Of a DNA stretch of 64,000 nt, positions 1 to 64,000 are shown one piece after another. Location: NCBI RefSeq assembly GCF_028446585.1, contig NZ_JAPFQL010000012.1:1-64000 (forward strand), written 5' to 3'. Position numbers and translations under genes: made by a program. Source of the DNA: Intrasporangium calvum (GTDB taxonomy: Bacteria > Actinomycetota > Actinomycetes > Actinomycetales > Dermatophilaceae). Under the pieces are notes generated by a model. The model searched no databases. It had not been told where the DNA came from and saw only the letters and a list, made by a program, of their open reading frames with translations. Position 1 is the first letter of the stretch. Each line of letters opens with the position of its first letter.

Positions 1-306
1 GCCGACAAAGGCCGCCTTCTCGATACCCAGGGCGTCGAGGAGCTGAACGGCTGCCTTCGCGTGGTCCATCTCGTCCCTGGTGACGGCGTCGGACTTCCCC
101 CACCCCGGCATGTCGGGGGCCACGACGTGGAAGTGCTCGGACAGCGCCTCAATGTTGGTCTTGAAGTTGCTCCACCCGGTGGCACCCGGGCCCGAGCCGT
201 GCAACAGGACGACGGCCGGTGCCGCGGGATCGCCCGCCTCGTTGTAGTGGATGGTCCATGCGCCCACATTCACCGTGCGGCTGGTTTCCTCGAATGTCAG
301 CGCCAT
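1..306 (-). CDS. alpha/beta hydrolase, meta-cleavage product hydrolase-like (N-terminal part, cut by window edge)
   Basis: Only the first 102 residues are inside the window; the gene runs off the left edge. The start is the ATG at 304-306. Residues 36-41 read HGSGPG, the oxyanion-hole motif typical of meta-cleavage C-C bond hydrolases (the BphD/HsaD/MhpC type), followed by PDMPGWGKSD, a strand-turn conserved in the same family. The nucleophile elbow would lie just past the edge. Such enzymes hydrolyse 2-hydroxy-6-oxo-dienoates made by extradiol ring cleavage. A complete paralogue with the same HGSGPGATG block lies at 9.06 kb, so the cluster carries two. A copy of the cluster's TGTAG palindrome lies 53 bases upstream. 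Family is certain; substrate is unknown. Confidence 0.85.
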   Translation of the reverse strand, partial: MALTFEETSRTVNVGAWTIHYNEAGDPAAPAVVLLHGSGPGATGWSNFKTNIEALSEHFHVVAPDMPGWGKSDAVTRDEMDHAKAAVQLLDALGIEKAAFVG

Positions 307-359
307 TGCTGCCTCTCCTGAGCGGTTCCAGCGATCGCCACTGAGACGATTCGCTTTTC

Positions 360-375
360 TGTAGTGCTCGCTACA
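360..375. promoter_or_regulatory. operator-like palindrome, copy 1 of the TGTAG family
   Basis: TGTAGTGCTCGCTACA is an imperfect 16-bp inverted repeat with perfect outer arms TGTAG/CTACA. It lies between the stop of the MFS gene and the start of the left-edge hydrolase, so it can only serve the hydrolase promoter. The same motif recurs at six other places in front of genes of this aromatic cluster. Confidence 0.7.
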
Positions 376-431
376 AGGAATGTAGACCGCCGTGCGGGAT
401 CCCACAAGGGGTCTGTCTCACCATGTGTCCG

Positions 432-1865
432 TCACGTTCCACGGAACTTCGGCGGGTGCCGCAGCCCCAGCACGGCAACCAGCCCCACCACGCTGAACGC
501 CACCAGGACGCAGAGTGCTGTCACGTGCCCGCTGATGACCGCGTGCTGGTCCGCGACCGAAAGGAGGGCGGCGCGCCCGGCGTAGTAGTCCGCCGAGGCA
601 GAGGCCGAGAGGTGACTCGCCCCGAGCGAGAGCAGCAGGGCCGTGCCGAGGGAGATCGCGGACTGCTGCGCGGTGGCCCGGATGCCGTTGACGGTGCCGG
701 CCTGGTGCAGCGGGCGCATCCCGAGGATCATGGTGGAGTTGACGGTCTGGAACCCGCCGGTGCCGAGCCCGATGATGACCAGGCCGACGAGGAGCACAAC
801 CGACTGGCCGCCCATCAGCACCGCTGCGAGCAGCACGAGACTGCCGACGACTGCGGTGACTGCGGTGATCCGGGAGGTCACGACGTCATCGCGGCCACGG
901 AAGAGGCGCTCGACCATCAAGGTCCCCACGGTGACGGCAGCCGCAAGCGGCGTGATCTTCAGAGCCGCGGTGACGGCGTCGTCTCCCTCGAGTCCCTGGA
1001 ACCAGAGGCTGAGCAGGACTGCAGGCACGATCCTGCCCACCGCCAGGCAGAAGGAGGCAACGTTGGCCAACGCGAAGGCTCGGTCCTTCAGCAGGTCCAC
1101 CGCGATCGCGGGGAAGAGGGACCGATGCTCGACCGCGACGAAGAGCGGGATGAGGAGCACTGTGAGCCCGAGTGGCACCGCCGTCCTCGGATCAGCCCAG
1201 CCCACCTGCTGGACTCCGGAGAATGCCACGATCACCAGGGTTGTCATCGCGAAGATGAGCACATTGCCCGGTAGGTCCACCCGTAGGCCGCTGAACCCGC
1301 GAGTCGGTAGTCCAGCCAGTGGTCGCCAGCCCAGGGCGAGAGCGCCACCGGCGATCAGCGCGCCGATGATGAAGAGCCACCGCCACCCCAGGGCACTCGT
1401 GATCAGTCCCCCGATCATCGGCCCTGACACCTGGGCGATGGAGAAGCCAGCCAGATAGATGGCCATGGCCCCGCGCCGCCGGTCGCCGGGGCGACTCACC
1501 GCGATGATGGCCGCAGCCGTGCTCAGCAGCAGGGCCGCGCCCGCACCCTGCATGGCCCGGGCGACGATGAACGGCAGCGGATCGGAGCTGAGGGCGAGAC
1601 CGAGAGCCGACAGGCCGAAGGCCGCCAGCCCCGCGCGGAACACGGCCGCCAGGTTCAGGCAGTCGGCCAGCTGGCCACTCAGGACCAGCCCCGAGCCCGC
1701 CACGACCAGATAGGCGAGCAGCATCCAGGTGCCCTCGACGGGGCTCGCATCCAAGTCGTGAATCGCCGCCGGAAGGGCGACGCTGAGCATCGTGGCGTTG
1801 AGGCCGATGAGCACGGTCGCCGCGAACACCACCGCGAGCACGGCCCGGGCCCGACGGTGGTCCAC
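432..1865 (-). CDS. MFS transporter, DHA2-like drug/metabolite:H+ antiporter family
   Basis: A 477-residue membrane protein with about 13-14 hydrophobic segments. Motif A appears as SGQLADCLNLAAVFRAG after the second segment. The antiporter motif C appears as QVSGPMIGG in the fifth. Both are hallmarks of the 14-helix DHA2 branch. I chose the GTG at 1863-1865 because an AGGGGGA ribosome site sits a few bases upstream; the longer reading frame would overlap the preceding gene. It follows the flavin monooxygenase gene by 31 bases and is probably the last gene of that operon. It may export a toxic intermediate or take up the aromatic substrate; direction cannot be read from sequence. Confidence 0.85.
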   Translation of the reverse strand: MDHRRARAVLAVVFAATVLIGLNATMLSVALPAAIHDLDASPVEGTWMLLAYLVVAGSGLVLSGQLADCLNLAAVFRAGLAAFGLSALGLALSSDPLPFIVARAMQGAGAALLLSTAAAIIAVSRPGDRRRGAMAIYLAGFSIAQVSGPMIGGLITSALGWRWLFIIGALIAGGALALGWRPLAGLPTRGFSGLRVDLPGNVLIFAMTTLVIVAFSGVQQVGWADPRTAVPLGLTVLLIPLFVAVEHRSLFPAIAVDLLKDRAFALANVASFCLAVGRIVPAVLLSLWFQGLEGDDAVTAALKITPLAAAVTVGTLMVERLFRGRDDVVTSRITAVTAVVGSLVLLAAVLMGGQSVVLLVGLVIIGLGTGGFQTVNSTMILGMRPLHQAGTVNGIRATAQQSAISLGTALLLSLGASHLSASASADYYAGRAALLSVADQHAVISGHVTALCVLVAFSVVGLVAVLGLRHPPKFRGT

Positions 1866-1896
1866 GTGCGTCCCCCTGCCGGTTCGTCGGGGCTGG

Positions 1897-3069
1897 TCAG
1901 TACTGCGCAGAGGGCGGGATGTCGCCCCCGAACGCGTCAAGTCCCCACGCCACGTAGCAGGGCTCCCTGCTGTTGCAGACGTGGGTCGAGGCGACCTGGA
2001 GGTCGCGCCAGTAACGCTCGAGGGGGGAGCCCTTCTGGATGGAAGACGAGCCCATCAGGCGGTAGAGCTCGTTGACGGCCTCGATGGCCCGGTCCGTGGC
2101 CCGCACCTGGTCGACCCGGAAGCGGAGCCGGTCCTTGACCGTGATGTCACCACCCGCCGCCACCGTGTCGTAGAAGCGGGCGATGATGGACTGGACGTGG
2201 ATGATGCTCGCCTCGACGTCCGACTCCGCGCGAGCCAGTGCCGCGAGGACGAAGGGGTCGGCCTTCGAGACGCTTCCCTGCGACGAGACACGGGCCTCGA
2301 TGTGGTCCCAGGCGGCCCGGACCGCCCCGCGCGCGATGCCGAAAGTGCCCGCGGAGATGGCGAAGGGGAACATCACGCCGAACCGCATGGCATAGAGCGG
2401 GTTCTCGGGCCGCCATCGGTCGCTGTAGGTGTTGTCACGGACGTGGACCCCGTCCAGGACGCGGAAGTCGGGGACGAACGCGTCCGTCATCCGCACGTCC
2501 TTGGAGCCGGTGCCGGCGAGGCCCATGACGTTCCAGCTGTCCTCGACGATGTCGTAGTCCTCGCGCGGCAGGATGAAGTGGCGGACGTCCGGTGGCATGA
2601 GCGGTTTACCGTCCGCGTCAGTCACCAGGCCGCCGAGGATGACCCAGTCCGAGTGGTCCGTACCGGTGGAGTAGGGCCACTGGCCGGTGAAGAGGAAACC
2701 GCCGTCGACGGGCTTGGCGCGGCCGAAGGGTGCGTATGGCGAGGCGACCCACGTCTCGGGGTCGTCGCCGTAGATCTCCTTCTGCAGGCGCGGGTCGGCG
2801 ATGGCGATCTCCCACGGGTGGATACCGACGACGCCAGCGATCCAACCGGCTGAGGGATGGTTCATGCCGACGGCCATGACCCACTCCATGAAGTCGTTCG
2901 GGTGTGCCTCGTGGCCGCCGAAGTCCTTGGCCTGCAGCAGTTTCATGCCGCCCGAGGCGCGCAGGATCTCGACGGTGCGGTCCGTGATCCGGCCCAGCTC
3001 GTCACTGGGGTCGGCCTCCGCGCGGAGCTCGTCGGCGTGATCGAGGATGTATCGGGTCGCCTCGTGCAT
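1897..3069 (-). CDS. flavin-dependent monooxygenase, acyl-CoA dehydrogenase fold (HsaA/HpaB-like oxygenase)
   Basis: A 390-residue protein of the acyl-CoA dehydrogenase superfamily. It lacks the catalytic Glu context of true dehydrogenases and reads like the group D flavin hydroxylases (HsaA, C2-HpaH): TGQWPYSTG and SWNVMGLAGTGSKDV in the middle domain, and RLMGSSSIQKGSPLERYWRD near the C-terminus. These enzymes use reduced flavin and O2 to hydroxylate a phenol to a catechol, which fits the ring-cleavage genes nearby. The start is ATG; the longer frame upstream overlaps the permease gene. The partner flavin reductase normally needed is not in the window. It sits 59 bases after the permease gene, probably in the same transcript as the importer. 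Confidence 0.8.
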   Translation of the reverse strand: MHEATRYILDHADELRAEADPSDELGRITDRTVEILRASGGMKLLQAKDFGGHEAHPNDFMEWVMAVGMNHPSAGWIAGVVGIHPWEIAIADPRLQKEIYGDDPETWVASPYAPFGRAKPVDGGFLFTGQWPYSTGTDHSDWVILGGLVTDADGKPLMPPDVRHFILPREDYDIVEDSWNVMGLAGTGSKDVRMTDAFVPDFRVLDGVHVRDNTYSDRWRPENPLYAMRFGVMFPFAISAGTFGIARGAVRAAWDHIEARVSSQGSVSKADPFVLAALARAESDVEASIIHVQSIIARFYDTVAAGGDITVKDRLRFRVDQVRATDRAIEAVNELYRLMGSSSIQKGSPLERYWRDLQVASTHVCNSREPCYVAWGLDAFGGDIPPSAQY

Positions 3070-3128
3070 GGCGAGGTCGCCCCCTCTCGTGGGTCGCTGA
3101 AATCGGGTGGGGTGGCTGGGGCTGACGG

Positions 3129-4220
3129 TCAGTCGGTCTTGGAGCGGTCTCGGACGACCTTGGCGAGCGTGACCGCAACGACGAGTCCCGCGCCGTAGAA
3201 GACGTTCTGGATCCAGCCGGAGAAGCCGAGCAGCTGGAGCCCGAAGATGCCGGTCGTCAGGAAGTAGATCGCGATGATGGTGCCGATGGGGTTGAACATG
3301 CCGGGCTGGACCACGGCGGTGCCGAGGAAGACAGCCGCGAGCGCCGGCAGCAGGTAGGTGGCGGAGGTCGAGGAGTCGAACCCGCCCACTGTCGCGACGA
3401 GGATGACGCCGGCGAGCCCCGCAAGCAGGGAGCCAGCCAGGTAGGCGCTCGCTCGGATGCGTTGCACGCGGATGCCGGCCAGGCGGGCGACCTCGGGGTT
3501 GGCTCCGACGAAGATCATGCTGCGACCCAGTGGGGTCCAGCCGAGAATGTAGGCGATCGCGACGGCGAGCAGCATGCCGTAGTAGAACGACACCGGCATG
3601 CCGAGCACCTCGTGGATGGCGATCTTGCTCAGCGCCGGGTTGTTCACCGAGACGATGTTGGAGCCAGAGACCATCTGTGCGAGGCCGATCAGCAGCGTGC
3701 CGGTGCCGAGCGTCACGACGAAGCTGGAGACGTCCATGACGACGACGAAGAACGCGTTGACAGCGCCTGCGACGAGGCACACCCCAAGAGCCACGAGACA
3801 CGCGACCCAGACGTTCCATCCGTGCACTCCGGCGAGGACGGGCACGAGCGTGGCCGCGATGCCCATCACCGAGGCGATGGAGAGGTCGAACTCGCCGACG
3901 ACCAGCGTGATCATGGCCGACATGGCGAGGAAGACGAGCACCTGCTGACTGCCGAAGATCGACGAGAAGGCGCCCCACGACCCGAAGCGGGTCGGCATGA
4001 GGATGTAGTACACGAGCGCCATCGCGGCCCACACGAGGACGAGGGCGTACTTGCTGGTGATGGTGTGCAACCAGGCCGGCTCGTACTGGCTTCGCAGGGT
4101 CACGCGGCGAGGACGAGTGGTCTGCTGCTCGGGCTGCCCGGTGTCGCTGATGATGCGTTCGGTGAGGCCGGTCTGCTCGCTCAACCGCTCGGCTGAGCTC
4201 TTGGTCTGGCTGTCATTCAT
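3129..4220 (-). CDS. RbsC-type ABC transporter permease
   Basis: A 363-residue inner-membrane protein with about ten hydrophobic segments after a 50-residue polar N-terminal tail. GEFDLSIASVMGIAATLVPV is the typical segment of the ribose/branched-chain permease family (GxxDLSVG motif), and a conserved cytoplasmic loop carries GANPEVARLAGI. Its ATG overlaps the end of the ATPase gene by eight bases, so translation is coupled. It forms the channel of a three-gene importer (binding protein, double ATPase, single permease) that would work as a homodimer. Sugar-type importers also serve non-sugar ligands, and here the surrounding genes point to an aromatic or related compound. Confidence 0.9.
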   Translation of the reverse strand: MNDSQTKSSAERLSEQTGLTERIISDTGQPEQQTTRPRRVTLRSQYEPAWLHTITSKYALVLVWAAMALVYYILMPTRFGSWGAFSSIFGSQQVLVFLAMSAMITLVVGEFDLSIASVMGIAATLVPVLAGVHGWNVWVACLVALGVCLVAGAVNAFFVVVMDVSSFVVTLGTGTLLIGLAQMVSGSNIVSVNNPALSKIAIHEVLGMPVSFYYGMLLAVAIAYILGWTPLGRSMIFVGANPEVARLAGIRVQRIRASAYLAGSLLAGLAGVILVATVGGFDSSTSATYLLPALAAVFLGTAVVQPGMFNPIGTIIAIYFLTTGIFGLQLLGFSGWIQNVFYGAGLVVAVTLAKVVRDRSKTD

Positions 4221-5757
4221 GAGGCGTTCCTCCCGCGGTCAGCGCGGACTCGGAGTAGATGGCGTGCAGTACCTCGTCGGGGTCCGCGGTGCGAAGCTCT
4301 CGGAGCTCTCCCCCGTGACCGTGCACGAGGATCCGGTCACAGACCTCGGCGAGGTCGGAGGGCTCGATGCTGACGAGCAGGACGCCGACCCCGCGGCCGG
4401 CCGTCTCGAGGATGGCCCGCAGGATGTCGACCCGGGCGCCGACGTCGACGGCCTGGGTCGGCTCGTGGAGGACGAGCAGGTCGGGCTCGACGGAGAGCCA
4501 CTTCGCGAAGAGGACCTTCTGCTGGTTGCCTCCGGAGAGCTCCTTGATGAGCATGTGGGGGGAGCGGGACCTGATGCCCAGTCGCCGGATCGACGAGCGG
4601 GCCTCGTCCTCCTGCCAGCGCCGGGCGACGTGCCACGGCCTGCCGCGGCGCCGGATACTGGGGATGGCGATGTTGTCGCGGATGCTGAGCTCGACGGCGA
4701 GGCCTTCGAGGATCCGCTTCTCCGGGACCAGGGCCGCCCCGAGCCGCATGCACGAGGCGACGTCGGCCTTCGACAGGTCGAGCGACCCGACGGCGGTGGT
4801 GAGGACACCGCCGTCTGGCCGGCGACCCCCGGTGATCAGCTGGGCCACCGCCTCGAACCCGGAGCCGGGCAGTCCCGTCAGCCCGACGACCTCTCCGCGC
4901 CCCACCTCGAACGTGAGGCCGTCGAGTGTGTCCGAGCACAGCCCGTCGACCCGGGCGGCCACTTCGGTGTGACAGGTCCCGCGCTCCTCTCGCCCTACCG
5001 CCTCCACGGTCTTGCCCAGCATGTGCCGGGCCAGGTCATGCTCGGTCAGGCCGTCCGTGGGGAGCCCGGCTGCCGCGACCGCCCCGTCGCGGAGGACCGT
5101 CACGCGGTCGGCGAGCTCGAGGACCTCCTCCAGGTTGTGGCTCACCATGAGGATCGAGGTCCCTTCGGCCACGACCTTGCGGAGCAGCTCGTGAAAGCGT
5201 CGCAGCTCCTCTCGCGGCAGCGACCTCGTCGCCTCGTCGAGGACGACCAGACCCTCGCCGGGGCGCTGGTCACGCAGCGCCCGGGCGATGGCGACCTCCG
5301 CGCGACGCATCGCGTTGAGCGGCCCCACCGGATCCTTCGGCTTGATCGGGACGTCGAGGCGGTCGAGGACCCGACGTGCGGCGGCATCCTGGGCCTTCCA
5401 GTCGATCCGTCGCGTCACTCGGTGGTAGGGGAAGCCGCCGATGCCGATGTTCTCCGACACGGAGAGGTGGTCCAGCAGGCCCAGGTCCTGGTGGACCACC
5501 GAGACGCCCGCGTCTGTCGCGTCCGCCCAGCGGACGGGCAGGTCCAGGTCCTGCCCGTCCACGGAGATGGTCGCGCCCGCGTCCGGCGCGTGATAGCCGG
5601 TGAGGATCTTGACCAGCGTCGACTTGCCCGATCCGTTCTGGCCGATGAGGGCGTGGATCTCGCCCGGGGCCACCTCGAGGGAGGCATCGCGCAGGACCGT
5701 GGTGGACCCGAACGTCTTGGAGACGTGGCGAGCCTCCAGCCTCATCGTGGTAGCCAT
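4213..5757 (-). CDS. RbsA-type double ABC ATPase of the importer
   Basis: A 514-residue protein with two nucleotide-binding domains. The first has Walker A GQNGSGKS, a Q-loop at VVHQDLGLLD and Walker B LVVLDEATRSL, but its signature motif is degraded (LNAMRRAEVAIARAL in place of LSxGxQQ). The second has the usual broken Walker A (GLPGSGFEA) and a good signature (ELSGGNQQKVLFAKWL). This split of one good Walker A and one good signature is typical of RbsA/MglA ATPases, although the first Walker B residue pair is DEA rather than DEP. It lies three bases after the binding-protein gene and overlaps the permease gene, forming one operon. Confidence 0.92.
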   Translation of the reverse strand: MATTMRLEARHVSKTFGSTTVLRDASLEVAPGEIHALIGQNGSGKSTLVKILTGYHAPDAGATISVDGQDLDLPVRWADATDAGVSVVHQDLGLLDHLSVSENIGIGGFPYHRVTRRIDWKAQDAAARRVLDRLDVPIKPKDPVGPLNAMRRAEVAIARALRDQRPGEGLVVLDEATRSLPREELRRFHELLRKVVAEGTSILMVSHNLEEVLELADRVTVLRDGAVAAAGLPTDGLTEHDLARHMLGKTVEAVGREERGTCHTEVAARVDGLCSDTLDGLTFEVGRGEVVGLTGLPGSGFEAVAQLITGGRRPDGGVLTTAVGSLDLSKADVASCMRLGAALVPEKRILEGLAVELSIRDNIAIPSIRRRGRPWHVARRWQEDEARSSIRRLGIRSRSPHMLIKELSGGNQQKVLFAKWLSVEPDLLVLHEPTQAVDVGARVDILRAILETAGRGVGVLLVSIEPSDLAEVCDRILVHGHGGELRELRTADPDEVLHAIYSESALTAGGTPHE

Positions 5758-5759
5758 GG

Positions 5760-6932
5760 TCAGTCGAGGCCCCAGGCAGCGAGGAACTTCTGCTTGTAGG
5801 CGCTGCCGCCGAACCAGTCGTCCGTCAGGTAGGACTTGTCGTCGAGCGTGAGCTCACCGACGCTGGCCTGCGTGAAGGCGCGGGTCACGAACTGTGTGCC
5901 TTTCTCGACGTCCTGGCCAGCCATGAGTTGCACCATGGCATTGGCAAACTTCCAGCCTTCGTAGAGCACCGGGGTGCCGAGGTCGCTGACCTGCTGACCG
6001 TCCTTGACCCGCTGGAGTCCGGCCAGGTCCGAGCTCGAGGAGTGGACCTTGACCTTGCCGGCGAACTTGGCCGCCTGAATGCCCTGGAGCACGGGAGGCA
6101 CGTAGCTGTCGACGGGGACGATGATCGCGTTCGTGTCCGGGTTGGACACGAGAGCGGCGCTGATCGAGGTCGCGAGCTTGTCCAGGTTCGCCGTGGTGAA
6201 CTCCGTCTCGGCGATGCCGCAGCTCGGGCACAGCTCCTTGAACTTGGCGACACCCTTCTTGCCCGCCTCGGTGGTCGTCGTCGAGTCCATCAAACGGGCC
6301 CAGAGCACGTTGGTGTCCGCGCCTCCTTCGGCTATGGCCGCGTGCGACATCGCCTCGTGCAGGGCGAAGACGCGCGGCGTGTTGTCGTAGAACGCGAGGT
6401 TCGCGTCAGCCTGGCGGCCACCGGACGGGGCGACCCCACCGACCACGACCTTGACTCCCTTGGCTGCAAGCGCGTCGAAGGCCGGGCCCGCCATCTGGTA
6501 GTCGACGAAGGCGCTGATGACGCCGTCCACCTGCTCATCGCCGGCCGCCTTGAGGCAGTCAGCGACCGCCGTCGGGTTGAACTTGCCGTCGCAGATCTTG
6601 ACCTCGGCACCGGCGGCGGTCAGCGCCTCGCCGACACCCACCCCGATGCCGTGGATAACCGGGATCTGGTCTCCGAGCGCGACGTAGGTGAACCGCTTTC
6701 CGGTCAGGTCGACCGAGTTCGCGATCTTGGTGACCTCGGGCCACTCGGGCGCCTTGGACCAACCCGCCATCGCCTCCTTGGCCTGGTCGATACCCTCGGC
6801 GCTCGCGGCACTCGCGGTCGGGCTGGTGGGGGTCTCACGCTCGCCGGCGCCGCACGCGCCGATCAGGGAGACGGCGACCGCAGTCGCCGCCAGGGCCCGT
6901 ACGCGACGGGAGCGGGTGATGGAACGAGACAT
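5760..6932 (-). CDS. substrate-binding lipoprotein of the RbsABC-type importer
   Basis: A 390-residue exported protein. The N-terminus has Arg residues, a hydrophobic stretch and the lipobox LIGAC at about residues 21-25, so it should be a lipid-anchored surface protein. The rest is a periplasmic-binding-protein-like fold of the ribose family (sequences such as DGVISAFVDYQMAGPAFDAL and NAIIVPVDSYVPPVLQGI). The ATG at 6930-6932 has an AAAGGAG site a few bases upstream. It is first in the operon with the ATPase and permease. The 160 bases upstream hold two copies of the TGTAG palindrome, so uptake is likely co-regulated with ring cleavage. Confidence 0.92.
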   Translation of the reverse strand: MSRSITRSRRVRALAATAVAVSLIGACGAGERETPTSPTASAASAEGIDQAKEAMAGWSKAPEWPEVTKIANSVDLTGKRFTYVALGDQIPVIHGIGVGVGEALTAAGAEVKICDGKFNPTAVADCLKAAGDEQVDGVISAFVDYQMAGPAFDALAAKGVKVVVGGVAPSGGRQADANLAFYDNTPRVFALHEAMSHAAIAEGGADTNVLWARLMDSTTTTEAGKKGVAKFKELCPSCGIAETEFTTANLDKLATSISAALVSNPDTNAIIVPVDSYVPPVLQGIQAAKFAGKVKVHSSSSDLAGLQRVKDGQQVSDLGTPVLYEGWKFANAMVQLMAGQDVEKGTQFVTRAFTQASVGELTLDDKSYLTDDWFGGSAYKQKFLAAWGLD

Positions 6933-7011
6933 GTATTCGGCTCCTTTGCCGTGCTGTGTCCGGCCACGCCGGTGGCTCTGGATGACCGAAGGACCAAAGC
7001 CCAACAGTCAT

Positions 7012-7027
7012 TGGAGTGATTGCTACA
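7012..7027. promoter_or_regulatory. operator-like palindrome, copy 2 of the TGTAG family
   Basis: TGGAGTGATTGCTACA matches the consensus TGTAGTGNNNGCTACA with one change. It lies 79 bases upstream of the importer binding-protein start. Confidence 0.6.
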
Positions 7028-7076
7028 GGGAAGCAGACGTTCTGTTGTCATGCAAGAGTTTGGAGCAATCGTTTCG

Positions 7077-7092
7077 TGTAGTGATCGCTATG
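7077..7092. promoter_or_regulatory. operator-like palindrome, copy 3 of the TGTAG family
   Basis: TGTAGTGATCGCTATG has one intact arm and a degenerate second arm. It directly abuts the stop codon of the fumarylacetoacetase-family gene and lies 50 bases from copy 2. The importer promoter region therefore has a tandem pair. Confidence 0.55.
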
Positions 7093-7093
7093 G

Positions 7094-7933
7094 TCACACC
7101 ATTCGCTGCGACATCCGACCGATGCCCTCCACCCAGGTCTCCAGGACCTCGCCCCGCTGCAGGAACCGCGGCGGTTGCAGGCCGATCCCGACGCCGTCCG
7201 GGGTCCCCGTGAAGACGAGGTCCCCGGGCCGCAGGACGAGGACCTTCGACAGCTCCGCGATGGACCGCGAGATCGAGAAGATCAGCCCCGCCGTGGTGCC
7301 GGACTGCACGACCTCGCCATCGATGCTGCACCCGAGCCCGATGTCGTTCGGGTCGTCGAACTCATCGAGCGACACCACCCAAGGGCCGATCGGCGCGAAG
7401 CCGGGGAAGGACTTGGCCAGTCCGAACTGCGGCGCCGGGCCGGAGAACTGCCGCACCCGCTCGGACAGGTCCTGACCGATCGTCAGCCCAGCCAGGTGGT
7501 CGAAGACATCCTCCTCGGCGACGTGGTGCATCTGCGAGCCGACCACCGCCACGACCTCGACCTCCCAGTCGACGTTGCCGTCCGGCAGCTCCACCTCGCC
7601 ATACGCCCCGGTGATCGACGACGGGAACTTCGCGAAGATCGGCGGCAACTCCGTCGGCGGCTCGAAGCCGGTCTCCCGAGCGTGCTCCGCGTAGTTGAGG
7701 CCGATCGCGATGATCGCGGGCGGCACTGGCACGGGGGCATCGAGCCCCTCCGCACGCACCGCCTCGGCGGTCGTCCCGTCGACCCCCTCGAGCCACTCGC
7801 GGATCTCCGCGTGTCGCGCCCACATCTGCATGGGTTCCGACGAGAAGCGGCCACTGCTCTCCTTCTCGAGGTCCCAGCCCGAGTCCTCACCCTTCATGAC
7901 GAACGCGCGGCCGGCACGGTTGGCGAACCTCAT
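7094..7933 (-). CDS. fumarylacetoacetate hydrolase (FAH) family enzyme
   Basis: A 279-residue protein of the FAH superfamily. The metal ligands appear in DWEVEVVAVVG (the usual E-x-E pair) and IGQDLSER (the third acidic ligand). The C-terminal family signature is LRPGDLVFTGTPDGVG, and IAIGLNYAEHARE is the conserved entry to the core. Members hydrolyse or isomerise 2,4-diketo or 2-hydroxy-dienoate products of ring cleavage. Its ATG overlaps the stop of the extradiol dioxygenase gene by four bases, so the two products are made together and probably act in sequence. Which reaction it performs (hydrolysis, isomerisation or decarboxylation) is not decided by the sequence. Confidence 0.88.
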   Translation of the reverse strand: MRFANRAGRAFVMKGEDSGWDLEKESSGRFSSEPMQMWARHAEIREWLEGVDGTTAEAVRAEGLDAPVPVPPAIIAIGLNYAEHARETGFEPPTELPPIFAKFPSSITGAYGEVELPDGNVDWEVEVVAVVGSQMHHVAEEDVFDHLAGLTIGQDLSERVRQFSGPAPQFGLAKSFPGFAPIGPWVVSLDEFDDPNDIGLGCSIDGEVVQSGTTAGLIFSISRSIAELSKVLVLRPGDLVFTGTPDGVGIGLQPPRFLQRGEVLETWVEGIGRMSQRMV

Positions 7934-8841
7934 GCCAGCACCGCCTCGACGTCGTGCAGGATGCCGGGCGGGGTCGCCCGGCCGGCCTCGGTCAGCTCGT
8001 GCCCCCAGAGCGAGGGCCGATCGTTCGTGGCCGCGATCCACGTCAGGTCGTCGACGATGATCCCCCCGTGGCCGTACTCGATCTGGAAGGACGACGGCGT
8101 CGCCATGTAGAAGGAGGTCATGAGGTCGTTCGTGTGTCGACCAAGTCCGCGCAGCACGGGCACTCCTGCCGCCCTGGCCAGGTCCAGGCCCGTCCCGACG
8201 TCGTCCAGGCTCTTCACCTCGAGCATGAGATGGTTGAAGCCGACCTTGCCGGGCACCTGGGCTACGGCCAAGGAGTGGTGCCGCCCGTTGCAGTGATAGA
8301 AGCGAACCTTCATGTGCTCCTCGTCGACGCGGTCCGACAGCGTGAAGCCGAGGACGTCGGCGTAGAACGCGTCGGCCGCAGCCAGGTCGGGAACGATGAG
8401 CACGACGTGGCCGAGGCCGAAGTCGTCGGCGACGAAGCCCGACAGCTGGCGCCCCGGCCAGAACGTTCCCGGCCTGCGGTGCTGCCCGGCCACGAACTCG
8501 AGCCTGGCCCCCCAGGGGTCGGTGACCCAGGACATGACGGCGACACCGCGGTCGCGGCACTCCTCGGCCGTGCCCTGCGTGACCTCGATCCCGCCGAGCC
8601 GTAGGCGGTCGACGTAGGCAGCGAGCTCGACCTCGCTTGTGAAGGCCCAACCGGTGTACAGCAGCTCGTCCTGCTCTCCGGGTCGGACCGTGATGCGGTG
8701 GACGGCATCGTCCACCCGCAACCGCACGGCGCCGTCCTCGCCTCGCGCCGCGAGAGCGCATCCGAGCACCGTCGTCCCATAGGTCAGCCATTCCTCATAC
8801 CGGGGCGATCCCACGCCGAGGTAGGCGAGTTCCCTGATCAT
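7930..8841 (-). CDS. extradiol ring-cleavage dioxygenase, type I (VOC/BphC-like)
   Basis: A 303-residue two-domain vicinal-oxygen-chelate protein. The Fe(II) triad is intact: His145 (GLGHVVLIV), His204 (GFNHLMLEV) and Glu255 (FQIEYGHGG). The second-sphere His pair near residue 189 (GRHHSLA) and His236 (GLGRHTNDL) match the active-site residues of BphC. The enzyme should cleave a substituted catechol next to its hydroxyls. The start is the ATG with AAGGGA upstream; a longer frame exists but has no ribosome site. It is the first gene of a two-gene unit with the FAH-family enzyme and is divergent from the C-C hydrolase gene. A TGTAG palindrome lies 37 bases upstream. Confidence 0.92.
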   Translation of the reverse strand: MIRELAYLGVGSPRYEEWLTYGTTVLGCALAARGEDGAVRLRVDDAVHRITVRPGEQDELLYTGWAFTSEVELAAYVDRLRLGGIEVTQGTAEECRDRGVAVMSWVTDPWGARLEFVAGQHRRPGTFWPGRQLSGFVADDFGLGHVVLIVPDLAAADAFYADVLGFTLSDRVDEEHMKVRFYHCNGRHHSLAVAQVPGKVGFNHLMLEVKSLDDVGTGLDLARAAGVPVLRGLGRHTNDLMTSFYMATPSSFQIEYGHGGIIVDDLTWIAATNDRPSLWGHELTEAGRATPPGILHDVEAVLA

Positions 8842-8878
8842 CGTTGATCCCTTCGGGTCCGTGAATACACTGCTTCTC

Positions 8879-8894
8879 TGTAGTGCACGCAACA
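8879..8894. promoter_or_regulatory. operator-like palindrome, copy 4 of the TGTAG family
   Basis: TGTAGTGCACGCAACA lies 37 bases upstream of the extradiol dioxygenase start, in the divergent region it shares with the C-C hydrolase gene. One base of the right arm differs from the consensus. Confidence 0.65.
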
Positions 8895-9002
8895 GACTGT
8901 TATCCAATGGAGCAGTAGGTGCAAGCCCCGTCTCACAAACTTCACTTGGTCGTGTCCACGCCCTGAGCCCCCGCTTGTCGATCCACGGGGCACTTCGTAT
9001 CG

Positions 9003-9018
9003 TGTAGTGGTTGCTTCA
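9003..9018. promoter_or_regulatory. operator-like palindrome, copy 5 of the TGTAG family
   Basis: TGTAGTGGTTGCTTCA lies 37 bases upstream of the C-C hydrolase start. This equals the distance of copy 4 from the divergent dioxygenase start. The symmetry suggests both promoters of the divergent pair are controlled by the same protein. Confidence 0.65.
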
Positions 9019-9055
9019 GAGCGGAAGAAACCAGCACAGCAGAGAGGCAGGGCCC

Positions 9056-9901
9056 ATGGCCATCGTCAACAGCACCGACGTCACCCTCAGTGAGGTCACC
9101 TACCGCGTCCACTCGACAGGGGAGGCCAGCCCCACGGCACTGCTCTTCCTCCACGGCTCGGGCCCGGGCGCCACCGGCACGTCCAACTGGAAGGCCGTCA
9201 TCGAGGAGCTCGGTGAGCGGTACTACTGCATCGCGCCCGACATGCTCGGCTTCGGCGACTCCGAGCACCCGGAGAACCCTCCGTCGGGGATGAAGGCCTT
9301 CAACCTGCTGCAGGCGCAGACCCTGTGGGAGCTGCTCGACAAGCTCGGCGTCGACAAGGTCCACCTCGTCGGCAACTCGATGGGTGGGATGATCTCGATC
9401 CGGATGGCGCTGTCACAGCCGGAGCGGGTCGAGACGATGCTGCTCATGGGCTCTGGCGGCGCCCCCGACCTGCCGATCACGCCGGGACTGCAGCACCTGC
9501 GCACCTTCTACGCCGACCCCACGCCCGACTCGCTGCGCGCGCTGCTCGAGTCCTTCGTCTACGACATGGACACGCTGACCGGCGTCGTCGACCGGGTCGT
9601 CACCGAGCGGATGCCCTACATCGAGCGAGCCGACGTCAAGCGGTCGCACGCCGCGATGTTCGACCCCAAGGCGGGACCTCCCGCCTTCACCGACGAGGAG
9701 CTGACCTCGCTGCCGCACACCACGCTGTGCGTGCACGGCCGGGACGACATCATCGTGCCGGTCGAGTCGAGCACCTACCTGGCCAAGACGATGCCGAACG
9801 CGACGCTGCACATCATCCCCAACTCTGGGCACTGGACGCAGATCGAGGCGCACGACACGTTCGTCTTCCTCCTCGAGAGCCTCATCGCCGGCAAGTTCTG
9901 A
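9056..9901 (+). CDS. meta-cleavage product hydrolase (alpha/beta hydrolase, BphD/HsaD-like)
   Basis: A 281-residue alpha/beta hydrolase with a complete catalytic triad: Ser108 in GNSMGG, Asp230 in HGRDDIIVP and His259 in NSGHW. The HGSGPGATG oxyanion block at residues 33-41 is characteristic of C-C bond hydrolases that split 2-hydroxy-6-oxo-dienoates into 2-hydroxypentadienoate and an acid. This is the step between the dioxygenase and the hydratase/aldolase operon. The ATG at 9056 was chosen over the upstream in-frame extension because the extension would run into the promoter and palindrome; a weak GAGAGGCAG site precedes it. It is monocistronic and followed by a strong hairpin. Confidence 0.9.
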   Translation: MAIVNSTDVTLSEVTYRVHSTGEASPTALLFLHGSGPGATGTSNWKAVIEELGERYYCIAPDMLGFGDSEHPENPPSGMKAFNLLQAQTLWELLDKLGVDKVHLVGNSMGGMISIRMALSQPERVETMLLMGSGGAPDLPITPGLQHLRTFYADPTPDSLRALLESFVYDMDTLTGVVDRVVTERMPYIERADVKRSHAAMFDPKAGPPAFTDEELTSLPHTTLCVHGRDDIIVPVESSTYLAKTMPNATLHIIPNSGHWTQIEAHDTFVFLLESLIAGKF

Positions 9902-9944
9902 AGCACTGATCGCGTATGCCGCATCTGGTAGCCGGCCACCGCCA

Positions 9945-9995
9945 ATCGAAAGAGCAGTTTGCGACGAGGCAGTTGTCGCGAACTGCTCTTTCGAT
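9945..9995. terminator. long hairpin between convergent genes
   Basis: Left arm 9945-9965 and right arm 9975-9995 pair over 21 bases with a single G.T wobble around a 9-base loop. The outer ends are A/T-rich (ATCGAAAGAG...CTCTTTCGAT). It lies 44 bases after the hydrolase stop and before the end of the convergent propeller gene, so it probably terminates in both directions. Confidence 0.75.
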
Positions 9996-10011
9996 GTCAG
10001 GTCGGGCAGAC

Positions 10012-10047
10012 AGGGCCGGTGCCTGCCTTGCCGCGGGCACCGGCCCT
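10012..10047. terminator. GC-rich hairpin after the secreted propeller gene
   Basis: AGGGCCGGTGCC pairs perfectly with GGCACCGGCCCT around a 12-base loop. It sits 12 bases beyond the stop of the leftward gene. There is no T-tract, as is usual for high-GC genomes. Confidence 0.6.
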
Positions 10048-10058
10048 CTGCTCACTGG

Positions 10059-11183
10059 TCAGCCGAGCAGCGCGATGCGGCTCCCCTTGACCGCGCCGAC
10101 CCAGATGCGATCGCCCACCGGCGCCGCGACCGTCGGCGCGCGGAAGTCTGCCGGGTCGCCGGCGTAGATGGTGCGAGCCGTCATGCGCTTCGGATCGACC
10201 GCGAGGACCTCCAGGCCCGTGGGGCAGTTGGCCAGGTCGTTGCGCTGGCAGGCCATCACGTTGGTCGGCGTGAAGTCCTGACCGGTCACGAGGACCTCGC
10301 CCTGGGCGGAGAGGCGCAGGTTGTCCGGCATGAGGGGCACGTCGACGCTCACACGCCCGACCGCCGACGTCGCGGCACCCTGCGCGCCGTCGAGCGGAAT
10401 GCGGTGCAGCTTGCGACCGCCCCACTCGGCGACGAACGCGGTGCGTCCGTCGCGGGTCACGATGACGCCGTTCGGCCCGGCCATCGCCGACTCCGGCACC
10501 ACGCTCCAGCCGGACTCCAGCTCCCACCGCATCAGGTTTCCGCTGGGCGTGTCGCTGAAGATCTGCGAGAAGGGATCGGACTTCGTCGGGTCGAAGAAGT
10601 TCGTCACGACGAGCCCGTCGCCGTCCGGGAGCGGCGCGACTCCGTTGGCAAAGGTTCCGCGCGGCATCGTCACACAGCCGGTCCAGGTCAGGTGGATGCC
10701 CTCGCTGAGGTCGAGCCGGAATACCTCCACCCCTTCACGCCCGCCATGGTTGACGACGTAGAGGTCGAAGGCGCCATCCGGGCGCTCCTCGAGGTTGATG
10801 CCGTGCGGTGAGGCGATCGCGGGATCCGGCGCGCCGGGGCACGACGGATAGCGAGTCTGGTCCCACTCGACCGACCAGTCCCGCTCGGGCCAGATCTCGG
10901 TCACCGCCTGGCTGGCTGCGTCGACGGCATAGAGGTGCCCGACGCTGCTCGTCGAGAGCGGGTCATCCGAGAGGCCGCTGACGACGGCGACGCCCAAACC
11001 GGGCACCTCAACGATGTCCTCGGGACTGGCGGGCCCATCCAGGAATGCCTCGAGGGCCACTGCGGGCGTCTGGTCCTTGGGCGCAGCGGCTGCTGGCAGG
11101 ACCGCCGCGATGGCGGAGAAGGCGGCGAGGCTGACGGCCGCGCCTGCGGCGAGCCAGCGGTGGGGACAAGGGGAAAGGGGCAT
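10059..11183 (-). CDS. secreted SMP-30/strictosidine-synthase-like beta-propeller protein
   Basis: A 374-residue protein with a signal peptide (Arg near the N-terminus, hydrophobic AVSLAAFSAIAAVLP, cleavage after about AAAA). The remainder shows repeated propeller blades such as SPHGINLEERPDGAFDLYVVN, ANGVAPLPDGDGLVVTN and GPNGVIVTRDGRTAFVAEW, which resemble SMP-30/gluconolactonase and paraoxonase-like proteins. Two pairs of Cys may form disulfides outside the cell. It could be an extracellular lactonase or esterase that prepares the substrate, but a metal site cannot be assigned with confidence. It is transcribed alone from a promoter whose spacer is filled by the TGTAG palindrome, which ties it to the ring-cleavage genes. 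Confidence 0.75.
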   Translation of the reverse strand: MPLSPCPHRWLAAGAAVSLAAFSAIAAVLPAAAAPKDQTPAVALEAFLDGPASPEDIVEVPGLGVAVVSGLSDDPLSTSSVGHLYAVDAASQAVTEIWPERDWSVEWDQTRYPSCPGAPDPAIASPHGINLEERPDGAFDLYVVNHGGREGVEVFRLDLSEGIHLTWTGCVTMPRGTFANGVAPLPDGDGLVVTNFFDPTKSDPFSQIFSDTPSGNLMRWELESGWSVVPESAMAGPNGVIVTRDGRTAFVAEWGGRKLHRIPLDGAQGAATSAVGRVSVDVPLMPDNLRLSAQGEVLVTGQDFTPTNVMACQRNDLANCPTGLEVLAVDPKRMTARTIYAGDPADFRAPTVAAPVGDRIWVGAVKGSRIALLG

Positions 11184-11232
11184 GAAGCGTGAACCTCCGG
11201 GGGTGCGTCAATGGACCCCGCCACAACTGTGG

Positions 11233-11262
11233 CGACCACCGGCACGGGAGTGCCGGTGGTCG
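11233..11262. terminator. perfect 13-bp hairpin downstream of the aldolase operon
   Basis: CGACCACCGGCAC and its exact complement flank a 4-base loop (11246-11249). For leftward transcription it lies after the aldolase stop, but it is also within the 5' leader of the propeller gene. It may terminate read-through from the aldolase operon or act as an mRNA leader structure. Confidence 0.5.
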
Positions 11263-11273
11263 TCAATCTAGTT

Positions 11274-11302
11274 ATTATCTGTAGTGCTTACTACAGTTTC
11301 AA
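11274..11302 (-). promoter_or_regulatory. promoter of the propeller gene with TGTAG operator (copy 6) filling the spacer
   Basis: Read leftwards, TTGAAA (11297-11302) and GATAAT (11274-11279) are good -35 and -10 hexamers separated by 17 bases. The palindrome at 11280-11295, TGTAGTGCTTACTACA on the + strand, occupies that spacer almost completely. A protein bound here would block RNA polymerase, so repression is the likely mode. Confidence 0.7.
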
Positions 11303-11324
11303 ATGGCGATCTCGAATGATGGGC

Positions 11325-11340
11325 TGTAGCAACTGCACCA
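11325..11340. promoter_or_regulatory. operator-like palindrome, copy 7 of the TGTAG family (degenerate)
   Basis: TGTAGCAACTGCACCA has the complement TGGTGCAGTTGCTACA, with the same GTTGCTACA right half as other copies and a weak left half. It lies 29 bases beyond copy 6, just after the aldolase stop. Confidence 0.4.
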
Positions 11341-11353
11341 TCCATGTGCGCTG

Positions 11354-12379
11354 CTAGGCAGGCCTTTTCGCTGCGCTGAGGTCGAGAGCGATGTCGACAA
11401 TCATGTCCTCCTGGCCACCGACGAGCTTGCGCTTGCCGACCTCGAGCAGGATCGTGCGCACGTCGATGCCGTAGCGGGCCGAGGCCGCCTCGGCATGGCG
11501 CAGGAAGCTCGAGTACACACCGGCGTAGCCGAGAGTGAGGGTCTCGCGGTCGACCTGCACCGGCCGGTCCTGGAGTGGCCGGACGATGTCGTCGGCGGCG
11601 TCCTGGAGGGCGAAGAGGTCGCAGCGGTGCTTCCAGTCGTTGAGGTTCGCCACCGCGACGAACGGCTCGATCGGGCAGTTGCCGGCGCCGGCGCCGTGCC
11701 CGGCCAGCGAGGCGTCGACTCGGGTCACGCCCTCCTCGACGGCGACGACGGAGTTGGCAACCGCGAGGGAGAGGTTCTCGTGGGCGTGGATGCCGATCTG
11801 GGTGCCCGGGTCGAGGACGTCGCGATAGGCGCGGACCCGCGCACGCACGCCGTCCATGGTGAGCCGGCCACCGGAGTCGGTGACGTAGACGCAGTGGGCG
11901 CCGTAGGACTCCATCAGCTTCGCTTGCTGGGCCAGGCCCTCGGCCGAGTTCAGGTGGCTCATCATCAGGAAGCCGGAGACGTCCATCCCGAGCTCGCGCG
12001 CCTTGCTGATGTGCTGGGCGGCGACGTCCGCCTCGGTGCAGTGGGTGGCGACGCGGACCGAGCGAACTCCGAGCGAGTAGGCGTCCTCGAGGTCGGAGAT
12101 GGTGCCGATGCCGGGCAGCAGCAGGGTCGTCAGGGTGGCCTGCTGGATGTTCTCCGCGGCAGCCTCGATCCACGCCCAGTCGGAGTGCGACCCGGGGCCG
12201 TAGTTCAGGCTGCCGCCGGCCAGGCCGTCGCCGTGGGCCACCTCGATTGCGTCGACGCCTGCCGCGTCGAGGGCGGCGACGATCCGGCCCACGTCGGTGG
12301 GGCTGATCCGGTGGCGCACGGCGTGCATGCCGTCGCGCAGCGTGACGTCCTGGATGTAGAGGACGGGGCTGGAGCTCAT
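11354..12379 (-). CDS. 4-hydroxy-2-oxovalerate aldolase (DmpG/BphI/HsaF family)
   Basis: A 341-residue HMGL-like TIM-barrel aldolase. The metal- and substrate-binding signature [12 protein letters not shown] is at residues 12-23 and the HxH metal ligands appear in [10 protein letters not shown]. It splits 4-hydroxy-2-oxoacids to pyruvate and an aldehyde, the last carbon-carbon cleavage of the meta pathway. The partner acetaldehyde dehydrogenase gene overlaps its ATG by four bases; the two proteins of this family form a complex that channels the aldehyde. It is the third and last gene of the hydratase-dehydrogenase-aldolase operon. Length and motifs are normal for the family. Confidence 0.95.
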
Positions 12380-13368
12380 GCCGACACCTCTTGGGGGGCG
12401 CGGGCACCGGCCCGCATGGAGCGGGCACCGGCCCGCGAGGCGATCCTCTCGGCCGTCCGCAGGGCGGCGGAGGTCATGATGTCGAGGTTGCCGGCGTAAG
12501 CGGGCAGGTACATGGCCGCCCCCTCGACCTCGAGGAAGACGGTGACCTTCGTCGTCACCTTCGGGCTGCCCTTGGGCAGCAGCGTGTGCACCGGCTCGTC
12601 CTCAGGGATCGGGGTGAACTGCACCGTCTGCTTGAGGCGGTAGCCCGGCACGTACTCCTGCACCTTGGCGACCATGTCGTCGACCGAGCGACGGATGGCG
12701 TCGTGGTCGACGTCGCCGATGAGCGCCAGGACGGTGTCTCGCATGATCAGCGGCGGCTCGGCCGGGTTGAGGATGATGATCGCCTTGCCCCGCTGTGCGC
12801 CACCGACACGTTCGATCCCGGCTGTCGTCGTCTCGGTGAACTCGTCGATGTTGGCGCGAGTGCCGGGGCCGGCTGACTTCGACGCGATCGAGGCGACGAT
12901 CTCCGCGTAGGGGACAGGTGTCACCCGGGAGATCGCGGCCACGATCGGGATGGTCGCTTGGCCTCCGCACGTAACCATGTTGACGTTGTCCAACTCCCCT
13001 GCCCGGTCGTCGAGGTGCTCGTCGAGGTTGACGGTCGGGACGATGTAGGGGCCGATCGCTGCCGGCGTCAGGTCCACCAGCTTCTTGCCGTATGCCGCCA
13101 GCTTGGCTGCGTTGGCCACGTGCGCCTTCGCGGAGGTGGCGTCGAAGACGATCTCGATGTCGTCGAACCCGTCCATGGCGATGAGCCCGTCGACGCCCTC
13201 GTGGGTCGTCGGGATGCCCATGCTCGCCGCGCGGCGCAGGCCGTCCGAGGCGGGGTCGATGCCGACCATCGCACCCATCTCGAGGGTGCTGGACAGGCGC
13301 ATCACCTTGAACATCAGGTCGGTCCCGATGTTGCCGGGGCCGATGATGGCCACCTTCGTCTTCGTCAT
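12376..13368 (-). CDS. acylating acetaldehyde dehydrogenase (DmpF/BphJ/HsaG family)
   Basis: A 330-residue NAD-dependent, CoA-acylating dehydrogenase. The Rossmann motif [11 protein letters not shown] is at residues 8-18 and the catalytic Cys lies in [11 protein letters not shown]. It oxidises the aldehyde released by the aldolase to acetyl-CoA (or propionyl-CoA). It overlaps both neighbours by four bases, so hydratase, dehydrogenase and aldolase are translationally coupled. The C-terminus is about 15-20 residues longer than usual and carries a repeated RAGAR unit encoded by a short direct DNA repeat. Confidence 0.95.
12401..12436. repeat. two 15-bp direct repeats, 21-bp period, in the dehydrogenase tail
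   Basis: CGGGCACCGGCCCGC occurs at 12401-12415 and again at 12422-12436. The 21-base period keeps the frame and encodes [14 protein letters not shown] at the end of the acetaldehyde dehydrogenase. Each copy is itself GC-palindromic. It is probably a replication-slippage product. Confidence 0.8.
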
Positions 13369-14219
13369 CGCTGGTCCCTCGTCTCTTTGGGCTGGGTGGG
13401 CGCGGCCGCGAAGGTGACCCCGACGCTGCCAAGCGTGCTGATCTCCGCGCGGATGGTGGTGGCCCCAGTGACCGAGTGCATCGGGCCGAGGGCGCCGGAC
13501 AGAACGACCTGTCCCGCGCGCAGCGGGTCACCAACCTGCTGTGCCGTGCGGGCCAGCCACAGGAGTGCGTTGAGCGGGTCGCCGAGGCAGGCGGCGCCGG
13601 TGCCCTCGGACACGAGCACGTCTTCCGCGTACATCCGCATCGTCACGTCGACCGGCTCGAACTCGTCGAGGGAGAGCCGCTGCACACCGACGACGAACAG
13701 GCCGCTCGAGCCATTGTCCGCGATGGTGTCGGTGATCCGGATGTCCCAGCCGGCTATCCGGCTGTCGACGATCTCGATGGCCGCCGCTGCGTGAGCCACG
13801 GCCGCGCGGACCGTCGCCAGGTCCAGATCGGGACGGTCGAGGTCCGCGCCGAGCACGAAGGCGACCTCTGCCTCGACCCGCGGCTGGAGCAGGGCGCCGG
13901 CCGGGACTGCGCCTGTGCCCGAGACGTCCATGTCGTCGAAAAGCACCCCGAAGTCCGGCTGGTCGACGCCCAGCTGCTGCTGGACCGCAGGTGACGTGAG
14001 CCCGATCTTCCGACCCACCACCCGGGCACCCGCAGTGGCCCGCCGCTGGGCCAGCTGCTGCTGCACGGCATACGCCGCCGCGAGGTCCGAATCGCCGATG
14101 AGCTCACGGACGGGGGCGCAGGGCTGTCCCGTCCGAACTGCATGCTCGAGCCGATCAGCTGACTTGGTCACGGCGGCGTCGCTCGCCGTGCCGCTCGAGG
14201 TTGTCGTTGAGACAGTCAC
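13365..14219 (-). CDS. 2-hydroxypenta-2,4-dienoate (2-keto-4-pentenoate) hydratase (MhpD/HsaE family)
   Basis: A 284-residue FAH-fold hydratase that adds water to the dienoate released by the C-C hydrolase, giving 4-hydroxy-2-oxovalerate. Family signatures are [12 protein letters not shown] near residue 50, [19 protein letters not shown], the acidic metal ligands in [11 protein letters not shown], and [20 protein letters not shown] near the end. I chose the GTG at 14217-14219 because AAGGAGG lies five bases upstream, the best ribosome site of the region. It is the first gene of the three-gene operon, with a separate palindromic operator upstream. Confidence 0.93.
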
Positions 14220-14284
14220 TGGGACCTCCTTGTCGTCCAGCCCTCAGGGTGGGGGCGGCGACGGCTCCGGTCCTATACGGAAGG

Positions 14285-14297
14285 TCCACTCAGTGGA
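14285..14297. promoter_or_regulatory. perfect palindrome TCCACT-C-AGTGGA upstream of the hydratase operon
   Basis: Six-base arms are perfectly complementary around one base, and one more flanking pair partly extends it (GGTCCACTCAGTGGAACG). It lies between the IclR gene stop and the hydratase start. GTTCCACT-type palindromes are common targets of IclR-family proteins, so the adjacent regulator is a natural candidate. It differs from the TGTAG motif. Confidence 0.55.
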
Positions 14298-14318
14298 ACG
14301 TCGTTGCCGGAGACGGGC

Positions 14319-15116
14319 TCAGCTCCGCCTCATCGAGGACCGCCGGGCCAAGGTGGCCGCGACGCCGGCGGCTGCGGCCCGAACGGCAGCCACGTGTCGC
14401 TCCGGGTGGAAACGGCTGACCGGACCCGTGACGCTGATGGCAGCGATCGGGTGGTCCTCCGTGTCAAGAACGGGAGCGGCGATGCACAGCAGGCCCACCG
14501 CGGACTCCTCCCGCTCGTAGGCGACGCCGGTCTCGATCACGCGGTCGAGCTGGCGACGCAACAACCCGGGCGCCGTGATGGTTCGCGGCGTCTTGCGGAC
14601 GAGCCCTGCGGCCACGACGTCGGCGAACAGCTGCGGGGGCGAGTTCGCCAGCAGGGCCTTGCCGATCGCCGTGCAGTAGAGAGGCATTCGGCCGCCCAGA
14701 CGGGAGGGCGCGGCCGCCTGACGGTGACCCCCGATCTTCGCCACGTAGACCACCTCGCTGCCCTCGAGCAGCCCCAGATGCACCGTCTCGTGCGTTCGTT
14801 CGCGCAGGTCCTCCATGAACGGCGTCGCCACCTCGAGCAGCCGCCGCTCGACCGACGCACGCATTCCCAGCTCGAAGACCAGACCGCTGAGCCGATAGCC
14901 GTTCGCCGTCCGCTCCAGCAAGCGCGCCGCGACCAGGTCCCCAACCACCCGGTGAAGCGTCCCCTTCGCCAAGCCAGTCCGCCTGCCGATCTCGGCCAAC
15001 GGCACGCCTGCGTCGTCAGCCGTGAAGGCGAAGAGCACGGCCACAACCTTCCCCAGGACCGTGTCCGTGTCCACGGCGGGCGCCTGCGTCACCGTGGGCG
15101 GGTCTGGCCGTTGCAT
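14319..15116 (-). CDS. IclR-family transcriptional regulator
   Basis: A 265-residue protein with an N-terminal winged helix (about residues 20-80: PLAEIGRRTGLAKGTLHRVV is the recognition region) and a C-terminal IclR effector domain (about 95-255: VHLGLLEGSEVVYVAK, MPLYCTAIGKALLA, ESAVGLLCIAAPVLD). IclR proteins commonly control aromatic catabolic operons and respond to a pathway intermediate. The gene lies upstream of, and in the same direction as, the hydratase operon. It could bind the palindrome at 14.29 kb, the TGTAG sites, or both; sequence alone does not decide this. Confidence 0.9.
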   Translation of the reverse strand: MQRPDPPTVTQAPAVDTDTVLGKVVAVLFAFTADDAGVPLAEIGRRTGLAKGTLHRVVGDLVAARLLERTANGYRLSGLVFELGMRASVERRLLEVATPFMEDLRERTHETVHLGLLEGSEVVYVAKIGGHRQAAAPSRLGGRMPLYCTAIGKALLANSPPQLFADVVAAGLVRKTPRTITAPGLLRRQLDRVIETGVAYEREESAVGLLCIAAPVLDTEDHPIAAISVTGPVSRFHPERHVAAVRAAAAGVAATLARRSSMRRS

Positions 15117-15217
15117 GAAGCCATCGCAGCCTCAAGTCTCTGGCTGCGTCAACTAGTGAGGACCATGTCGTGAGCACTTCGACCGGGAGGCGCGACGGAA
15201 GCTCGGAGCGCAAGCCG

Positions 15218-15232
15218 GCCCAGCGGCATACG
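15218..15232. repeat. dispersed 3'-end repeat, copy 1 (half element)
   Basis: GCCCAGCGGCATACG, one arm of the palindrome found complete at 46.5 and 58.8 kb. It lies 89 bases beyond the nuclease stop, in the gap before the IclR gene. Confidence 0.7.
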
Positions 15233-15321
15233 ACGGGCTTGGTCTGCCCGACCCGCTGAGGCGCGGTGCCCTCTGGCGGGCCGCTACTGCAGGCGAGTGA
15301 AGGGCGCTCGGCGCGACGGCG

Positions 15322-16992
15322 TCACGGACATGTCCGCTGCTGCCGTGCCGCGGCACGGAGCCCGTCCCTGATGGCGGCCTGCGCCGCCACGTCGGACTCG
15401 TTGTAGCGGGCGAGCCAGTCCCTGGCGGCCACGGCCTCGTCACCCTCCGAGCGAGCCGCCTCGATCCGGAGCTGAGACTCCACGCCGCCCGCGTCGTCCA
15501 CAGCCCAGTGGAAGCCGAAGATCGGCGCGACCGTCTTGATGGACGTGCCATCGCGACTGAAGAAGTGGGTCGCGAACCACTGGTGCAGGTCCTGGGCGCG
15601 GCCCTGGAGGAGCGCGTCCACCGCGGCGAACTTCCTGGTCATGCTCCGCTCGGGATGCGACCAGTGGAAGATCGTCACCGACCGGCCGGCTGCCTCGGCG
15701 TCCTCGATCACCCGAGAGAGGCGCGACGCGAAATGCTCTGCGAGCCGGGCGGCTCCATCGTCATCGAGCGGCTCGTAGGAGACGACCGGGTCGAAGACGG
15801 CCGAGGATTCGTCCTGCCCCTGCCGCAGCCGCAGGCCCCACAGGTAGATCCGCTGCTCGAGGTCCCACTCGATGTCGAAGTCGACCTCGATGTCGGCGGC
15901 CGGGATCGTCGGCCAGTCGACGACCGGCTCGAAGTCGATGCCCTCGACGGCCATCCGGGCCCGCCGGACCAGCGCACGATACTTGGCGTCTGCCCTGGGC
16001 CCCGGTTGCGAGTCGCGCGGCGACCACCCGTCGGGAGGCTCGTCATCCGCTGCTGCGAGCGCCGCCGCCGTCGTCAACCCCCGGTCGTAGAGGAACCGCC
16101 ACTGCTGCGCGGTCGGCAGACCCGTGCGGATCCCGAAGGAGGCATCGTCAGCCCCCGCCACCTCGGCGCAGTACTCGAGCCAGACGCAGCGGTCGCACTC
16201 GCTGACGTGCAACGGACGGACGAGCTCACCGCCGCTCGCCGCGACCTCGGCCACCTGCAAGCGGAACGCGAACTCGTGGTCGTAGCGCTCCAACAGGGTG
16301 CGCCTCGCGCGGCCCTCGCGCGCACTCGCGGAGAAGGTGTCCTTCCGGGGTGTGCCCAGGTCGTACCAGGCGACCAGCCACGGGTCGCCGCCCAGGTCGG
16401 TGTAGTCCGACTGGCCGATGATGCCGCCGACCACGAGGTCGTCGCCCGCATGGAGACCGAGCGTCTGGAGCATGCGCGTGTAGTGGGACAGCTGGAACGC
16501 ATCATTCTCCATCGACGCGCTCGCGTCGGAGAGACCGCTCTGCAGCCACCTGTCGGATGGGCTGTCCAGCGACGAGACCCATAGTGAGCCTCGCTTGGCG
16601 TTGTTGCGCGTGCCGTGCAGCTTCACATCCACCGGCACGTAGCCGTCACCCATCAGCACGAGGACGTCGGGCGCTCCCACCTTCGGCCTGGTCGATGGCA
16701 GGCGGCCGTTGACGATGACCGGCCGGCGCTCCCGCATGGCGGCAAGGGTGGCGTCGGCGTTGGCCCGCCAACCCTCCTCATCCGACAGCAGGACCGCGCC
16801 AGGCGCCTGGGCAAGACGTTGGTTGACCAGCTCCTCGAATGCGTTCCCCGCGTCGAACAGTCGCTGGGTGGCTTCATCGACCGGCGGCTTCGGCGGCGAG
16901 GACGGGGAGAAGTCGTTGTGCACGGCACGCGCACAACGCTTGGCCGGATAACCACCGAGGACGACCTGCCCGTTGGCCTGTCCGCTGCTCAC
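15322..16992 (-). CDS. RecB-like nuclease with RNase H-like domain (TM0106 family), probably iron-sulfur
   Basis: A 556-residue protein. The N-terminal PD-(D/E)XK nuclease core reads GAPDVLVLMG...VPVDVKLHG, with Asp109, Asp122 and Lys124 as likely metal/catalytic residues. Cys20 plus Cys266, Cys269 and Cys275 (ECDRCVWLEYC) have the spacing of the four-Cys iron-sulfur staple of AddB/Cas4/Dna2-type nucleases. The C-terminal third has an RNase H-like pattern (VDFDIEW near the start, RYNESDV near the end). I chose the GTG at 16990-16992 because GGGGAGG precedes it. It stands alone between the two catabolic blocks and lacks a linked helicase, so its DNA-repair partner is unknown. Confidence 0.8.
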   Translation of the reverse strand: MSSGQANGQVVLGGYPAKRCARAVHNDFSPSSPPKPPVDEATQRLFDAGNAFEELVNQRLAQAPGAVLLSDEEGWRANADATLAAMRERRPVIVNGRLPSTRPKVGAPDVLVLMGDGYVPVDVKLHGTRNNAKRGSLWVSSLDSPSDRWLQSGLSDASASMENDAFQLSHYTRMLQTLGLHAGDDLVVGGIIGQSDYTDLGGDPWLVAWYDLGTPRKDTFSASAREGRARRTLLERYDHEFAFRLQVAEVAASGGELVRPLHVSECDRCVWLEYCAEVAGADDASFGIRTGLPTAQQWRFLYDRGLTTAAALAAADDEPPDGWSPRDSQPGPRADAKYRALVRRARMAVEGIDFEPVVDWPTIPAADIEVDFDIEWDLEQRIYLWGLRLRQGQDESSAVFDPVVSYEPLDDDGAARLAEHFASRLSRVIEDAEAAGRSVTIFHWSHPERSMTRKFAAVDALLQGRAQDLHQWFATHFFSRDGTSIKTVAPIFGFHWAVDDAGGVESQLRIEAARSEGDEAVAARDWLARYNESDVAAQAAIRDGLRAAARQQRTCP

Positions 16993-17217
16993 CTTCGCCT
17001 CCCCTCGGCGTTCCCACGTCGGCACGGCCCGTCGAGCGCGTGCTTGTCAAGGCTCCTGGCCGGTGGCCTCAGTCTCCGCCATCTGCGCTGATCTCGTCGG
17101 CCAATGTGGGCTGGTCATCCTTGTCCATCTAGTCTGGGGCCTGGCAACGGACTCCCGTGGCCCTCGACACCGAGGCCAACTCGAGTTGCTCAGCGGGCCT
17201 GACTGGGACGCGATGTG

Positions 17218-18138
17218 CTATCCCGATATGAGGGCACCGACCTCGATGCTTCCGTCGTCGTGGACGACGTATTCGGACAAGCCTTGAGGGCGCGCCGGCA
17301 TGGCAGTTCCCAGCGCCACCCTGATCTTCTGGTGATTGCACGCGGACACAACCATGAGGATCTCTACGATCTCTTCACGGGAGTAGTCACCCAGCAGGAC
17401 GTCGCGGAGGTCCGATCCCAATCGGACCGGATCCGACATGTAGATGTCAGCCAGTCTCAACGCCGTCTTGAACTGCCTCGGCATGTCACTCTGTTCGTAA
17501 TTCAGCAGCAAGTGCTCCAGCATCGGATCGACGACCCTCTCGCCACCCGCGATCCGCCTGAGCGACAAGCAGAAGGCGCACTGGTGGTAATCGCCGGCTC
17601 GCAACCGGAGGAGCTCATTTGTCCGGAGGTCGAGTCCGTCACGCAAGGCATAAACGGAGTGATGCCATTCAGCGGCGGCTCGAACGACTCCTGGCTTGGC
17701 CTCGGGTATCTCCACCGCCGCCGTCCCCCCGGAACCTCCAGGTCGCCCGAGGTCCAGCCTCTGGAGCGCGATCCGCAATCGGACGTTCTGGTCGAGGATG
17801 TACATGGCGTGTACGAGGTGTCGAACTGCTCGGTCTCCGAGCCGCTGCTCGACGAAGGCAAGTTGGTGCCGGTCGACGTCCGGCACGTAGTCGACGAACT
17901 GCTCCGTGAGAGAAAGCACCGCGTCCTCAACGTCGTCCGAGGAGGTCGGCCGCGTCAGTCGCTCCTGGCCGAGCACAGCCTCCACCGTCCTGGCCATCTG
18001 GCCGATCAGGTCGGGGTCGAGCTCCTGACTGGCGTTCTGCCACCCTCGGATCAGGGCCGCGCGCCCGCGCGGGGAGAGGGCGCCGATGACGTCGAACTCC
18101 GGCCGGGTGGCGGGCGCCTCGTGGATGTTCGATCCCAT
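17218..18138 (-). CDS. carboxymuconolactone decarboxylase/AhpD-like family protein
   Basis: A 306-residue protein. The central part has RTNELLRLRAGDYHQCAFC followed by LSLRR, which matches the AhpD/CMD helix with a redox-type CxxC motif. The last 100 residues include another family-like helix with His (EEIVEILMVVSACNHQKIRV). AhpD-type proteins act as disulfide reductases or decarboxylases; the two Cys favour a redox or peroxidase-partner role. It is the last gene of the unit carboxylase beta - EthD - EthD - CMD, with starts and stops overlapping, so it is co-expressed with acyl-CoA catabolism. Its exact reaction is unknown. Confidence 0.7.
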   Translation of the reverse strand: MGSNIHEAPATRPEFDVIGALSPRGRAALIRGWQNASQELDPDLIGQMARTVEAVLGQERLTRPTSSDDVEDAVLSLTEQFVDYVPDVDRHQLAFVEQRLGDRAVRHLVHAMYILDQNVRLRIALQRLDLGRPGGSGGTAAVEIPEAKPGVVRAAAEWHHSVYALRDGLDLRTNELLRLRAGDYHQCAFCLSLRRIAGGERVVDPMLEHLLLNYEQSDMPRQFKTALRLADIYMSDPVRLGSDLRDVLLGDYSREEIVEILMVVSACNHQKIRVALGTAMPARPQGLSEYVVHDDGSIEVGALISG

Positions 18139-18791
18139 CAGACGACAACCTCCTCCCTCGCGACGACAACCTGCTTGCGCTGGAGGCCGGTGTAACGCCT
18201 GAAGGCGGCTTCGAGCTGAGGGACCCTTTGGCCTGCCTCGTCAACCGATGCGAACCCGAAGGCGATGGCAACCTGCGGGAGGGCACCGTCGTGACGAAGG
18301 CCAGCGCGCATCAGGACCGCAGCGTCGGGGACCAGGACGTTGACGTCAGACCCGGGCGCCGCGAGGGCTGCCGCGGTCTCCTGAACCCAGGTCCGGAGCG
18401 CGTCTTCGTCGGGTGGTCCGCTCCATCGTCCGAGCAGCCAGACCTTCCCCGGCCACTCCGGGGTCGCCCCTACCGCGTCGACGGCCGCGCCAACCAGGCC
18501 TGAGAGGAACTTCGGTTCGTCCTCGATGAGGAGATCGGCGACGCGGGATCCGAACCCGGCACCCGCTGCGGCGTCGTCCGTGAACCAGAGCTCGACAATT
18601 CCATCCACCGGGTAGGCCAGGTCGTCCACGGGGACCAGGTGCGTGGATATCACGTGGTTCTGCCTGTAGGACACGACTCCCGGAAGCTGACGCGCAATGT
18701 CCGCGTGGACCGTGCGCCAGTGCTGTTGGAAGGCTTGGCGGCTCAGCCCATCCTTCTTCTCCAAGTATGTGATTCTCTTTGGCATGATCAC
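18138..18791 (-). CDS. EthD-domain protein, two-domain form
   Basis: About 217 residues with a dimeric alpha/beta-barrel (EthD) domain in the first half: LSRQAFQQHWRTVHADIARQ, LPGVVSYRQNHV and VDGIVELWF are typical. The second half (from about WPGKVWLLGRW) looks like a diverged second barrel domain. I prefer the GTG at 18789-18791 because it overlaps the upstream stop as GTGA and has AAGGAG five bases before it; an ATG two codons later is also possible. EthD proteins accompany oxidative catabolic clusters, but their chemistry is poorly defined. It is translationally coupled to the shorter EthD gene and the CMD gene. Confidence 0.75.
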   Translation of the reverse strand: MIMPKRITYLEKKDGLSRQAFQQHWRTVHADIARQLPGVVSYRQNHVISTHLVPVDDLAYPVDGIVELWFTDDAAAGAGFGSRVADLLIEDEPKFLSGLVGAAVDAVGATPEWPGKVWLLGRWSGPPDEDALRTWVQETAAALAAPGSDVNVLVPDAAVLMRAGLRHDGALPQVAIAFGFASVDEAGQRVPQLEAAFRRYTGLQRKQVVVAREEVVV

Positions 18792-19111
18792 GTCCGCTCC
18801 TTCAAAGGCACCTCGAACTCTTCGGCCACGAACCATTTCAGGTCACCGATGAAGTGTTCCTCGTGATCAAAGAGCGCCTTGGCCTCGGGGCCCTTGAAGG
18901 CGGCAGCTATGTCTCCGAGGCTGGCGAACCACAACTCCGCCATTCCATCGAAAGGCCAGACCGACTTGTGCTGAATGGCCGGGCTCTGCCGATATCGAAG
19001 GATCCCGGGCATCTGTTCCACGAAGCGTGGATGCTCGCTGCGCCAGCTGCGCAGGAACTCATCGCGCGTCGTGCCTTCCTTGCGGATCACGAGCACGACA
19101 ACCTTGTACAT
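18788..19111 (-). CDS. EthD-domain protein, single-domain form
   Basis: A 107-residue single-domain EthD protein: TTRDEFLRSWRSEHPRFVEQ, MPGILRYRQSPAIQ and FDGMAELWF align with the first half of the next gene, so the pair probably arose by duplication. It is eight bases from the carboxylase beta gene and overlaps the next EthD gene by four. Members of this family form dimers and bind small hydrophobic ligands. The reaction is not known. Confidence 0.8.
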   Translation of the reverse strand: MYKVVVLVIRKEGTTRDEFLRSWRSEHPRFVEQMPGILRYRQSPAIQHKSVWPFDGMAELWFASLGDIAAAFKGPEAKALFDHEEHFIGDLKWFVAEEFEVPLKERT

Positions 19112-19119
19112 CTCGCGCC

Positions 19120-20700
19120 TCAGACTGGGGTGACTGCTTGACGGCGCTCCACCGGGACGACCTTCCGCTTCTTGTAGAGGCGCAGCCGCTTCGTCAGCTC
19201 TTCGCGTAATTGGTCGGAGGGGACGACGGCTTCCACTGCGTTGTTGTCAGCAATCTTGAAGACGTCGATACCCTCGGCATACTCAGCCTGTTTCGCAGCG
19301 ACGAACTCACGACGTTCATCGTCGTCCTGAATCGCATGAATCTGGTTGTAGTACACGCCGTTGACTGCAGCATCCGGGCCCATCAGGGCGGGCCGGGCGG
19401 TGGGCAGGGCGATCACCGCGTCGGGATGCATGGGTGCGCCTGACATGGCCAGATAGCCTCCCCCATATGCCTTACGGACCAGCACGGTGATCCGTGGGAC
19501 GCGGCATTCAGAGACAGCAAAGATCATCTTTGCGCCATGGCGAATGATCCCTTGCCGCTCCACCTCCGAGCCGATCATGTAGCCCGCGATGTCAACGAGG
19601 AAGATGATGGGGACGTTGTAGGCATTGCAGATCCAGATGAATCGCGCGGCCTTGTCCGATGAGTCGGGGAAGATCACCCCACCCATGTGGCGGGGGTCAT
19701 TGGCCACCAGACCGACCGGCTGGCCATTGATTCGGGCGAAGGCCGTGATCATCTCTTGGGCGAAGAGCTCCTTGTAGGGAAAGTAAGTGCCTTCGTCCAC
19801 GAGCGACTCGATGAACTCCTCCATGTCGAAGACCTCGGCCTCCCTCAGCGGAACGATCTCGCTGAGCCGCCGCCCATCTCGGGGCTCGGTCGCCGGAGCA
19901 ACCGGCGCCTGGCTCTCCCAGTTGGGCGGGAGGAAGGAAAGCCAGACCCGGATCGCATTCAGCGCCTCGGTGTCGTCCTCCACCAGAACATCCCCAAGGC
20001 CGGAAACGGTGCAATGCATCTCGGCGCCCCCCATCTCCTCCAGGGTCACCTGCTCGCCAGTCACCATCTCTGCCAAGCGGGGCGAACCGAGGTAGGCGGT
20101 CGCCTGACCTCGCACCATGATCGTTATGTCGCACAGCGCTGGCACGTAAGCCGATCCGGCCGGAGAGGGTCCGAAAAGCGCGCACACCTGTGGAACTCGA
20201 CCCGAGATCTGGACCTGGTTGTAGAAGATGTTGCCCCACGCATGCCGGCCCACGAAGCTGTCGAACTGCTCGTCGATACGAGCGCCGGCCGAATCAAAGA
20301 GGTAAACGATGGGGATACCGGCTGCAACGGCCGTCTCCTGCGCGAAAGTGATCTTCTCGAACGTGCGCTTGCCCCACGTGCCGGCCTTGACGCTGTAGTC
20401 GTTGGCGATCACGCAAACCTGGCGCCCGTCCACATTGCCGTAGGCGCACACCACAGCGTCACCGGGCATACCCTCACTGAACCGCGCGAGCAGTCCGTCT
20501 TCCACGTACTCGCCATCGTCAAAAAAGAACTCAAGGCGCTCACGGACGAGCATCTTGCCCGCGGCCTTGATCTTCTCTCGATTCTTCTCGGACCCGCCCA
20601 AGCGTGCGGACTCTGTCTGGTTCGCCAGGACGTCGTGGACCGTGGGCGCCTCCGCTCGCTCACCTTCAGAGTGCGTCTGGGCGGATGCGGTATGCGTCAT
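19120..20700 (-). CDS. acyl-CoA carboxylase beta (carboxyltransferase) subunit, MCC/GCC-like N-half
   Basis: A 526-residue carboxyltransferase. The N-terminal crotonase half carries signatures I associate with methylcrotonyl/geranyl-CoA carboxylases (FDSAGARIDEQFDSFVGR, GNIFYNQVQISG, PAGSAYVPALCD). The C-terminal half has IIRHGAKMIFAVSE and RKAYGGGYLAMSG, closer to propionyl-CoA carboxylases; LVDIAGYMIG replaces the usual DVPGFLPG loop. It should transfer CO2 from biotin to a branched or unsaturated acyl-CoA. The biotin-carrying alpha subunit is encoded separately at 31-32.7 kb. The gene heads the operon with two EthD proteins and a CMD protein and diverges from the MaoC gene across a perfect 16-bp palindrome. 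Confidence 0.88.
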   Translation of the reverse strand: MTHTASAQTHSEGERAEAPTVHDVLANQTESARLGGSEKNREKIKAAGKMLVRERLEFFFDDGEYVEDGLLARFSEGMPGDAVVCAYGNVDGRQVCVIANDYSVKAGTWGKRTFEKITFAQETAVAAGIPIVYLFDSAGARIDEQFDSFVGRHAWGNIFYNQVQISGRVPQVCALFGPSPAGSAYVPALCDITIMVRGQATAYLGSPRLAEMVTGEQVTLEEMGGAEMHCTVSGLGDVLVEDDTEALNAIRVWLSFLPPNWESQAPVAPATEPRDGRRLSEIVPLREAEVFDMEEFIESLVDEGTYFPYKELFAQEMITAFARINGQPVGLVANDPRHMGGVIFPDSSDKAARFIWICNAYNVPIIFLVDIAGYMIGSEVERQGIIRHGAKMIFAVSECRVPRITVLVRKAYGGGYLAMSGAPMHPDAVIALPTARPALMGPDAAVNGVYYNQIHAIQDDDERREFVAAKQAEYAEGIDVFKIADNNAVEAVVPSDQLREELTKRLRLYKKRKVVPVERRQAVTPV

Positions 20701-20735
20701 GACGAGCCCTCCTGGCTGTCGTACTGGCAGTTGAG

Positions 20736-20751
20736 ACTAGCGTACGCTAGT
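20736..20751. promoter_or_regulatory. perfect 16-bp palindrome, operator candidate in the carboxylase/MaoC divergent region
   Basis: ACTAGCGTACGCTAGT is its own reverse complement. It lies 35 bases from the carboxylase beta start and 68 from the MaoC start. On the opposite strand, TACTAGCGTACGCTAG aligns partly with the motif shared by three other promoters of this cluster. Size and symmetry suit a TetR dimer. Confidence 0.65.
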
Positions 20752-20819
20752 ATCTCTCGCAGAGAAAGCCCCGCGTATCTCCGCGTCGGTGTGTGGCCCC
20801 TTGAGAGGAAGCGGTAGAC

Positions 20820-21311
20820 ATGTCGCACGAACAGCCAGCCAGATCGGCCAACCCGTCGGCAAGGTCCCTTCCGGAGCCCCACTACTGGGAATCTCTGGCG
20901 CTTGGCGATTGCTTGGTCACCACCGGTCTGACCATCACCGAGGCTCACCTGCTCACGTGGGCCGGCCTCACCGGCGACGTCGTTTCCTTCCACCTGGATG
21001 CCGAGTACGCTGCGTCGACACAGTTCGGACACCGGGTCGCTCACGGCCCCCTCACCCTGTCAACCTCACTGGGACTCGTCACCCAGACCGGCTACTTCGG
21101 CAATGTGGTCGCCTGGCTTGGACTCGACTCGGTCCGCGCCAAGAAGCCCGTCTTCATCGGAGACACCATCCGCGTCCGGGCGACGATCCGGGAAGCTCGC
21201 GAGACAAGCAACCCGGCTCACGGAGTGTGGGTGATCGACTATGTGACCAGCAACCAGCATGGCGACGTGGTCATGACGTTCACGTCCAGCTTTCTGGTTC
21301 GGCGGGCCTGA
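20820..21311 (+). CDS. MaoC-like (R)-specific enoyl-CoA hydratase
   Basis: A 163-residue single hot-dog domain protein. The catalytic region LTGDVVSFHLDAEYA and FGHRVAHGPLTLS keeps the Asp and His spacing of the MaoC hydratase-2 motif, although the usual Asn-Pro of the motif is replaced. It would hydrate a 2-enoyl-CoA (or dehydrate the hydroxyacyl-CoA) in the degradation pathway. It is divergent from the carboxylase beta operon and convergent with the metallo-hydrolase gene. The ATG at 20820 follows GAGAGGAAG. Confidence 0.82.
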   Translation: MSHEQPARSANPSARSLPEPHYWESLALGDCLVTTGLTITEAHLLTWAGLTGDVVSFHLDAEYAASTQFGHRVAHGPLTLSTSLGLVTQTGYFGNVVAWLGLDSVRAKKPVFIGDTIRVRATIREARETSNPAHGVWVIDYVTSNQHGDVVMTFTSSFLVRRA

Positions 21312-21344
21312 CCGGGCCTTCCCATACTGGCGGGTGGGGAAAGA

Positions 21345-22370
21345 TCATCTCGTTCCGGTCAGGCCTTCGTCACCACTGGCAGACCGCACATGCGCCACAA
21401 ACGCCGCCGCCTCTCCGACTGCCATACGGCGCGACAATGCATTGAACTCCGTCCAGGGTCGCGACCAGGACAGCCGCTGGGCGAGCTCCCAGATGGTTGC
21501 ACCGCCGTCGGCGTGAAGCAGTCGTCTGACCTCGGACAAACGCGCGGCCACCTCCTGCTCCAACTCCTCGACCCGCCGATGAACACCAGCAAATCGATAC
21601 TGATGAGCCGGCAGCACCTCGGCATCCTCTAGGTGCCGCAACATCACCAGGCTCTCTAGGTACTGCATCAGCGGATCCGAGTACCCGAAGGGGTTGAGGG
21701 CGACGTGGGAGCTGATCGTCGGCAGGAGATGGTCTCCGCTGAAGAGAAGGTTACGGCGGCGGTCATGCAAGCAGACATGGCCAGGTGTATGCCCGGGGGT
21801 GTGCAGCACCTGGATGTCTTCACCCGCCAAGGGAAGCGTTTGCCCATGCAACAGGTGATGATCCGGCTGGAAATAGCGACGGGCGTGGCCGTAGTCCTCC
21901 GTCTGAGCCAGCACGCGGGCCTCGGCTGCCGGGACGCCCCACGCCGTGAATCGCGCGGTGGCTGAGTGCTCCCCCACCTGATGATCAGTGAGACCCTGCA
22001 CCCAATCAGTCTCTGCCGCTCCCAAGGCCACCCAAGCTCCGGTCTTTGCCGCTAGCTGGCCTGCCCCTTCCCAATGGTCGAAGTGGAAGTGCGTCACCAC
22101 GATCCCCCGGAGGCGATGGGGAGCGATCCCGATTGCGGCAAAGGCCGCGTCCCAGGCTGCGGCCGCTTCCGGGGAGTCGGGGCCTGGATCAATGACAACC
22201 GCGTCGTGCGGACCCGCCACCAAGTAGGCGAAGGTGTAGCGGATCGGGTTGTCGACAGGGACCGGGATGGCCCAGACGTCGGGGGCCACCCTCTCGAGAT
22301 CTGGCAGCTGCCGCTCGGCCCACGCCCTCACTTGATCCGGACTTGTCGGAATCACGTCAGGGCGAACCAT
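21345..22370 (-). CDS. metallo-beta-lactamase-fold hydrolase
   Basis: A 341-residue protein with the full MBL zinc motif THFHFDHWEG near residue 95, HTPGHTPGHVCLHD and FSGDHLLP as the third and fourth metal blocks, and a distal His at LPAHQYRFAG. A C-terminal winged-helix-like tail (DGGATIWELAQRLSWSRPW) is typical of the LACTB2-like branch. In an acyl-CoA pathway it may be a thioesterase or lactonase; no substrate can be assigned. The ATG follows the LivF stop by two bases, so it belongs to the importer operon. Confidence 0.85.
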   Translation of the reverse strand: MVRPDVIPTSPDQVRAWAERQLPDLERVAPDVWAIPVPVDNPIRYTFAYLVAGPHDAVVIDPGPDSPEAAAAWDAAFAAIGIAPHRLRGIVVTHFHFDHWEGAGQLAAKTGAWVALGAAETDWVQGLTDHQVGEHSATARFTAWGVPAAEARVLAQTEDYGHARRYFQPDHHLLHGQTLPLAGEDIQVLHTPGHTPGHVCLHDRRRNLLFSGDHLLPTISSHVALNPFGYSDPLMQYLESLVMLRHLEDAEVLPAHQYRFAGVHRRVEELEQEVAARLSEVRRLLHADGGATIWELAQRLSWSRPWTEFNALSRRMAVGEAAAFVAHVRSASGDEGLTGTR

Positions 22371-22372
22371 CC

Positions 22373-23155
22373 CTACTTCTCAGCCTGACCGTGATCGATG
22401 GCCTCAGCGATGCCCTTGGAGACGGGCTCCGCCGAGGGAGCGCCTCCCAAGTAGATGTGCTGGATCATCGGGTTGTTACGCAGTTCCTCGGCCGTCCCCT
22501 CCAGCATGACTTGTCCCCCGCTGAGCAGGTACCCCCGGTCGGCGAGGCTCAGGGCAGCCAGCGCATTCTGTTCGACGACGACCACAGTGAGGTTCCGCTC
22601 AGCTCGCAGCTGGGCGAGCACACTCATGACCTGTGCGGTCATCTGCGGGGAAAGGCCGAGACTCGGTTCATCCAAGAGCATGACCCTGGGCTGGCTCATG
22701 TAAGCACGACCCACTGCCAGCATCTGCTGCTCCCCACCCGAGAGGGTTCCTGCGAGCTGGTGCGAGCGCTCCGCAAGCCTGGGGAAATACGCGTAGACCT
22801 CGTCCATGAGCTGCTTGGTCCTGGAGTCCTTGCGGCGGGTGTATCCGCCAAGCACCAAGTTGTCCGACACGGAGAGCGTGGTAAACACCTGACGGCCCTC
22901 CGGCACCAGAACACAACCTTCTCGAACCACTTGGCTCTGTCGCATCCCAGCGGTGTTTTTTCCCCCAAGCGCCACGTCTCCGTGTCGCAGCCGATGACTG
23001 CGGGCTATCACGTTCAGCAGGGTGCTCTTGCCCGCACCGTTGGGCCCGATCACGGTGACGATCTCACCCTCGGCCACGGAGAGCGAGACGTCACGCAGCA
23101 CCTTGGCCCTTCCGTACGAGAAGCTGACCCCTTTCACCGAGAGCGCGGCGGTCAT
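22373..23155 (-). CDS. LivF-type ABC ATPase
   Basis: A 260-residue ATPase with Walker A GPNGAGKS, Q-loop VPEGRQVF, signature LSGGEQQMLAVGRAYM and Walker B VMLLDEPSLGLSP, matching LivF of branched-chain amino-acid-type importers. LivF pairs with LivG, which is here part of a fusion protein encoded just upstream with a four-base overlap. The set LivH - LivM-LivG - LivF - MBL hydrolase is one leftward operon. These importers in catabolic clusters often carry carboxylic acids rather than amino acids. Confidence 0.93.
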   Translation of the reverse strand: MTAALSVKGVSFSYGRAKVLRDVSLSVAEGEIVTVIGPNGAGKSTLLNVIARSHRLRHGDVALGGKNTAGMRQSQVVREGCVLVPEGRQVFTTLSVSDNLVLGGYTRRKDSRTKQLMDEVYAYFPRLAERSHQLAGTLSGGEQQMLAVGRAYMSQPRVMLLDEPSLGLSPQMTAQVMSVLAQLRAERNLTVVVVEQNALAALSLADRGYLLSGGQVMLEGTAEELRNNPMIQHIYLGGAPSAEPVSKGIAEAIDHGQAEK

Positions 23156-25089
23156 CGCTTCACCCCTTCATCAGTCATGTGGTCCTCATGCCCGGCGTGC
23201 CCCGACTGCGGGTCGTGCGCCACGCCGAGGTAGGCGTCGATGACGTCCTGGTCAGTCTGGACCTCTTCCGGGGTACCAACCCGAAGAGTTGAACCGAAGT
23301 TGAGCACGTGAACACGATCAGCCGCCGCCATGACGAACTCCATGTCGTGTTCGATGACCAGGACGGCCATGCCCTCGCGACCCAGGGACCGCAGCAACCT
23401 CATGAGCGAGGCCTTCTCTGCCTTGTTGAGCCCTGCGCACGGTTCATCCAGGAGCAGGACGCGGGGAGAGGCGACAAGGGCTCGTGCGATCTCGACCTGT
23501 TTCTGCTGGCCGAGCGAGAGGCTCTTGGCGTCACGGTCTGCCAGGCGTGAGAGCCCGAGCCGATTCAAGGCTGTGGCCGCTTCCGTCGCGAGGGTCTCCT
23601 CCTCCTTGAGCGATCCGAAGGTGGGTACGGACGAACGGAGCATCCCGACGGACCCTCGTAGGTGTGCCCCAACGGCCACGGTTCCCGCAACATCCATTCC
23701 CTCGAAGAGGCAGGGGGTCTGGAAGGTGCGGCTCAGCTTGTGGGCCGCAACTTGGTGCGCCTTCATCGCGGTCGTGTCGACGCCGTCGATGTGCACGGAG
23801 CCGGCATTCGGGACCAGATTGCCCGAAAGCAGGTTGACCAAAGTGGACTTGCCCGCGCCGTTCGGGCCGATCACGGCGAGAACCTCCCCGGCTCGGATGT
23901 TCAAGCTGACTCCGTCGACAGCCGTTACGCCTCCAAAATGCTTGGCCAGCCCCTCGGCCGAGAGAACCACCTCGCCAAGCCGAGGGATCCCGACAAGGTC
24001 TTGAGCGCGCCGCTGGGAGGCCATGTCTGAAGGTGCGTCATCGCCGGGCGGGGCGTTCGATTCAGCATCGGCCTCGAGCCCCGGCTCGCGCGTGTACCGG
24101 CGACCCAAGCGGGCCGCGGCGCTGATGGCTCCGATGATGCCATCCGGCCGAAGCACCAGGATGACCACCAGGAGGAGACCCATCACAAGCTCTTGGCCAG
24201 CACCGACGGCCGCGTTTCCGAGGATGCTCGGCAGCGTGGCGTCAATGAGCTGGTGCAGCAGCTCGAGCACGATCGCACCGACGATGGCGCCCCAGGGACT
24301 TCGCATGCCACCTAGCACCGCGATCATCAGGACCTCGATCGCGGTGATGAGGCCGAAAGGCGGCGGGTTCACATACAGGACTTGGTGCGCGTAGAGCGAG
24401 CCGGCGATTGAGCTGATCACTGCAGAGGCGGTGAAGACTCGGGCCTTCGACGACGCGATGTTGATACCCGCCGCGGCCGCCGCGGCCTCATGCCCCCGAA
24501 TGGCGAGCAGGGCGCGGCCCTCTCGACCCCTTCGGAGCATCAACATGCCCCAGAGCACAATCCCAACGACAACCCAGTTGAGAATCATGTGCGATTGGCT
24601 CGAGAGGAACGTGAAGCCGAACAGTTCCAGGGGTCGGATGCCGCCGAGCCCGGTGGACCCCCCAGTGAACTCAGCGTTGTTCACGAGGAGGTAGAAGACC
24701 TCGGTGAGGGCCAAGGTAGCCATAGCGAGGAAGTGGCCGCGCAGCCGGAAGAGCGGGCGCGCGAGTGCGAAGCCGAGGATCCCCGCGACTATGGCCGAGA
24801 CCGCCATGGCTGCTAGCCCAGCCCAGCCGTAGTTGACCGTCAGCAGGGTCGATCCGTACGCGCCAATTCCGTAAACCGCACCCACCGCGAGGGAGAACTG
24901 GCCGGCATAGCCAGTGACGAGAACCATGCCTAGACCCAGAAGCGCAAGGAGCCCCACCGATGCGCCGAGACCGGCGTAGTACTCGTTGGTCGAGAAGGCA
25001 AAAGCGGCGACGACGGCGATCCAGACGAGCGCGCCGACCAGATGGCGCCATCCGATGGCCGAGCTGGACTGCCTGGGCGTATCAGACAC
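23152..25089 (-). CDS. LivM-LivG fusion: permease and ATPase in one polypeptide
   Basis: A 645-residue protein. Residues about 10-320 are a LivM-type permease with eight to ten membrane segments (VTGYAGQFSLAVGAVYGIGAYG is the conserved region). After a polar linker of about 60 residues comes a LivG ATPase with Walker A GPNGAGKS, signature LSLGQQKQVEIARAL, Walker B VLLLDEPCAGL and the LivG-specific VLVIEHDMEFV. I chose the GTG at 25087-25089, which overlaps the LivH stop by eight bases. Fusion of these two components would fix their stoichiometry. It works with LivH, LivF and the LivK-like lipoprotein at 26.1 kb. Confidence 0.92.
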   Translation of the reverse strand: MSDTPRQSSSAIGWRHLVGALVWIAVVAAFAFSTNEYYAGLGASVGLLALLGLGMVLVTGYAGQFSLAVGAVYGIGAYGSTLLTVNYGWAGLAAMAVSAIVAGILGFALARPLFRLRGHFLAMATLALTEVFYLLVNNAEFTGGSTGLGGIRPLELFGFTFLSSQSHMILNWVVVGIVLWGMLMLRRGREGRALLAIRGHEAAAAAAGINIASSKARVFTASAVISSIAGSLYAHQVLYVNPPPFGLITAIEVLMIAVLGGMRSPWGAIVGAIVLELLHQLIDATLPSILGNAAVGAGQELVMGLLLVVILVLRPDGIIGAISAAARLGRRYTREPGLEADAESNAPPGDDAPSDMASQRRAQDLVGIPRLGEVVLSAEGLAKHFGGVTAVDGVSLNIRAGEVLAVIGPNGAGKSTLVNLLSGNLVPNAGSVHIDGVDTTAMKAHQVAAHKLSRTFQTPCLFEGMDVAGTVAVGAHLRGSVGMLRSSVPTFGSLKEEETLATEAATALNRLGLSRLADRDAKSLSLGQQKQVEIARALVASPRVLLLDEPCAGLNKAEKASLMRLLRSLGREGMAVLVIEHDMEFVMAAADRVHVLNFGSTLRVGTPEEVQTDQDVIDAYLGVAHDPQSGHAGHEDHMTDEGVKR

Positions 25090-25939
25090 GGTCAGCCACC
25101 ACCTGTCGGGTGAGCCCCTGCGGGCGAAGGATGAGCAGAACAATCAGCAGGACGAACACAACGGTGGAAGCCTGAGCGGCTGAGACGTAGCGCGCCACGA
25201 CGACTTCTGCGAGGGCCACGAGGAATCCGCCGATAAGGGTGAGCCCGAGTTTGTCGAATCCGCCCATGATTGCCGCTATGAAACCTTTGAGACCCAACGC
25301 GAGCCCGGCCCCGGCCGCGATGAACGACGTGGGGACCTGTGCGGCGAGCACGCCACCGGCGATGGCGCCAGAGAGAGCGAACGCGATGGTGGCCATCGTG
25401 GTGAGGCTGATCCCGACGATTCCCGCGGCGTAAGCGTTGACGGAGAAGGCGCTCAAGGCCTTGCCTGAGAGCGTGCGGTCGAAGAAGTAGGCCAGCCCAA
25501 GGTAGCCGAGCAGGGTGATGCCGATCAGCCAGAGGGACTGCTGGGGGATGCGGCCCCCCAGGATGTCCACCGAGGGGCCCGAGGTGATCGCTGGGAACTG
25601 TCGGGGGCCGCTGCCGAAGTAGAGCTGGATGAGTGAGCGAATGGCGATGCCCACACCCAGGGTCACGATGGTCTGCACCATGAGGCTCTGGTTTCGGAGC
25701 GGATGGATCGCCAGGTGGTACATGACCACGCTGACCACCGCTCCGACGACTGCACCAACGAGAATCGCCCCGAGGGGCGGTAGGACCGCCGAAGCGACCA
25801 CGGCTCCGAAGCCCCCAGCCACTGCGATGTCGCCCATCGCGAAGTTCACCATGCCGGTGAGCCGGTGGACGATCACGAACCCGATCCCGATCGCGCCGTA
25901 GAGCGCCCCCAAGGCCAGCGCCGTGAGTAGCAGCTGCAT
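25082..25939 (-). CDS. LivH-type ABC permease
   Basis: A 285-residue membrane protein with about eight hydrophobic segments. GIGFVIVHRLTGMVNFAMGD matches the LivH segment that follows the first helix, and ALKGF-like GLALGLKGFIAAIMGGFDKL is the conserved coupling region. The ATG at 25937-25939 was chosen because the family begins with a short hydrophobic helix; upstream frame has no homologous sequence. It is the first gene of the importer operon and diverges from the binding-protein gene, with an operator-like motif in between. Confidence 0.92.
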   Translation of the reverse strand: MQLLLTALALGALYGAIGIGFVIVHRLTGMVNFAMGDIAVAGGFGAVVASAVLPPLGAILVGAVVGAVVSVVMYHLAIHPLRNQSLMVQTIVTLGVGIAIRSLIQLYFGSGPRQFPAITSGPSVDILGGRIPQQSLWLIGITLLGYLGLAYFFDRTLSGKALSAFSVNAYAAGIVGISLTTMATIAFALSGAIAGGVLAAQVPTSFIAAGAGLALGLKGFIAAIMGGFDKLGLTLIGGFLVALAEVVVARYVSAAQASTVVFVLLIVLLILRPQGLTRQVVADRV

Positions 25940-26005
25940 TACCACTTCCAACTGGAGCTCCTCGATCCGGACGGGCCTCTTCCGAGACGCCGAAGTTCCT
26001 TGACA

Positions 26006-26021
26006 TACGAGCGCACGTTCG
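26006..26021. promoter_or_regulatory. operator-like motif TACGAGCGCACGTTCG between livH and livK
   Basis: It aligns with TACGAACGGTCGTACG (complement of the site at 34.33 kb) at 12 of 16 positions and with the site at 42.83 kb. It lies in the divergent region of the importer genes. Confidence 0.55.
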
Positions 26022-26132
26022 CTTGAATCAAGATAGATGGCGGTCCTGCTCGCGTCAATGCCCAAGGGGCTCCGTGCAACGGGGAGGCCATTCTGGATTT
26101 CAATGACGAGCTCCAACCAGAGAGGCACCCCA

Positions 26133-27383
26133 GTGAAGAACCAAGTGCGAAGGTCCGTGGTCCCGCGCCGGGCCATCATCACAGCAGCAGCAGCGGCTGC
26201 GCTGACATTCGGCGTCGCTGGCTGCGGCGCCGATTCAGAGGGCCCGGGCACAGGGGCCACCGGGGGCGGCAACTCTGAGCCCTACCGCGTCGGCGTCCTC
26301 GTCGGCCTCACCGGCAGTTACGCCGCACTCGGCGAGCCGGAGCGTCAGGCCGTAGAGCTGTACTTCAAGGAAGTCAACGCAAAGGGCGGGCTCAACGGCC
26401 GTCCCATCGAGCTCGTCGTTGTCGACAGCGGCAGCAACGAGGGCACGGCCGTCAACCAGTACCGCAAGCTGGCGATCGAGGAGAACGTCCACGCCATCAT
26501 CGGGCCCAGCTCCAGCGGGGAGTCCATTGCGCTGCGGACCTTCAGCAATCAGCTCAAGGTGCCGACCATCGCCTTGGCTTCGTCCTCGAGCATCGTGACC
26601 CCGGCTGAAGAGGCCGGTTACATCTTCAAGCAGTACACGGGTACCAATGAGTCGCTGAAGGCGCAGATCCAGTTCGCCAAGGAGCAGGGTTGGACCAAGG
26701 TCGGCCTCCTTCACACGAACGATGGGTACGGTCAGGACCCCGCCAAGCGGATCGACGCCGTCGCTTCGGAGTTCGGCATCCAGGTCACCGGCAAGGAGGC
26801 GTTCGACGCTACGACGACCGACGTCACCGCTCAGCTGGGCAAGCTGGCTGGCGGCTCGCCCGACGTGGTACTCGTCTGGGCGGTGAACCCGGCCAACGCC
26901 GTTGTGGCCAAGAGCGCCGAGTCAATCGGCTTCAAGCCGGTCCTGTTCAACTCCCCAGGAGCCGGGTCACCCGCATACATCGAGAACAGCGGGGCCGCGG
27001 CCGACGGCACATACCTCCAGGGCTCGGTCGTTCTCGCGCCCACGTCACTGAAGCAGGACAACCCCCAGTATGAGGCCACCAACCGGATCGTCGAGGCCTT
27101 CAAGGCGGCCAATGCTGGCGCGCCCGGCCAGTTCGCTGCGAACGGTTGGGACGGCTCAATCCTCCTGGAGAACGCGATCACCAAGGCCTCGTCGCACGAC
27201 CCTCAAGACGTGCAGGCGACCCGGGACGCCCTCCGCGCATCGCTGGAGGCAAACACCAAGGACGTCGTCGGCGTCAACTCGATCTACACCTTCACGCCGG
27301 AATTCCACGGTTCGCTCTCACTCGGTGGGTTGGCTGTGCTGAAGGTGGAGAGCGGCGCGTTCAAGGTCGAGCAGAGCTACTGA
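26133..27383 (+). CDS. LivK-type substrate-binding lipoprotein
   Basis: A 416-residue exported protein. The signal sequence has Arg residues, an Ala-rich hydrophobic core and the lipobox VAGC near residue 31. The mature part is a type I periplasmic binding fold: VGVLVGLTGSYAALGEPERQ at the start, AIIGPSSSGESIALR and WTKVGLLHTNDGYGQDPA further on. I chose the GTG at 26133 because GAGAGG lies seven bases upstream and the signal peptide then has normal length; an ATG at 26103 is an alternative. It should bind the growth substrate, probably an organic acid. A strong hairpin follows the stop. Confidence 0.9.
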   Translation: MKNQVRRSVVPRRAIITAAAAAALTFGVAGCGADSEGPGTGATGGGNSEPYRVGVLVGLTGSYAALGEPERQAVELYFKEVNAKGGLNGRPIELVVVDSGSNEGTAVNQYRKLAIEENVHAIIGPSSSGESIALRTFSNQLKVPTIALASSSSIVTPAEEAGYIFKQYTGTNESLKAQIQFAKEQGWTKVGLLHTNDGYGQDPAKRIDAVASEFGIQVTGKEAFDATTTDVTAQLGKLAGGSPDVVLVWAVNPANAVVAKSAESIGFKPVLFNSPGAGSPAYIENSGAAADGTYLQGSVVLAPTSLKQDNPQYEATNRIVEAFKAANAGAPGQFAANGWDGSILLENAITKASSHDPQDVQATRDALRASLEANTKDVVGVNSIYTFTPEFHGSLSLGGLAVLKVESGAFKVEQSY

Positions 27384-27392
27384 TCGGCACCC

Positions 27393-27443
27393 AAGCGCAC
27401 GGCCGGCATCGGGGATGATCCACCCGGTGCCGGCCGTGCGCTT
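27393..27443. terminator. hairpin after the binding-protein gene
   Basis: AAGCGCACGGCCGGCA (27393-27408) pairs perfectly with 27428-27443. It begins ten bases after the livK stop and ends 44 before the next start. It would limit read-through into the NTF2-like gene or protect the livK mRNA. Confidence 0.75.
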
Positions 27444-27487
27444 GCTTGGCAAACCAGACCGGGACCGAAAGGAAGTGGAAAGGCACC

Positions 27488-27997
27488 ATGTCACTGCCAC
27501 CTTCACCGACCGTCGCGCTGGCTGTCTCCGACCTCAAAGCGCGATACTTCCAGTACCTCGACAACAAGCAGTGGGACCGACTGCGCGAGCTGTACACCCC
27601 GGACGCGACTTTCGAGGGCTACGCCTTTGACGATGCCGCCTCTGCCGAAGAGTTCATAGGCACGGTCTCCGCCTTTCTCAAGGACGTCCGGAGTCAGCAC
27701 CAGGGCTTCATGCCGCGCTTCACATCGATCGGCGATCATGTCCGGGGCATCTGGAGCATGCACGACTACCTGACGTGGGAGCCCGGTAGTCGCATCTACA
27801 AAGGGATTGAACTGCCCGGGATGTACGGGCTGCGCGGCTACGGGTATTACGAGGACGAGTACGCCCCGACCGATGAGGGATGGCGCATCTGCTTCTCCAG
27901 ACTCGTGCGCACGCGCATCGACCCCTTGGTCGGCGTGCCGCCCCAGGCGCCCAACTATCAGATGCTGGATCCGGACCCGGGTTGGCTCGAGGCCTGA
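27488..27997 (+). CDS. SnoaL/NTF2-like fold protein
   Basis: A 169-residue cone-shaped alpha/beta-barrel protein: LKARYFQYLDNKQWDRLREL and YTPDATFEGYAFDDAASAEE are typical of the first helices and strand, and HGIWSMHDY-like VRGIWSMHDYLTW of the core. Members include ketosteroid isomerase, polyketide cyclases and dehydratases, so an isomerase or dehydratase role is possible. The ATG at 27488 has GAAAGG five bases before it. The last 40 bases overlap the 3' end of the convergent DMT transporter gene. Confidence 0.78.
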   Translation: MSLPPSPTVALAVSDLKARYFQYLDNKQWDRLRELYTPDATFEGYAFDDAASAEEFIGTVSAFLKDVRSQHQGFMPRFTSIGDHVRGIWSMHDYLTWEPGSRIYKGIELPGMYGLRGYGYYEDEYAPTDEGWRICFSRLVRTRIDPLVGVPPQAPNYQMLDPDPGWLEA

Positions 27998-28920
27998 GCC
28001 GACGATGACGCAGGTACTCCGGTCCCAGGAGTCACTCGTGGGCGCGACACACCAAGCGCCACGCCACCTAGAACGACCAACGCCCCCAGCAGTTGGTTCA
28101 GAGTGAGCGGTTCGCCCAGCACCGAGATGCCGAGCCCCACCCCCACCAGTGTCGTCACGTAGGTGACCATTGATGCCGGTGCCGCGCCCCAGGAGTCGAT
28201 GACCCTGAAGTTCCACACGTAGGCGAACCCGGTGCCCAGGACGCTGAGGAGGAGGATCGACAGGGTGATGGGCAGGTCGAGCGTCACCGGTGTGAGCGCA
28301 GTGAACGGAGCGATGAGAATCATGAGTGCCGCCGCTACGAGCATCTGGCCGAAGGCAATGCCGACGGGGTCCAACCGCAAGGGACTGAGCGACTTCTTCG
28401 TATAGGCGAAGGCGAACCCCAAGCCGATCACGGCACCTACACACGCCACCTGCCCGGCCAGGTCAAAGGACTCGGCACCCAGACGCCAGGGCGCCAAGAC
28501 GATGAGGATACCCAGCGCCCCAAGCACTACACCCGCCACACTCCGTCCGCGGATCGTCTCCTGGCGCATCGCAACTACCGTGAGAACGGTGGTCGAGACC
28601 GGAACGGAGGCGTTGTAGATGCTCGACAGACCACTAGGGATGCGCTGGCCGGCCCATGCGTACAGCAAGAACGGCACGGCGCAGCCGACGACCCCCAGCA
28701 CGAGAATCCGTCGCCAAGCCAAGGCGCCGGAAGGCCATCGGCGCTTGGTCAGCACCATCACCACTGCGAGCACCAACGTGGCAAGAGTCGTTCGAGCCAG
28801 CACGAGCTGCACCGGCGAGACGCCTTGCACCGCAACCTTGATGAAGAGGAAGCTGGCACCCCAAGAAAGCCCCACGCCGAGGAAGAGCAGGGCCACCAAA
28901 GAGGTCGGCGACCGCTTCAC
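27958..28920 (-). CDS. EamA/DMT-family transporter
   Basis: A 320-residue membrane protein with ten predicted hydrophobic segments in two homologous EamA halves: WGASFLFIKVAVQGVSPVQL and ARTTLATLVL at the start, PASMVTYVTTLVGVGLGISV and LGEPLTLNQLLGALVVLGGV in the second half. The GTG start overlaps the SDR stop as GTGA. It ends the operon ligase - carboxylase alpha - dehydrogenase - SDR - transporter. It may export an overflow intermediate. The low-complexity Ser-rich tail lies in the region overlapping the convergent gene. Confidence 0.88.
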   Translation of the reverse strand: MKRSPTSLVALLFLGVGLSWGASFLFIKVAVQGVSPVQLVLARTTLATLVLAVVMVLTKRRWPSGALAWRRILVLGVVGCAVPFLLYAWAGQRIPSGLSSIYNASVPVSTTVLTVVAMRQETIRGRSVAGVVLGALGILIVLAPWRLGAESFDLAGQVACVGAVIGLGFAFAYTKKSLSPLRLDPVGIAFGQMLVAAALMILIAPFTALTPVTLDLPITLSILLLSVLGTGFAYVWNFRVIDSWGAAPASMVTYVTTLVGVGLGISVLGEPLTLNQLLGALVVLGGVALGVSRPRVTPGTGVPASSSAQASSQPGSGSSI

Positions 28921-29678
28921 GGGCGGTCAAACAGCTGGAAGTAGCTCGTCGCCCCTCCGTCGATGACCAGGTTCGCACCGTTGATGTTGCAGGCTTCGTC
29001 GCTGATCAGGAATGCGGCCAGGGCGCCGATCTCGGCTGGATCGATGATCTCCTCGGTCGGCACCTTGCGCGGAATCTGCTCTCGGACCGCGTCAATGACC
29101 ATCGGAGTGTCAACGACGCCGGGGCAGATCGAGTTCACTGTCACGCCCGTACCCCATAGGTCGATGACGAGCGACCTTGTCAGGTTGGACAGCCCGGCCT
29201 TTGAGGCGGCGTAGCTGGGGTAGGCGTACCCCGTCACGCCGGCGATGGATGAGATGTTGATGATGCGTCCCCAGCCGCGGGAGATCATCCCTGGCGAGAA
29301 GGCCTGGATCATGCGAAACGGTCCGACGAGGTTCACAGCGATAGTGCGCTCAAATGACGAGTCGTCGTGATCGACGAGAAACTTCCGGTCCAAGATCCCA
29401 GCCGCGTTCACGAGGACATCGACATCGACCGCTGCTCGGGCGACCTCTTCACGGAGCGCCCTGACACTCGAGCTATCCCCAACATCGACGGTGAACGCGT
29501 CCGCACGGCCCCCTGCATCCCTGACGGCTTGTGCCGCCCGTTCCGATCCCTCACCCGAGACGTCCGCGCACAACACTCGGTGGCCCGCAGCGGCGAGCCG
29601 AGCGTTGATACCGGCCGCCATCCCACCTCCTGCCCCAGTGACGAGAACCGTCCGCGGGCTGCTGGAAGACATCGTCAT
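28917..29678 (-). CDS. short-chain dehydrogenase/reductase (SDR)
   Basis: A 253-residue classical SDR. The cofactor motif is VTGAGGGMAAGI (a TGxxxGxG variant), followed by NAAG, and the catalytic residues are Ser in NISSIAG and Tyr/Lys in YAASK. An Asp at the end of strand 2 (LCADVSGEG) favours NAD. It would oxidise a hydroxyacyl-CoA or an alcohol in the pathway; in the Pseudomonas Atu cluster SDRs (AtuB, AtuG) occupy a similar place. Of two ATGs six bases apart, the first has an AGAGGA site at normal distance. It is fourth in its operon. Confidence 0.9.
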   Translation of the reverse strand: MTMSSSSPRTVLVTGAGGGMAAGINARLAAAGHRVLCADVSGEGSERAAQAVRDAGGRADAFTVDVGDSSSVRALREEVARAAVDVDVLVNAAGILDRKFLVDHDDSSFERTIAVNLVGPFRMIQAFSPGMISRGWGRIINISSIAGVTGYAYPSYAASKAGLSNLTRSLVIDLWGTGVTVNSICPGVVDTPMVIDAVREQIPRKVPTEEIIDPAEIGALAAFLISDEACNINGANLVIDGGATSYFQLFDRP

Positions 29679-29737
29679 TGTGGTTCCTCTCACGGTTGTC
29701 TCAAGGGCGGAATCGACGTTTCACACGGATGCGTGGC

Positions 29738-30958
29738 TCAGTAAGAACGGGGCAGCTTGAAGTGGTGCTCGGCGATGAAGTTGTGGATCATCTCGTCCGT
29801 GAGCGGCGCGAAGGTGTAGAGGCGCGCATCCCGGAAGAACCGTTGCATTGAGTACTCTCGGCTGAGGCCAGACCCACCCATGGCGCGCATGCCGTGATCC
29901 GTGATCATTGTCGCGGCCTCGGAGGCCGCCAGCTTGGCCATGGCCGAGAGCGTTTCTGCCGCGCCGCCGTGGTCGGCCGCACGGGCGGCACGCTGGAGAA
30001 GTGAGCGGGCCCCTTCGAGCCTCACTACGCCGTCGACGAGTCGGTGCTGCAGGATCTGGAAGGAGCCGATCGTCCTGCCGAATGCCTCGCGGCTACGGAC
30101 GTACTCGAGCGCCGCATCCTGGGCACCACGAGCGATACCGAGAGCCACCGCAGCGGCGTTGAGCCGCTCCCCGTTCAGCGTGGCCAGGACCTGCCGGAAC
30201 CCCCAGTTCACCTCTCCCAACACAGCGTCGTGCGGCACGCGAACGTCGGAGAGGCCGACCTCGCACGTGGAGAGGCTGTGAATCGCCATCGTGTCCATTT
30301 CGTTCACGGTGACGCCACTGGCGCTTCTTGGAACGATGAACATCGTGATGCCCGAGATTGCAGACCGCTCGATCGGTGCCGTTCGGGCAAGTACCAGTAG
30401 GAAAGTTGCATCACTCGCGCCGGAGATCCACATCTTGCTGCCACTGAGCTTCCAGGTGCCATCAGATTCCTGTGTTGCCCGGGTCCGCATCACGCGCGCG
30501 ACATCAGTCCCCCCACCGGGTTCGGTCAAAGCGAAAGCCACCCGTGATCGGCCGGAGAGCAGCGGGACCAGGTACTGCTTGCGCTGCTCTGCTGTGCCGT
30601 GTTGGGCCAGAAGTGTGACACCCATGTACTGAACCACCAGGGACACCGCCATGGACGTCGCTGTGGCGCCCAGCTCTTCCAACACAATGGTCTGGCTCAT
30701 ATGGCTTGGGGGGTTGCCCTCCGTATCGGCCTCAAGCTGAATCAAGCCGGCATCGGCAAGAGTTCGATACAGGTCCTCATCGAACTTCTCGTTTTCATCG
30801 AACTCCCGGATCCGATCGGGAGTTGCCTTGTCCCTGAGAACGTCCCGAATCAACGCGCGAAGGTCGGCTTCATCCTGCGTCTCGTCGATCTTGAGGTGGA
30901 CGAAGGGGGCGGCCCCCTGAGGTCTCGGCAGCAGTGGTTCGTCCGGGCTGTGAGTCAT
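29738..30958 (-). CDS. acyl-CoA dehydrogenase
   Basis: A 406-residue FAD enzyme. The family signatures FALTEPGGGTDVARVMRTRA and KMWISGASDATFLLVLART are in the middle domain, and MRAMGGSGLSREYSMQRFFR with DARLYTFAPLTDEM in the C-terminal domain. The region RSREAFGRTIGSFQILQHRL is also typical. It introduces the alpha,beta double bond in the CoA-activated substrate; AtuD holds this role in the citronellol pathway. Its ATG lies one base after the carboxylase alpha stop. An N-terminal extension of about 30 residues precedes the usual start of the fold. Confidence 0.93.
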   Translation of the reverse strand: MTHSPDEPLLPRPQGAAPFVHLKIDETQDEADLRALIRDVLRDKATPDRIREFDENEKFDEDLYRTLADAGLIQLEADTEGNPPSHMSQTIVLEELGATATSMAVSLVVQYMGVTLLAQHGTAEQRKQYLVPLLSGRSRVAFALTEPGGGTDVARVMRTRATQESDGTWKLSGSKMWISGASDATFLLVLARTAPIERSAISGITMFIVPRSASGVTVNEMDTMAIHSLSTCEVGLSDVRVPHDAVLGEVNWGFRQVLATLNGERLNAAAVALGIARGAQDAALEYVRSREAFGRTIGSFQILQHRLVDGVVRLEGARSLLQRAARAADHGGAAETLSAMAKLAASEAATMITDHGMRAMGGSGLSREYSMQRFFRDARLYTFAPLTDEMIHNFIAEHHFKLPRSY

Positions 30959-30959
30959 G

Positions 30960-32729
30960 TCAGACCCCATCAGCCACGTAGGAGGCAAGCAGAGTGCCCG
31001 CTGGGGTCGAATCGCCCAGCGACACATGGACTGCCTCGATACGGCCGTCGTGCGTGGCCTTGATCGGATTCTCCATCTTCATCGCTTCGAGCACGAAGAG
31101 CAGCGCACCGGCCGTCACATCGTCACCTGCCTCCACGTTCACCTTGACGATCGTCCCCTGCATGGGTGCCTTGACCGTGCCATCGCTCGCGCGGCTACGA
31201 CGCCGGCGGGTCCCCGAGCGTCCACCGGCCCGGGCCGACCCTGCTTCCGCATCAGCGGTGGGTGCGGCCGCTCCGGCCGGGGCAGCCATCACGCCATCTT
31301 CGGGAAAGGTCGGAATTCGGTAATAGCGACCTGCGACCTCGACGTCGAAACGCGCGTCTTCGTCGCCCTGATCCTCGGAGAAGTCAGGTAGGACAACGGA
31401 ATCCTCGAGCCAGGTGGTGCCAATGTCCACTGACTTGAAGGCGTCCAGCGCCAAGATGTGCTGGGCGGCGGGGATGGTCGTTCGAATCCCCTCGATCTGC
31501 ACTTGGGCCATCGCTGATTGCAGCCGTTGGATCGCCGCATCCCTGGTAGGGCCCCAGGCGATGAGCTTGCCGACGAGACTGTCGTACAGAGGAAGGACCT
31601 CGTCCCCGGATTGGTACCCCGCGTCCCACCGGAGGCCCTCGGCTTCGGGTACCTCGAGTGTGGCAATCAGCCCTGGCGATGGGACGAACATTCCCTCCGA
31701 CGGGTCCTCTGCGTTGACACGGACCTCTATCGCTGCGCCTTCTGGTCGGACAGACTCCTGCGTGATCCCGAGCGGTTGCCCCGCGGCGACCCGCAATTGC
31801 AGCGCAACCAAGTCCAGTCCGGTTACTGCCTCGGTGACAGGATGTTCGACCTGAATTCGCGTGTTCATCTCGAGGAAGTAGAACTTGCCCTCTTCATACA
31901 GGAACTCAACCGTCCCCGCTCCCACGTAGTGGACCTGGCGTGCCAGGCGAACGGCAGCCTCGCCCATGCTGCGCCTGACCTCATCGCTGAGCCCTGGCGC
32001 CGGCGCTTCCTCGATGAGTTTCTGATGGCGCCGTTGCACGGAGCAGTCACGGTCACCGAGGTAGACGACGTCGCCGTGGGAGTCCCCAAAGACCTGGACC
32101 TCCACATGGCGTGCGTTGACGAGGTAGCGCTCGCAGTAGACCTCGCCATTGCCGAACGCAGCCGTCGCCTCTCGAACAGCCGCACCGAATGCCTCGACCG
32201 CCTCTGACGCGGAGCCCACCAAACGCATACCGCGGCCGCCTCCCCCGTAGGAAGCCTTCACGAGTGCCGGGTACCCATGTTCGTCCCCGAACTCGATGAT
32301 GGCCGACGGATCGGCAATGGAGCCCTCTGATCCGGGGGCCAAGGGAACGGAGGCCGCGAGCGCGACGGCGCGAGATGCAACCTTCTCCCCCATGGTGGCG
32401 ATGGCGTGCGCCGACGGCCCGATGAAGACCAGACCCGCGTCCGTCACGGCGCCGGCGAACTCGGCGCTCTCCGCCAGGAAACCGTACCCGGGATGCACCG
32501 CTTGGCACCCCGTGCGCTTGGCGGCGCGAATGATTGCCGCGGTGTTGAGGTACGTCGAACTGGCTGGCCCATCGCCAAGATCGACGCTCTCATCGGCCGT
32601 GCGCACATGCAATGAGTGGGCGTCTGCGGCCGAGTGGACGGCCACGGTCTTGATGCCGAGCTCTCTACAGGTCCTCATGATCCGCACCGCGATCTCACCG
32701 CGATTGGCGATCAGGATCTTCTCAAACAT
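30960..32729 (-). CDS. acyl-CoA carboxylase alpha subunit (biotin carboxylase + BCCP)
   Basis: A 589-residue protein. The biotin carboxylase part starts at the first residues (KILIANRGEIAVRIMR), has the ATP-grasp loop SYGGGGRGMRLV, and QVEHPVTEAVTGLDL in the active site. A basic, Ala-rich linker (GTRRRRSRASDG) leads to a C-terminal biotinyl domain with EAMKMEN, whose Lys carries biotin. It carboxylates biotin and feeds the beta subunit at 19-20.7 kb. The ATG at 32727-32729 was chosen from two because the AGAGGA site has proper spacing. It sits between the ligase and dehydrogenase genes; a biotin transporter gene is in the same cluster. Confidence 0.93.
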   Translation of the reverse strand: MFEKILIANRGEIAVRIMRTCRELGIKTVAVHSAADAHSLHVRTADESVDLGDGPASSTYLNTAAIIRAAKRTGCQAVHPGYGFLAESAEFAGAVTDAGLVFIGPSAHAIATMGEKVASRAVALAASVPLAPGSEGSIADPSAIIEFGDEHGYPALVKASYGGGGRGMRLVGSASEAVEAFGAAVREATAAFGNGEVYCERYLVNARHVEVQVFGDSHGDVVYLGDRDCSVQRRHQKLIEEAPAPGLSDEVRRSMGEAAVRLARQVHYVGAGTVEFLYEEGKFYFLEMNTRIQVEHPVTEAVTGLDLVALQLRVAAGQPLGITQESVRPEGAAIEVRVNAEDPSEGMFVPSPGLIATLEVPEAEGLRWDAGYQSGDEVLPLYDSLVGKLIAWGPTRDAAIQRLQSAMAQVQIEGIRTTIPAAQHILALDAFKSVDIGTTWLEDSVVLPDFSEDQGDEDARFDVEVAGRYYRIPTFPEDGVMAAPAGAAAPTADAEAGSARAGGRSGTRRRRSRASDGTVKAPMQGTIVKVNVEAGDDVTAGALLFVLEAMKMENPIKATHDGRIEAVHVSLGDSTPAGTLLASYVADGV

Positions 32730-32771
32730 TTCGCACATCCTCTTGTCGCTCGAGCCGGTGGGTAGCGGGCA

Positions 32772-34313
32772 TCATCTCCAGCCCAGCCTGTCCTTGAGAC
32801 GCGCCTTGACGAGCTTGCCCGCGCCGGAGCGGGGGAGCTCTCCGGCATCCATGAAGACGAACTCCTTCGGGATCTTGTAGCCGGCCAGGCTCTGACGCAG
32901 GAATTCTTGGAGTTCGTTGGCGGAGGCCCTCATCTCGGGGCGAAGTGAGACGACGGCCCGAACTTCTTCGCCCCATTCATCATTCGAGACACCGACAACG
33001 GCCGCCTCGAGCACGGCCGGGTGAAGATAGAGGACCTGCTCAATCTCGGCGCAGTAGACGTTCTCGCCACCGGACTTGATCATCTCCTTGAGTCGGTCCT
33101 TGAAGAAGTAGAACCCACGCTCATCCCGTGTCGCGAGGTCGCCAGTGTGGAGCCATCCGTCGACGATCGTCTCGGCCGTCGCCAGCGGCCGTCGGAAGTA
33201 GCCGCTCATGAGACTTGGCCCCTTGACGCAGATCTCGCCCAGCTCGCCCGGCTCCACTTCCCGACCGTCTCCATCCACGCTCAGCAGCGTTGCCTCGACG
33301 AGGTGGTATTCCTGGCCGATGGACCCATCGACGGTCGGGTCGAGCATGTCTTCGTGCAGGAGGCGCGTGACCATCGGCCCAGCCTCCGAGAGACCGTAGC
33401 GGTAGAACAGCTTGGCCTGCGGGAGTGTCTCCACGAACTCGACCTTGTTCGGCATACGGAGCAAGCCCGCTCCGGTGTGGAGAGCACGGAAGGACTCCTG
33501 GACCTCCGGAGCCTGAAAAGCGCCGGCCTGCAGCAGTCGTCGCATCATGTTCGGAATCATGAAGCTATTGGTGGCTCGCTCCCGACCAACCCACTCTACG
33601 AACTGCCCTTCATCGAACTTGTCGACGAGCACGGTGGTCTTGCCGGCAACGAAATGCGTGACCAGCCACGTGAGCAGTCCTGCCGAGTGGAACAGTGGTG
33701 TGACCATAAGACCCCGTTCCTCCGGCAACGCGCCGATGCCCACGTCGATGTACTCGTTCAGGGCGTTGGCGGTGGCGGCACGATGGGACAGGACCACCGC
33801 CTTCGACGTGCCAGTGCTTCCACCGGTGTAGATGAGGCACAGCGAGTCCTCAGCACCAACGACATCGGGAAAGGTCCCCTCGCCTGTTCGGAAGTGGTCG
33901 AGTTCGCCTTGGCTGATCACTCGCGGAAGGGCCGTTGTCGTGTCGTCACTCGCCACGATTGACAGAGCCGTCGACAGCAAGTCGGAGAACCGATCCTCCA
34001 CCACGAGGATGCGTGGCTGGCTCTCGCGTATGCCCTCTGCGAGTTCCATTGCGGACCAACGCCAGTTGTAGGCCGTATAGATGCCTCCCGAGACTGCGAC
34101 GCCCAGAAACACCTCGGCGTTGAACACTGTGTTTCCGCCCAGGACGCCGACTGGGTCACCCCTGCTGACGCCCAGGCCCGTGAGACCACGGGCGAGAGCC
34201 CAAGCACGCTCGGCCGCCTCGCCGAAGGTGACGCGCCCATCGATGCCGACAAAAGCCTCGCGCGCCGGGTTCCTGCGTGCGTTCAGGCGAGTCCACTCTC
34301 CGATGGTGCGCAT
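32772..34313 (-). CDS. AMP-forming acyl-CoA synthetase
   Basis: A 513-residue adenylate-forming enzyme. The P-loop-like motif YTGGSTGTSKAVVLSH, the A5 motif YGLSEAG, the A7 motif WLHTGDLATRDERGFYFF and the A10 Lys in PRSGAGKLVKARL are all present. It activates a carboxylic acid to its CoA ester, the entry step of the pathway (AtuH-like in role). It is the first gene of an operon that continues with carboxylase alpha, acyl-CoA dehydrogenase, SDR and a transporter. A GGAG site precedes the ATG, and an operator-like palindrome lies 21-36 bases upstream. Confidence 0.93.
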   Translation of the reverse strand: MRTIGEWTRLNARRNPAREAFVGIDGRVTFGEAAERAWALARGLTGLGVSRGDPVGVLGGNTVFNAEVFLGVAVSGGIYTAYNWRWSAMELAEGIRESQPRILVVEDRFSDLLSTALSIVASDDTTTALPRVISQGELDHFRTGEGTFPDVVGAEDSLCLIYTGGSTGTSKAVVLSHRAATANALNEYIDVGIGALPEERGLMVTPLFHSAGLLTWLVTHFVAGKTTVLVDKFDEGQFVEWVGRERATNSFMIPNMMRRLLQAGAFQAPEVQESFRALHTGAGLLRMPNKVEFVETLPQAKLFYRYGLSEAGPMVTRLLHEDMLDPTVDGSIGQEYHLVEATLLSVDGDGREVEPGELGEICVKGPSLMSGYFRRPLATAETIVDGWLHTGDLATRDERGFYFFKDRLKEMIKSGGENVYCAEIEQVLYLHPAVLEAAVVGVSNDEWGEEVRAVVSLRPEMRASANELQEFLRQSLAGYKIPKEFVFMDAGELPRSGAGKLVKARLKDRLGWR

Positions 34314-34333
34314 CTATACTCCAAGGATAAAAA

Positions 34334-34349
34334 CGTACGACCGTTCGTA
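34334..34349. promoter_or_regulatory. operator-like palindrome upstream of the acyl-CoA synthetase operon
   Basis: CGTACGACCGTTCGTA contains TACGA-CCGT-TCGTA, a perfect inverted repeat with a four-base centre. It lies between the TetR gene stop and the ligase start. Related sequences occur upstream of livH/livK and bioY/ech. Confidence 0.7.
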
Positions 34350-34390
34350 GTTATTGAGTGTAGTACATTCACTGCCCCGCGCAAGGGGTC

Positions 34391-35023
34391 TCAGCCCGCC
34401 GCAGTCAGGTAGCGGTCAACACGCCTCTCGGCGTCGGCGATTCCGAGGCTGCGCATGATGATCTTCGTGTAGGTCTCGATGATCTCTTCCAGCGCATACC
34501 CGCCGTCCGGTCGATACCAGCTGGCTACGTGAGTGCCGATGGCGACGATGCTGAACGCATGGAGTTGGGCGTTTAGGACATGTGCCTGCCCTGCCTCGCC
34601 GCATGCCGTGATCAGGCCCTCGAGCTGCATCCGGTATGCGCGTCGCTTTGCGGTGATCTCGTGGCGAGCGCTCTCCTGGAGCGAGCGGAGCTCGCTGTTA
34701 CCGATGAACACCTCCTGCGCACGTTCGGCATGGAAGCGTATGTGACACTCGATGAAGGCAATCAACCGATCGACGGGGTCCGTCCGCCCGTCCAGCGCCT
34801 TCCCCATCAGCTCATTGAGGTCGTCCATGGTGCCCCCCATGATCGACTGGAGAAGGTCCTCCTTGCTCTTGATGTGGTTGTAGAGGCTGCCTACCTTGAT
34901 GCCGACCGCTGAGGCGACCTGCCGCAGACTCGTCGCCTCGTAGCCATGCGCGAAGAAGCTGGCCGCAGCCTCACGCCTGATCGCCGCCGCCGTCTGCTGC
35001 CCGCTGGTTGTGATACCCGTCAT
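34391..35023 (-). CDS. TetR-family transcriptional regulator
   Basis: A 210-residue protein. The N-terminal helix-turn-helix is clear: FFAHGYEATSLRQVASAVGI and KVGSLYNHIKSKEDLL. The C-terminal part is a variable ligand-binding domain. It lies just upstream of the ligase operon and is probably the local repressor whose ligand is an acyl-CoA intermediate; the Pseudomonas Atu cluster is likewise controlled by a TetR protein (AtuR). The palindrome immediately downstream of the gene and its relatives at 20.7, 26.0 and 42.8 kb are candidate targets. Confidence 0.92.
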   Translation of the reverse strand: MTGITTSGQQTAAAIRREAAASFFAHGYEATSLRQVASAVGIKVGSLYNHIKSKEDLLQSIMGGTMDDLNELMGKALDGRTDPVDRLIAFIECHIRFHAERAQEVFIGNSELRSLQESARHEITAKRRAYRMQLEGLITACGEAGQAHVLNAQLHAFSIVAIGTHVASWYRPDGGYALEEIIETYTKIIMRSLGIADAERRVDRYLTAAG

Positions 35024-35128
35024 CGTCTCTTTCCGTTCCGTAAGCCTGGCCCGCAGATCTCACCGGGCTCGGTGAGGCCCTCTCGGCCGCCTCTCAACGT
35101 GATCCATGTACCGGAGGCAGTGGTCGCC

Positions 35129-36223
35129 TCACGGAATGCTTCCCTGGAATCGTGCCATGCGGTACTGCACGGGCCACTCAAGGAATCCGCCGAGCTCTGC
35201 GGCCGCTCGCAACGCGAAGGATGGCTCCCTCAGGAACTGTCGTGCCGCGAAGATGACGTCTGCGGCCTCATCCACCAGGGCTGTCTCCGCCTGTTGCGGC
35301 GAGGTGATCAGCCCGGCAGCGCCTACTGGCAGTGACGTTGCCCTGCGGATCTCTCGTGCGAGGGGCAGCTGATACCCGGGCCCCACGGCTATCTCCTGGC
35401 GGTGGTCGTTACCTGCCGAGGACACGGAGATGAAGTCAATCCCCCTCTGCTCAAGTTCCCCTGCGAGGCGGACCGTATCGGCCAGGGACCATCCTCCCTC
35501 GACCCAGTCGGTGGCCGAAACCCTGATCAAGAGGGGCATCGCGGCGGGGATGACGGCGCGGACGGCGTCCACGATCTCGCAGGTCAGTCTGATCCGGTTC
35601 TCGAACGATCCGCCGTAGTGATCGGTCCGTTCATTGGACAGCGGCGACATGAACTGGTGCTGGAGGTACCCGTGGGCAGCGTGGATCTCGACAGCGTCGA
35701 AGCCGGCAGCAGTCGCCCGGGCAGCGGCCGCCGCAAAGTCCGCCACTACGATGCCGATCTCGGCAGTGGTCAGCTCGCGTGGCGCGGGGAGGCGACCATA
35801 AGGGATGGGCGAGGGCCCAACGGTTGGCCACCCGCCCTCTTCGAACGGCAGCGCGCCACGACCTTCACTCGGCGTGCGCGTCGACGCCTTGCGTCCGGCG
35901 TGTGCAAGCTGCACTGCCATTGGGACTCCCTGACCATGGGAGAAGTCGACGATGGATGCCCACTCGTCGGCTTGCTGATCCGTCCAGATCCCAGTGTCAC
36001 CGCTGCTGATGCGGCCGACCGGCGAGACGGCCGTGGCCTCAGTGATCACCAAGCCAGCGCGTCCGATGGCGAAGGAGCCCAGATGGACGTGGTGCCATGG
36101 CGCCGGCACGCCCTCAGAAGCCGAGTACTGGCACATGGCCGCCACCCAGAGACGATGCGGGACCCGTAGCCCGCGGAGGTCAATGGGTTGGAAGAGGCGG
36201 GGATCAGCCGTGGTCTTTGACAC
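35129..36223 (-). CDS. NADH:flavin oxidoreductase, Old Yellow Enzyme family (YqjM-like)
   Basis: A 364-residue FMN-binding TIM barrel. PRLFQPIDLRGLRVPHRLWV opens the fold, Cys31 in AAMCQYSASEG is the redox-modulating Cys of the YqjM class, and VEIHAAHGYLQHQFMSPLSN is the substrate/FMN-binding signature with the His pair. It would reduce an activated C=C bond of an unsaturated intermediate. I chose the GTG at 36221-36223 because AAGGAG lies eight bases upstream; the earlier frame lacks homology. It is separated by about 110 bases from the B12-domain gene and 105 from TetR, so it may have its own promoter. Confidence 0.9.
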   Translation of the reverse strand: MSKTTADPRLFQPIDLRGLRVPHRLWVAAMCQYSASEGVPAPWHHVHLGSFAIGRAGLVITEATAVSPVGRISSGDTGIWTDQQADEWASIVDFSHGQGVPMAVQLAHAGRKASTRTPSEGRGALPFEEGGWPTVGPSPIPYGRLPAPRELTTAEIGIVVADFAAAAARATAAGFDAVEIHAAHGYLQHQFMSPLSNERTDHYGGSFENRIRLTCEIVDAVRAVIPAAMPLLIRVSATDWVEGGWSLADTVRLAGELEQRGIDFISVSSAGNDHRQEIAVGPGYQLPLAREIRRATSLPVGAAGLITSPQQAETALVDEAADVIFAARQFLREPSFALRAAAELGGFLEWPVQYRMARFQGSIP

Positions 36224-36334
36224 TGGAGAACTCCTTGAAGAAGTCAGGATTGGCACCGCGGGGCTAGACGATCCAGGCACCAGCGGTGTTACTTGCACGC
36301 CCTCTCGTGGTCCGCTGGTTCCAAGCCCTTCGCT

Positions 36335-36739
36335 CTAGCTGAAATGCTCAATGGCCCACTCGACGATCTCCCTCGTCGACGCACCAGGTGTAAAGACGCG
36401 CGCGACACCCATGCGCTCGAGTTCCCGCACGTCCTCATCCGGAATGATCCCTCCGCCGAAGACGACGACGTCCTCCGCAGTCTGGGCCTTGAGCAGCTCG
36501 AGAACACGAGGGAAGAGAGTCATGTGCGCTCCCGACAGAACCGAGAGCCCGATGCCTTGAGCGTCTTCCTGGAGTGCCGCGGTGACGATCTCCTCAGGCG
36601 TCTGATGCAGACCTGTGTAGATGACCTCAAAACCCGCGTCGCGTAGGGCTCGCGAAACGACTTTGGCTCCGCGGTCATGACCGTCCAAGCCAGGCTTGGC
36701 CACGATCACCCTCACCGGCGCCCTTGTGCCCAGTGCCAT
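36335..36739 (-). CDS. B12-binding small subunit of an acyl-CoA mutase
   Basis: A 134-residue cobalamin-binding domain. The lower axial ligand motif [11 protein letters not shown] (D19-x-H21-x-x-G24), the [10 protein letters not shown] loop and the [10 protein letters not shown] strand are all present, as in the C-terminal domain of methylmalonyl-CoA mutase and in IcmB-type small subunits. The matching catalytic subunit is encoded 7 kb away at 43.7 kb on the other strand. Its ATG overlaps the thiolase stop by one base (TGATG), so it is made with the thiolase/AtuA/CoA-transferase operon. No MeaB-type GTPase chaperone gene is visible. Confidence 0.93.
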
Positions 36740-38001
36740 CAGCGAAGCCTCTCGAGAATCATTGCCATGCCTTGTCCGCCTCCGACACACATGGTCACCA
36801 GGCCCAGCTCGCGATCCAAGGTCCGCAGTCCATTGAGCATGGTGGTGATCAGACGCGCACCCGTCATTCCGAACGGGTGGCCGACGGCTATGGAGCCGCC
36901 GAAGACATTGAGACGCTCGAGCGGAACGCCCAGATCGCGTGCGCTGGGAATCACCTGAGCGGCGAAAGCCTCATTGATCTCCACCAGGTCGATGTCTTGC
37001 ATGGTCATCGACGCGTTGGCCAGGGCGCGTCGGGAGGCCCCGACCGGCCCGAGGCCCATGATCTCCGGTGAAAGCGCCGACACGCCTGTGGCCACAATGC
37101 GAGCAAGTGGCGTTATGCCTAGTTCCCTGGCTCGGACGTCGGAGACGATTATGAGTGCGGCCGCACCGTCGTTGAGTGGGCAGGCATTCCCTGCCGTAAC
37201 CGTTCCATCGGGGCGGAAGACAGGCTCCAACGCAGCCAGCTTCTCAAGGCTCGTTCCGGCCCGGATCCCATCATCGGCAACACAACGTGTCCCGTCCGGG
37301 AGCGTGATCGGCGTGATCTCGCGGTCCCAGAAGCCCTCATCGCGTGCACGTTCCGCGGCGTTCTGGCTCCTGCACGCGAACTCGTCCTGCTCTTCTCGAC
37401 TGATACCTCGCAGTTCCGCCACGTTCTCGGCCGTCTCGCCCATGGAGATGTAGACATCGGGCACTCGGCCCTGACTGCGGGGATCCGACCAGGGACGATA
37501 ATCGCCCGCACTACGGTCCTGCGTGCGTTGTCGAGCTTCGGCGAAGTGAGGATTGCGCCACTGTTCGACGGCCTGCTGCATCTGTGGCAGGTCGGCCAAA
37601 CCGGCCGGCGGCCGGTCGCTGGTGCCGAGTTGGTAGGAGCTGACACTCTCCACCCCAGCGGAAATGAAGGCGTGGCCCTCACCCGCCCGTATCGCGTGCA
37701 TCGCCATGCGCGCGGTCTGCACGGATGAGGCGCAGTACCTGTTCACGGTCGTCCCGCCGACGTCATCGAGGCCGGCCAGCACGGCCACCCGACGCGCCAT
37801 GTTGAAACCCTGCTGGCCGCCGGGGAGCCCGCAGCCCAGCATCAGGTCGTCCATCTGCGCGGCATCGAGCATGGGCACTTGGCCCAATGCTGCTTGGACC
37901 ACCTGAGTCGCCAGATCGTCGGGGCGGACGTCCCTGAGCGACCCCTTCACGGCGCGCCCGATGGGCGACCGGACTGCTGCTGCAATGACGGCTTCTGGCA
38001 T
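36739..38001 (-). CDS. thiolase (acetyl-CoA acyltransferase type) with an internal insertion
   Basis: A 420-residue thiolase. The nucleophile is Cys90 in NRYCASS, followed late in the chain by [11 protein letters not shown] (catalytic His) and [11 protein letters not shown] (second Cys). A stretch of about 50 residues after [12 protein letters not shown] that is rich in Gln, Arg and Pro looks like an insertion in the lid region and could adapt the pocket. It would release acetyl- or propionyl-CoA from a 3-oxoacyl-CoA. It lies between the AtuA small subunit and the B12-domain gene. Confidence 0.9.
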
Positions 38002-38031
38002 GGCTGTCCTTTGGCTGGGTAGGTCGGCGTA

Positions 38032-38340
38032 TCAGTCGATCGGCATGCGAAGAAGGGCCGTGGACATCGCCTTGCCGGTCTGGTCGAACCGCACGGTCCG
38101 GGTGGCACCTCCCCCAAGCGCCTGTCGGCAAAGCACGTTGAAGCCATGGATGTTCGGCATGGGATACACCGTCACCTCACCCTTGACCCAGTCCCCAAAG
38201 TGCCGCTTGACCCGTTCGGGGGTGAGCAGCTCAAGCAGTTCGCGGTAGCTGCCCTCGTCCTTTGCCAGGACGCCTATGTTCGACACGTCCCCCTTGTCGC
38301 CAGAACGGGCGTAGGCAATGTCAGCGAGAATTCGTCCCAT
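38032..38340 (-). CDS. AtuA-associated small protein (AtuA C-terminal-domain-like)
   Basis: A 102-residue protein. The signature ARSGDKGDVSNIGVLA near residue 11 is that of the small C-terminal domain found at the end of AtuA in proteobacteria; here it is a separate polypeptide encoded ten bases after the large AtuA gene. Length and position imply that the two chains form one functional unit. The start is the ATG at 38338-38340; the longer Arg/Ser-rich frame upstream lies inside the AtuA gene and is not real. Its biochemical role is unknown. Confidence 0.85.
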   Translation of the reverse strand: MGRILADIAYARSGDKGDVSNIGVLAKDEGSYRELLELLTPERVKRHFGDWVKGEVTVYPMPNIHGFNVLCRQALGGGATRTVRFDQTGKAMSTALLRMPID

Positions 38341-38350
38341 CGTGTGGCTC

Positions 38351-39709
38351 CTAGACCGTGAGGATCTCGACGTCGACCTGAACTTCCGAACGCGGGATGA
38401 GCGTGGGCCAGAGGCCGATGACCGGCCGCGGCCGCCCAGGGGGAAGGATCGCCGATCCAACGCCTCCCAACGTCCAAAGATGGAGGGCCTCGCGGCGCAC
38501 GATGTCCGCTTCTTCCCGGGTGGCGCAACGCGCCGCTATCCGTAGCCCCACCTCGTTGGGCTCGCACTGCAGAGCCGGCGCGACGGGGCCGTGGAGCGTG
38601 TTCATCCCGAGGTACTCGAACGCGATGTCGAGCGGCTTCACGCCCAGACTGTCGAGTCGTCTCCGGACGATCTCGGCGCCCTTCTCAGCCTTCTCGCGGG
38701 CGTCCGGCCAAGAGAACATGGCGATCGCTTCGCCGATCCAACCGTCCATGTACCCGATGCAGACCTTCAGCGTCTCAGGCCGTTCGATCCCTGTCATACC
38801 GGTCGCGCGCACCTTGTCCGGACCCACCTGCTCGAAGTGCGGCTTGGTGAAGTCCGCGATTCCGTCGGGCATCAGGTAGCGCGCGGGGTCGGAGATCTCG
38901 TAGACCAGCTGCTCCTTCAGGGTCATCTCCGTGACCAATCCGCCAGTCCCCTCGAGCTTGGAGAAGACTGCGGTTCCGTCCTCGGACACGTCGGCAAAGG
39001 GAAACCCGATGTTCCACGTTTCGCCGGCCTCTGACCAGAAGTTCGACAGGGAGCCAGTCATCAGGGCTGCACACTCCAGAAGGTGGCCGATGGTGACCGC
39101 CGCCCCGATCAGCTCGGGTTTGTCGAAGCCCCACTTGAACTCGTGCATCAGCGGGGCCACATACATGGCGTTGTCGCTCACGCGCCCAGCCACCACGACC
39201 TCAGCACCGGCGTCCAGGGCCTCCACCATTCCCTCAGCGCCGATGTAGGCGTTCGCGGCCACGATCTTGTCCTTGATGATGGCAAAATCAGTGTCCCCGT
39301 TGTCCAGGTTCTCGAAGATGTGCCCTTCCGCATGCAGACGGAGCACCTGTTCCAGGACGTCGTCACCCGTGACGACCCCGACCTTCATTCCGTCGAAGCC
39401 ATTGCGCTTCGCGATCTCAACTACCTTCTTGGCTCCCGCGAGGGGATTCGCCCCGCCGGCGTCGGTCAGCATCCGAACCCCATTCTGACGGGCAATGGGG
39501 AGGATCGCCTCAGTCCAGGGAATGATGTCTGCGATATAGCCGCTGTCGGGATCCTTGGCCCGCTGCCGCTGAAGGATTGCCAGGGTCAGTTCGGCCAAGT
39601 GGTCGAAGGCGATGTAGTCGAGCTTGCCATCACGGGCGAGATCGATTGCGGGCTCGAGGACATCGCCCCAGTAGGCGGATCCTGAGCCGATGCGGACTGT
39701 TCTGCTCAT
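38351..39709 (-). CDS. AtuA family protein (acyclic terpene utilization, DUF1446), large subunit
   Basis: A 452-residue protein of the AtuA/DUF1446 family: IGSGSAYWGDVLEPAIDLAR at the N-terminus, MLTDAGGANPLAGAKKVVEI, VVVAGRVSDNAMYVAPL and NEVGLRIAARCATREEADI are family blocks. AtuA is required for citronellol/geraniol degradation in Pseudomonas; its reaction has been proposed to concern isohexenylglutaconyl-type intermediates but is not settled. The domain usually found at its C-terminus is encoded by the next gene. It is located between two thiolases in the BioY-led operon. It is the strongest marker that this cluster handles isoprenoid-like or branched acyl chains. Confidence 0.88.
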   Translation of the reverse strand: MSRTVRIGSGSAYWGDVLEPAIDLARDGKLDYIAFDHLAELTLAILQRQRAKDPDSGYIADIIPWTEAILPIARQNGVRMLTDAGGANPLAGAKKVVEIAKRNGFDGMKVGVVTGDDVLEQVLRLHAEGHIFENLDNGDTDFAIIKDKIVAANAYIGAEGMVEALDAGAEVVVAGRVSDNAMYVAPLMHEFKWGFDKPELIGAAVTIGHLLECAALMTGSLSNFWSEAGETWNIGFPFADVSEDGTAVFSKLEGTGGLVTEMTLKEQLVYEISDPARYLMPDGIADFTKPHFEQVGPDKVRATGMTGIERPETLKVCIGYMDGWIGEAIAMFSWPDAREKAEKGAEIVRRRLDSLGVKPLDIAFEYLGMNTLHGPVAPALQCEPNEVGLRIAARCATREEADIVRREALHLWTLGGVGSAILPPGRPRPVIGLWPTLIPRSEVQVDVEILTV

Positions 39710-39751
39710 GGGATGAACTGACTTTCTCGAGTAGTTGTTGGGCTTGGCCGG

Positions 39752-40969
39752 TCAGGCGCCGACCCGGACGACGACGCCCTCGGCCTCTCCAATTCCTCCG
39801 CAGATGCCGACCACGCCGTAGTAGGGCCGCGAGGGGTCAGCTGCATATCGGCGACGCAGTTCGTACATGGCAGTCATGACGAGCCGGGCGGCCGTGGCGC
39901 CAGTGGGGTGACCGATGGCGATCGCTCCGCCGTTGACGTTGATCCGCTCTCGGAGCTTCTCCGCCGCAGCCTCATCGTGACCGGCAAGAATGTGCGAGCT
40001 GACCAATGGGACTGCGGCAAATGCTTCATTGATCTCGATGACGTCCATGTCGTCGAGAGTCAGACCAGTCTTCTTCAGCGCCATACGGATCGCTTCAGCG
40101 GGAATCGACGCGATCCGATCGGGGTGACCAGACGCCATGGACCACCCGTGCAACGTAGCCAGGGGCGTCATTCCGTGGGCCTCAGCGGTTCGGACCTTGG
40201 TCAGGAGCATGGCCGTTGCGCCAGTGCTCAGACCCGGTGCGTTGCCGGCAGTGACAGTCGGATTGCCGTAGATGGGCTTGAGCTTGGCGAGCTTCTCCAC
40301 GGTGGTGTCCGGCCGCACGGCCTCGTCCTCTGCGAACGAGACCATGCCCTGGCGGCCCGCGTCGACGTCAATGGCAACGATCTCCTCGGCGAACTTGCCG
40401 GCATCCCGAGCCTCGATGTACCGGTGATGGCTCCGAGCAGCCCACACGTCCTGTTGCTCCCTGGTGATGCCGTACTCGACGGCCTCCTCGCCGGCTTGGA
40501 CGGCTCGCGGGCGGCCAGTCATGGGGCACGCGATGACCAGCTGGTCCTTGAGGGTGATGTCGCCCAGCGAGTGGCCCCAGCGCTGCTGGGTGAGGAAGTA
40601 CGGCGTGCGGCTCATGTTCTCGGCACCGCCCGCAATTGCGACGTCCGCGTCACCGACCCGTAGTGACCGGCTGGCCAGCGTAATGGCCGCCAACGAGGAA
40701 CAGCAGGCGCGGTCGACCGTATAGGCCACCTTCTCGGGAGGAATGCCCGAGTCAACGAGGATCTGGCGGGCGATGGACCGGTCCGCACCCGGAAGGTTCA
40801 CCCCGAAAGCGACCTCGTCGACGCTACTCGGGTCGGCCCCGGCTCTGTCGAGCACATGCCTGACCACATGCGCCCCCAGCTGGGGATGCGTAAGGTCTCG
40901 CAGGGTCCCCCCGAACTTGCCGAACGGCGTGCGGGCCGCAGCGATGACTGCAATGTCTTCTTGTTCCAT
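39752..40969 (-). CDS. thiolase (acetyl-CoA C-acetyltransferase type)
   Basis: A 405-residue thiolase. Active-site Cys89 in DRACCSSLA, the NEAFAAV loop, IGHPTGATAARLV (catalytic His) and GICGGIGEAEG (second Cys) are present. It is of normal length and lacks the insertion seen in the other thiolase of the operon, so the two probably accept different 3-oxoacyl-CoAs. The ATG at 40967-40969 has AAGGA seven bases upstream. It follows the CoA-transferase gene by 24 bases. Confidence 0.92.
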   Translation of the reverse strand: MEQEDIAVIAAARTPFGKFGGTLRDLTHPQLGAHVVRHVLDRAGADPSSVDEVAFGVNLPGADRSIARQILVDSGIPPEKVAYTVDRACCSSLAAITLASRSLRVGDADVAIAGGAENMSRTPYFLTQQRWGHSLGDITLKDQLVIACPMTGRPRAVQAGEEAVEYGITREQQDVWAARSHHRYIEARDAGKFAEEIVAIDVDAGRQGMVSFAEDEAVRPDTTVEKLAKLKPIYGNPTVTAGNAPGLSTGATAMLLTKVRTAEAHGMTPLATLHGWSMASGHPDRIASIPAEAIRMALKKTGLTLDDMDVIEINEAFAAVPLVSSHILAGHDEAAAEKLRERINVNGGAIAIGHPTGATAARLVMTAMYELRRRYAADPSRPYYGVVGICGGIGEAEGVVVRVGA

Positions 40970-40993
40970 AGTCAATCCTTGGGTGGCGTGGTG

Positions 40994-42211
40994 CTAGACG
41001 GCGCGCATGCTGCGCAGGTGCTCAATCTCGGTCGCGGCGAGGCCGAGCTCCGAGAGAATCTCGTCGGTGTGCTCCCCCAGCAGCGGCGCCGGCTCGACCC
41101 TGGGAGGGAGCGCGTCGGCGGACTTGACGACCGGACCAACGAGTCTCGCGGAGCCGATCACGGGGTCTGGGACGTCGATGAAGAGCTGGCGATCTGCCAG
41201 GTGCTCGCAGTTCAGAACCTCTTGGGCATCCTGGACTGGCCCGACGGGGAGTCCGCGCGACAGCAGTGCTTCGGTCACCTCCGCCGTCGTTCTGGCCTCC
41301 ATCCACCCGCGGACCTGCGCACCGAGCTCACCCGACATGTTGGCCGCGCGTGCCGGCCCGGATGAGGTCTGGTCCGTTCCCACGAGGTCGGGCCGACCCA
41401 TCGCGTCGCAGAACTTCGCCCAGTCGCGATCAGTCGCCACGACGAGCGCAATCCAGCCGTCGCTCGTCCGGAAGGGGCCCCAAGGAGCCATGTATGGCTC
41501 AACCCCCCGCTGCAGGACATGGCCGGTCAGGGAATAGGCAGTAACTGACCTCTCCGCGAGGGCGACCATGGAGTCGTACATCGAGATGTCCAGGAAGGTG
41601 CCCCGCCCCGTTCGCTCGCGCTGGAAGAGTGCGACGGCGATCGCGTGCGCTGCATTCATCCCAGACACGACATCTCCGAGGGCAACGCCGAGCCACGTAG
41701 GTGGCCCTCCTGCTTGGCCACAGGTGTTCATCAGACCGCCCATCGCTTGCGCGACGATGTCGTACGCGGGTCGCTTGCTGTACTTGCCCGCGTATTCGGG
41801 GAGGCTCCCGAACCCGGAGATTGCGGCGTAGATCAGCCGTGGGTTGGCCGCCGACAGGACGTCATACCCAAGTCCCATCTCCTGTAGCAACCCAGGACGA
41901 TAGTTCTCAACGAGAACATCTGCCTCGGACGCCAGGCGGCGGAAAATCTCACGGCCCTCCTCGGACTTCAAGTCCAAGGTGAGGCTGCGCTTGTTCCGGT
42001 TGAACCGCAAGAAGTAGCCACTTTGCTTCTCGCCGGCGTCGTTGGTGACCATCGGCGCCCCCCCACGCGCAGTGTCACCGCCGTCGGGGCGCTCGACCTT
42101 GATCACCTCGGCGCCTTGGTCAGCCAGCATCATCGTGCAGTACGGGCCCGCGACCTGGAGTTCGAAACTCAGGACCTTGATGCCGTCAAAGGGGCGTGGT
42201 TGGGCGGTCAC
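40994..42211 (-). CDS. class III CoA-transferase (CaiB/BaiF family)
   Basis: A 405-residue family III CoA-transferase: FELQVAGPYCTMMLADQGAE and VIKVERPDGGDTAR at the start, VENYRPGLLQEMGLGYDVL, and the catalytic Asp in SKRPAYDIVAQAMGG. It moves CoA between carboxylates (for example from succinyl-CoA or another thioester to the substrate acid). This gives a second activation route next to the AMP-forming ligase, or recycles CoA from a late intermediate. The GTG start overlaps the BioY stop as GTGA. A Gly-rich lid loop (the GGxxG type) is not obvious. Confidence 0.92.
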   Translation of the reverse strand: MTAQPRPFDGIKVLSFELQVAGPYCTMMLADQGAEVIKVERPDGGDTARGGAPMVTNDAGEKQSGYFLRFNRNKRSLTLDLKSEEGREIFRRLASEADVLVENYRPGLLQEMGLGYDVLSAANPRLIYAAISGFGSLPEYAGKYSKRPAYDIVAQAMGGLMNTCGQAGGPPTWLGVALGDVVSGMNAAHAIAVALFQRERTGRGTFLDISMYDSMVALAERSVTAYSLTGHVLQRGVEPYMAPWGPFRTSDGWIALVVATDRDWAKFCDAMGRPDLVGTDQTSSGPARAANMSGELGAQVRGWMEARTTAEVTEALLSRGLPVGPVQDAQEVLNCEHLADRQLFIDVPDPVIGSARLVGPVVKSADALPPRVEPAPLLGEHTDEILSELGLAATEIEHLRSMRAV

Positions 42212-42789
42212 ACTGGATCACTTCCTCTATTGACAAAGGCCCAGGCGCCCGGGAGGAGGCCTGCGGCCATCAGGATCTTCACGAAGTCGCCGATCAGGAA
42301 GGGCACTGCACCCATAAGAAGGGCGTCCACCCAAGAGGCCCCCGTAGCGAGAGCCAAGACAGGGACGCCAACGGCGTAGATGACCAGGCTGCCGACGATC
42401 ATCAGCCCACACGCGGACCAGAAGCCCCGCCCGCCCCCCCGCGCCGACAACTGGCCCACGAACGCTGCGGCCAGGATGAAGCCGATGAGGTAGCCGAAGG
42501 TCGGGAGATGCAGACCGCTCGAGTTGTGCGCGAACCATGGGACACCCGCCGCCCCCAAGGCGACGTAGAGGCCCATCGAGAGGACCGCACGTCTGGTGCC
42601 CAAGGTCGCTCCGGCGAGGATCACCCCAAGCGTCTGCAAGGTGAAAGGCACCGGAGTCCCGGGGACCGGCAGTGCGACCTGGGCCAGCAGGCCCGTCAAC
42701 GCCGCTCCCGCCACCACGAGTCCCGCTGTGCGCGAGCGTCCATGGGCCCATCGGTCGGACAGGACTCCGACAGCTTCGATGCTTGACAT
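42208..42789 (-). CDS. bioY: BioY biotin transporter (ECF S component)
   Basis: A 193-residue membrane protein with about six hydrophobic segments. VPVPGTPVPFTLQTLGVILA and TLGTRRAVLSMGLYVALGAA are the BioY signature, and LPTFGYLIGFILAA follows. BioY binds biotin with high affinity; many BioY proteins work with ECF AT modules encoded elsewhere, others alone. It is first in the operon with CoA-transferase, thiolases and AtuA, and its ATG follows AAAGGAA. Placing a vitamin importer here makes sense because the pathway includes a biotin-dependent carboxylase. No biotin protein ligase or BirA operator is apparent. Confidence 0.93.
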   Translation of the reverse strand: MSSIEAVGVLSDRWAHGRSRTAGLVVAGAALTGLLAQVALPVPGTPVPFTLQTLGVILAGATLGTRRAVLSMGLYVALGAAGVPWFAHNSSGLHLPTFGYLIGFILAAAFVGQLSARGGGRGFWSACGLMIVGSLVIYAVGVPVLALATGASWVDALLMGAVPFLIGDFVKILMAAGLLPGAWAFVNRGSDPV

Positions 42790-42828
42790 GGTGCTTCCTT
42801 TCCGCCTCGCTGCGACCTACTATAACCA

Positions 42829-42844
42829 TACGAACAATCGCACG
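42829..42844. promoter_or_regulatory. operator-like motif TACGAACAATCGCACG between bioY and the enoyl-CoA hydratase gene
   Basis: Its complement CGTGCGATTGTTCGTA matches the site at 34.33 kb (CGTACGACCGTTCGTA) at 13 of 16 positions. It is in the 76-base divergent region, so both operons could be controlled together. Confidence 0.65.
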
Positions 42845-42865
42845 CTAGCCTGATGAGGGGTCCAG

Positions 42866-43681
42866 ATGAACGAACTACTGCATGTACCGGACGGGGCGTT
42901 CTTCGACCTGGCGCTCAACGGCGCAGTCCTGGAGCTCTCCTTCAACCAACCGGAGCGGCGCAATCCCTTGGGCTACCGGACCGTCACGGGGCTGGTCGAC
43001 ACACTCCGCCGTGCGGACCTGTCGGACGAGGTGCGCTGCGTGCTCATCTACGGGCAAGGTGGAGCGTTCACCGCCGGGGCCGATCTCGCGGAGTTCAGCA
43101 GCCAGCTGGATGGGAGTGCCTACGAGTTTCATGCCACTGGCGACGCCTGGGCGTCACTGCTCACCTTGATCCCGCGACTGAGCAAACCGGTCGTGGTGGC
43201 GGCGCACGGTTACGCCATGGCGGGTGGTGTGGGGATTCTCGCCGTTGCGGATGTCGCTCTCGCTGCTGAGAAGACGACCTTCGCGAGCAGTGAGGTTCGC
43301 ATTGGCCTCTTCCCGCTCATGATCCTTCCAGCCCTGAGCCAAGCAGTCGGTCCCCGAAGGGCGCGAGAGCTGGCACTGACAGGGCGCCGTTTCTCTGCTG
43401 ACGAAGCCCTGCGAATCGGCCTCGTCCACGAGACAGTGGACGACGAAGTCCTCCTGGAGGCGGCACGGTCGCGTGCCACCGACCTGGCCGCGCTGGGGAA
43501 AGTCACGCTGGCGCTCGGAAAGGCATTCCTCCACGACATCGACGGCTTGCCCCGTGAGTCCGCCACACAGCTCGGCCGGGCGGTGCGCGGGGCCTTCATG
43601 ACGAGCCCAGATTTTCAGGCGGGCGTCTCAGCCTTCCTGTCGAAGAGCACCGCCCCGGCAGTTGACCACGTCGAGAAGTGA
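42866..43681 (+). CDS. enoyl-CoA hydratase/isomerase (crotonase family)
   Basis: A 271-residue crotonase-fold protein. The oxyanion regions are GQGGAFTAGADLAEF and AAHGYAMAGGVGILAVAD; the position of the first catalytic Glu appears as Val-Gly in the second block and the second Glu region as SSEVRIGLFPLM. The lack of the standard Glu at the first site suggests isomerase, hydrolase or atypical hydratase activity. It precedes the mutase gene by 12 bases, so they form one rightward unit. GAGGGG precedes the ATG at short distance. Confidence 0.85.
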   Translation: MNELLHVPDGAFFDLALNGAVLELSFNQPERRNPLGYRTVTGLVDTLRRADLSDEVRCVLIYGQGGAFTAGADLAEFSSQLDGSAYEFHATGDAWASLLTLIPRLSKPVVVAAHGYAMAGGVGILAVADVALAAEKTTFASSEVRIGLFPLMILPALSQAVGPRRARELALTGRRFSADEALRIGLVHETVDDEVLLEAARSRATDLAALGKVTLALGKAFLHDIDGLPRESATQLGRAVRGAFMTSPDFQAGVSAFLSKSTAPAVDHVEK

Positions 43682-43693
43682 GGAGCGTCCCAG

Positions 43694-45265
43694 ATGACTG
43701 AGCGGACCACTCGATCCGGATTGCCCCTGCAGGTCTACTACGACGCGTCCTCATCACCTGTGGGCGAAAACGTGCTTCGCCCCCCCGGCGAGGCACCCTT
43801 CGTCCGGGGAATCACTCCCGACGGCTATCGCTCGCAACCTTGGGTGATGGGTCAGTACGGTGGCTTCGGCACGCCGGAAGAGAGCAACGAGCGTCTCAAG
43901 CAGATCATCGCGGCCGGCCAGACGGGGTTCAGCGTCGCGCTGGACCTACCTACCCAGATGGGCCTCGACTCGGACCACCCCTTGTCCCACGGGGAGGTCG
44001 GCAAAGTAGGCGTACCCATCGACAGCCTTCGAGACATCGAGATCTTGTTTGATGGCGTCGACCTCACGTCCCTCAGGCAGATCCGCACCACGGCGAACGC
44101 CATTGGACACATCTGGTTGGCACTCATCGTCGCCCTGTGCGAGAAGAACGGCACGGACCCCAACGACATTGGGGTGCTCATCCAGAATGACGTCCTGAAG
44201 GAGTACTTCGCCAGGGGCACCTACATCCACCCTCCTGAGGAGGGAATGCGCATCGTGGCAGACGTTATCGAGTACTGCGCGCACAACCTGCCCAACTGGA
44301 CGCCCGTAACCCTGAGCGGCTATCACATCCGAGAGGCCGGGGCGGACGCCGTACAGGAAGTCGCATTCAGTATCGCCAATGGGATTGCCTACCTCGAAGC
44401 GGCCATTGACAAGGGCCTCAGCGTCGACTCAGTCGCGCCATCACTGTTCACCTTCCTCTCGACCAACATTGACTTCTTGGAGGAGGTAGCCAAGTTCCGC
44501 GCGGCCCGCCTCACCTGGGCTCGCGTGATATCAGAGCGCTTTGCGGCGCAGGATCCCCGGAGCGGAGCGCTACGGATCTTTGCCTTCACGGCGGGTTCCT
44601 CGCTGACTGCACAGCAACCCCTCAACAATGCTGTGCGCACCGCGCTGGAATCACTCGCAGCGGTACTCGGCGGGGTTCAGACGCTTCACGTCTCGGGCTA
44701 CGACGAGGCTCTCGGGGTGCCGACGAAGGAAGCCGCGATGCTGGGGCTTCGAACGCAGCAAGTCATTCTCGAGGAGAGCGGCGTAGCAGGCGTGGCCGAC
44801 GCCCTTGGAGGGAGCTGGGCCATCGAGTCCCTGACAACGCAGCTGGCCGAGCGGATCTGGGCGGAACTGGAAAAGATCGATGCCATGGGCGGAGCGCTCA
44901 CGTGCATTCACAATGGCTACTTCGCCGGCGAACTATCTGAAGGAGCTTACCGGTTCCAGCTCGATGTCGAGTCTGGACGAACTCCGATCGTGGGCGTGAA
45001 CGTCCATCGCGAGGACTCATCAGAGCCCGTTCGTCCCTTCAGCGTTGACAGGTCAGGAGAGGACTCGAAGGTCGCCGGGCTCGCCACGCTTCGCACTGAA
45101 CGTGACGCGGACGTCGTTGCCGAGGCCATCGCCCGCCTGCAGTCGGATGCGCGGAGCGGGGCCAACCTCATCCCCGCCACGATTCAGGCAGTCAAGGCTT
45201 ACGCCACCGTGGGGGAGATTACTGAAGCACTCACAGCGGTCTTCGGCCGCCACCAACCAACCTGA
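43694..45265 (+). CDS. B12-dependent acyl-CoA mutase, large (catalytic) subunit
   Basis: A 523-residue TIM-barrel subunit of the methylmalonyl-CoA mutase family without a B12-binding domain. By alignment from memory with the Propionibacterium enzyme, Tyr55 (GQYGGFG) matches Tyr89, Arg174 (KEYFARGTY) matches the carboxylate-binding Arg207, and His211 (SGYHIREAG) matches His244. Thr85 and Arg87 are replaced by Val51 and Gly53. Isobutyryl- and 2-hydroxyisobutyryl-CoA mutases, as I recall, lack the Arg207 equivalent. A carboxylated acyl-CoA substrate is therefore plausible but not necessarily methylmalonyl-CoA. The B12 subunit is encoded at 36.3 kb. The gene is preceded by AGGAG and the enoyl-CoA hydratase gene. 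Confidence 0.93.
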   Translation: MTERTTRSGLPLQVYYDASSSPVGENVLRPPGEAPFVRGITPDGYRSQPWVMGQYGGFGTPEESNERLKQIIAAGQTGFSVALDLPTQMGLDSDHPLSHGEVGKVGVPIDSLRDIEILFDGVDLTSLRQIRTTANAIGHIWLALIVALCEKNGTDPNDIGVLIQNDVLKEYFARGTYIHPPEEGMRIVADVIEYCAHNLPNWTPVTLSGYHIREAGADAVQEVAFSIANGIAYLEAAIDKGLSVDSVAPSLFTFLSTNIDFLEEVAKFRAARLTWARVISERFAAQDPRSGALRIFAFTAGSSLTAQQPLNNAVRTALESLAAVLGGVQTLHVSGYDEALGVPTKEAAMLGLRTQQVILEESGVAGVADALGGSWAIESLTTQLAERIWAELEKIDAMGGALTCIHNGYFAGELSEGAYRFQLDVESGRTPIVGVNVHREDSSEPVRPFSVDRSGEDSKVAGLATLRTERDADVVAEAIARLQSDARSGANLIPATIQAVKAYATVGEITEALTAVFGRHQPT

Positions 45266-45388
45266 TCGTCAGCTGCCAGGCGAGAGCCGGGGGAAGTGTC
45301 CTCAGGCGAATGGCACCGCGTCGCTCACCATCACTTGTCGCAGCTGCTCCGCTATGCCTGGGCGCCGCCCACGGATCGACGACCCACA

Positions 45389-46153
45389 TCATGAATGCCG
45401 GGAACGTCCCACCACGGCGGCTCTGCTGACGGCACCCGTCTTCGCGTAGATGTGCTCGAGGTGCTTCTTCACCGTGCTCGGCGCGATCCAGAGGACCGCG
45501 GCGATCTGTGCGTTGGTCTTGCCCTCCGCGAGGAGCTCGGCGATCTGGCTCTCCCTCGGCGTCAGGACCGAGTAGGCATCGAGGCTGGCCTCGTTGTCGA
45601 GTTCCTGCAGCGCCTCGGCGAGTCGCCTGCGCAGGGCGGCGTGCGCTTCGAGCCGATAGAGGTGCGGCCGAAGGGCTTCGAGGACAACGCGGTCGCGCTC
45701 TGAGAAGTCCCTGGCACCGAGTCGCCGGAACAGGACGAAGGAGCGGAGCTGCGGTCGGGCCGAGGGCAGCCCGAGGTCCAGCACGTGCTCGAGCCCGGCC
45801 GGCTTGAAGTAGTCGCGGAACACCGGCAGCTCGACGAAGCTGCGTCGACCGATCAGGTCGGAGGTCCTCACCGCCTCGAGGTCTCCCGTCCGCTCTCGAT
45901 AGGCGAGGGTCGGGCAGGGGCCGTGGCGCCAGTAGCCGTCGGGATCGTCATCCTCGTCGGCACCGAACCCGATTTCCACGGTGAAGATCTGGGCTCTGGG
46001 GTCGAGTTCCTGGTACGTGATGGCGTCGCAGGGCACGACGTCCATCAGCCTCCTGACGAGCTCCAGTGGGTACGGCTCGTCGAAGTCCAGCTCACCGACG
46101 TCGCCCACGAAGTCGAGGAGGGACTCGAGATCGCTCCGTGCCAGGTAGGTCAT
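45389..46153 (-). CDS. LuxR-family regulator with GAF-like sensor region
   Basis: A 254-residue protein. The C-terminal 65 residues are a LuxR helix-turn-helix: LTPRESQIAELLAEGKTNAQ and IAAVLWIAPSTVKKHLEHIY. The N-terminal part (PCDAITYQELDPRAQ... and SFVELPVFRDYFKPAG) is an uncharacterised sensor of the kind found in autonomous GAF-LuxR regulators of actinomycetes; a receiver domain is absent. The ATG at 46151-46153 has GGAGGGG upstream. It stands at the edge of the catabolic block and may belong to the flanking chromosome. Confidence 0.88.
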   Translation of the reverse strand: MTYLARSDLESLLDFVGDVGELDFDEPYPLELVRRLMDVVPCDAITYQELDPRAQIFTVEIGFGADEDDDPDGYWRHGPCPTLAYRERTGDLEAVRTSDLIGRRSFVELPVFRDYFKPAGLEHVLDLGLPSARPQLRSFVLFRRLGARDFSERDRVVLEALRPHLYRLEAHAALRRRLAEALQELDNEASLDAYSVLTPRESQIAELLAEGKTNAQIAAVLWIAPSTVKKHLEHIYAKTGAVSRAAVVGRSRHS

Positions 46154-46271
46154 CGCTTCCCCTCCTGACAAAACATACGCCGAACGGCGAATACCCGCGG
46201 CAGTTCGGACTTTCTACGCTCGAAGTGGTGCCGCGCTTGCGACCCTCTTGATCCCAGAGAAAGGGAGCGCC

Positions 46272-46490
46272 ATGCGAAGGTTTCTCGTCTCACTGGCTGT
46301 TGGCGCCAGTCTCGTCCTGGTCGGCGCGTCGCCCGCCCTTGCGGACGCTCCGCTCTATCAGATGCTCCCCGACGCGGCGTGCAACGACGGCACGGCGGCC
46401 GCGCGGATCATCTCCGGCAACCCGATTGTCCCCATGTACATGCGCCGGACCCCTGTCGGGTGCATGACCATGCCTGGCCTGCATCCCTGA
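46272..46490 (+). CDS. small secreted protein of unknown function
   Basis: A 72-residue precursor with a clear signal peptide (MRRFLVSLAVGASLVLVG, cleavage likely after SPALA). The mature part is about 47 residues with two Cys (AACNDGT and PVGCMTM) that could form one disulfide, and a Met-rich end. AAGGGAG lies five bases before the ATG. I recognise no family. It may be a cell-surface peptide or a small structural protein. Confidence 0.65.
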   Translation: MRRFLVSLAVGASLVLVGASPALADAPLYQMLPDAACNDGTAAARIISGNPIVPMYMRRTPVGCMTMPGLHP

Positions 46491-46522
46491 CGGGAGCGCG
46501 GCGACCGCGGGTGGGCGCGGTC

Positions 46523-46566
46523 CCAGCCCAGCGGCATACGGCATCGTCCGTATGCCGCTGGGCTGG
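46523..46566. repeat. dispersed 3'-end palindrome, copy 2 (complete)
   Basis: AGCCCAGCGGCATACG (46525-46540) and its exact complement (46549-46564) flank an 8-base loop; two more base pairs extend each arm to 18. It lies between the convergent small-protein and ABC-F genes, so it can serve both as terminator. Confidence 0.85.
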
Positions 46567-46585
46567 CTTCCAGAGTCCCCTGCGG

Positions 46586-48223
46586 TCAGCGACGGGTGAC
46601 CTGACCGGCTTCGACGTGCCAGCGCTGGTCGAGGTGGACGTTCTCGAGGAGGCGCCGGTCGTGGGAGACGAGCAAGAGGGTGCCGTCGTAGGAGTCGAGG
46701 GCCTGCTCGAGCTGCTCGATGGCGGGCAGGTCGAGGTGGTTGGTCGGCTCGTCGAGGACGAGGAGGTTGACCCCGCGCGCCTGGAGCAGCGCCATGGCGG
46801 CCCGGGTGCGCTCGCCCGGTGAGAGGCGCGACACGAGGCTCTTCACCTGGTCGGCGCGCAGGCCGAACTTCGCCAGCAGCGTGCGGCGGTCCGCGGGCGC
46901 CAGGTCGGGCACGGCCTCCCCGAACGCGTCACCCAGGGTCAGGTCCTCCCGCAGACCCGTCCGCGCCTGGTCGATCTCGCCGACGGCGACGCTCGCCCCG
47001 AGTGCAGCGGACCCGGCGTCCGGAGACAAGCGCCCGAGCAGGAGCCGCAACAGCGTCGTCTTGCCGGCCCCGTTCGGACCGGTGATCCCGATCCGGGAGC
47101 GCGCCTCGACCTGCAGCGACACGGGCCCCAGCTCAAACCCCCCGAGCCGCACGCTCGCCTCGTTGAGCGTCGCGACGACGGAGCTCGACCGCGGCGCGGC
47201 CCCGATGGAGAACTGCAGCACCCACTCCTTGCGCGGCTCCTCGACGACGTCCAGCCGGGCGATCCGTGACTCCATCTGGCGCACCTTGCGGGCCTGCTTC
47301 TCGGCGGAGTCCGTGGCGGCGGCGCGGCGGATCTTGTCGTTGTCGGGGCTCTTGCGCATCGCGTTGCGCACGCCCTTGCTGCTCCACTCGCGCTGGGTGC
47401 GGGCCCGGGACTCGAGGTCGGCCTTGGTGTCGGCGTACTGCTCGTAGGCCTCCCGGGCATGCCGCCGCGCCACCGCCCGCTCCTGCAGGTAGGACTCGTA
47501 GCCGCCGTCGTGGACCATGACGGAGTTCTGCGCGAGGTCGAGCTCGACGATGCGCGTGACGCACCGGCTGAGGAACTCACGGTCGTGCGAGACGAGCACC
47601 GCTCCGCCCCGCAACCCGCGGACGAACGACTCGAGTCGCTCGAGCCCGGCGAGGTCGAGGTCATTGGTCGGCTCGTCGAGCAGCACGTTGTCGAACCGGC
47701 TGAGCAGCAGCGCCGCGAGCGCCGCGCGGGCGGCCTGACCACCCGAGAGTGCCGTCATCAGGGCATCGGGGCCGACGTCGAGCCCGAGCTCCCCCAGCAT
47801 CGGCGGGATCCGGTCCTCGAGGTCGGGAGCCCCACTGGCAAGCCAGTGCTCCAGCGCCACCGCATAGGTCTCGTCGGCCGCAGGACTGCCGCTGCCGAGA
47901 CCAGCAGCCGCCGCCTCCATCGTCGCCGTCGCGGCAGCCGCTCCGGTCCGTCGACTGATGTAGCCCGCCACCGTCTCCCCCGGCACCCGCTCGTGCTCCT
48001 GCGGCAGCCACCCGACGAACGCATCGGACGGCGCCGTCATCACCGCCCCGGCCAGCGGAGCGGCCACGCCGGCCAAGATACGGAGCAGGGTCGTCTTGCC
48101 CGCACCGTTGGCGCCCACCACCCCGACGACATCACCGGGGGCGACCGTCAGGTCGAGGTGCTCGAAGAGGGTGCGATGGGCATGCCCTCCGGAGAGGTCC
48201 TTGGCCACAAGAGTCGCACTCAC
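46586..48223 (-). CDS. ABC-F family ATPase
   Basis: A 545-residue soluble protein with two complete ABC domains and no membrane segments. Domain 1 has GANGAGKT, signature LSGGQAARAALAALL and LLDEPTNDLD; domain 2 has GPNGAGKT, LSPGERTRAAMALLQ and VLDEPTNHLD. The charged linker between them (REWSSKGVRNAMRKSPDNDK) corresponds to the P-site tRNA-interaction motif. ABC-F proteins act on the ribosome, either as translation factors or as antibiotic-resistance proteins. The GTG at 48221-48223 was selected as the first start at the family's N-terminus; no strong ribosome site is visible. Substrate or drug specificity cannot be read. Confidence 0.9.
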   Translation of the reverse strand: MSATLVAKDLSGGHAHRTLFEHLDLTVAPGDVVGVVGANGAGKTTLLRILAGVAAPLAGAVMTAPSDAFVGWLPQEHERVPGETVAGYISRRTGAAAATATMEAAAAGLGSGSPAADETYAVALEHWLASGAPDLEDRIPPMLGELGLDVGPDALMTALSGGQAARAALAALLLSRFDNVLLDEPTNDLDLAGLERLESFVRGLRGGAVLVSHDREFLSRCVTRIVELDLAQNSVMVHDGGYESYLQERAVARRHAREAYEQYADTKADLESRARTQREWSSKGVRNAMRKSPDNDKIRRAAATDSAEKQARKVRQMESRIARLDVVEEPRKEWVLQFSIGAAPRSSSVVATLNEASVRLGGFELGPVSLQVEARSRIGITGPNGAGKTTLLRLLLGRLSPDAGSAALGASVAVGEIDQARTGLREDLTLGDAFGEAVPDLAPADRRTLLAKFGLRADQVKSLVSRLSPGERTRAAMALLQARGVNLLVLDEPTNHLDLPAIEQLEQALDSYDGTLLLVSHDRRLLENVHLDQRWHVEAGQVTRR

Positions 48224-48383
48224 GAGGCGCCAGCCTAGGCGACTCGCCCGACCCGGAAGGCTCACTCCTACGAGCAGCGTCGGGTCCGGACGAGTCCCTC
48301 GGCACAAACCGAAGCATTTTGGCCCGGATGTCGTCCTCGCCTGATATGTGTTGCTCCGACGTCGGACGCGAAAGGGCAACAAC

Positions 48384-49100
48384 GTGGCACAGGGGACAGC
48401 CGAACCTGCAGGTGTAATCGTGAAGGCGGGGGACCGGCTGCAGAAGCTCGTCATGACAGCCGTCACCGACGGCGTGGGCCCCGTGACCGGGTCCGTCGCT
48501 TACGCCATCAGCAGGCTACCCAAGACCGCGACGACGCACTCTTTCGCCAGCGGAGACAGCGGCGCGCCTCCCACGATCTTCTCCGGCGCTGGAGGGCCAG
48601 ACGCAGAGGCCGCCATCCGCCGCATCATCCGCGAGTCACAGCTGACCGCCGGATCCAACGGATTCCTCACAGGTCTGGGCGGATTCATCACGATGCCAGT
48701 CTCGATCCCCGCGAACGTGGCGGGAAACCTGGTCATCAACGCACGCATGGTGGGGGCGATCGCCTACCTGCGCGGGTACTCGCTGGAGGACCCGTTCGTG
48801 CGCTCGATGCTCCCTCTGGTGGTGGCGGGAAGCAGCGCCCAGTCCGCCGCCGCGGCCCTCGGGCTCAAGGTCGGTGAGCAACTCAGCAGAAGGGCCATCG
48901 CCAAGGTATCGGTCGAGACGATCCGGTCCATCAACAAGAAGGTCGGCTTCTACCTCGTCGCCAAGTACGGCACTCAGCGCGCCGCCTTCACCCTCACCAA
49001 GGTGGTACCTGGTGTCAGCGCCCTCGTGGGAGGCGCCATCGATGCGACGCTCACGACCTCGATCGGCAAAGTGGCCAAGCGGGTCTTCCCCATTTCCTGA
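48384..49100 (+). CDS. EcsC-family protein
   Basis: A 238-residue protein with the EcsC family core: SNGFLTGLGGFITMPVSIPA followed by NVAGNLVINARMVGAIAYLR, then PLVVAGSSAQSAAAALGLK and NKKVGFYLVAKYGT. Gly/Ala-rich amphipathic helices suggest peripheral membrane association. In Bacillus, EcsC is linked to an ABC transporter, but its function is unknown. The GTG start has AAAGGG eight bases upstream. It is followed closely by the DUF4230 gene in the same direction. Confidence 0.85.
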   Translation: MAQGTAEPAGVIVKAGDRLQKLVMTAVTDGVGPVTGSVAYAISRLPKTATTHSFASGDSGAPPTIFSGAGGPDAEAAIRRIIRESQLTAGSNGFLTGLGGFITMPVSIPANVAGNLVINARMVGAIAYLRGYSLEDPFVRSMLPLVVAGSSAQSAAAALGLKVGEQLSRRAIAKVSVETIRSINKKVGFYLVAKYGTQRAAFTLTKVVPGVSALVGGAIDATLTTSIGKVAKRVFPIS

Positions 49101-49127
49101 GCACAAACCCTCAATCAAGGAGTCGGA

Positions 49128-49748
49128 GTGGCATCTTCACGTCTGCGCGGAGTGGCGCGCGTCATCGGTGGGGCGCTGGTGGGCGCGCTGGCCCTGATCG
49201 GAATCGCAGGGGCCATGGGCTGGCTGCCGTTCCAGACCCGCACCACGGACCACAGCCAGCCCGTCCTCCTGCAGTCCATCCAGAACCTGAGCCAGTACCA
49301 CGCCGCGGTGGGGACCTTCGAGGTCGTCGTCGACGTCGAGGACGACGTCAACTGGGTGCCGGACTTCATCGCGGGAGAGCGGTCACTCTTCGTCGCACAC
49401 GGCACCGTCAACGCCTACGTCGACTTCTCCGACCTCGCCGGCGACGACCTCACCCTGTCGGAGGACGGCAAAGCGGTGACCGTCCGGATCCCGGAGCCGC
49501 AGCTCGACAAGCCGAATCTCGACATGGAGCGGACGCGGCTCTTCTCGCAGGACCGCGGCATCTACAACCGCCTCAAGGACGCGATCTCACCCAAGGACCA
49601 GCAGAAGGTCTATCTCCTCGCGGAGCAGAAGATCGCCGCCGCGGCCGCGGAGTCCGAGCTGCGCGCCCAGGCTGCGGTCAACACGAAGCAGAGCCTCACG
49701 GAGCTCTTCAACTCACTGGGGCTGACCGCCACCATCGAGCAGGGCTGA
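49128..49748 (+). CDS. DUF4230 membrane-anchored protein
   Basis: A 206-residue protein with one N-terminal transmembrane segment (residues about 13-32) and an extracytoplasmic DUF4230 domain: LQSIQNLSQYHAAVGTFEVV, VNAYVDFSDL and the alternating strand KAVTVRIPEPQLDKPNLD. The C-terminal helix is Ala/Gln-rich. The GTG follows CAAGGAG. Neighbouring EcsC and DoxX-like genes suggest an envelope role, but no function is known. Confidence 0.8.
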   Translation: MASSRLRGVARVIGGALVGALALIGIAGAMGWLPFQTRTTDHSQPVLLQSIQNLSQYHAAVGTFEVVVDVEDDVNWVPDFIAGERSLFVAHGTVNAYVDFSDLAGDDLTLSEDGKAVTVRIPEPQLDKPNLDMERTRLFSQDRGIYNRLKDAISPKDQQKVYLLAEQKIAAAAAESELRAQAAVNTKQSLTELFNSLGLTATIEQG

Positions 49749-49752
49749 GCGC

Positions 49753-50148
49753 TCAGTCCAGCAGCAGGCTGAGTCCCGCGCCCACGAGCCAGACGTCCTT
49801 GGCCAGCGCCGTGCCCGCTTGGGTAGGTTTGATGCTGCCCTCCTCGCGCATCCCCGGCGTCTGCATGTAGACGCTGAGCAGCCCGCCACCGAACGCCGTG
49901 AGCGCCGCCCCCGCCAACCGTGACGGCACGAACGGCGCGAGCAGCGCGACCCCGAGGGCCACCTCGGCGCTCGACAGCAGCTTGGCGAACTCGGTAGCGT
50001 CCATCTGCTTCATGGAGCCGGGGAGCGTCACGGAGGCCATCCCGTGCAGCCCCTCGGCGGCCTCACCTTGGAGGCCACGCTTCCCGAGACCGGAGTTGAG
50101 GATGAACGCGCCCGTCGCGAGGCGCAGGGGCAGGTGGCTCAGTTTCAT
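49753..50148 (-). CDS. DoxX-like small membrane protein
   Basis: A 131-residue membrane protein with about four hydrophobic segments. LRLATGAFILNSGLGKRGLQ at the N-terminus and LLSSAEVALGVALLAPFVPS in the middle are DoxX-like. It is convergent with the DUF4230 gene, with only four bases between stops. A role in redox balance or transport is possible from the family, but unproven. Confidence 0.7.
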   Translation of the reverse strand: MKLSHLPLRLATGAFILNSGLGKRGLQGEAAEGLHGMASVTLPGSMKQMDATEFAKLLSSAEVALGVALLAPFVPSRLAGAALTAFGGGLLSVYMQTPGMREEGSIKPTQAGTALAKDVWLVGAGLSLLLD

Positions 50149-50196
50149 ATGCCCCTAGTTACCCGCTCGACGACCCGCTACACACCAGACGCTGCT

Positions 50197-50211
50197 GTAT
50201 GCCGCTGAGCT
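50197..50211. repeat. dispersed 3'-end repeat, copy 3 (half element)
   Basis: GTATGCCGCTGAGCT, the right arm with one change (A for G), followed by TCGCTTC as in the complete copy at 58.8 kb. It begins 24 bases beyond the PucR gene stop. Confidence 0.75.
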
Positions 50212-50234
50212 CGCTTCGGCACCTAGGCACGGTT

Positions 50235-51851
50235 TCAGCGGGGCGAGCTTGGCGAGGTCTTGGCTCCTATCCGGAATCCGCTGCCGCCAGAGCGCAGGCG
50301 CCAGGCCAGTACTGCGGCGTGCAGCGTGGTCCGAGACATCGGATCGAGCAGGTCGAGGTCGATCAGCTCCGCGAGACGCGCGAGACGGGAGTAGAGGGTC
50401 TGCCGCTGTACGCCCAGCGCCGCGGCCGCGCCTCGCTTGTTACCGCCCGCTGCGAGATACGCCTCGAGCGTGGGCAGCAGTGGCGCGCTCCGGCGCGCGT
50501 CATGCTCCAGCACACGTCTCAGGGTCCGGTCCACCAGCTGGTCGATTGCCCCCGTGGGCAGTCCCCGTGCAAGGAGGATGGCCAACGCAAGGTCGGTGGT
50601 GGACAGGACGGGACAGCCCTCTCCGGCCGCGTGCGGCCATGCCGGGCTCACCCCCAGCCCCTCCCGCACTTCCCCGACAGCGCCGTGCAGCATGCCGAGG
50701 TCGGCCACTGCTGGACCGATCACGATCGCGCGCACGCGTCCACCAGAAGTGTGGATGGCGGCGTCACACGTGTCCACGAGCAGCGCTCGGCCGGCCTGAG
50801 GGGAGCCACCGGGCACCGCCGCCAGGACCAGCACCCCCTGGTCGAGCTCACTCGCGATGGCCGACCCCAGGTTGCGACGCAGAGCCGCCTCGACCGAGGC
50901 AGCGGCTAGCGACGGTTCGACATGAGCCACGTCGAGTCCGGCGACGGCGACCTGCTGCCCGGCACGCAGGGTCATGCCGGCCCGACGCGCCAGTTCCTCC
51001 AGCGCCCCCGAATGCGGCGTGACCGAGCCACTGATGGCGTGGATGAAGGACCGACGGGCCAGCCCGCGCGTCGTCGTCGCGGCGTCGGTCCGCAGGAGCA
51101 TGACCGCCACGAGCGAGGCAGCCCGGTGCAACAGGGCCGGCGCGTCCCGCCCAGCCCGCGCGTCGCCGACCAGGCGCCCCCAGACTCGTCCCCCGACGAC
51201 GACGTCGGCCTCCAGCGACGAGCCGGCTGGAGAGGGCCCGGCCGGCAGCTCAGCGATCGGGCGCAAACCTGGCACGGACGGCGACTCCGCAATGAGCCCG
51301 CCTCGACTGTCGAGCAGGCGCAGGGCGCATCCGACGTGCACCGAGGCCGAGCGCAACAGCGCCTCGACCGTCGTCCCGCCGAGGATCTGCGCCAGCAGGT
51401 CGTCGGCGAGCAGGTCAACGGCTCGGGCCCGACGAAGACGCGACGATACGAGCAGCTCATGAACGGCCTCGGTGACCTCGACGAAGGGCACCACCGAGTG
51501 CATCGCGACGAGGGCCAGGCCGCGGTCCCGGGCCTGCTGCACAAGAGGTGGCGGCATGCGTTCGAACGGGCGCCCCAGCTCGAGGCACAAGCCGGCCGCG
51601 CCGCGGTCGGCGAGCGAGTCGACATAGTTCCGCAGCCGCTCAGGGCTGGCACCCACCAGACCGAGCCCGGTCGTGAGCAGCAGTTCGTCGCCTCTGAGGA
51701 GCGGACCGATCTCGTAGATCTCGGAGGTGTGCACCCATCTGACGCGCCGTTGCGCCGTCTCCACCGGGGTGACCAGCTCAGGGCGGGCGGCCACGACGAC
51801 GTCCAGGTCCAAGATCTCCGCCACTGTCAGGGCGTCCGGCCGCATGAGCAT
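50235..51851 (-). CDS. PucR-family regulator, probably of nucleobase/purine use
   Basis: A 538-residue protein. The N-terminal PucR domain covers about residues 8-130 (EILDLDVVVAARPELVTP, GDELLLTTGLGLVG, RGAAGLCLELGRPFERMP). A central GGDEF-like variable region follows. The C-terminal helix-turn-helix of the PucR type is LLPTLEAYLAAGGNKRGAAA then LGVQRQTLYSRLARL. It is divergent from the BMP-type nucleobase importer, and a 15-bp palindrome lies between the two starts. Regulation of that importer and the deaminase is the obvious role. Confidence 0.9.
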   Translation of the reverse strand: MLMRPDALTVAEILDLDVVVAARPELVTPVETAQRRVRWVHTSEIYEIGPLLRGDELLLTTGLGLVGASPERLRNYVDSLADRGAAGLCLELGRPFERMPPPLVQQARDRGLALVAMHSVVPFVEVTEAVHELLVSSRLRRARAVDLLADDLLAQILGGTTVEALLRSASVHVGCALRLLDSRGGLIAESPSVPGLRPIAELPAGPSPAGSSLEADVVVGGRVWGRLVGDARAGRDAPALLHRAASLVAVMLLRTDAATTTRGLARRSFIHAISGSVTPHSGALEELARRAGMTLRAGQQVAVAGLDVAHVEPSLAAASVEAALRRNLGSAIASELDQGVLVLAAVPGGSPQAGRALLVDTCDAAIHTSGGRVRAIVIGPAVADLGMLHGAVGEVREGLGVSPAWPHAAGEGCPVLSTTDLALAILLARGLPTGAIDQLVDRTLRRVLEHDARRSAPLLPTLEAYLAAGGNKRGAAAALGVQRQTLYSRLARLAELIDLDLLDPMSRTTLHAAVLAWRLRSGGSGFRIGAKTSPSSPR

Positions 51852-51870
51852 GGACCACTCTCACCGACTA

Positions 51871-51885
51871 TGGACATCATGTCCA
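51871..51885. promoter_or_regulatory. palindrome TGGACAT-C-ATGTCCA in the pucR/importer divergent region
   Basis: Perfect seven-base arms around one base. It lies 19 bases from the PucR start and 95 from the binding-protein start. Position and symmetry suit a PucR binding site that also represses or tunes its own gene. Confidence 0.65.
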
Positions 51886-51980
51886 GATCTGGTCCGGTTC
51901 GGTGCACCCGGCGGGTGGTTGTCCCCATCCAGCCGAGACGATGGAATGGCCACCACCGTCCCCGGCTCACGGAGGAAACC

Positions 51981-53060
51981 ATGGCTGCGCATGTCAACCC
52001 CTCTCGTCGCATCTTCATCGGCGCGGGCCTCGGCGGCGCCCTCTTGGCCCTCACCGGCTGCGGCGGCCGCACGGGCGATGTCCCTGCAGGGACAGCCCCA
52101 GCCCAGGGAAGCACCGGGGGCGGCGCCGGCAGCAAGCTGAAGGTCTTCGGCGCTTACGCGACGCCCATCGAGGAGCCGTGGGATGGCGTCATCCACCAGG
52201 CCCTGCAGAAGGTGGCTGACGAGGGGCTGATCACCTACACCCACTCGGACAACATCGGCTACGACGGCGGCATGGAGCGGATCCTGCGCGACGTGTGCAA
52301 CACGGACAAGCCGGCCATCATCTTCGGCGACGCCTTCGGCAACGAGGATCCCACCCGTGCGGTTGCCAAGGACTTCCCCGACGTCGCGTTCGCGTTCGGC
52401 TCGGGTGAGGAAGAGGTTGCGCCCAACTACTCGGTGTTCGACAACTGGATCCACGATCCCGCTTACCTCGCCGGCATGCTGTGCGGGGGCATGACCAAGA
52501 GCAACGTCCTCGGCGTCGTCGGCGGCCTGCCCGTCCCCGAGGTGAACCGGATCGTCAACGCGTTCATCAAGGGAGCGCAGGAGGTCAACCCCAAAGTCTC
52601 GGTCAAGGTCACCTTCATCAACAGCTGGTTCGACCCGGCCAAGGCGAAGCAAGCCGCGCTGGCCCAGGTGGCCGCAGGGGCAGACGTGCTGTTCGCCGAA
52701 CGCGCCGGCGTCATCGAGGCCGCGAAGGAGAAGGGCCTGCTCTCCATCGGCTGCATGGGCGACCAGAAAGAGCAAGCACCCGAATCCGTCATGGCATCCG
52801 TGACCTGGAACATGGAGCCCACGGTCCGCGCAGTCATCGAGGCGGTGCAGTCAGGCACGTTCAGTGCCTCCAACCTCAAGGACCACAGCTTCATGAAGAA
52901 CGGCGGCTCAGACCTCACCGAGGTGAACACGGCCGTCGCCGGCGGCATCCCGCAGGACCTGGTTGGCAGGGTCGCGGCCCGCAAAGCCGAGATGAAGTCA
53001 GGCGCCTTCACCACACCAGTGATCGAGACCACCCCAGCCGGCTCGGTGGAGCTCTCTTGA
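51981..53060 (+). CDS. BMP-family substrate-binding lipoprotein with Tat-like signal
   Basis: A 359-residue precursor. The N-terminus has the twin-arginine motif SRRIFIG, a hydrophobic Gly/Ala stretch and a lipobox LTGC at about residue 27, so it is probably a Tat-exported lipoprotein. The mature part is a BMP/PnrA-type nucleoside-binding fold (DKPAIIFGDAFGNEDPTRAV, DVAFAFGSGEEEV, YLAGMLCGGMTKSN). The ATG follows GGAGGAAACC. It is the first gene of a five-gene importer/deaminase operon. BMP proteins bind purine nucleosides or nucleobases. Confidence 0.9.
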   Translation: MAAHVNPSRRIFIGAGLGGALLALTGCGGRTGDVPAGTAPAQGSTGGGAGSKLKVFGAYATPIEEPWDGVIHQALQKVADEGLITYTHSDNIGYDGGMERILRDVCNTDKPAIIFGDAFGNEDPTRAVAKDFPDVAFAFGSGEEEVAPNYSVFDNWIHDPAYLAGMLCGGMTKSNVLGVVGGLPVPEVNRIVNAFIKGAQEVNPKVSVKVTFINSWFDPAKAKQAALAQVAAGADVLFAERAGVIEAAKEKGLLSIGCMGDQKEQAPESVMASVTWNMEPTVRAVIEAVQSGTFSASNLKDHSFMKNGGSDLTEVNTAVAGGIPQDLVGRVAARKAEMKSGAFTTPVIETTPAGSVELS

Positions 53061-54664
53061 CAGAGGAGGCCGACTCCACTCCACCGTTGTTGTCCCTCAG
53101 CGGGATTCGCAAGACCTTCGGAGATCTGGTCGCCAACGACGGGATCGACCTCACGGTGCGCGCCGGCGAGGTCCACGCCGTCCTCGGCGAGAACGGCGCG
53201 GGCAAGACAACGCTCATGCGGATCATCTACGGCCTCACCGTCCCTGATGACGGGGTGATGCAGGTCGACGGCGTGCCGGTCATGGTCCGCAGCCCCAAGG
53301 ATGCCCTGGCCTGCGGCATCGGCATGGTGACTCAGCACTTCGCCCTCGTCCGCCCCATGACTGTCCTCGAGAACATCCTGCTGTCCTCGCTGCCGCTCGG
53401 ACCAGTCAGCACCGAAGAGCCCCGCCTGCGGATCGCCGAGCTGTCGGCCCAACTGGGGTCGCCCTTCGATCCCGATGCCGTGGTCGGGACCCTGTCGGTC
53501 GGGGAACAGCAGCGCGTCGAGATCGTCAAGGCGCTCTACCAAGGCGCACGGGCGCTGATCCTGGACGAGCCGACAGCCGTACTCGTCCCCCAAGAGTGCT
53601 CTGCACTCTTCAAGTCACTGCGGCGCCTGACCGACGACGGCATCGGGGTCCTGTTCGTCAGCCACAAGCTGCATGAGGTCAAGGCGATCAGCGACCGGGT
53701 GAGCGTGCTGCGCCACGGTCGTGTCGTGACCACGGTCCCGACGGAGACCGCCAGCACCGGGGAGCTCGCGGAACTGCTGGTCGGGCGGGCGGTCAGCGGG
53801 GTGAGCCGGGCCGTCCTTCGCCCTGATGACGAGGGCAGCGTCGGTGCAACGCTCATCGCCGCGGAGCGCGCCGACGACCGGTCCTCCCTCGCCGCTGCCC
53901 GCCCGAATGGTGAGGTGTTGCTGCGGATCTCCGCGCTCACCGTGCCCGGCTCGGGAGCAAAGCCACGCCTTGACGGCATCCACCTCGACGTCGGCGGTGG
54001 CGAGATCCTCGGGCTGGCAGGCGTGAGCGGCAACGGCCAGCGGGAGCTCGCCGACGTCCTCTCAGGGGTGCTCGAGCCCAGTTCGGGCAGCGTGACGCTT
54101 GGTGGCGTCGAGCTCGCAGGCGCCGGCCCCGCCCGCATCGTCCAGGCCGGCCTCGGGCGGCTGCCCGAGGACCGGCACGGTGTCGTGGTCGAGGACCTCT
54201 CCGTCGAGGACAACCTCATCCTCGAGAACGTCAACAGCTTCCGTCGCGGCCCCTTCCTCGACCGCGGCGCCATCCGCAGACACGCGGAGCGCCTGATCGA
54301 GCAGTTCTCGATCAAGGCAGCTCCGACCGACCCTGTCGGCGGCCTGTCGGGCGGCAACATGCAGAAGGTACTGCTCGCCCGGGTCTTTGAACGGGATCCG
54401 CAAGCCATCGTGGTGGCGCAGCCGACCCGTGGCCTGGATGTGGGGGCCAGCGAGTTCGTCCACAAGCAGCTGCTTCGCCGCCGATCGCTCGGCGCGGCGA
54501 TCCTGCTGATCAGCGAAGACCTCGACGAAGTCCTCGCCCTGTCCGACCGGATCGCGGTCATCGTTGAGGGACGCATCATGGGCGTGGTGTCGGCGTCCGT
54601 CGTGAGCCGCGGACAGCTCGGCCTGCTCATGTCCGGGACCCCCCTCGCGGAGCTGAGCGCATGA
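53057..54664 (+). CDS. double ABC ATPase of the BMP-type importer
   Basis: A 535-residue protein with two nucleotide-binding domains. Domain 1: GENGAGKT, LSVGEQQRVEIVKAL, LILDEPTAVLVPQE. Domain 2: degenerate GVSGNGQRE, GLSGGNMQKVLLARV, and IVVAQPTRGLDVGA in place of a classic Walker B. This matches YufO/RnsB-type ATPases. The best start is TTG at 53057, which overlaps the binding-protein stop as TTGA; the longer frame upstream overlaps that gene entirely. The operon is coupled by overlaps all along. Confidence 0.92.
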   Translation: MTEEADSTPPLLSLSGIRKTFGDLVANDGIDLTVRAGEVHAVLGENGAGKTTLMRIIYGLTVPDDGVMQVDGVPVMVRSPKDALACGIGMVTQHFALVRPMTVLENILLSSLPLGPVSTEEPRLRIAELSAQLGSPFDPDAVVGTLSVGEQQRVEIVKALYQGARALILDEPTAVLVPQECSALFKSLRRLTDDGIGVLFVSHKLHEVKAISDRVSVLRHGRVVTTVPTETASTGELAELLVGRAVSGVSRAVLRPDDEGSVGATLIAAERADDRSSLAAARPNGEVLLRISALTVPGSGAKPRLDGIHLDVGGGEILGLAGVSGNGQRELADVLSGVLEPSSGSVTLGGVELAGAGPARIVQAGLGRLPEDRHGVVVEDLSVEDNLILENVNSFRRGPFLDRGAIRRHAERLIEQFSIKAAPTDPVGGLSGGNMQKVLLARVFERDPQAIVVAQPTRGLDVGASEFVHKQLLRRRSLGAAILLISEDLDEVLALSDRIAVIVEGRIMGVVSASVVSRGQLGLLMSGTPLAELSA

Positions 54665-55758
54665 GGTTGCTCCTGCGCGGACACGCCCCCCGATGGTTGA
54701 CCCCGGCGCTGGTCGTCGCAGCCGCACTCGGCACCTTCATCCTGACGGCTGGCCCGATCCGGCTGGCCGGCGCCAACCCCGGGTCGGCCTACGACTTCTA
54801 CCTGCTGCGCCCCCTGTCCTCGACGTACACCTTCCTCGAGGTTCTGCTCGCTGCCACGCCCCTGTTGTTCACCGGGCTCGCTGTTCTGCTGGCCTTCAGA
54901 GCCGGGTTCTACAACATCGGAGCCGAGGGCCAGTTCATCGCGGGAGCCATTGCGGCCGCGGTCGTCGCTACGGGTTTGCCGGATCTGCCACCCCCGCTTG
55001 CCCTCCCGCTCGGACTCGGTGTGGGCGTCGTCGCTGGGTCGCTGTGGGGGCTCGTGCCGGCGCTGCTACGGGTGCGCCTCGGGGTCGACGAGGTCGTGAC
55101 GACCCTGTTGCTGAATCCCGTCGCGCTGCTGCTGTTGCAGGGCCTGCTCAACGGCCCCCTTCGCAACCCGACAACGCAGTTTCCCGAGTCGGCGCGGATC
55201 GGATCCGGCTACGAGCTGGCTCCCATCCTCACGGGCCACCGGCTGCACTGGGGCTTCGTCCTGGCCGTGCTCGTCGCGCTCGCCCTGTGGCTCGTGCTGA
55301 GCAGGACGGGCATCGGCCTGACCTTGCGGGCTGCTGGCCTCAACCCAAGGGCAGCGCAGTTCTCCGGCATCTCCGTGGGCCGCACTCTCTTGGGGGCCGC
55401 CTTGTCGTCGGCCGGCCTGGCCGGTCTCGGCGGAGCGGTTCAGGTCATGGGTCTGCAACGTCGCCTCACCGGTGAAGTCTCGACCGGCTTCGGCTACACC
55501 GGGATCGTCGTCGCTACCCTTGCAGCGCTCTCGGTCCCTGCGGCGATCGCTGTCGCCACGCTCCTCGCCGACATCGTCGTTGGCGCGGAGATGGCCAACC
55601 GGGTCCTGCAGCTCCCGCCCCAGATGGGCAGGGTCGTGACGGCGACGCTGCTGCTCAGCGCCGTCAGCCTGATGCTGTTGCGCAGGTATCGTGTCACCTT
55701 CCCCGCCCTGCGGCGCCGGCGCGCTCGTGCCCCTTCAAGCGCGGGAGACCCCTCATGA
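54661..55758 (+). CDS. BMP-type importer permease 1
   Basis: A 365-residue permease with about nine hydrophobic segments, of the family of YufP/RnsC. FRAGFYNIGAEGQFIAGAIA is the conserved GxxNIGxEGQ region, and GVDEVVTTLLLNPVALLLLQ and LRAAGLNPRAAQFSGI follow. Its ATG overlaps the ATPase stop by four bases. It pairs with the next permease as a heterodimer. Confidence 0.93.
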   Translation: MRLLLRGHAPRWLTPALVVAAALGTFILTAGPIRLAGANPGSAYDFYLLRPLSSTYTFLEVLLAATPLLFTGLAVLLAFRAGFYNIGAEGQFIAGAIAAAVVATGLPDLPPPLALPLGLGVGVVAGSLWGLVPALLRVRLGVDEVVTTLLLNPVALLLLQGLLNGPLRNPTTQFPESARIGSGYELAPILTGHRLHWGFVLAVLVALALWLVLSRTGIGLTLRAAGLNPRAAQFSGISVGRTLLGAALSSAGLAGLGGAVQVMGLQRRLTGEVSTGFGYTGIVVATLAALSVPAAIAVATLLADIVVGAEMANRVLQLPPQMGRVVTATLLLSAVSLMLLRRYRVTFPALRRRRARAPSSAGDPS

Positions 55759-56648
55759 ACGTCGTTGCCCTCATCGCCGCCACCTTGGTCACCGCGACCC
55801 CGCTGCTCTACGCGACGATCGGCGAGATCATCACGGAGCGGTCCGGCATCCTCAACCTCGGCATCGAGGGAACGATGTATGCCGGAGCCTTCGGCGGCTT
55901 CATCGTCACCGCCAACACCGGCTCCCCGTTGCTCGGGCTGCTGGCCGCGGTCGTCACCGGGATGCTCGCGGGCGGCCTCATGGGCCTGCTCACTGTCACG
56001 CTCGGGGTCAACCAGCATGTCGCCGGGATCGGCACCACTCTGCTGCTGATCGGTGCGAGCGAGTTCAGCAACCGGTTGCTCTTCGGTGGCGGCTCGCTCA
56101 CCCAGACCGCGAAGTTCGCCCTCCTGTTCACGGGGGTACCCGTGCTGGAGATGTACCTGCTCACTATGCTCGGGCTCGCCGTGGTGGCCCCGCTGGCATG
56201 GTGGCTTCTCCGATCGACCGGGCTAGGGCTGCGCCTGCGGGCCGTGGGGGAGAATCCCGAGGCAGCCGACGCCGCCGGCATCAGTGTCGAGCGGACGCGT
56301 TATGTCGCCTTGGTCATAGGCGGCGCGCTAATGGCCGTCGGTGGCGCCTTCCTCACGCTCGCGGTCCTCGGCACCTTCACCCTCAACATCACCAACGGTC
56401 GCGGTTGGGTCGCGATCGCTTTGGTCATCTTCGCCCGGTGGCGGATCTGGCCCGCGGTCGCGAGCGCCCTCCTGTTTGCCGTCGTCGACGCTGCGCAGCT
56501 CCAGCTGGCCATCACCCCGACGTTCGCCCATGTCCCGCGCGAACTGATGATCGCGTTGCCCTACCTGGCGGTGATCATCGCCCTCGCGGTTGCGGGTCGG
56601 GGCCTCCGCTACCCGGGCGCCTACCTCAAGCCCTACCGCCGCACGTGA
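55755..56648 (+). CDS. BMP-type importer permease 2
   Basis: A 297-residue permease with about eight hydrophobic segments. ERSGILNLGIEGTMYAGAFG is the family motif (SGxxNLGxEG), and LRAVGENPEAADAAGI the coupling loop. Its ATG overlaps the stop of permease 1 by four bases. It is followed after 17 bases by the deaminase gene. Confidence 0.93.
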   Translation: MNVVALIAATLVTATPLLYATIGEIITERSGILNLGIEGTMYAGAFGGFIVTANTGSPLLGLLAAVVTGMLAGGLMGLLTVTLGVNQHVAGIGTTLLLIGASEFSNRLLFGGGSLTQTAKFALLFTGVPVLEMYLLTMLGLAVVAPLAWWLLRSTGLGLRLRAVGENPEAADAAGISVERTRYVALVIGGALMAVGGAFLTLAVLGTFTLNITNGRGWVAIALVIFARWRIWPAVASALLFAVVDAAQLQLAITPTFAHVPRELMIALPYLAVIIALAVAGRGLRYPGAYLKPYRRT

Positions 56649-56665
56649 CCCCTCGAAGGAGCGCC

Positions 56666-57130
56666 ATGAACGACGAACATTTTCTCCAGCTAGCCCTCGA
56701 GCAGGCGCGGTCCGGACTCGCGGAGGGCGGGATCCCGATCGGCGCAGTTCTCGTCGCCGATGATGGGACGGTCCTCGGGGCGGGTCGTAACCGCCGCCTC
56801 CAGGACGGGAGCGCCATCCGGCACGGTGAGACGGACGCCCTGGAGGCCGCCGGCCGGCTCCGGGCGAGCGTCTACGCGCGCTCGACCATGTACACCACGC
56901 TCTCGCCGTGCCACATGTGCACTGGAGCGGTCCTGCTCTACAAGATCCCCCGGCTCGTGTTGGGCGAGAACCGCAACTTCCTCGGCGCCGAGGACCTGCT
57001 GCGCGATCACGGCGTGGAAGTGGTCAACCTCGACTCCGAGGAGTGCGCCGCGATGATGCGCGCCTTCATCGACCAGAATCCCGCCGTGTGGAACGAGGAC
57101 ATCGGCGAGCTGGACGCCCGCAGCTCGTGA
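56666..57130 (+). CDS. cytosine deaminase (fungal FCY1-like, zinc deaminase superfamily)
   Basis: A 154-residue CDA-fold deaminase with the zinc motifs HGETDAL (His and catalytic Glu) and TLSPCHMCTGAVLLYKIP (two Cys). The second half closely follows yeast cytosine deaminase: VLGENRNFLGAEDLL, HGVEVVNLDSEECAAMMRAF and the C-terminal WNEDIGE. It should convert cytosine to uracil, and possibly related bases. It is last in the importer operon, which implies uptake of cytosine or a similar base for salvage or nitrogen. AAGGAG precedes the ATG. Isocytosine or guanine specificity cannot be excluded. Confidence 0.88.
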   Translation: MNDEHFLQLALEQARSGLAEGGIPIGAVLVADDGTVLGAGRNRRLQDGSAIRHGETDALEAAGRLRASVYARSTMYTTLSPCHMCTGAVLLYKIPRLVLGENRNFLGAEDLLRDHGVEVVNLDSEECAAMMRAFIDQNPAVWNEDIGELDARSS

Positions 57131-57148
57131 AGGCCAGGCCGTAGAGGC

Positions 57149-57164
57149 CGTATGCCGCTGAGCT
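57149..57164. repeat. dispersed 3'-end repeat, copy 4 (half element)
   Basis: CGTATGCCGCTGAGCT begins 19 bases after the deaminase stop. It is followed by GGCTCC, as in other copies. Confidence 0.8.
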
Positions 57165-57403
57165 GGCTCCGAGCGTCAAGGCCAGGTCCCGACGGGGCGG
57201 GCTCCCAGCGGTGACCCAACGCACGGACAGCCGTACCCCCCTGCGACCAGCGGCTACGCCAAGGCGTACGCCCGGCTGTGGTCGCGCGGGACCTGGGAGG
57301 TGCGGATCGTGCGGGTCGGCACCACGTTGCAGGCGACTTGCTACAGCACCGTCCGCGGATCTCGATCACCTGATCCCTGCCGCGCCACGGCCCCGATAGC
57401 GCC
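57165..57403 (+). other. intergenic stretch with a possible gene remnant
   Basis: One frame without a start codon reads SGYAKAYARLWSRGTWEVRI and continues for about 20 residues with protein-like composition before a stop. It could be the 3' remnant of a decayed gene. I recognise no family and no ribosome site, and a chance open frame in GC-rich DNA is possible. Otherwise I see nothing in this gap. Confidence 0.25.
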
Positions 57404-58633
57404 CTAAGCCAGCAAGACGATCCGCAGCGCCTTGCGCAGCACCTTCACGGTCCGAGCAGCGTGCGCCCGCTCTCCCTCACAGGCCTCGGCCTCGTCGTAC
57501 TCGTGCGTCGCCATGGCCTCGTCGCGGGCCTGCCGCCACGAGATCTCCTGCTCCTCGTTCCACCGGATCAGCTCGAGGATGAGGTCGGGGTCGTGGTCGC
57601 AGAGCCGCGCCGCGTCCTTGGGCCGCACCGACCCCGGCCGCTCGGCGTCGAGCTGGATCAGCCGCAGCATCACCGGGTGGATCGCGTCGTCGTCCGACTC
57701 GTCCGACTCGTCCTCGCACTCGTCATCTTCATCGTCATCGTCGGCGTCATCAGACCCGAGGAAGGTCCGCCCGCTGACCCGGCGCGCCGCGAGCGCGTCG
57801 TTGGCTGCCACCACCTCGATCATCCGGGCCACGAGCGCGCGCAGGTGGTCGCCGACGAACGGCATCGCGAGCAGGTCGACGCTCGCGACGATCCGGTCGT
57901 CATGGAGGGAGAACTTCACCCCGAAGATCTCGCGGTTGAGGACCTCGATCTCCCGGACCGCGGCATCGAGGTCGCGGATCTCCACGACCATCTCCGCGAA
58001 GACCCGGACCACCGGCGACGCAGGGCTGGTGCTCACGAAGACCACCGCCGTCCCCGACGGGAACGGGATGTCCCCGTCGGAGTCGCGCGCCGGCGTGTGC
58101 CCGATCATCCGGGCGAGCGCCGCGTCGACGAGGTGGTCGAGGTGCGCTCGGTTGACCGGCTGCACGGGCCCCTCCGTCTCGGGGCCGGGTGCGGCCGGCT
58201 CGGGCCGCGGGCCGTGCTCCCAGCTGAAGCCGTCACTGGCGAGGAACGCCGGATGCACCACGTCGAAGACGTCACGCAGCACCGCCACCGCCACTGCGGC
58301 GGCCTCGTCCACATGGCTGAGCGGATAGGTGGCGCGGTAAGTCGGGTCGGTCCGCGACCCTCGACGCAGGCCGAGCCCCCGGAGCAGGCGCTGCCCAGCC
58401 GCCGACAGCCGACGGTCGGCCGGCAGCACCCGGTTGCCCGGCGCCTCCAGGACGATGGACGCTCCCTCGCGACCCAGCTCCACCCCCGGCAGGGCCCGGT
58501 CGACCACTTCGAGCGCCTCGCCCGGGTCGAGCGCGACGGACAGCCACTCGCCGTCCCCCAGCCCGTCCACCGCATCCGCCAACGCCCTCCGGAACCCCCG
58601 CCACGCGCTGTCGATCGTCATCTCCAGATCCAC
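57404..58633 (-). CDS. YbjN/CesT-like chaperone-type protein (tentative), acidic linker
   Basis: A 409-residue cytoplasmic protein. The N-terminal 140 residues (SAWRGFRRALADAVDGLGDG, EWLSVALDPGEALEVVDRAL) and the middle part (ASPVVRVFAEMVVEIRDLDA, FGVKFSLHDDRIVASVDL) look like two T3S-chaperone/YbjN-type domains common in actinomycetes. A run of Asp/Glu/Ser of about 25 residues then leads to a helical C-terminal region with several Trp and Glu (LIRWNEEQEISWRQARDEAM). Of the two in-frame starts the GTG has AGAGGGG at good spacing. The function is unknown. Confidence 0.55.
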   Translation of the reverse strand: MDLEMTIDSAWRGFRRALADAVDGLGDGEWLSVALDPGEALEVVDRALPGVELGREGASIVLEAPGNRVLPADRRLSAAGQRLLRGLGLRRGSRTDPTYRATYPLSHVDEAAAVAVAVLRDVFDVVHPAFLASDGFSWEHGPRPEPAAPGPETEGPVQPVNRAHLDHLVDAALARMIGHTPARDSDGDIPFPSGTAVVFVSTSPASPVVRVFAEMVVEIRDLDAAVREIEVLNREIFGVKFSLHDDRIVASVDLLAMPFVGDHLRALVARMIEVVAANDALAARRVSGRTFLGSDDADDDDEDDECEDESDESDDDAIHPVMLRLIQLDAERPGSVRPKDAARLCDHDPDLILELIRWNEEQEISWRQARDEAMATHEYDEAEACEGERAHAARTVKVLRKALRIVLLA

Positions 58634-58753
58634 CGTCAGCCCCTCTCACCCCATGTCCCGACACCATCAAGGTTAGGGGCGAGGTCTGACAGTGCTCCGG
58701 GCCCGATTCGTCGGTGCGCCAGCCGCTTTGGCACCCAACGCAGCGTCCGGGCT

Positions 58754-58807
58754 GGGAGCGAGCCCAGCGGCATACGACCTCTTCCGTATGCCGCTGGGCT
58801 CGCTTCC
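58754..58807. repeat. dispersed 3'-end palindrome, copy 5 (complete)
   Basis: AGCCCAGCGGCATACG (58761-58776) and its complement (58785-58800) flank the loop ACCTCTTC. Flanking GGGAGCG and CGCTTCC extend the stem to about 23 pairs with a G.T wobble. It starts 20 bases beyond the stop of the leftward propeller gene. Confidence 0.85.
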
Positions 58808-58826
58808 GCGCGCGCCTGACCGCCTG

Positions 58827-60527
58827 CTACGAGGAGCGCCCCACCGGCTGGAGCCGGTAGACGACGCTGCCCCGGTCACCGGTCACGTAGAGGGTCCCGG
58901 AGGCCGAGACCGCGACACTGCTGAGGGCCAGCGACGGTGGGAACACGGCGGAGCCCTGGACGAACGTCTCCAGCCCGGTGGCCACGACGCTCGTCCCGCC
59001 GATGGTCGGGTCGACGCGGGTCAGCTGACCCTGGTCCGGGCCGACCGCCTCGACGACGAGGAGCGTGCCGTCGACGTCGACGGCCATCCCCTCGGGGAAC
59101 TGCAGGCCGCCCGCGACGAGCTGCAGCGGGTCGAGCACCACCCCGTCGGCGACGGCCTGCCACACCAGGCCCGTGGCCCAGTCGGCGACCCAGAGGTCGT
59201 CGTCGGTGGCGGCCAGACCGCTCGGGTAGGCCAGGCCCTGCGCGATGGGTGTCGTCGCGCCGGATGCGGTCCGGCGAACGACGGACCCCGTGCCGACCTG
59301 AGCGACGACGAGGTCGCCCTGGAAGCGGATCGCGTTGACGGGCCACGCGAAGTCGTGGTGGATCGCGACCTCCGAGCTCGCGGCGGGATCCCAGACCTGC
59401 ACCGAGTTGGTGAACCACGAGGTGAGGATCAGGTGATCGCCGTCCGGTGCGACGGTGAAGGGGTTGCTCAGACCGAGGCCCCTGATGTCACCGGCGCTGA
59501 CGCCCCGAACGCTCCCCGAGCGGGCATCCAGCTCATAGAGCCGCCACCCGTCGGCGACGAACAGCGACTCTGAAGCCAGCCCGTTGCGCACCACCGCGAC
59601 GCCGCCCGGCAGGATCAGCCCTCCCGGGCTGAACGTCTGAACCCCGCCGCCACGGGCCAGCCGATAGACGGCGCCGTTGTGCGAGTCGGAGACGAGCAGC
59701 GCACCCCGCGCGTCGAAGGTCATGTTGTCGAACATGGCGCCGTCGATCTCGGCAACCGTCCGGAACCCGCCCGAGGCGAGGTCGATCCTGACGACGGTGC
59801 CGGTCAGCAGCGACGCATACAGGTCTCCGTCAGCGTCGAACTCGACCGACGACGGAGGCGCCGGCAGGGCCTCGGCGACGACGGTGATCGCGCCGGTCTC
59901 CGGATCGACTCGGACCACGCGGCTGAGCATCGGCTGCGGCGCGTACAGATAACCGTCCGGGCCGAAGTCGAAGCCGTTGAGCTGGTTCGGACCGCCCGTG
60001 GGATCAGTGTCGGGGATGAGGACCCTCGGCGGGTCGACGAGCAGCGGGTCGAGCTCGTAGAGGCCGTTGCCCAAGAACCCCTGCCCCACGAAGACGCGCC
60101 CGTCATCGCGAACGGTCACCGGGTTGACCCCGACCCCGATGAACTGTTTGGTCACCGAGCCGTCCGGCGCCCTGCGCCCGACCTGGCCGAGCCCGAGATC
60201 GGTCCAGTACATCGACCCGTCCGGCGCCACCGCGACGTCGTCGGGCGCGTCCACCCCGACCCCGTGTCCGAGCCGGTCGACGATCTGTCCCGTTCGTCCG
60301 TCCAGCACCACGATCTCGCCGCCGAACAGACTGGCGACGAGCACTCTCCCGGCGGAGTCGGCGGCGAGTCCGTTCGCCCCGTGGATCGGGGCACCCTGCA
60401 CCAGGACCTTCACCTGATAGCCGCCCTCGACAGCCGGCCCGCCCTTCGCCGCCGCGGCTGCTGCAGGCACGGCCGACGCCACGGCCAGCGCGCCCACGGC
60501 CAGCCCAATCATCCATCGCCTCTGCAT
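58827..60527 (-). CDS. secreted NHL/SMP-30-like beta-propeller protein
   Basis: A 566-residue precursor. The signal peptide (MQRRWMIGLAVGALAVASAV, cleavage near AAAA) is followed by about ten blades with the NHL-like rhythm: GLAADSAGRVLVASL, DDVAVAPDGSMYWTDLGL, GFDFGPDGYLYAPQ, SVEFDADGDLYASL, GLAATDDDLWVADW, GMAVDVDGTLLVVE. No catalytic residue set can be assigned; it may be an extracellular lactonase, binding scaffold or lyase. It shares a fold with the secreted propeller at 10.1-11.2 kb but has little further similarity. It is a single gene divergent from the VOC protein. Confidence 0.82.
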   Translation of the reverse strand: MQRRWMIGLAVGALAVASAVPAAAAAAKGGPAVEGGYQVKVLVQGAPIHGANGLAADSAGRVLVASLFGGEIVVLDGRTGQIVDRLGHGVGVDAPDDVAVAPDGSMYWTDLGLGQVGRRAPDGSVTKQFIGVGVNPVTVRDDGRVFVGQGFLGNGLYELDPLLVDPPRVLIPDTDPTGGPNQLNGFDFGPDGYLYAPQPMLSRVVRVDPETGAITVVAEALPAPPSSVEFDADGDLYASLLTGTVVRIDLASGGFRTVAEIDGAMFDNMTFDARGALLVSDSHNGAVYRLARGGGVQTFSPGGLILPGGVAVVRNGLASESLFVADGWRLYELDARSGSVRGVSAGDIRGLGLSNPFTVAPDGDHLILTSWFTNSVQVWDPAASSEVAIHHDFAWPVNAIRFQGDLVVAQVGTGSVVRRTASGATTPIAQGLAYPSGLAATDDDLWVADWATGLVWQAVADGVVLDPLQLVAGGLQFPEGMAVDVDGTLLVVEAVGPDQGQLTRVDPTIGGTSVVATGLETFVQGSAVFPPSLALSSVAVSASGTLYVTGDRGSVVYRLQPVGRSS

Positions 60528-60710
60528 GACGATCTCCCCTTTCGTGCACGACGTCGACGGCCCCTGGCACCGTCACGCCTCCACCCTGCGCCGACGCCCG
60601 GCCGGCGCCAGAGGCAAAGGTCCCTCTCCCCGCGTGACCCATACCGCGTCCCTCCCCCGTCCGGGACCGGCAGCCCGGCCGATAGGCTCGAGCAGGAGAG
60701 GAGCGGCGCC

Positions 60711-61067
60711 ATGTCCGACTACGACGTCCGCATGATCGTCCTTTCGACGGACGACCTGGACGACTCGATCGCGTTCTACCGCGACACCCTGGGTTTCGAG
60801 CTGAAGTTCCGCGATGGGACGCACTTCGCTGCGCTGGACGGGGGGTCGGTGACGCTCGCCCTCGCGACCGCGCTCGACCACCCGATCCCCGGCAAGGTGG
60901 CTGTGGGGATCAAGACCGACGACGTCGACGCGGCCGCCAAGGCCGTCGAGGACAACGGCGGCGCGATCCTCAAGGCGCCCTACGACGACGCCTACGAGCG
61001 CCGGGCCGTGGTCTACGACCACATGGGCAACGGCCTCGTCTTCTACAGCCCGCTCCCGCGCTCCTGA
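60711..61067 (+). CDS. VOC-family (glyoxalase/bleomycin-resistance-like) protein
   Basis: A 118-residue single-module VOC protein: VRMIVLSTDDLDDSIAFYRD, TLGFELKFRDGTHFAALDGG and the C-terminal DHMGNGLVFYSPLP. The first metal position is not His but Met/Val in this stretch, so metal-dependent catalysis is doubtful. It may be a binding or resistance-type protein. GGAGAGGAG precedes the ATG. Confidence 0.82.
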   Translation: MSDYDVRMIVLSTDDLDDSIAFYRDTLGFELKFRDGTHFAALDGGSVTLALATALDHPIPGKVAVGIKTDDVDAAAKAVEDNGGAILKAPYDDAYERRAVVYDHMGNGLVFYSPLPRS

Positions 61068-61084
61068 ACCCTCCCTGACGAGCC

Positions 61085-61100
61085 GGCCCAGCGGCATACG
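61085..61100. repeat. dispersed 3'-end repeat, copy 6 (half element)
   Basis: GGCCCAGCGGCATACG, starting 18 bases after the VOC gene stop. Confidence 0.75.
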
Positions 61101-61248
61101 AGCTGCTGCCGCCCCGGGCCCGGGACGGATGACGGACGTTCGTGGACGGGGCGCTGACGGCTCAGCACGGAGATGCCAGTCCGACGCGCGAAGGTGCGTC
61201 ATCTGTCCCCACCCGGTCCGCGCGATCATCCACAAACCGGACATACCC

Positions 61249-61277
61249 TTGAGTAAGTTACTGGCGGTCACTAGCGT
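61249..61277 (+). promoter_or_regulatory. possible promoter of the secreted lipase gene
   Basis: TTGAGT and TAGCGT are spaced by 17 bases in an A/T-richer stretch 60 bases before the lipase start. The -10 is weak, so this is only a candidate. Confidence 0.35.
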
Positions 61278-61336
61278 CCGGTCCGGGCACGGTCGCCCCT
61301 CCCCTCTGCGACCGTGCACCGGAGAGGAGATCCACA

Positions 61337-63508
61337 ATGACGTGGTCCACCTGGCGCGCACGATGCGCGCTCGTCCTGGCGACAGCCCTCACGGTCGCCC
61401 CGATCACCGCACTGGCCGGTCCCGCCCAGGCAGCCGACCCGGCTGCCCCGACCAGTGACACCTACGCGAGCGACCTCGACTGGGTGTCGGCAACCAACGG
61501 CTGGGGCCCGGTCGAGCGAGACCGGTCCAACGGCGAGGACCGGGCCGGCGACGGCACGGCCATCCGGATCGACGGCACCACGTACGCCAAAGGCCTTGGC
61601 GTCCATGCCAGCTCGGCGATCCGCTACGACGTCGGGAAGAACTGCGAGACCTTCGTTTCCGACGTCGGCGTCGACGACGAGGTGTGGCTCGGCGGCTCGG
61701 TGATCTTCACGGTCGTGGCCGACGGCGTCGTGGCGGCGCAGACCCCGGTCCTCAAGGGCAGCTCCAAGGGCGCAAGGATCGAGGCCAACATCGACGGCGC
61801 CCGCTACGTCGACCTGATCGTCAGCGACGGCGGCGACGGGATCGGCCAGGACCACGCGAGCTGGGGCGGCGCGAAGTTCGAATGCTCCGGCGATCGCCAC
61901 GCCGAGCCACTCGGGGACCTCGTCGCCCCGACCGCCTCGGCCTATGCCAGCGACCTGCCCTGGGTCTCCGCGAGCAACGGCTGGGGACCGGTCGAGAAGG
62001 ACCGCTCCAACGGTGAGGACGCAGCCGGAGACGGCGGCCCGCTCCGCGTCAACGTCTACACGTTCGCCAAAGGCCTTGGCACGCACGCCAGCTCGCGGAT
62101 CCGCTACTACACCGGCGGCAACTGCACGACCTTGACCGCGAAGGTCGGCATCGACGAGGAGGTCGGTGGCGGCGGGTCGGTGAACTTCCGGGTCATCGCC
62201 GACGGCTACCAGGTCTACGAGACCGGACGACTCACCGGCTTCTCACTGACCCACTCGCTCAAGGCCGACATCGCCGGTGCCGACTTCGTCGAGCTCGTCG
62301 TCGACGACTCGGGTGACGGCATCGGCCAGGACCACGCCGACTGGGGCGACGCGAAGCTCACCTGCTCCCCCGGCCCGGGCCTCAGCTTCTACAGCACGCC
62401 CTCGAGCCTGCCGTCGGGCAACGGCGCGATCATCCGCAGCGAGCCGTCCGAGTTCTGGATCTCGCCGCTCAAGCTCGTCAAGGTCGACGCCACGGTCACC
62501 CGGATGATGTACCGCACGACGGACCGCTCCGGCACCCCCATCGCCGTGACCGGGCAGCTGCTCGTGCCCAACACGTCGTGGACGGGCTCGGGCCCCCGTC
62601 CCGTCGTCGCCTTCGCCGTCGGCACCCAGGGCGTCGGCGACCAGTGCGCGCCGTCCGTGCAGACCACGGTCGGCACGGAGTACGAGGCCCCCTTCATCAC
62701 CGGGCTCGTCGACCGTGGCTACGCCGTCGTCATCACCGACTACGAGGGCCTCGGCACCCAGGGCATGCACACCTACATGATCCGCGAGTCGCAGGGCCAT
62801 GCCGTGCTCGACGGCGTCCGGGCCGCCTTCCGCCTGGCCAACACCGGCCTGTCGGCGTCGGCCCCCGTGGCGATCACCGGCTACTCCCAGGGTGGGGGCG
62901 CCGCGGCCTCCGCCCTCGAGCTCGAGGCGACCTATGCCCCCGAGCTCAACGTCGTGGCCGGCGCGGCCGGTGGCATCCCCGGGGACCTCACCCTCGTCGC
63001 CGACCAGATCGACGGCAACTTCGCCGTCGGCTTCCTCGGCTACGCCCTGCACGGCATCACCGCGACCTACGAGACGAACGTCGCCACCCTGCTGAACGAC
63101 CAGGGCCGGGCGTGGCTGGACCGGATCTCCACGCAGTGCACCGTCGAGACCCTGCTGACGACGGCCTTCACGCAGACGAACACGCTGACCACCACCGGCC
63201 AGTACGTCAAGGAGGTCATCCGCGAGCCCGAGTGGGCCGGCATCATCGGTGAGCAGCTGCTCGGCGACGCCCGCCGCCCGGCCGTGCCGACCCTGGTGTC
63301 GCACAGCCAGCTCGACGACATCGTCGCCTACCAGGCCGGTCTCGGCACGGCACAGCGCTGGTGCGCCCAGGGCGCCCCGGTGCAGTTCAAGCCGAACCTC
63401 GCCCCCGGACACGTCGGCGGGGCTCTCGCCAGCTACGTCGACGCGCAGGCGTTCCTCGCCGACCGGTTCGCCGGCAAGGCCGCCACGTCCAACTGCGGCA
63501 CCTTCTGA
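61337..63508 (+). CDS. secreted lipase/esterase with two N-terminal NPCBM domains
   Basis: A 723-residue precursor. The signal peptide ends near GPAQAA. Residues about 43-183 and 203-343 are tandem NPCBM-type (putative carbohydrate-binding) domains sharing SNGEDxAGDG, AKGLGxHASSxIRY and DGIGQDHAxWG; each has one Cys pair. From about 355 on is a secretory-lipase-type alpha/beta hydrolase with nucleophile Ser517 in ITGYSQGGG, Asp in SQLDDIVAY and His in PGHVGG. It is probably anchored to glycan-rich surfaces or polymers and cleaves esters. GAGGAGAT precedes the ATG. A GC-rich hairpin and a copy of the dispersed repeat follow. Confidence 0.88.
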   Translation: MTWSTWRARCALVLATALTVAPITALAGPAQAADPAAPTSDTYASDLDWVSATNGWGPVERDRSNGEDRAGDGTAIRIDGTTYAKGLGVHASSAIRYDVGKNCETFVSDVGVDDEVWLGGSVIFTVVADGVVAAQTPVLKGSSKGARIEANIDGARYVDLIVSDGGDGIGQDHASWGGAKFECSGDRHAEPLGDLVAPTASAYASDLPWVSASNGWGPVEKDRSNGEDAAGDGGPLRVNVYTFAKGLGTHASSRIRYYTGGNCTTLTAKVGIDEEVGGGGSVNFRVIADGYQVYETGRLTGFSLTHSLKADIAGADFVELVVDDSGDGIGQDHADWGDAKLTCSPGPGLSFYSTPSSLPSGNGAIIRSEPSEFWISPLKLVKVDATVTRMMYRTTDRSGTPIAVTGQLLVPNTSWTGSGPRPVVAFAVGTQGVGDQCAPSVQTTVGTEYEAPFITGLVDRGYAVVITDYEGLGTQGMHTYMIRESQGHAVLDGVRAAFRLANTGLSASAPVAITGYSQGGGAAASALELEATYAPELNVVAGAAGGIPGDLTLVADQIDGNFAVGFLGYALHGITATYETNVATLLNDQGRAWLDRISTQCTVETLLTTAFTQTNTLTTTGQYVKEVIREPEWAGIIGEQLLGDARRPAVPTLVSHSQLDDIVAYQAGLGTAQRWCAQGAPVQFKPNLAPGHVGGALASYVDAQAFLADRFAGKAATSNCGTF
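61459..62365 (+). repeat. 480-bp in-frame tandem duplication encoding the two NPCBM domains
   Basis: Units 61459-61885 and 61939-62365 have a constant 480-base offset and still share stretches such as CAACGGCTGGGG and GCCAAAGGCCTTGGC at equal positions. The duplication is therefore fairly recent or under conversion. Confidence 0.75.
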
Positions 63509-63516
63509 GCCGCCCG

Positions 63517-63546
63517 CCCCGCGCCCGAGTGACCTTGGGCGCGGGG
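63517..63546. terminator. GC-rich hairpin after the lipase gene
   Basis: CCCCGCGCCC pairs with GGGCGCGGGG around a 10-base loop, starting eight bases after the stop codon. No T-tract follows. Confidence 0.65.
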
Positions 63547-63549
63547 CCG

Positions 63550-63564
63550 GCTCAGCGGCATACG
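63550..63564. repeat. dispersed 3'-end repeat, copy 7 (one good arm, one degenerate)
   Basis: GCTCAGCGGCATACG, then GGAGATC and a decayed right arm CCGCATGCGGCTTTCGC. It lies 41 bases after the lipase stop, directly behind the hairpin. Confidence 0.7.
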
Positions 63565-63631
63565 GGAGATCCCGCATGCGGCTTTCGCCTGCGTCCACTA
63601 CGGTGAGCGCCGAGTGACGACAGGGGTGACC

Positions 63632-64000
63632 ATGGAACTGCACGATGAGGTGCGCGACGGGCTGCGCGTCTTCAGTGTCTCGGCGCCGCGCGAGACGATG
63701 CGGGCCACGCTGTTCTTCCGAGTCGGGCAGGCCGACGAGACGCTGGCGACGAGCGGGTGGACCCACCTGCTGGAGCACTCCGCGCTGCACGGGTGGAGCG
63801 ACCCGCGGCTGTCGTTCAACGCGGCCGTCGGGCTCTATGAGACCCGGTTCGACTTCGACGGCGAGCGCGAGGCGGTGTTCGAGCACCTGCTCAAGCTGAC
63901 GCGGTGGCTCGCCGAGCCCGACCTCTCCGGTATCGAGCACGAGGCCAAGGTCCTGCGCGCCGAGTCCGAGCAGCGCCCCATCGGCACCGGAGCGAGCAAC
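63632..64000 (+). CDS. M16-family (insulinase-like) peptidase, N-terminal part, cut by window edge
   Basis: The first 123 residues are in the window. The inverted zinc motif HxxEH is present as H45-L-L-E48-H49 (WTHLLEHSALHG), and ATLFFRVGQADET precedes it as the usual strand. The third metal ligand would be a Glu about 70-80 residues later, probably within EHEAKVLRAESEQ. M16 peptidases degrade or process small peptides. The ATG at 63632 follows AGGGG; in-frame GTGs at 63614 and 63626 are alternatives. Confidence 0.82.
   Translation, partial: MELHDEVRDGLRVFSVSAPRETMRATLFFRVGQADETLATSGWTHLLEHSALHGWSDPRLSFNAAVGLYETRFDFDGEREAVFEHLLKLTRWLAEPDLSGIEHEAKVLRAESEQRPIGTGASN

Follow-up and report, generated by a model that had tools for sequence, protein, structure and literature searches.

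A YngE-type acyl-CoA carboxylase beta subunit with two clade-wide substitutions, encoded within a putative degradative gene block of Intrasporangium calvum

Gene content of the locus

The 64,000-nucleotide stretch of Intrasporangium calvum DNA analysed here (the window) contains an intact, ATG-initiated open reading frame at 19120–20700 on the minus strand, encoding a 526 aa protein, hereafter beta. It scores 467 bits against the Pfam profile Carboxyl_trans (PF01039; curated cut-off 22.3), with residues 46–518 covering the whole domain. Its top NCBIfam match, methylmalonyl-CoA decarboxylase alpha, reached 415 bits, far below the cut-off of 998.8, and beta therefore falls into no named family. 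The features of the locus are as follows, with percentages denoting identities to homologues in relatives.

18138–18836, minus: second EthD-domain protein (48% homologue after beta in L079)
18788–19111, minus: small EthD-family protein directly downstream of beta (homologues adjoin beta in both L079 and G518 and, in R. ruber, precede alpha)
19120–20700, minus: acyl-CoA carboxylase beta (carboxyltransferase), YngE-type lineage, W155/L417 clade (from the ORF, Pfam, trees and residues)
20820–21311, plus: MaoC-type hydratase, divergent from beta (PF01575; same divergent pair at 62–63% in L079, G518 and G353)
21345–27383: MBL-fold hydrolase and branched-chain-type ABC importer, between beta and the rest (profile matches)
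28917–29693, minus: SDR oxidoreductase (66% L079, 64% G353, 42% R. ruber)
29738–31027, minus: acyl-CoA dehydrogenase, its ORF start overlapping alpha (65% L079, 59% G353, 61% R. ruber, 49% G518)
30960–32738, minus: alpha subunit, biotin carboxylase plus BCCP, 592 aa (from its domains; near beta in six of seven relatives)
32772–34313, minus: AMP-forming acyl-CoA ligase (70% L079, 59% G353, 49% R. ruber)
34391–35023, minus: TetR regulator (63% L079, 51% G353, 50% R. ruber)
35129–36298, minus: OYE-family FMN oxidoreductase (64% L079, 54% G353, 57% R. ruber)
38032–38346, minus: AtuA ferredoxin-like partner, within the ORF 38032–38460 (PF23544; 70–72% G552 and G776)
38351–39709, minus: AtuA-family protein (PF07287, 437 bits; 75% G552, a partial sequence, and 69% G776)
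39752–40975, minus: thiolase (65% G552)
40994–42211, minus: CoA-transferase family III (68% G552)
42208–42789, minus: BioY biotin transporter (PF02632, 128 bits; 40–45% homologues near beta in L079, G518 and G776)
42866–43681, plus: enoyl-CoA hydratase (ECH) family protein (47–50% G552 and G776)
43694–45265, plus: B12-dependent acyl-CoA mutase, large subunit (in G552, a 64% homologue lies immediately upstream of beta)

Many of these genes recur, in part, with beta in its relatives, including the ligase, acyl-CoA dehydrogenase, SDR, OYE and hydratase genes as well as the AtuA pair, CoA-transferase, thiolase, mutase and BioY. Proximity of AtuA itself to beta is confined to the window, G552, G776 and G085; in G353 and G069 the gene lies elsewhere in the genome. 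Of the seven genomes or records searched, three (G518, R. ruber as a plasmid record only, and L079 with a 1.8 Mb genome) yielded no AtuA, and an obligate link between AtuA and beta was rejected on this basis. A CitE-type lyase gene and a MaoC gene come after alpha in both L079 and G353; no CitE-type lyase was detected in the window or in the examined stretches of R. ruber, G518, G069 and G085, and its best homologues elsewhere in the window's own genome reach 33–35%.

As already observed in a preliminary description of this DNA, alpha and beta lie about 10.3 kb apart. Among the genomes compared, this gap is peculiar to that of the window, as the distance between the two genes ranges from 10 bp to 4.4 kb in six of the seven relatives having at least 60% identity, while in the seventh, G518, the 20 kb examined, situated at a contig end, yielded no alpha. 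In L079 and G353, no MBL-fold hydrolase or ABC importer genes were found to interrupt the module. We infer that alpha and beta form one enzyme. In alpha, the BC_C and BCCP domains are only 76 aa apart, which, judged by length only, leaves no space for a complete BT domain; the corresponding distances in a pair of MCC-type alphas are 152 and 160 aa. The available text of PMC4673880 describes MCC/GCC holoenzymes in which the BT domain of alpha is situated between its BC and BCCP domains; by its length, the alpha of the window is not of this type.

Sequence motifs and comparison of the two halves

The motifs GNIFYNQ, AGSAYVPA and DIAGYMIG, upon which the preliminary description had based its view of beta, are all present in the protein. 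The first two had been considered typical of geranyl-CoA carboxylase (GCC) as well as methylcrotonyl-CoA carboxylase (MCC), and this does not hold for GCC, since the solved GCC beta 5ikl differs in these letters, as does an Acinetobacter atuC-like protein, both showing a Gly together with a 3-residue deletion. The MCC-like segment length of beta is also common to the YngE-type group. As for the supposedly altered loop DIAGYMIG, the alteration is real mainly as a Pro to Ala change at residue 372 (Ala in six, Ser in two and Pro in one of the nine members of the beta clade), whereas its G[YF]M portion also occurs in YngE types, MCC and GCC.

The mixed appearance of the two halves was likewise borne out in its description, but not as evidence of separate origins. 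For the N-half, identity to beta is 39.0% for M. tuberculosis AccD1, 34.6–34.9% for two MCCs, 30.3% for GCC 5ikl and 34.2–37.2% for three propionyl-CoA carboxylase (PCC) rows; for the C-half, the corresponding values are 30.3%, 27.0%, 27.2% and 35.5–38.7%. Thus, the N-half leans slightly toward MCC and the C-half leans more strongly toward PCC.

Over its whole length, beta shares 49–54% identity with YngE types, the same segment lengths, and the VRKAYG...AM and IIRHGAK motifs. Unlike them, it has Trp155 for Ala, Leu417 for Tyr, Pro for Ile/Val before ALMG and DIAGYM for mostly DVPGFM. The MCC betas (3u9r, human 8j4z and AccD1 4q0g) match beta in the length of the segment surrounding residue 155 and in IFYNQ, AG-AYVPA and a GFM/GYM-G loop, and their chemistry is the one proposed below for beta; however, they are only 31–35% identical to it and carry Phe at position 155 and, for the most part, Tyr at position 417. 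PCC and transcarboxylase 12S share RKAYGG-Y and IIRHGAK with beta, the three PCC rows being 35–37% identical, whereas beta has a 3-residue insertion before residue 155 and AG-AYVP in place of GG--YSP. The clade combines MCC-like and PCC-like motifs without being a chimera of the two, as the trees below indicate.

Phylogenetic placement of beta

The beta clade comprises nine proteins, namely that of the window, seven members with at least 60% identity and one at 55%. All nine were included in a 178-row FastTree analysis, where they were monophyletic with support of 0.999, 0.993 and 0.970 for the whole protein, N-half and C-half, respectively. The IQ-TREE trees and approximately unbiased (AU) tests used five query-clade proteins (window, L079, L074, L066 and L075). 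SH-aLRT values for a four-member clade were 99.3, 93.9 and 99.7 (whole, N-half and C-half), and a first C-half FastTree tree had given the four-member clade a support of only 0.555. The YngE-type set (98, later 99 proteins) combines class and relatives surveys with the 80 top-ranked loci of a single scan and is thus not a random sample.

Beta does not cluster with PCCs, whereas such clustering would have refuted the preliminary description. Grouping it with ten PCC-type rows, four of which are solved structures, was rejected for the whole protein (AU p = 2.0e-9), the N-half (8.8e-4) and the C-half (9.6e-41). Grouping with MCC was rejected for the whole protein (p = 4.0e-4) and the C-half (p = 0.019), and not for the N-half (p = 0.099). 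Grouping with YngE types (together with both the 46–49% subgroup and L037) was not rejected (p = 0.43–0.51). At the deeper level, three constrained orders of the YngE-type, MCC and PCC lineages were compared and none was rejected, with p values of 0.074–0.114 for the whole protein, 0.08–0.198 for the N-half and 0.117–0.328 for the C-half. Beta is shown at the sequence level to belong to the YngE-type lineage, distinct from the classical MCC/GCC enzymes and from PCC; given its residues at positions 155 and 417 (see below), its clade is sister to the YngE types rather than part of their core. No paper on the beta clade was found in the literature searched, a body to which subscription journals mostly do not belong.

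Residues of the putative acyl pocket

Two positions set the clade apart from the YngE types. Trp155 is present in nine of nine clade members and in no other row of the 178 aligned, the residue elsewhere being Ala (99 of the 99 YngE types listed), Phe (12/12 MCC), Gly (2/2 GCC) or Tyr (7/7 PCC-group rows). One row of the PCC group, 3ib9, is an engineered D422L variant. Leu417 is likewise found in all nine, vs. Tyr in 99 of the 99 YngE types listed, although it is not exclusive to the clade, since eight outside rows also have it. Among these are L037, which belongs to the sister branch and has Ala155, one row of the MCC lineage and transcarboxylase 12S. We take position 417 to be one known for specificity in PCC. 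When the MCC beta Phe191 position is located via human numbering (8j4z), which yields a column holding both a Phe and the Gly of GCC, beta has Trp155 instead of Phe and has the 3-residue insertion before it. According to the available text of PMC4673880, mutants demonstrate that this position sets MCC vs. GCC activity, and Phe at the GCC Gly position renders GCC inactive on geranyl-CoA.

Given a small clade of its own with its own substitutions, one of which lies at a position proven in mutants to steer MCC/GCC specificity, the earlier suggestion that beta forms its own specificity class appears reasonable. The replacement of Ala and Tyr by Trp155 and Leu417 suggests that the acyl pocket of beta has probably been reshaped for a substrate other than 3-methylcrotonyl-CoA. 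The interest of the clade lies in these two fixed changes, one at the MCC/GCC specificity position and the other at the presumed PCC position, in combination with its recurring gene partners.

Proposed pathway and alternatives

On balance, we favor a reading in which alpha and beta constitute a YngE-type biotin-dependent carboxylase having its own specificity and acting, most likely as a gamma-carboxylating enzyme, in a branched-acid route resembling the leucine and Atu pathways. In such a route, the ligase would activate a free branched acid and the acyl-CoA dehydrogenase would convert it to a 2-enoyl-CoA, which alpha (biotin carboxylase) and beta (carboxyltransferase) would carboxylate, the gamma carbon, which MCC also uses, being the most likely site. 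The MaoC or ECH hydratase would then add water to the carboxylated product, a C–C lyase would cleave it (a CitE-type enzyme in two relatives and possibly AtuA in the window), and the CoA-transferase and thiolase would recover the resulting beta-keto acid. The gamma-carboxylation, the order of steps and the changed specificity are all inferred.

It is conceivable, although unlikely, that beta instead carboxylates a saturated acyl-CoA at its alpha carbon to yield an alkylmalonyl-CoA. The mutase gene of the block, whose homologue lies directly upstream of beta in G552, would be in keeping with this, as would the Tyr and Arg of the mutase, which presumably play a role in holding a carboxylate and stand where an alignment of 2-hydroxyisobutyryl-CoA mutase has Ile and Gln. 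The PCC-like similarity of the C-half and the Leu at the D422 position, shared with transcarboxylase 12S, point in the same direction. So may the predicted structure of beta (pLDDT 84.1), compared with regard to an MCC-type connectivity of its N and C domains: PCC-type chains are the best whole-chain fold matches, and the 50 matches listed are PCC, acyl-CoA carboxylase, acetyl-CoA carboxylase or transcarboxylase chains with no MCC or GCC, but an MCC control model (three sequences) was poor, with a pLDDT of 48.8. However, the AU tests reject grouping with PCC, and the acyl-CoA dehydrogenase, the hydratases and the CitE-type lyase of two relatives are suited to a gamma route. Furthermore, the genome encodes a separate PCC type at C97, whose identity to the S. 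coelicolor PccB row is 76%.

Less probable still is a redundant methylcrotonyl-CoA carboxylase of leucine breakdown. The sister lineage sits in a leucine-type operon, and the ligase, dehydrogenase, hydratase, thiolase and CoA-transferase would all suit such a role. The Bacillus operon of this type (yngE-J-like) has the order ACAD–ligase–BC–BCCP–HMG-CoA lyase–ECH–beta, with BC and BCCP as separate genes, and is referred to as a possible leucine MCC in the available text of PMC4016012. In contrast to it, no HMG-CoA-lyase-like CitE gene was found in the window, and the nine clade members have altered two positions that are invariant in the 99 YngE types listed. The genome also retains a YngE-type paralogue (C132; 52% identical to beta) beside an acyl-CoA dehydrogenase, its alpha similarly having no room for a BT domain, and hence beta need not be the leucine enzyme. 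OYE, EthD, AtuA and the mutase, moreover, are not known to take part in leucine breakdown.

A geranyl/citronellyl-type carboxylase of an acyclic terpene pathway seems very improbable. The AtuA gene and its ferredoxin-like partner are present in the block and belong to the same gene run as beta in both G552 and G776, and the ligase, SDR, dehydrogenase, carboxylase and TetR genes resemble the Acinetobacter atu cluster. Nevertheless, beta is just 28.8% identical to the solved GCC beta AtuC (5ikl), has Trp for Gly, lacks the 3-residue GCC deletion and is paired with a small alpha. As noted above, Phe at that Gly position abolishes the geranyl-CoA activity of GCC (PMC4673880, available text), and the AtuA search, covering seven genomes or records, found none in three of them. 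Residue 155, the indel and the identity argue against a true GCC, and the GCC kinship implied by the preliminary description is not supported either. The same text notes that many GCC/MCC enzymes in databases are misannotated.

Finally, a fusion of an MCC-type N-domain with a PCC-type C-domain, toward which the identities per half and the surviving N-half grouping with MCC tend, is scarcely credible, as the whole protein, N-half and C-half are each placed beside the YngE types in one clade and the C-half grouping with PCC is rejected; at the clade level, the half-by-half trees and AU tests rule out such a chimera.

Evolutionary implications and origin of the gene block

Acyl-CoA carboxylases have been modelled as two lineages, with the PCC type alpha-carboxylating and the MCC/GCC type gamma-carboxylating (PMC4673880, available text). 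If beta does carry out gamma-carboxylation, this model would need a third branch. A broader scenario, which we put forward tentatively and consider rather doubtful as a whole, is that a separate gamma-carboxylating lineage having BT-less alphas serves leucine breakdown in Gram-positive bacteria, while a scattered, mainly actinobacterial branch of it exchanged Ala/Tyr for Trp/Leu and so came to act in a mobile, as yet undescribed pathway that handles a branched acid, perhaps a terpenoid or alicyclic one. If true, such a BT-less lineage would contradict the two-lineage rule.

The block at 17.2–45.3 kb may have been acquired horizontally. An empty island site was sought in G001 of the same genus, where one flank protein had no match and the other had only short matches or matches of at most 35%. 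With a hand-picked 45 of the 57 ORFs, GC3 was 0.76 in the block (23 ORFs) vs. 0.89 in the flanks (22 ORFs; p = 1.3e-8), a selection from which twelve ORFs were missing, including several flank ORFs with low GC3, and which contained one ORF in a doubtful frame. We therefore base the possible acquisition upon the weaker figure obtained from all 57 ORFs (0.78 for the 26 of the block vs. 0.85 for the 31 of the flanks; p = 5e-4), together with the plain GC content, which is 64.1% within the block but 68.6% and 69.7% on its two sides.

A carboxyltransferase clade with a probably altered pocket

The carboxyltransferase (beta) of the window belongs to a real, rare carboxylase clade with a probably altered pocket, which is possibly mobile and is ordinary as to fold and chemistry class. 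The protein reached the cut-off of no NCBIfam family. Its own genome (4.12 Mb in 163 contigs) holds four more carboxyltransferase-family places.

Carboxylase and mutase genes of the window, and carboxyltransferase-family places elsewhere in its genome
19120-20700, minus strand: carboxyltransferase (beta), intact, 526 aa (ORF and full Pfam Carboxyl_trans match)
30960-32738, minus strand, as beta: alpha subunit with biotin carboxylase (BC) and BCCP domains
43694-45265: B12-dependent mutase, large subunit; best PDB match 2-hydroxyisobutyryl-CoA mutase, 445 bits
Contig C132: paralogue, 52% identity to beta
Contig C97: propionyl-CoA carboxylase (PCC) type, 38% identity to beta
Contig C12: carboxyltransferase-family place, 26% identity to beta
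Contig C131: carboxyltransferase-family place within a giant protein

The C132 paralogue adjoins an acyl-CoA dehydrogenase gene and is of the YngE type, the lineage of the Bacillus leucine-type operon; it and the C97 protein are 88% and 90% identical, respectively, to counterparts in Terracoccus sp. 273MFTsu3.1 (L138), from which kinship of the host with Terracoccus is probable.

Among 178 aligned rows, Trp155 was present in all nine clade members and in no other row. Its column, that of Phe191 in methylcrotonyl-CoA carboxylase (MCC) beta, holds Ala in 99/99 YngE types, Phe in 12/12 MCC, Gly in 2/2 geranyl-CoA carboxylases (GCC) and Tyr in 7/7 PCC-group rows. Leu417, at the position of PccB D422, which has a role in specificity, is likewise found in 9/9 clade members, with Tyr in 99/99 YngE types and 10/12 MCC. 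Leu at this position also occurs in eight rows from outside the clade, including L078, transcarboxylase 12S, the engineered row 3ib9, and L037 of the sister branch, which combines it with Ala155. The residue before ALMG is Pro in all nine members and Ile or Val in all 99 YngE types, while residue 372 is Ala in six members, Ser in two and Pro in one. Because one putative pocket position is enlarged and another smaller than in YngE types, a reshaped acyl site is suggested. Mutants at the Phe191 position, Gly in GCC, are described as showing its control of MCC versus GCC activity (PMC4673880).

BC_C and BCCP are 76 aa apart in the window alpha. Five further fused alphas (L066, L074, L072, L079, L162) have a gap of 69-82 aa, whereas the two MCC-type alphas compared have 152 and 160 aa. 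Judged by this length, window-type alphas have no room for the full BT domain, which is described as present in MCC, GCC and PCC alphas (PMC4673880). The BC ORF of one relative, G552, is just 442 aa, and BCCP is not fused to it.

Phylogenetic placement

The preliminary description proposed mixed MCC/GCC-like and PCC-like halves. As similarity this holds, since identity by halves gave a slight MCC-side lean for the N-half and a stronger PCC lean for the C-half. The window protein, L079, the R. ruber protein and L066 formed one clade in whole, N-half and C-half trees (FastTree with 170 rows, IQ-TREE with a smaller set), with C-half support of just 0.555 in FastTree and an SH-aLRT of 99.7; L075, from a Pacificitalea plasmid, joins them. 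For the nine-member clade, FastTree support was 0.999, 0.993 and 0.970 (whole, N, C; 178 rows). Separate origins of the halves are thus unsupported by phylogeny, both falling in the same clade.

Constraint tests included five clade members. Grouping with PCC was rejected (p = 2.0e-9, 8.8e-4 and 9.6e-41 for whole, N and C). Constraint with MCC gave p = 4.0e-4, 0.099 and 0.019, and constraint with a YngE-type group that included the 46-49% subgroup and L037 gave 0.51, 0.43 and 0.47. Based upon these tests, the clade is placed as sister to, or within, the YngE-type group.

Among the matches listed from Bacillales and Actinomycetes, relatives at 49-54% identity to beta are frequent. A Bacillus amyloliquefaciens record has an operon-like run of acyl-CoA dehydrogenase (ACAD), ligase, BC, BCCP, HMG-CoA lyase, ECH and, last, a YngE-type beta. 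This is a leucine-type gene set, presumably the yng genes, judging by the gene order. In B. subtilis, the neighbours of yngHB carry a PCC annotation, yet they are noted as possibly encoding an MCC for leucine (PMC4016012). More broadly, Lombard and Moreira argued that PCC, MCC and GCC originated within one promiscuous acyl-CoA carboxylase family (PMC3199775).

A second subgroup, at 46-49% identity (L065, L068, L069, L070, L071), has ACAD, beta, MaoC and alpha together at a single locus in 5/5 cases and a weak ligase match (23-29%) in four of the five, the L065 ligase lying apart from beta. Related carboxyltransferases (about 41-42%) also occur on the haloarchaeal Natrinema plasmids L077 and L162; AtuA lies near the carboxyltransferase in one, and UbiD-family decarboxylases and a CoA ester lyase occur in one.

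Distribution and possible transfer

The clade is rare and scattered. L079 (84% identity to beta) was the sole relative at >=60% among the best 80 loci of the genome-contig scan, and the R. ruber MSA14 megaplasmid (L074; 75.8%) the sole one in 752 matching plasmid records. Own genome aside, such relatives occurred in 1/246 class genomes (G069), 2/297 order genomes (G518, G353) and 2/396 phylum genomes (G552, G776), the sampled sets being partly overlapping.

GC content is 64.1% at 17218-45265 versus 68.6% and 69.7% in the flanks. Over all 57 called ORFs, GC3 was 0.78 for the 26 in this block and 0.85 for the 31 outside (p = 5e-4); a hand-picked set of 45 ORFs gave a sharper contrast. Taken together, the lower GC and GC3 and the occurrence of a copy on an R. 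ruber plasmid suggest lateral transfer, and the block is possibly an acquired island. An empty site was sought in the same-genus genome G001 and not demonstrated, and no tRNA was found in the window. Outside the block, 11354-14219 encodes a lower meta-cleavage-like set (DmpG-type aldolase, acetaldehyde dehydrogenase, FAA-hydrolase-family protein) beside an IclR regulator.

Gene partners

Each of two window gene blocks recurs elsewhere with the carboxylase. L079 has one 13-kb run of BioY, MaoC, beta, two EthD, OYE, TetR, ligase and alpha, followed by a CitE-type lyase, a second MaoC, acyl-CoA dehydrogenase, SDR and an EamA transporter. In G353, a stretch of roughly 12 kb carries alpha, ligase, TetR, SDR, beta, MaoC, dehydrogenase and OYE, again with a CitE-type lyase and second MaoC after alpha, and the R. 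ruber cluster comprises OYE, dehydrogenase, EthD, alpha, SDR, beta, TetR and ligase. Close to the end of a G518 contig lie dehydrogenase, EthD, beta, MaoC and BioY; alpha was not found in the 20 kb examined there. In G552 and G776, alpha adjoins beta, and the run that contains them also includes AtuA, AtuA-ferredoxin and ECH genes, to which G552 adds CoA-transferase, thiolase and mutase; these partners correspond to the window genes at 38-45 kb. Alpha and beta also adjoin in G069, where the 14.8 kb around them gave no further window-gene matches. Alpha thus lies near beta in six of the seven relatives at >=60% identity.

The 10-kb separation of alpha and beta in the window, reported previously, was confirmed. 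Most of it is taken up by a set of ABC importer genes and a gene for an MBL-fold protein; in L079 and G353, no such genes were found to interrupt the module. At 23152-25143, the LivM permease and LivG ATPase of a branched-chain-type ABC importer are fused in one 663-aa ORF. Downstream of beta, 18138-19111 holds two overlapping EthD-domain ORFs, the smaller with a weak methylmuconolactone-isomerase match as well.

Proposed route

The gene set would be consistent with a route from ligase through dehydrogenase, carboxylase, hydratase and lyase to CoA-transferase plus thiolase. The breakdown of leucine and of acyclic terpenes follows this logic. The lyase and MaoC pair of L079 and G353 resembles M. 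tuberculosis Rv2498c, once annotated CitE, which is reported to accept (R)-HMG-CoA and to have a role in leucine catabolism (PMC6689899). Neither the window nor the stretches examined in R. ruber, G518, G069 and the sampled genome G085 yielded a CitE-type lyase. AtuA is at most a putative lyase; a review on naphthalene degradation gives AtuA-like proteins the label 'lyase' in a table (PMC12016498).

Gamma-carboxylation as in MCC is the likelier chemistry, but the window carboxylase may instead perform alpha-carboxylation, yielding an alkylmalonyl-CoA. Although the window mutase is nearest overall to 2-hydroxyisobutyryl-CoA mutase, two positions with a role in holding a carboxylate are occupied by Tyr and Arg, as in methylmalonyl-CoA mutases, which speaks for this alternative.

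Four relatives have FAA-hydrolase-family genes close to their carboxylase cluster (L079 1174-2016; L172 13600-14607; L174 6721-7548; L074 1-610), at 41-47% identity to the G353 copy, for which the only window counterpart is at 31% (7.1-7.7 kb). Finally, two records filed as Acinetobacter phage MD-2021a, CAKLQH020000054.1 (L189) and CAKLQH020000001.1 (L190), carry bacterial atu-like and liu-like clusters, the latter on the 328-kb contig L190, and look like mislabelled Acinetobacter contigs.
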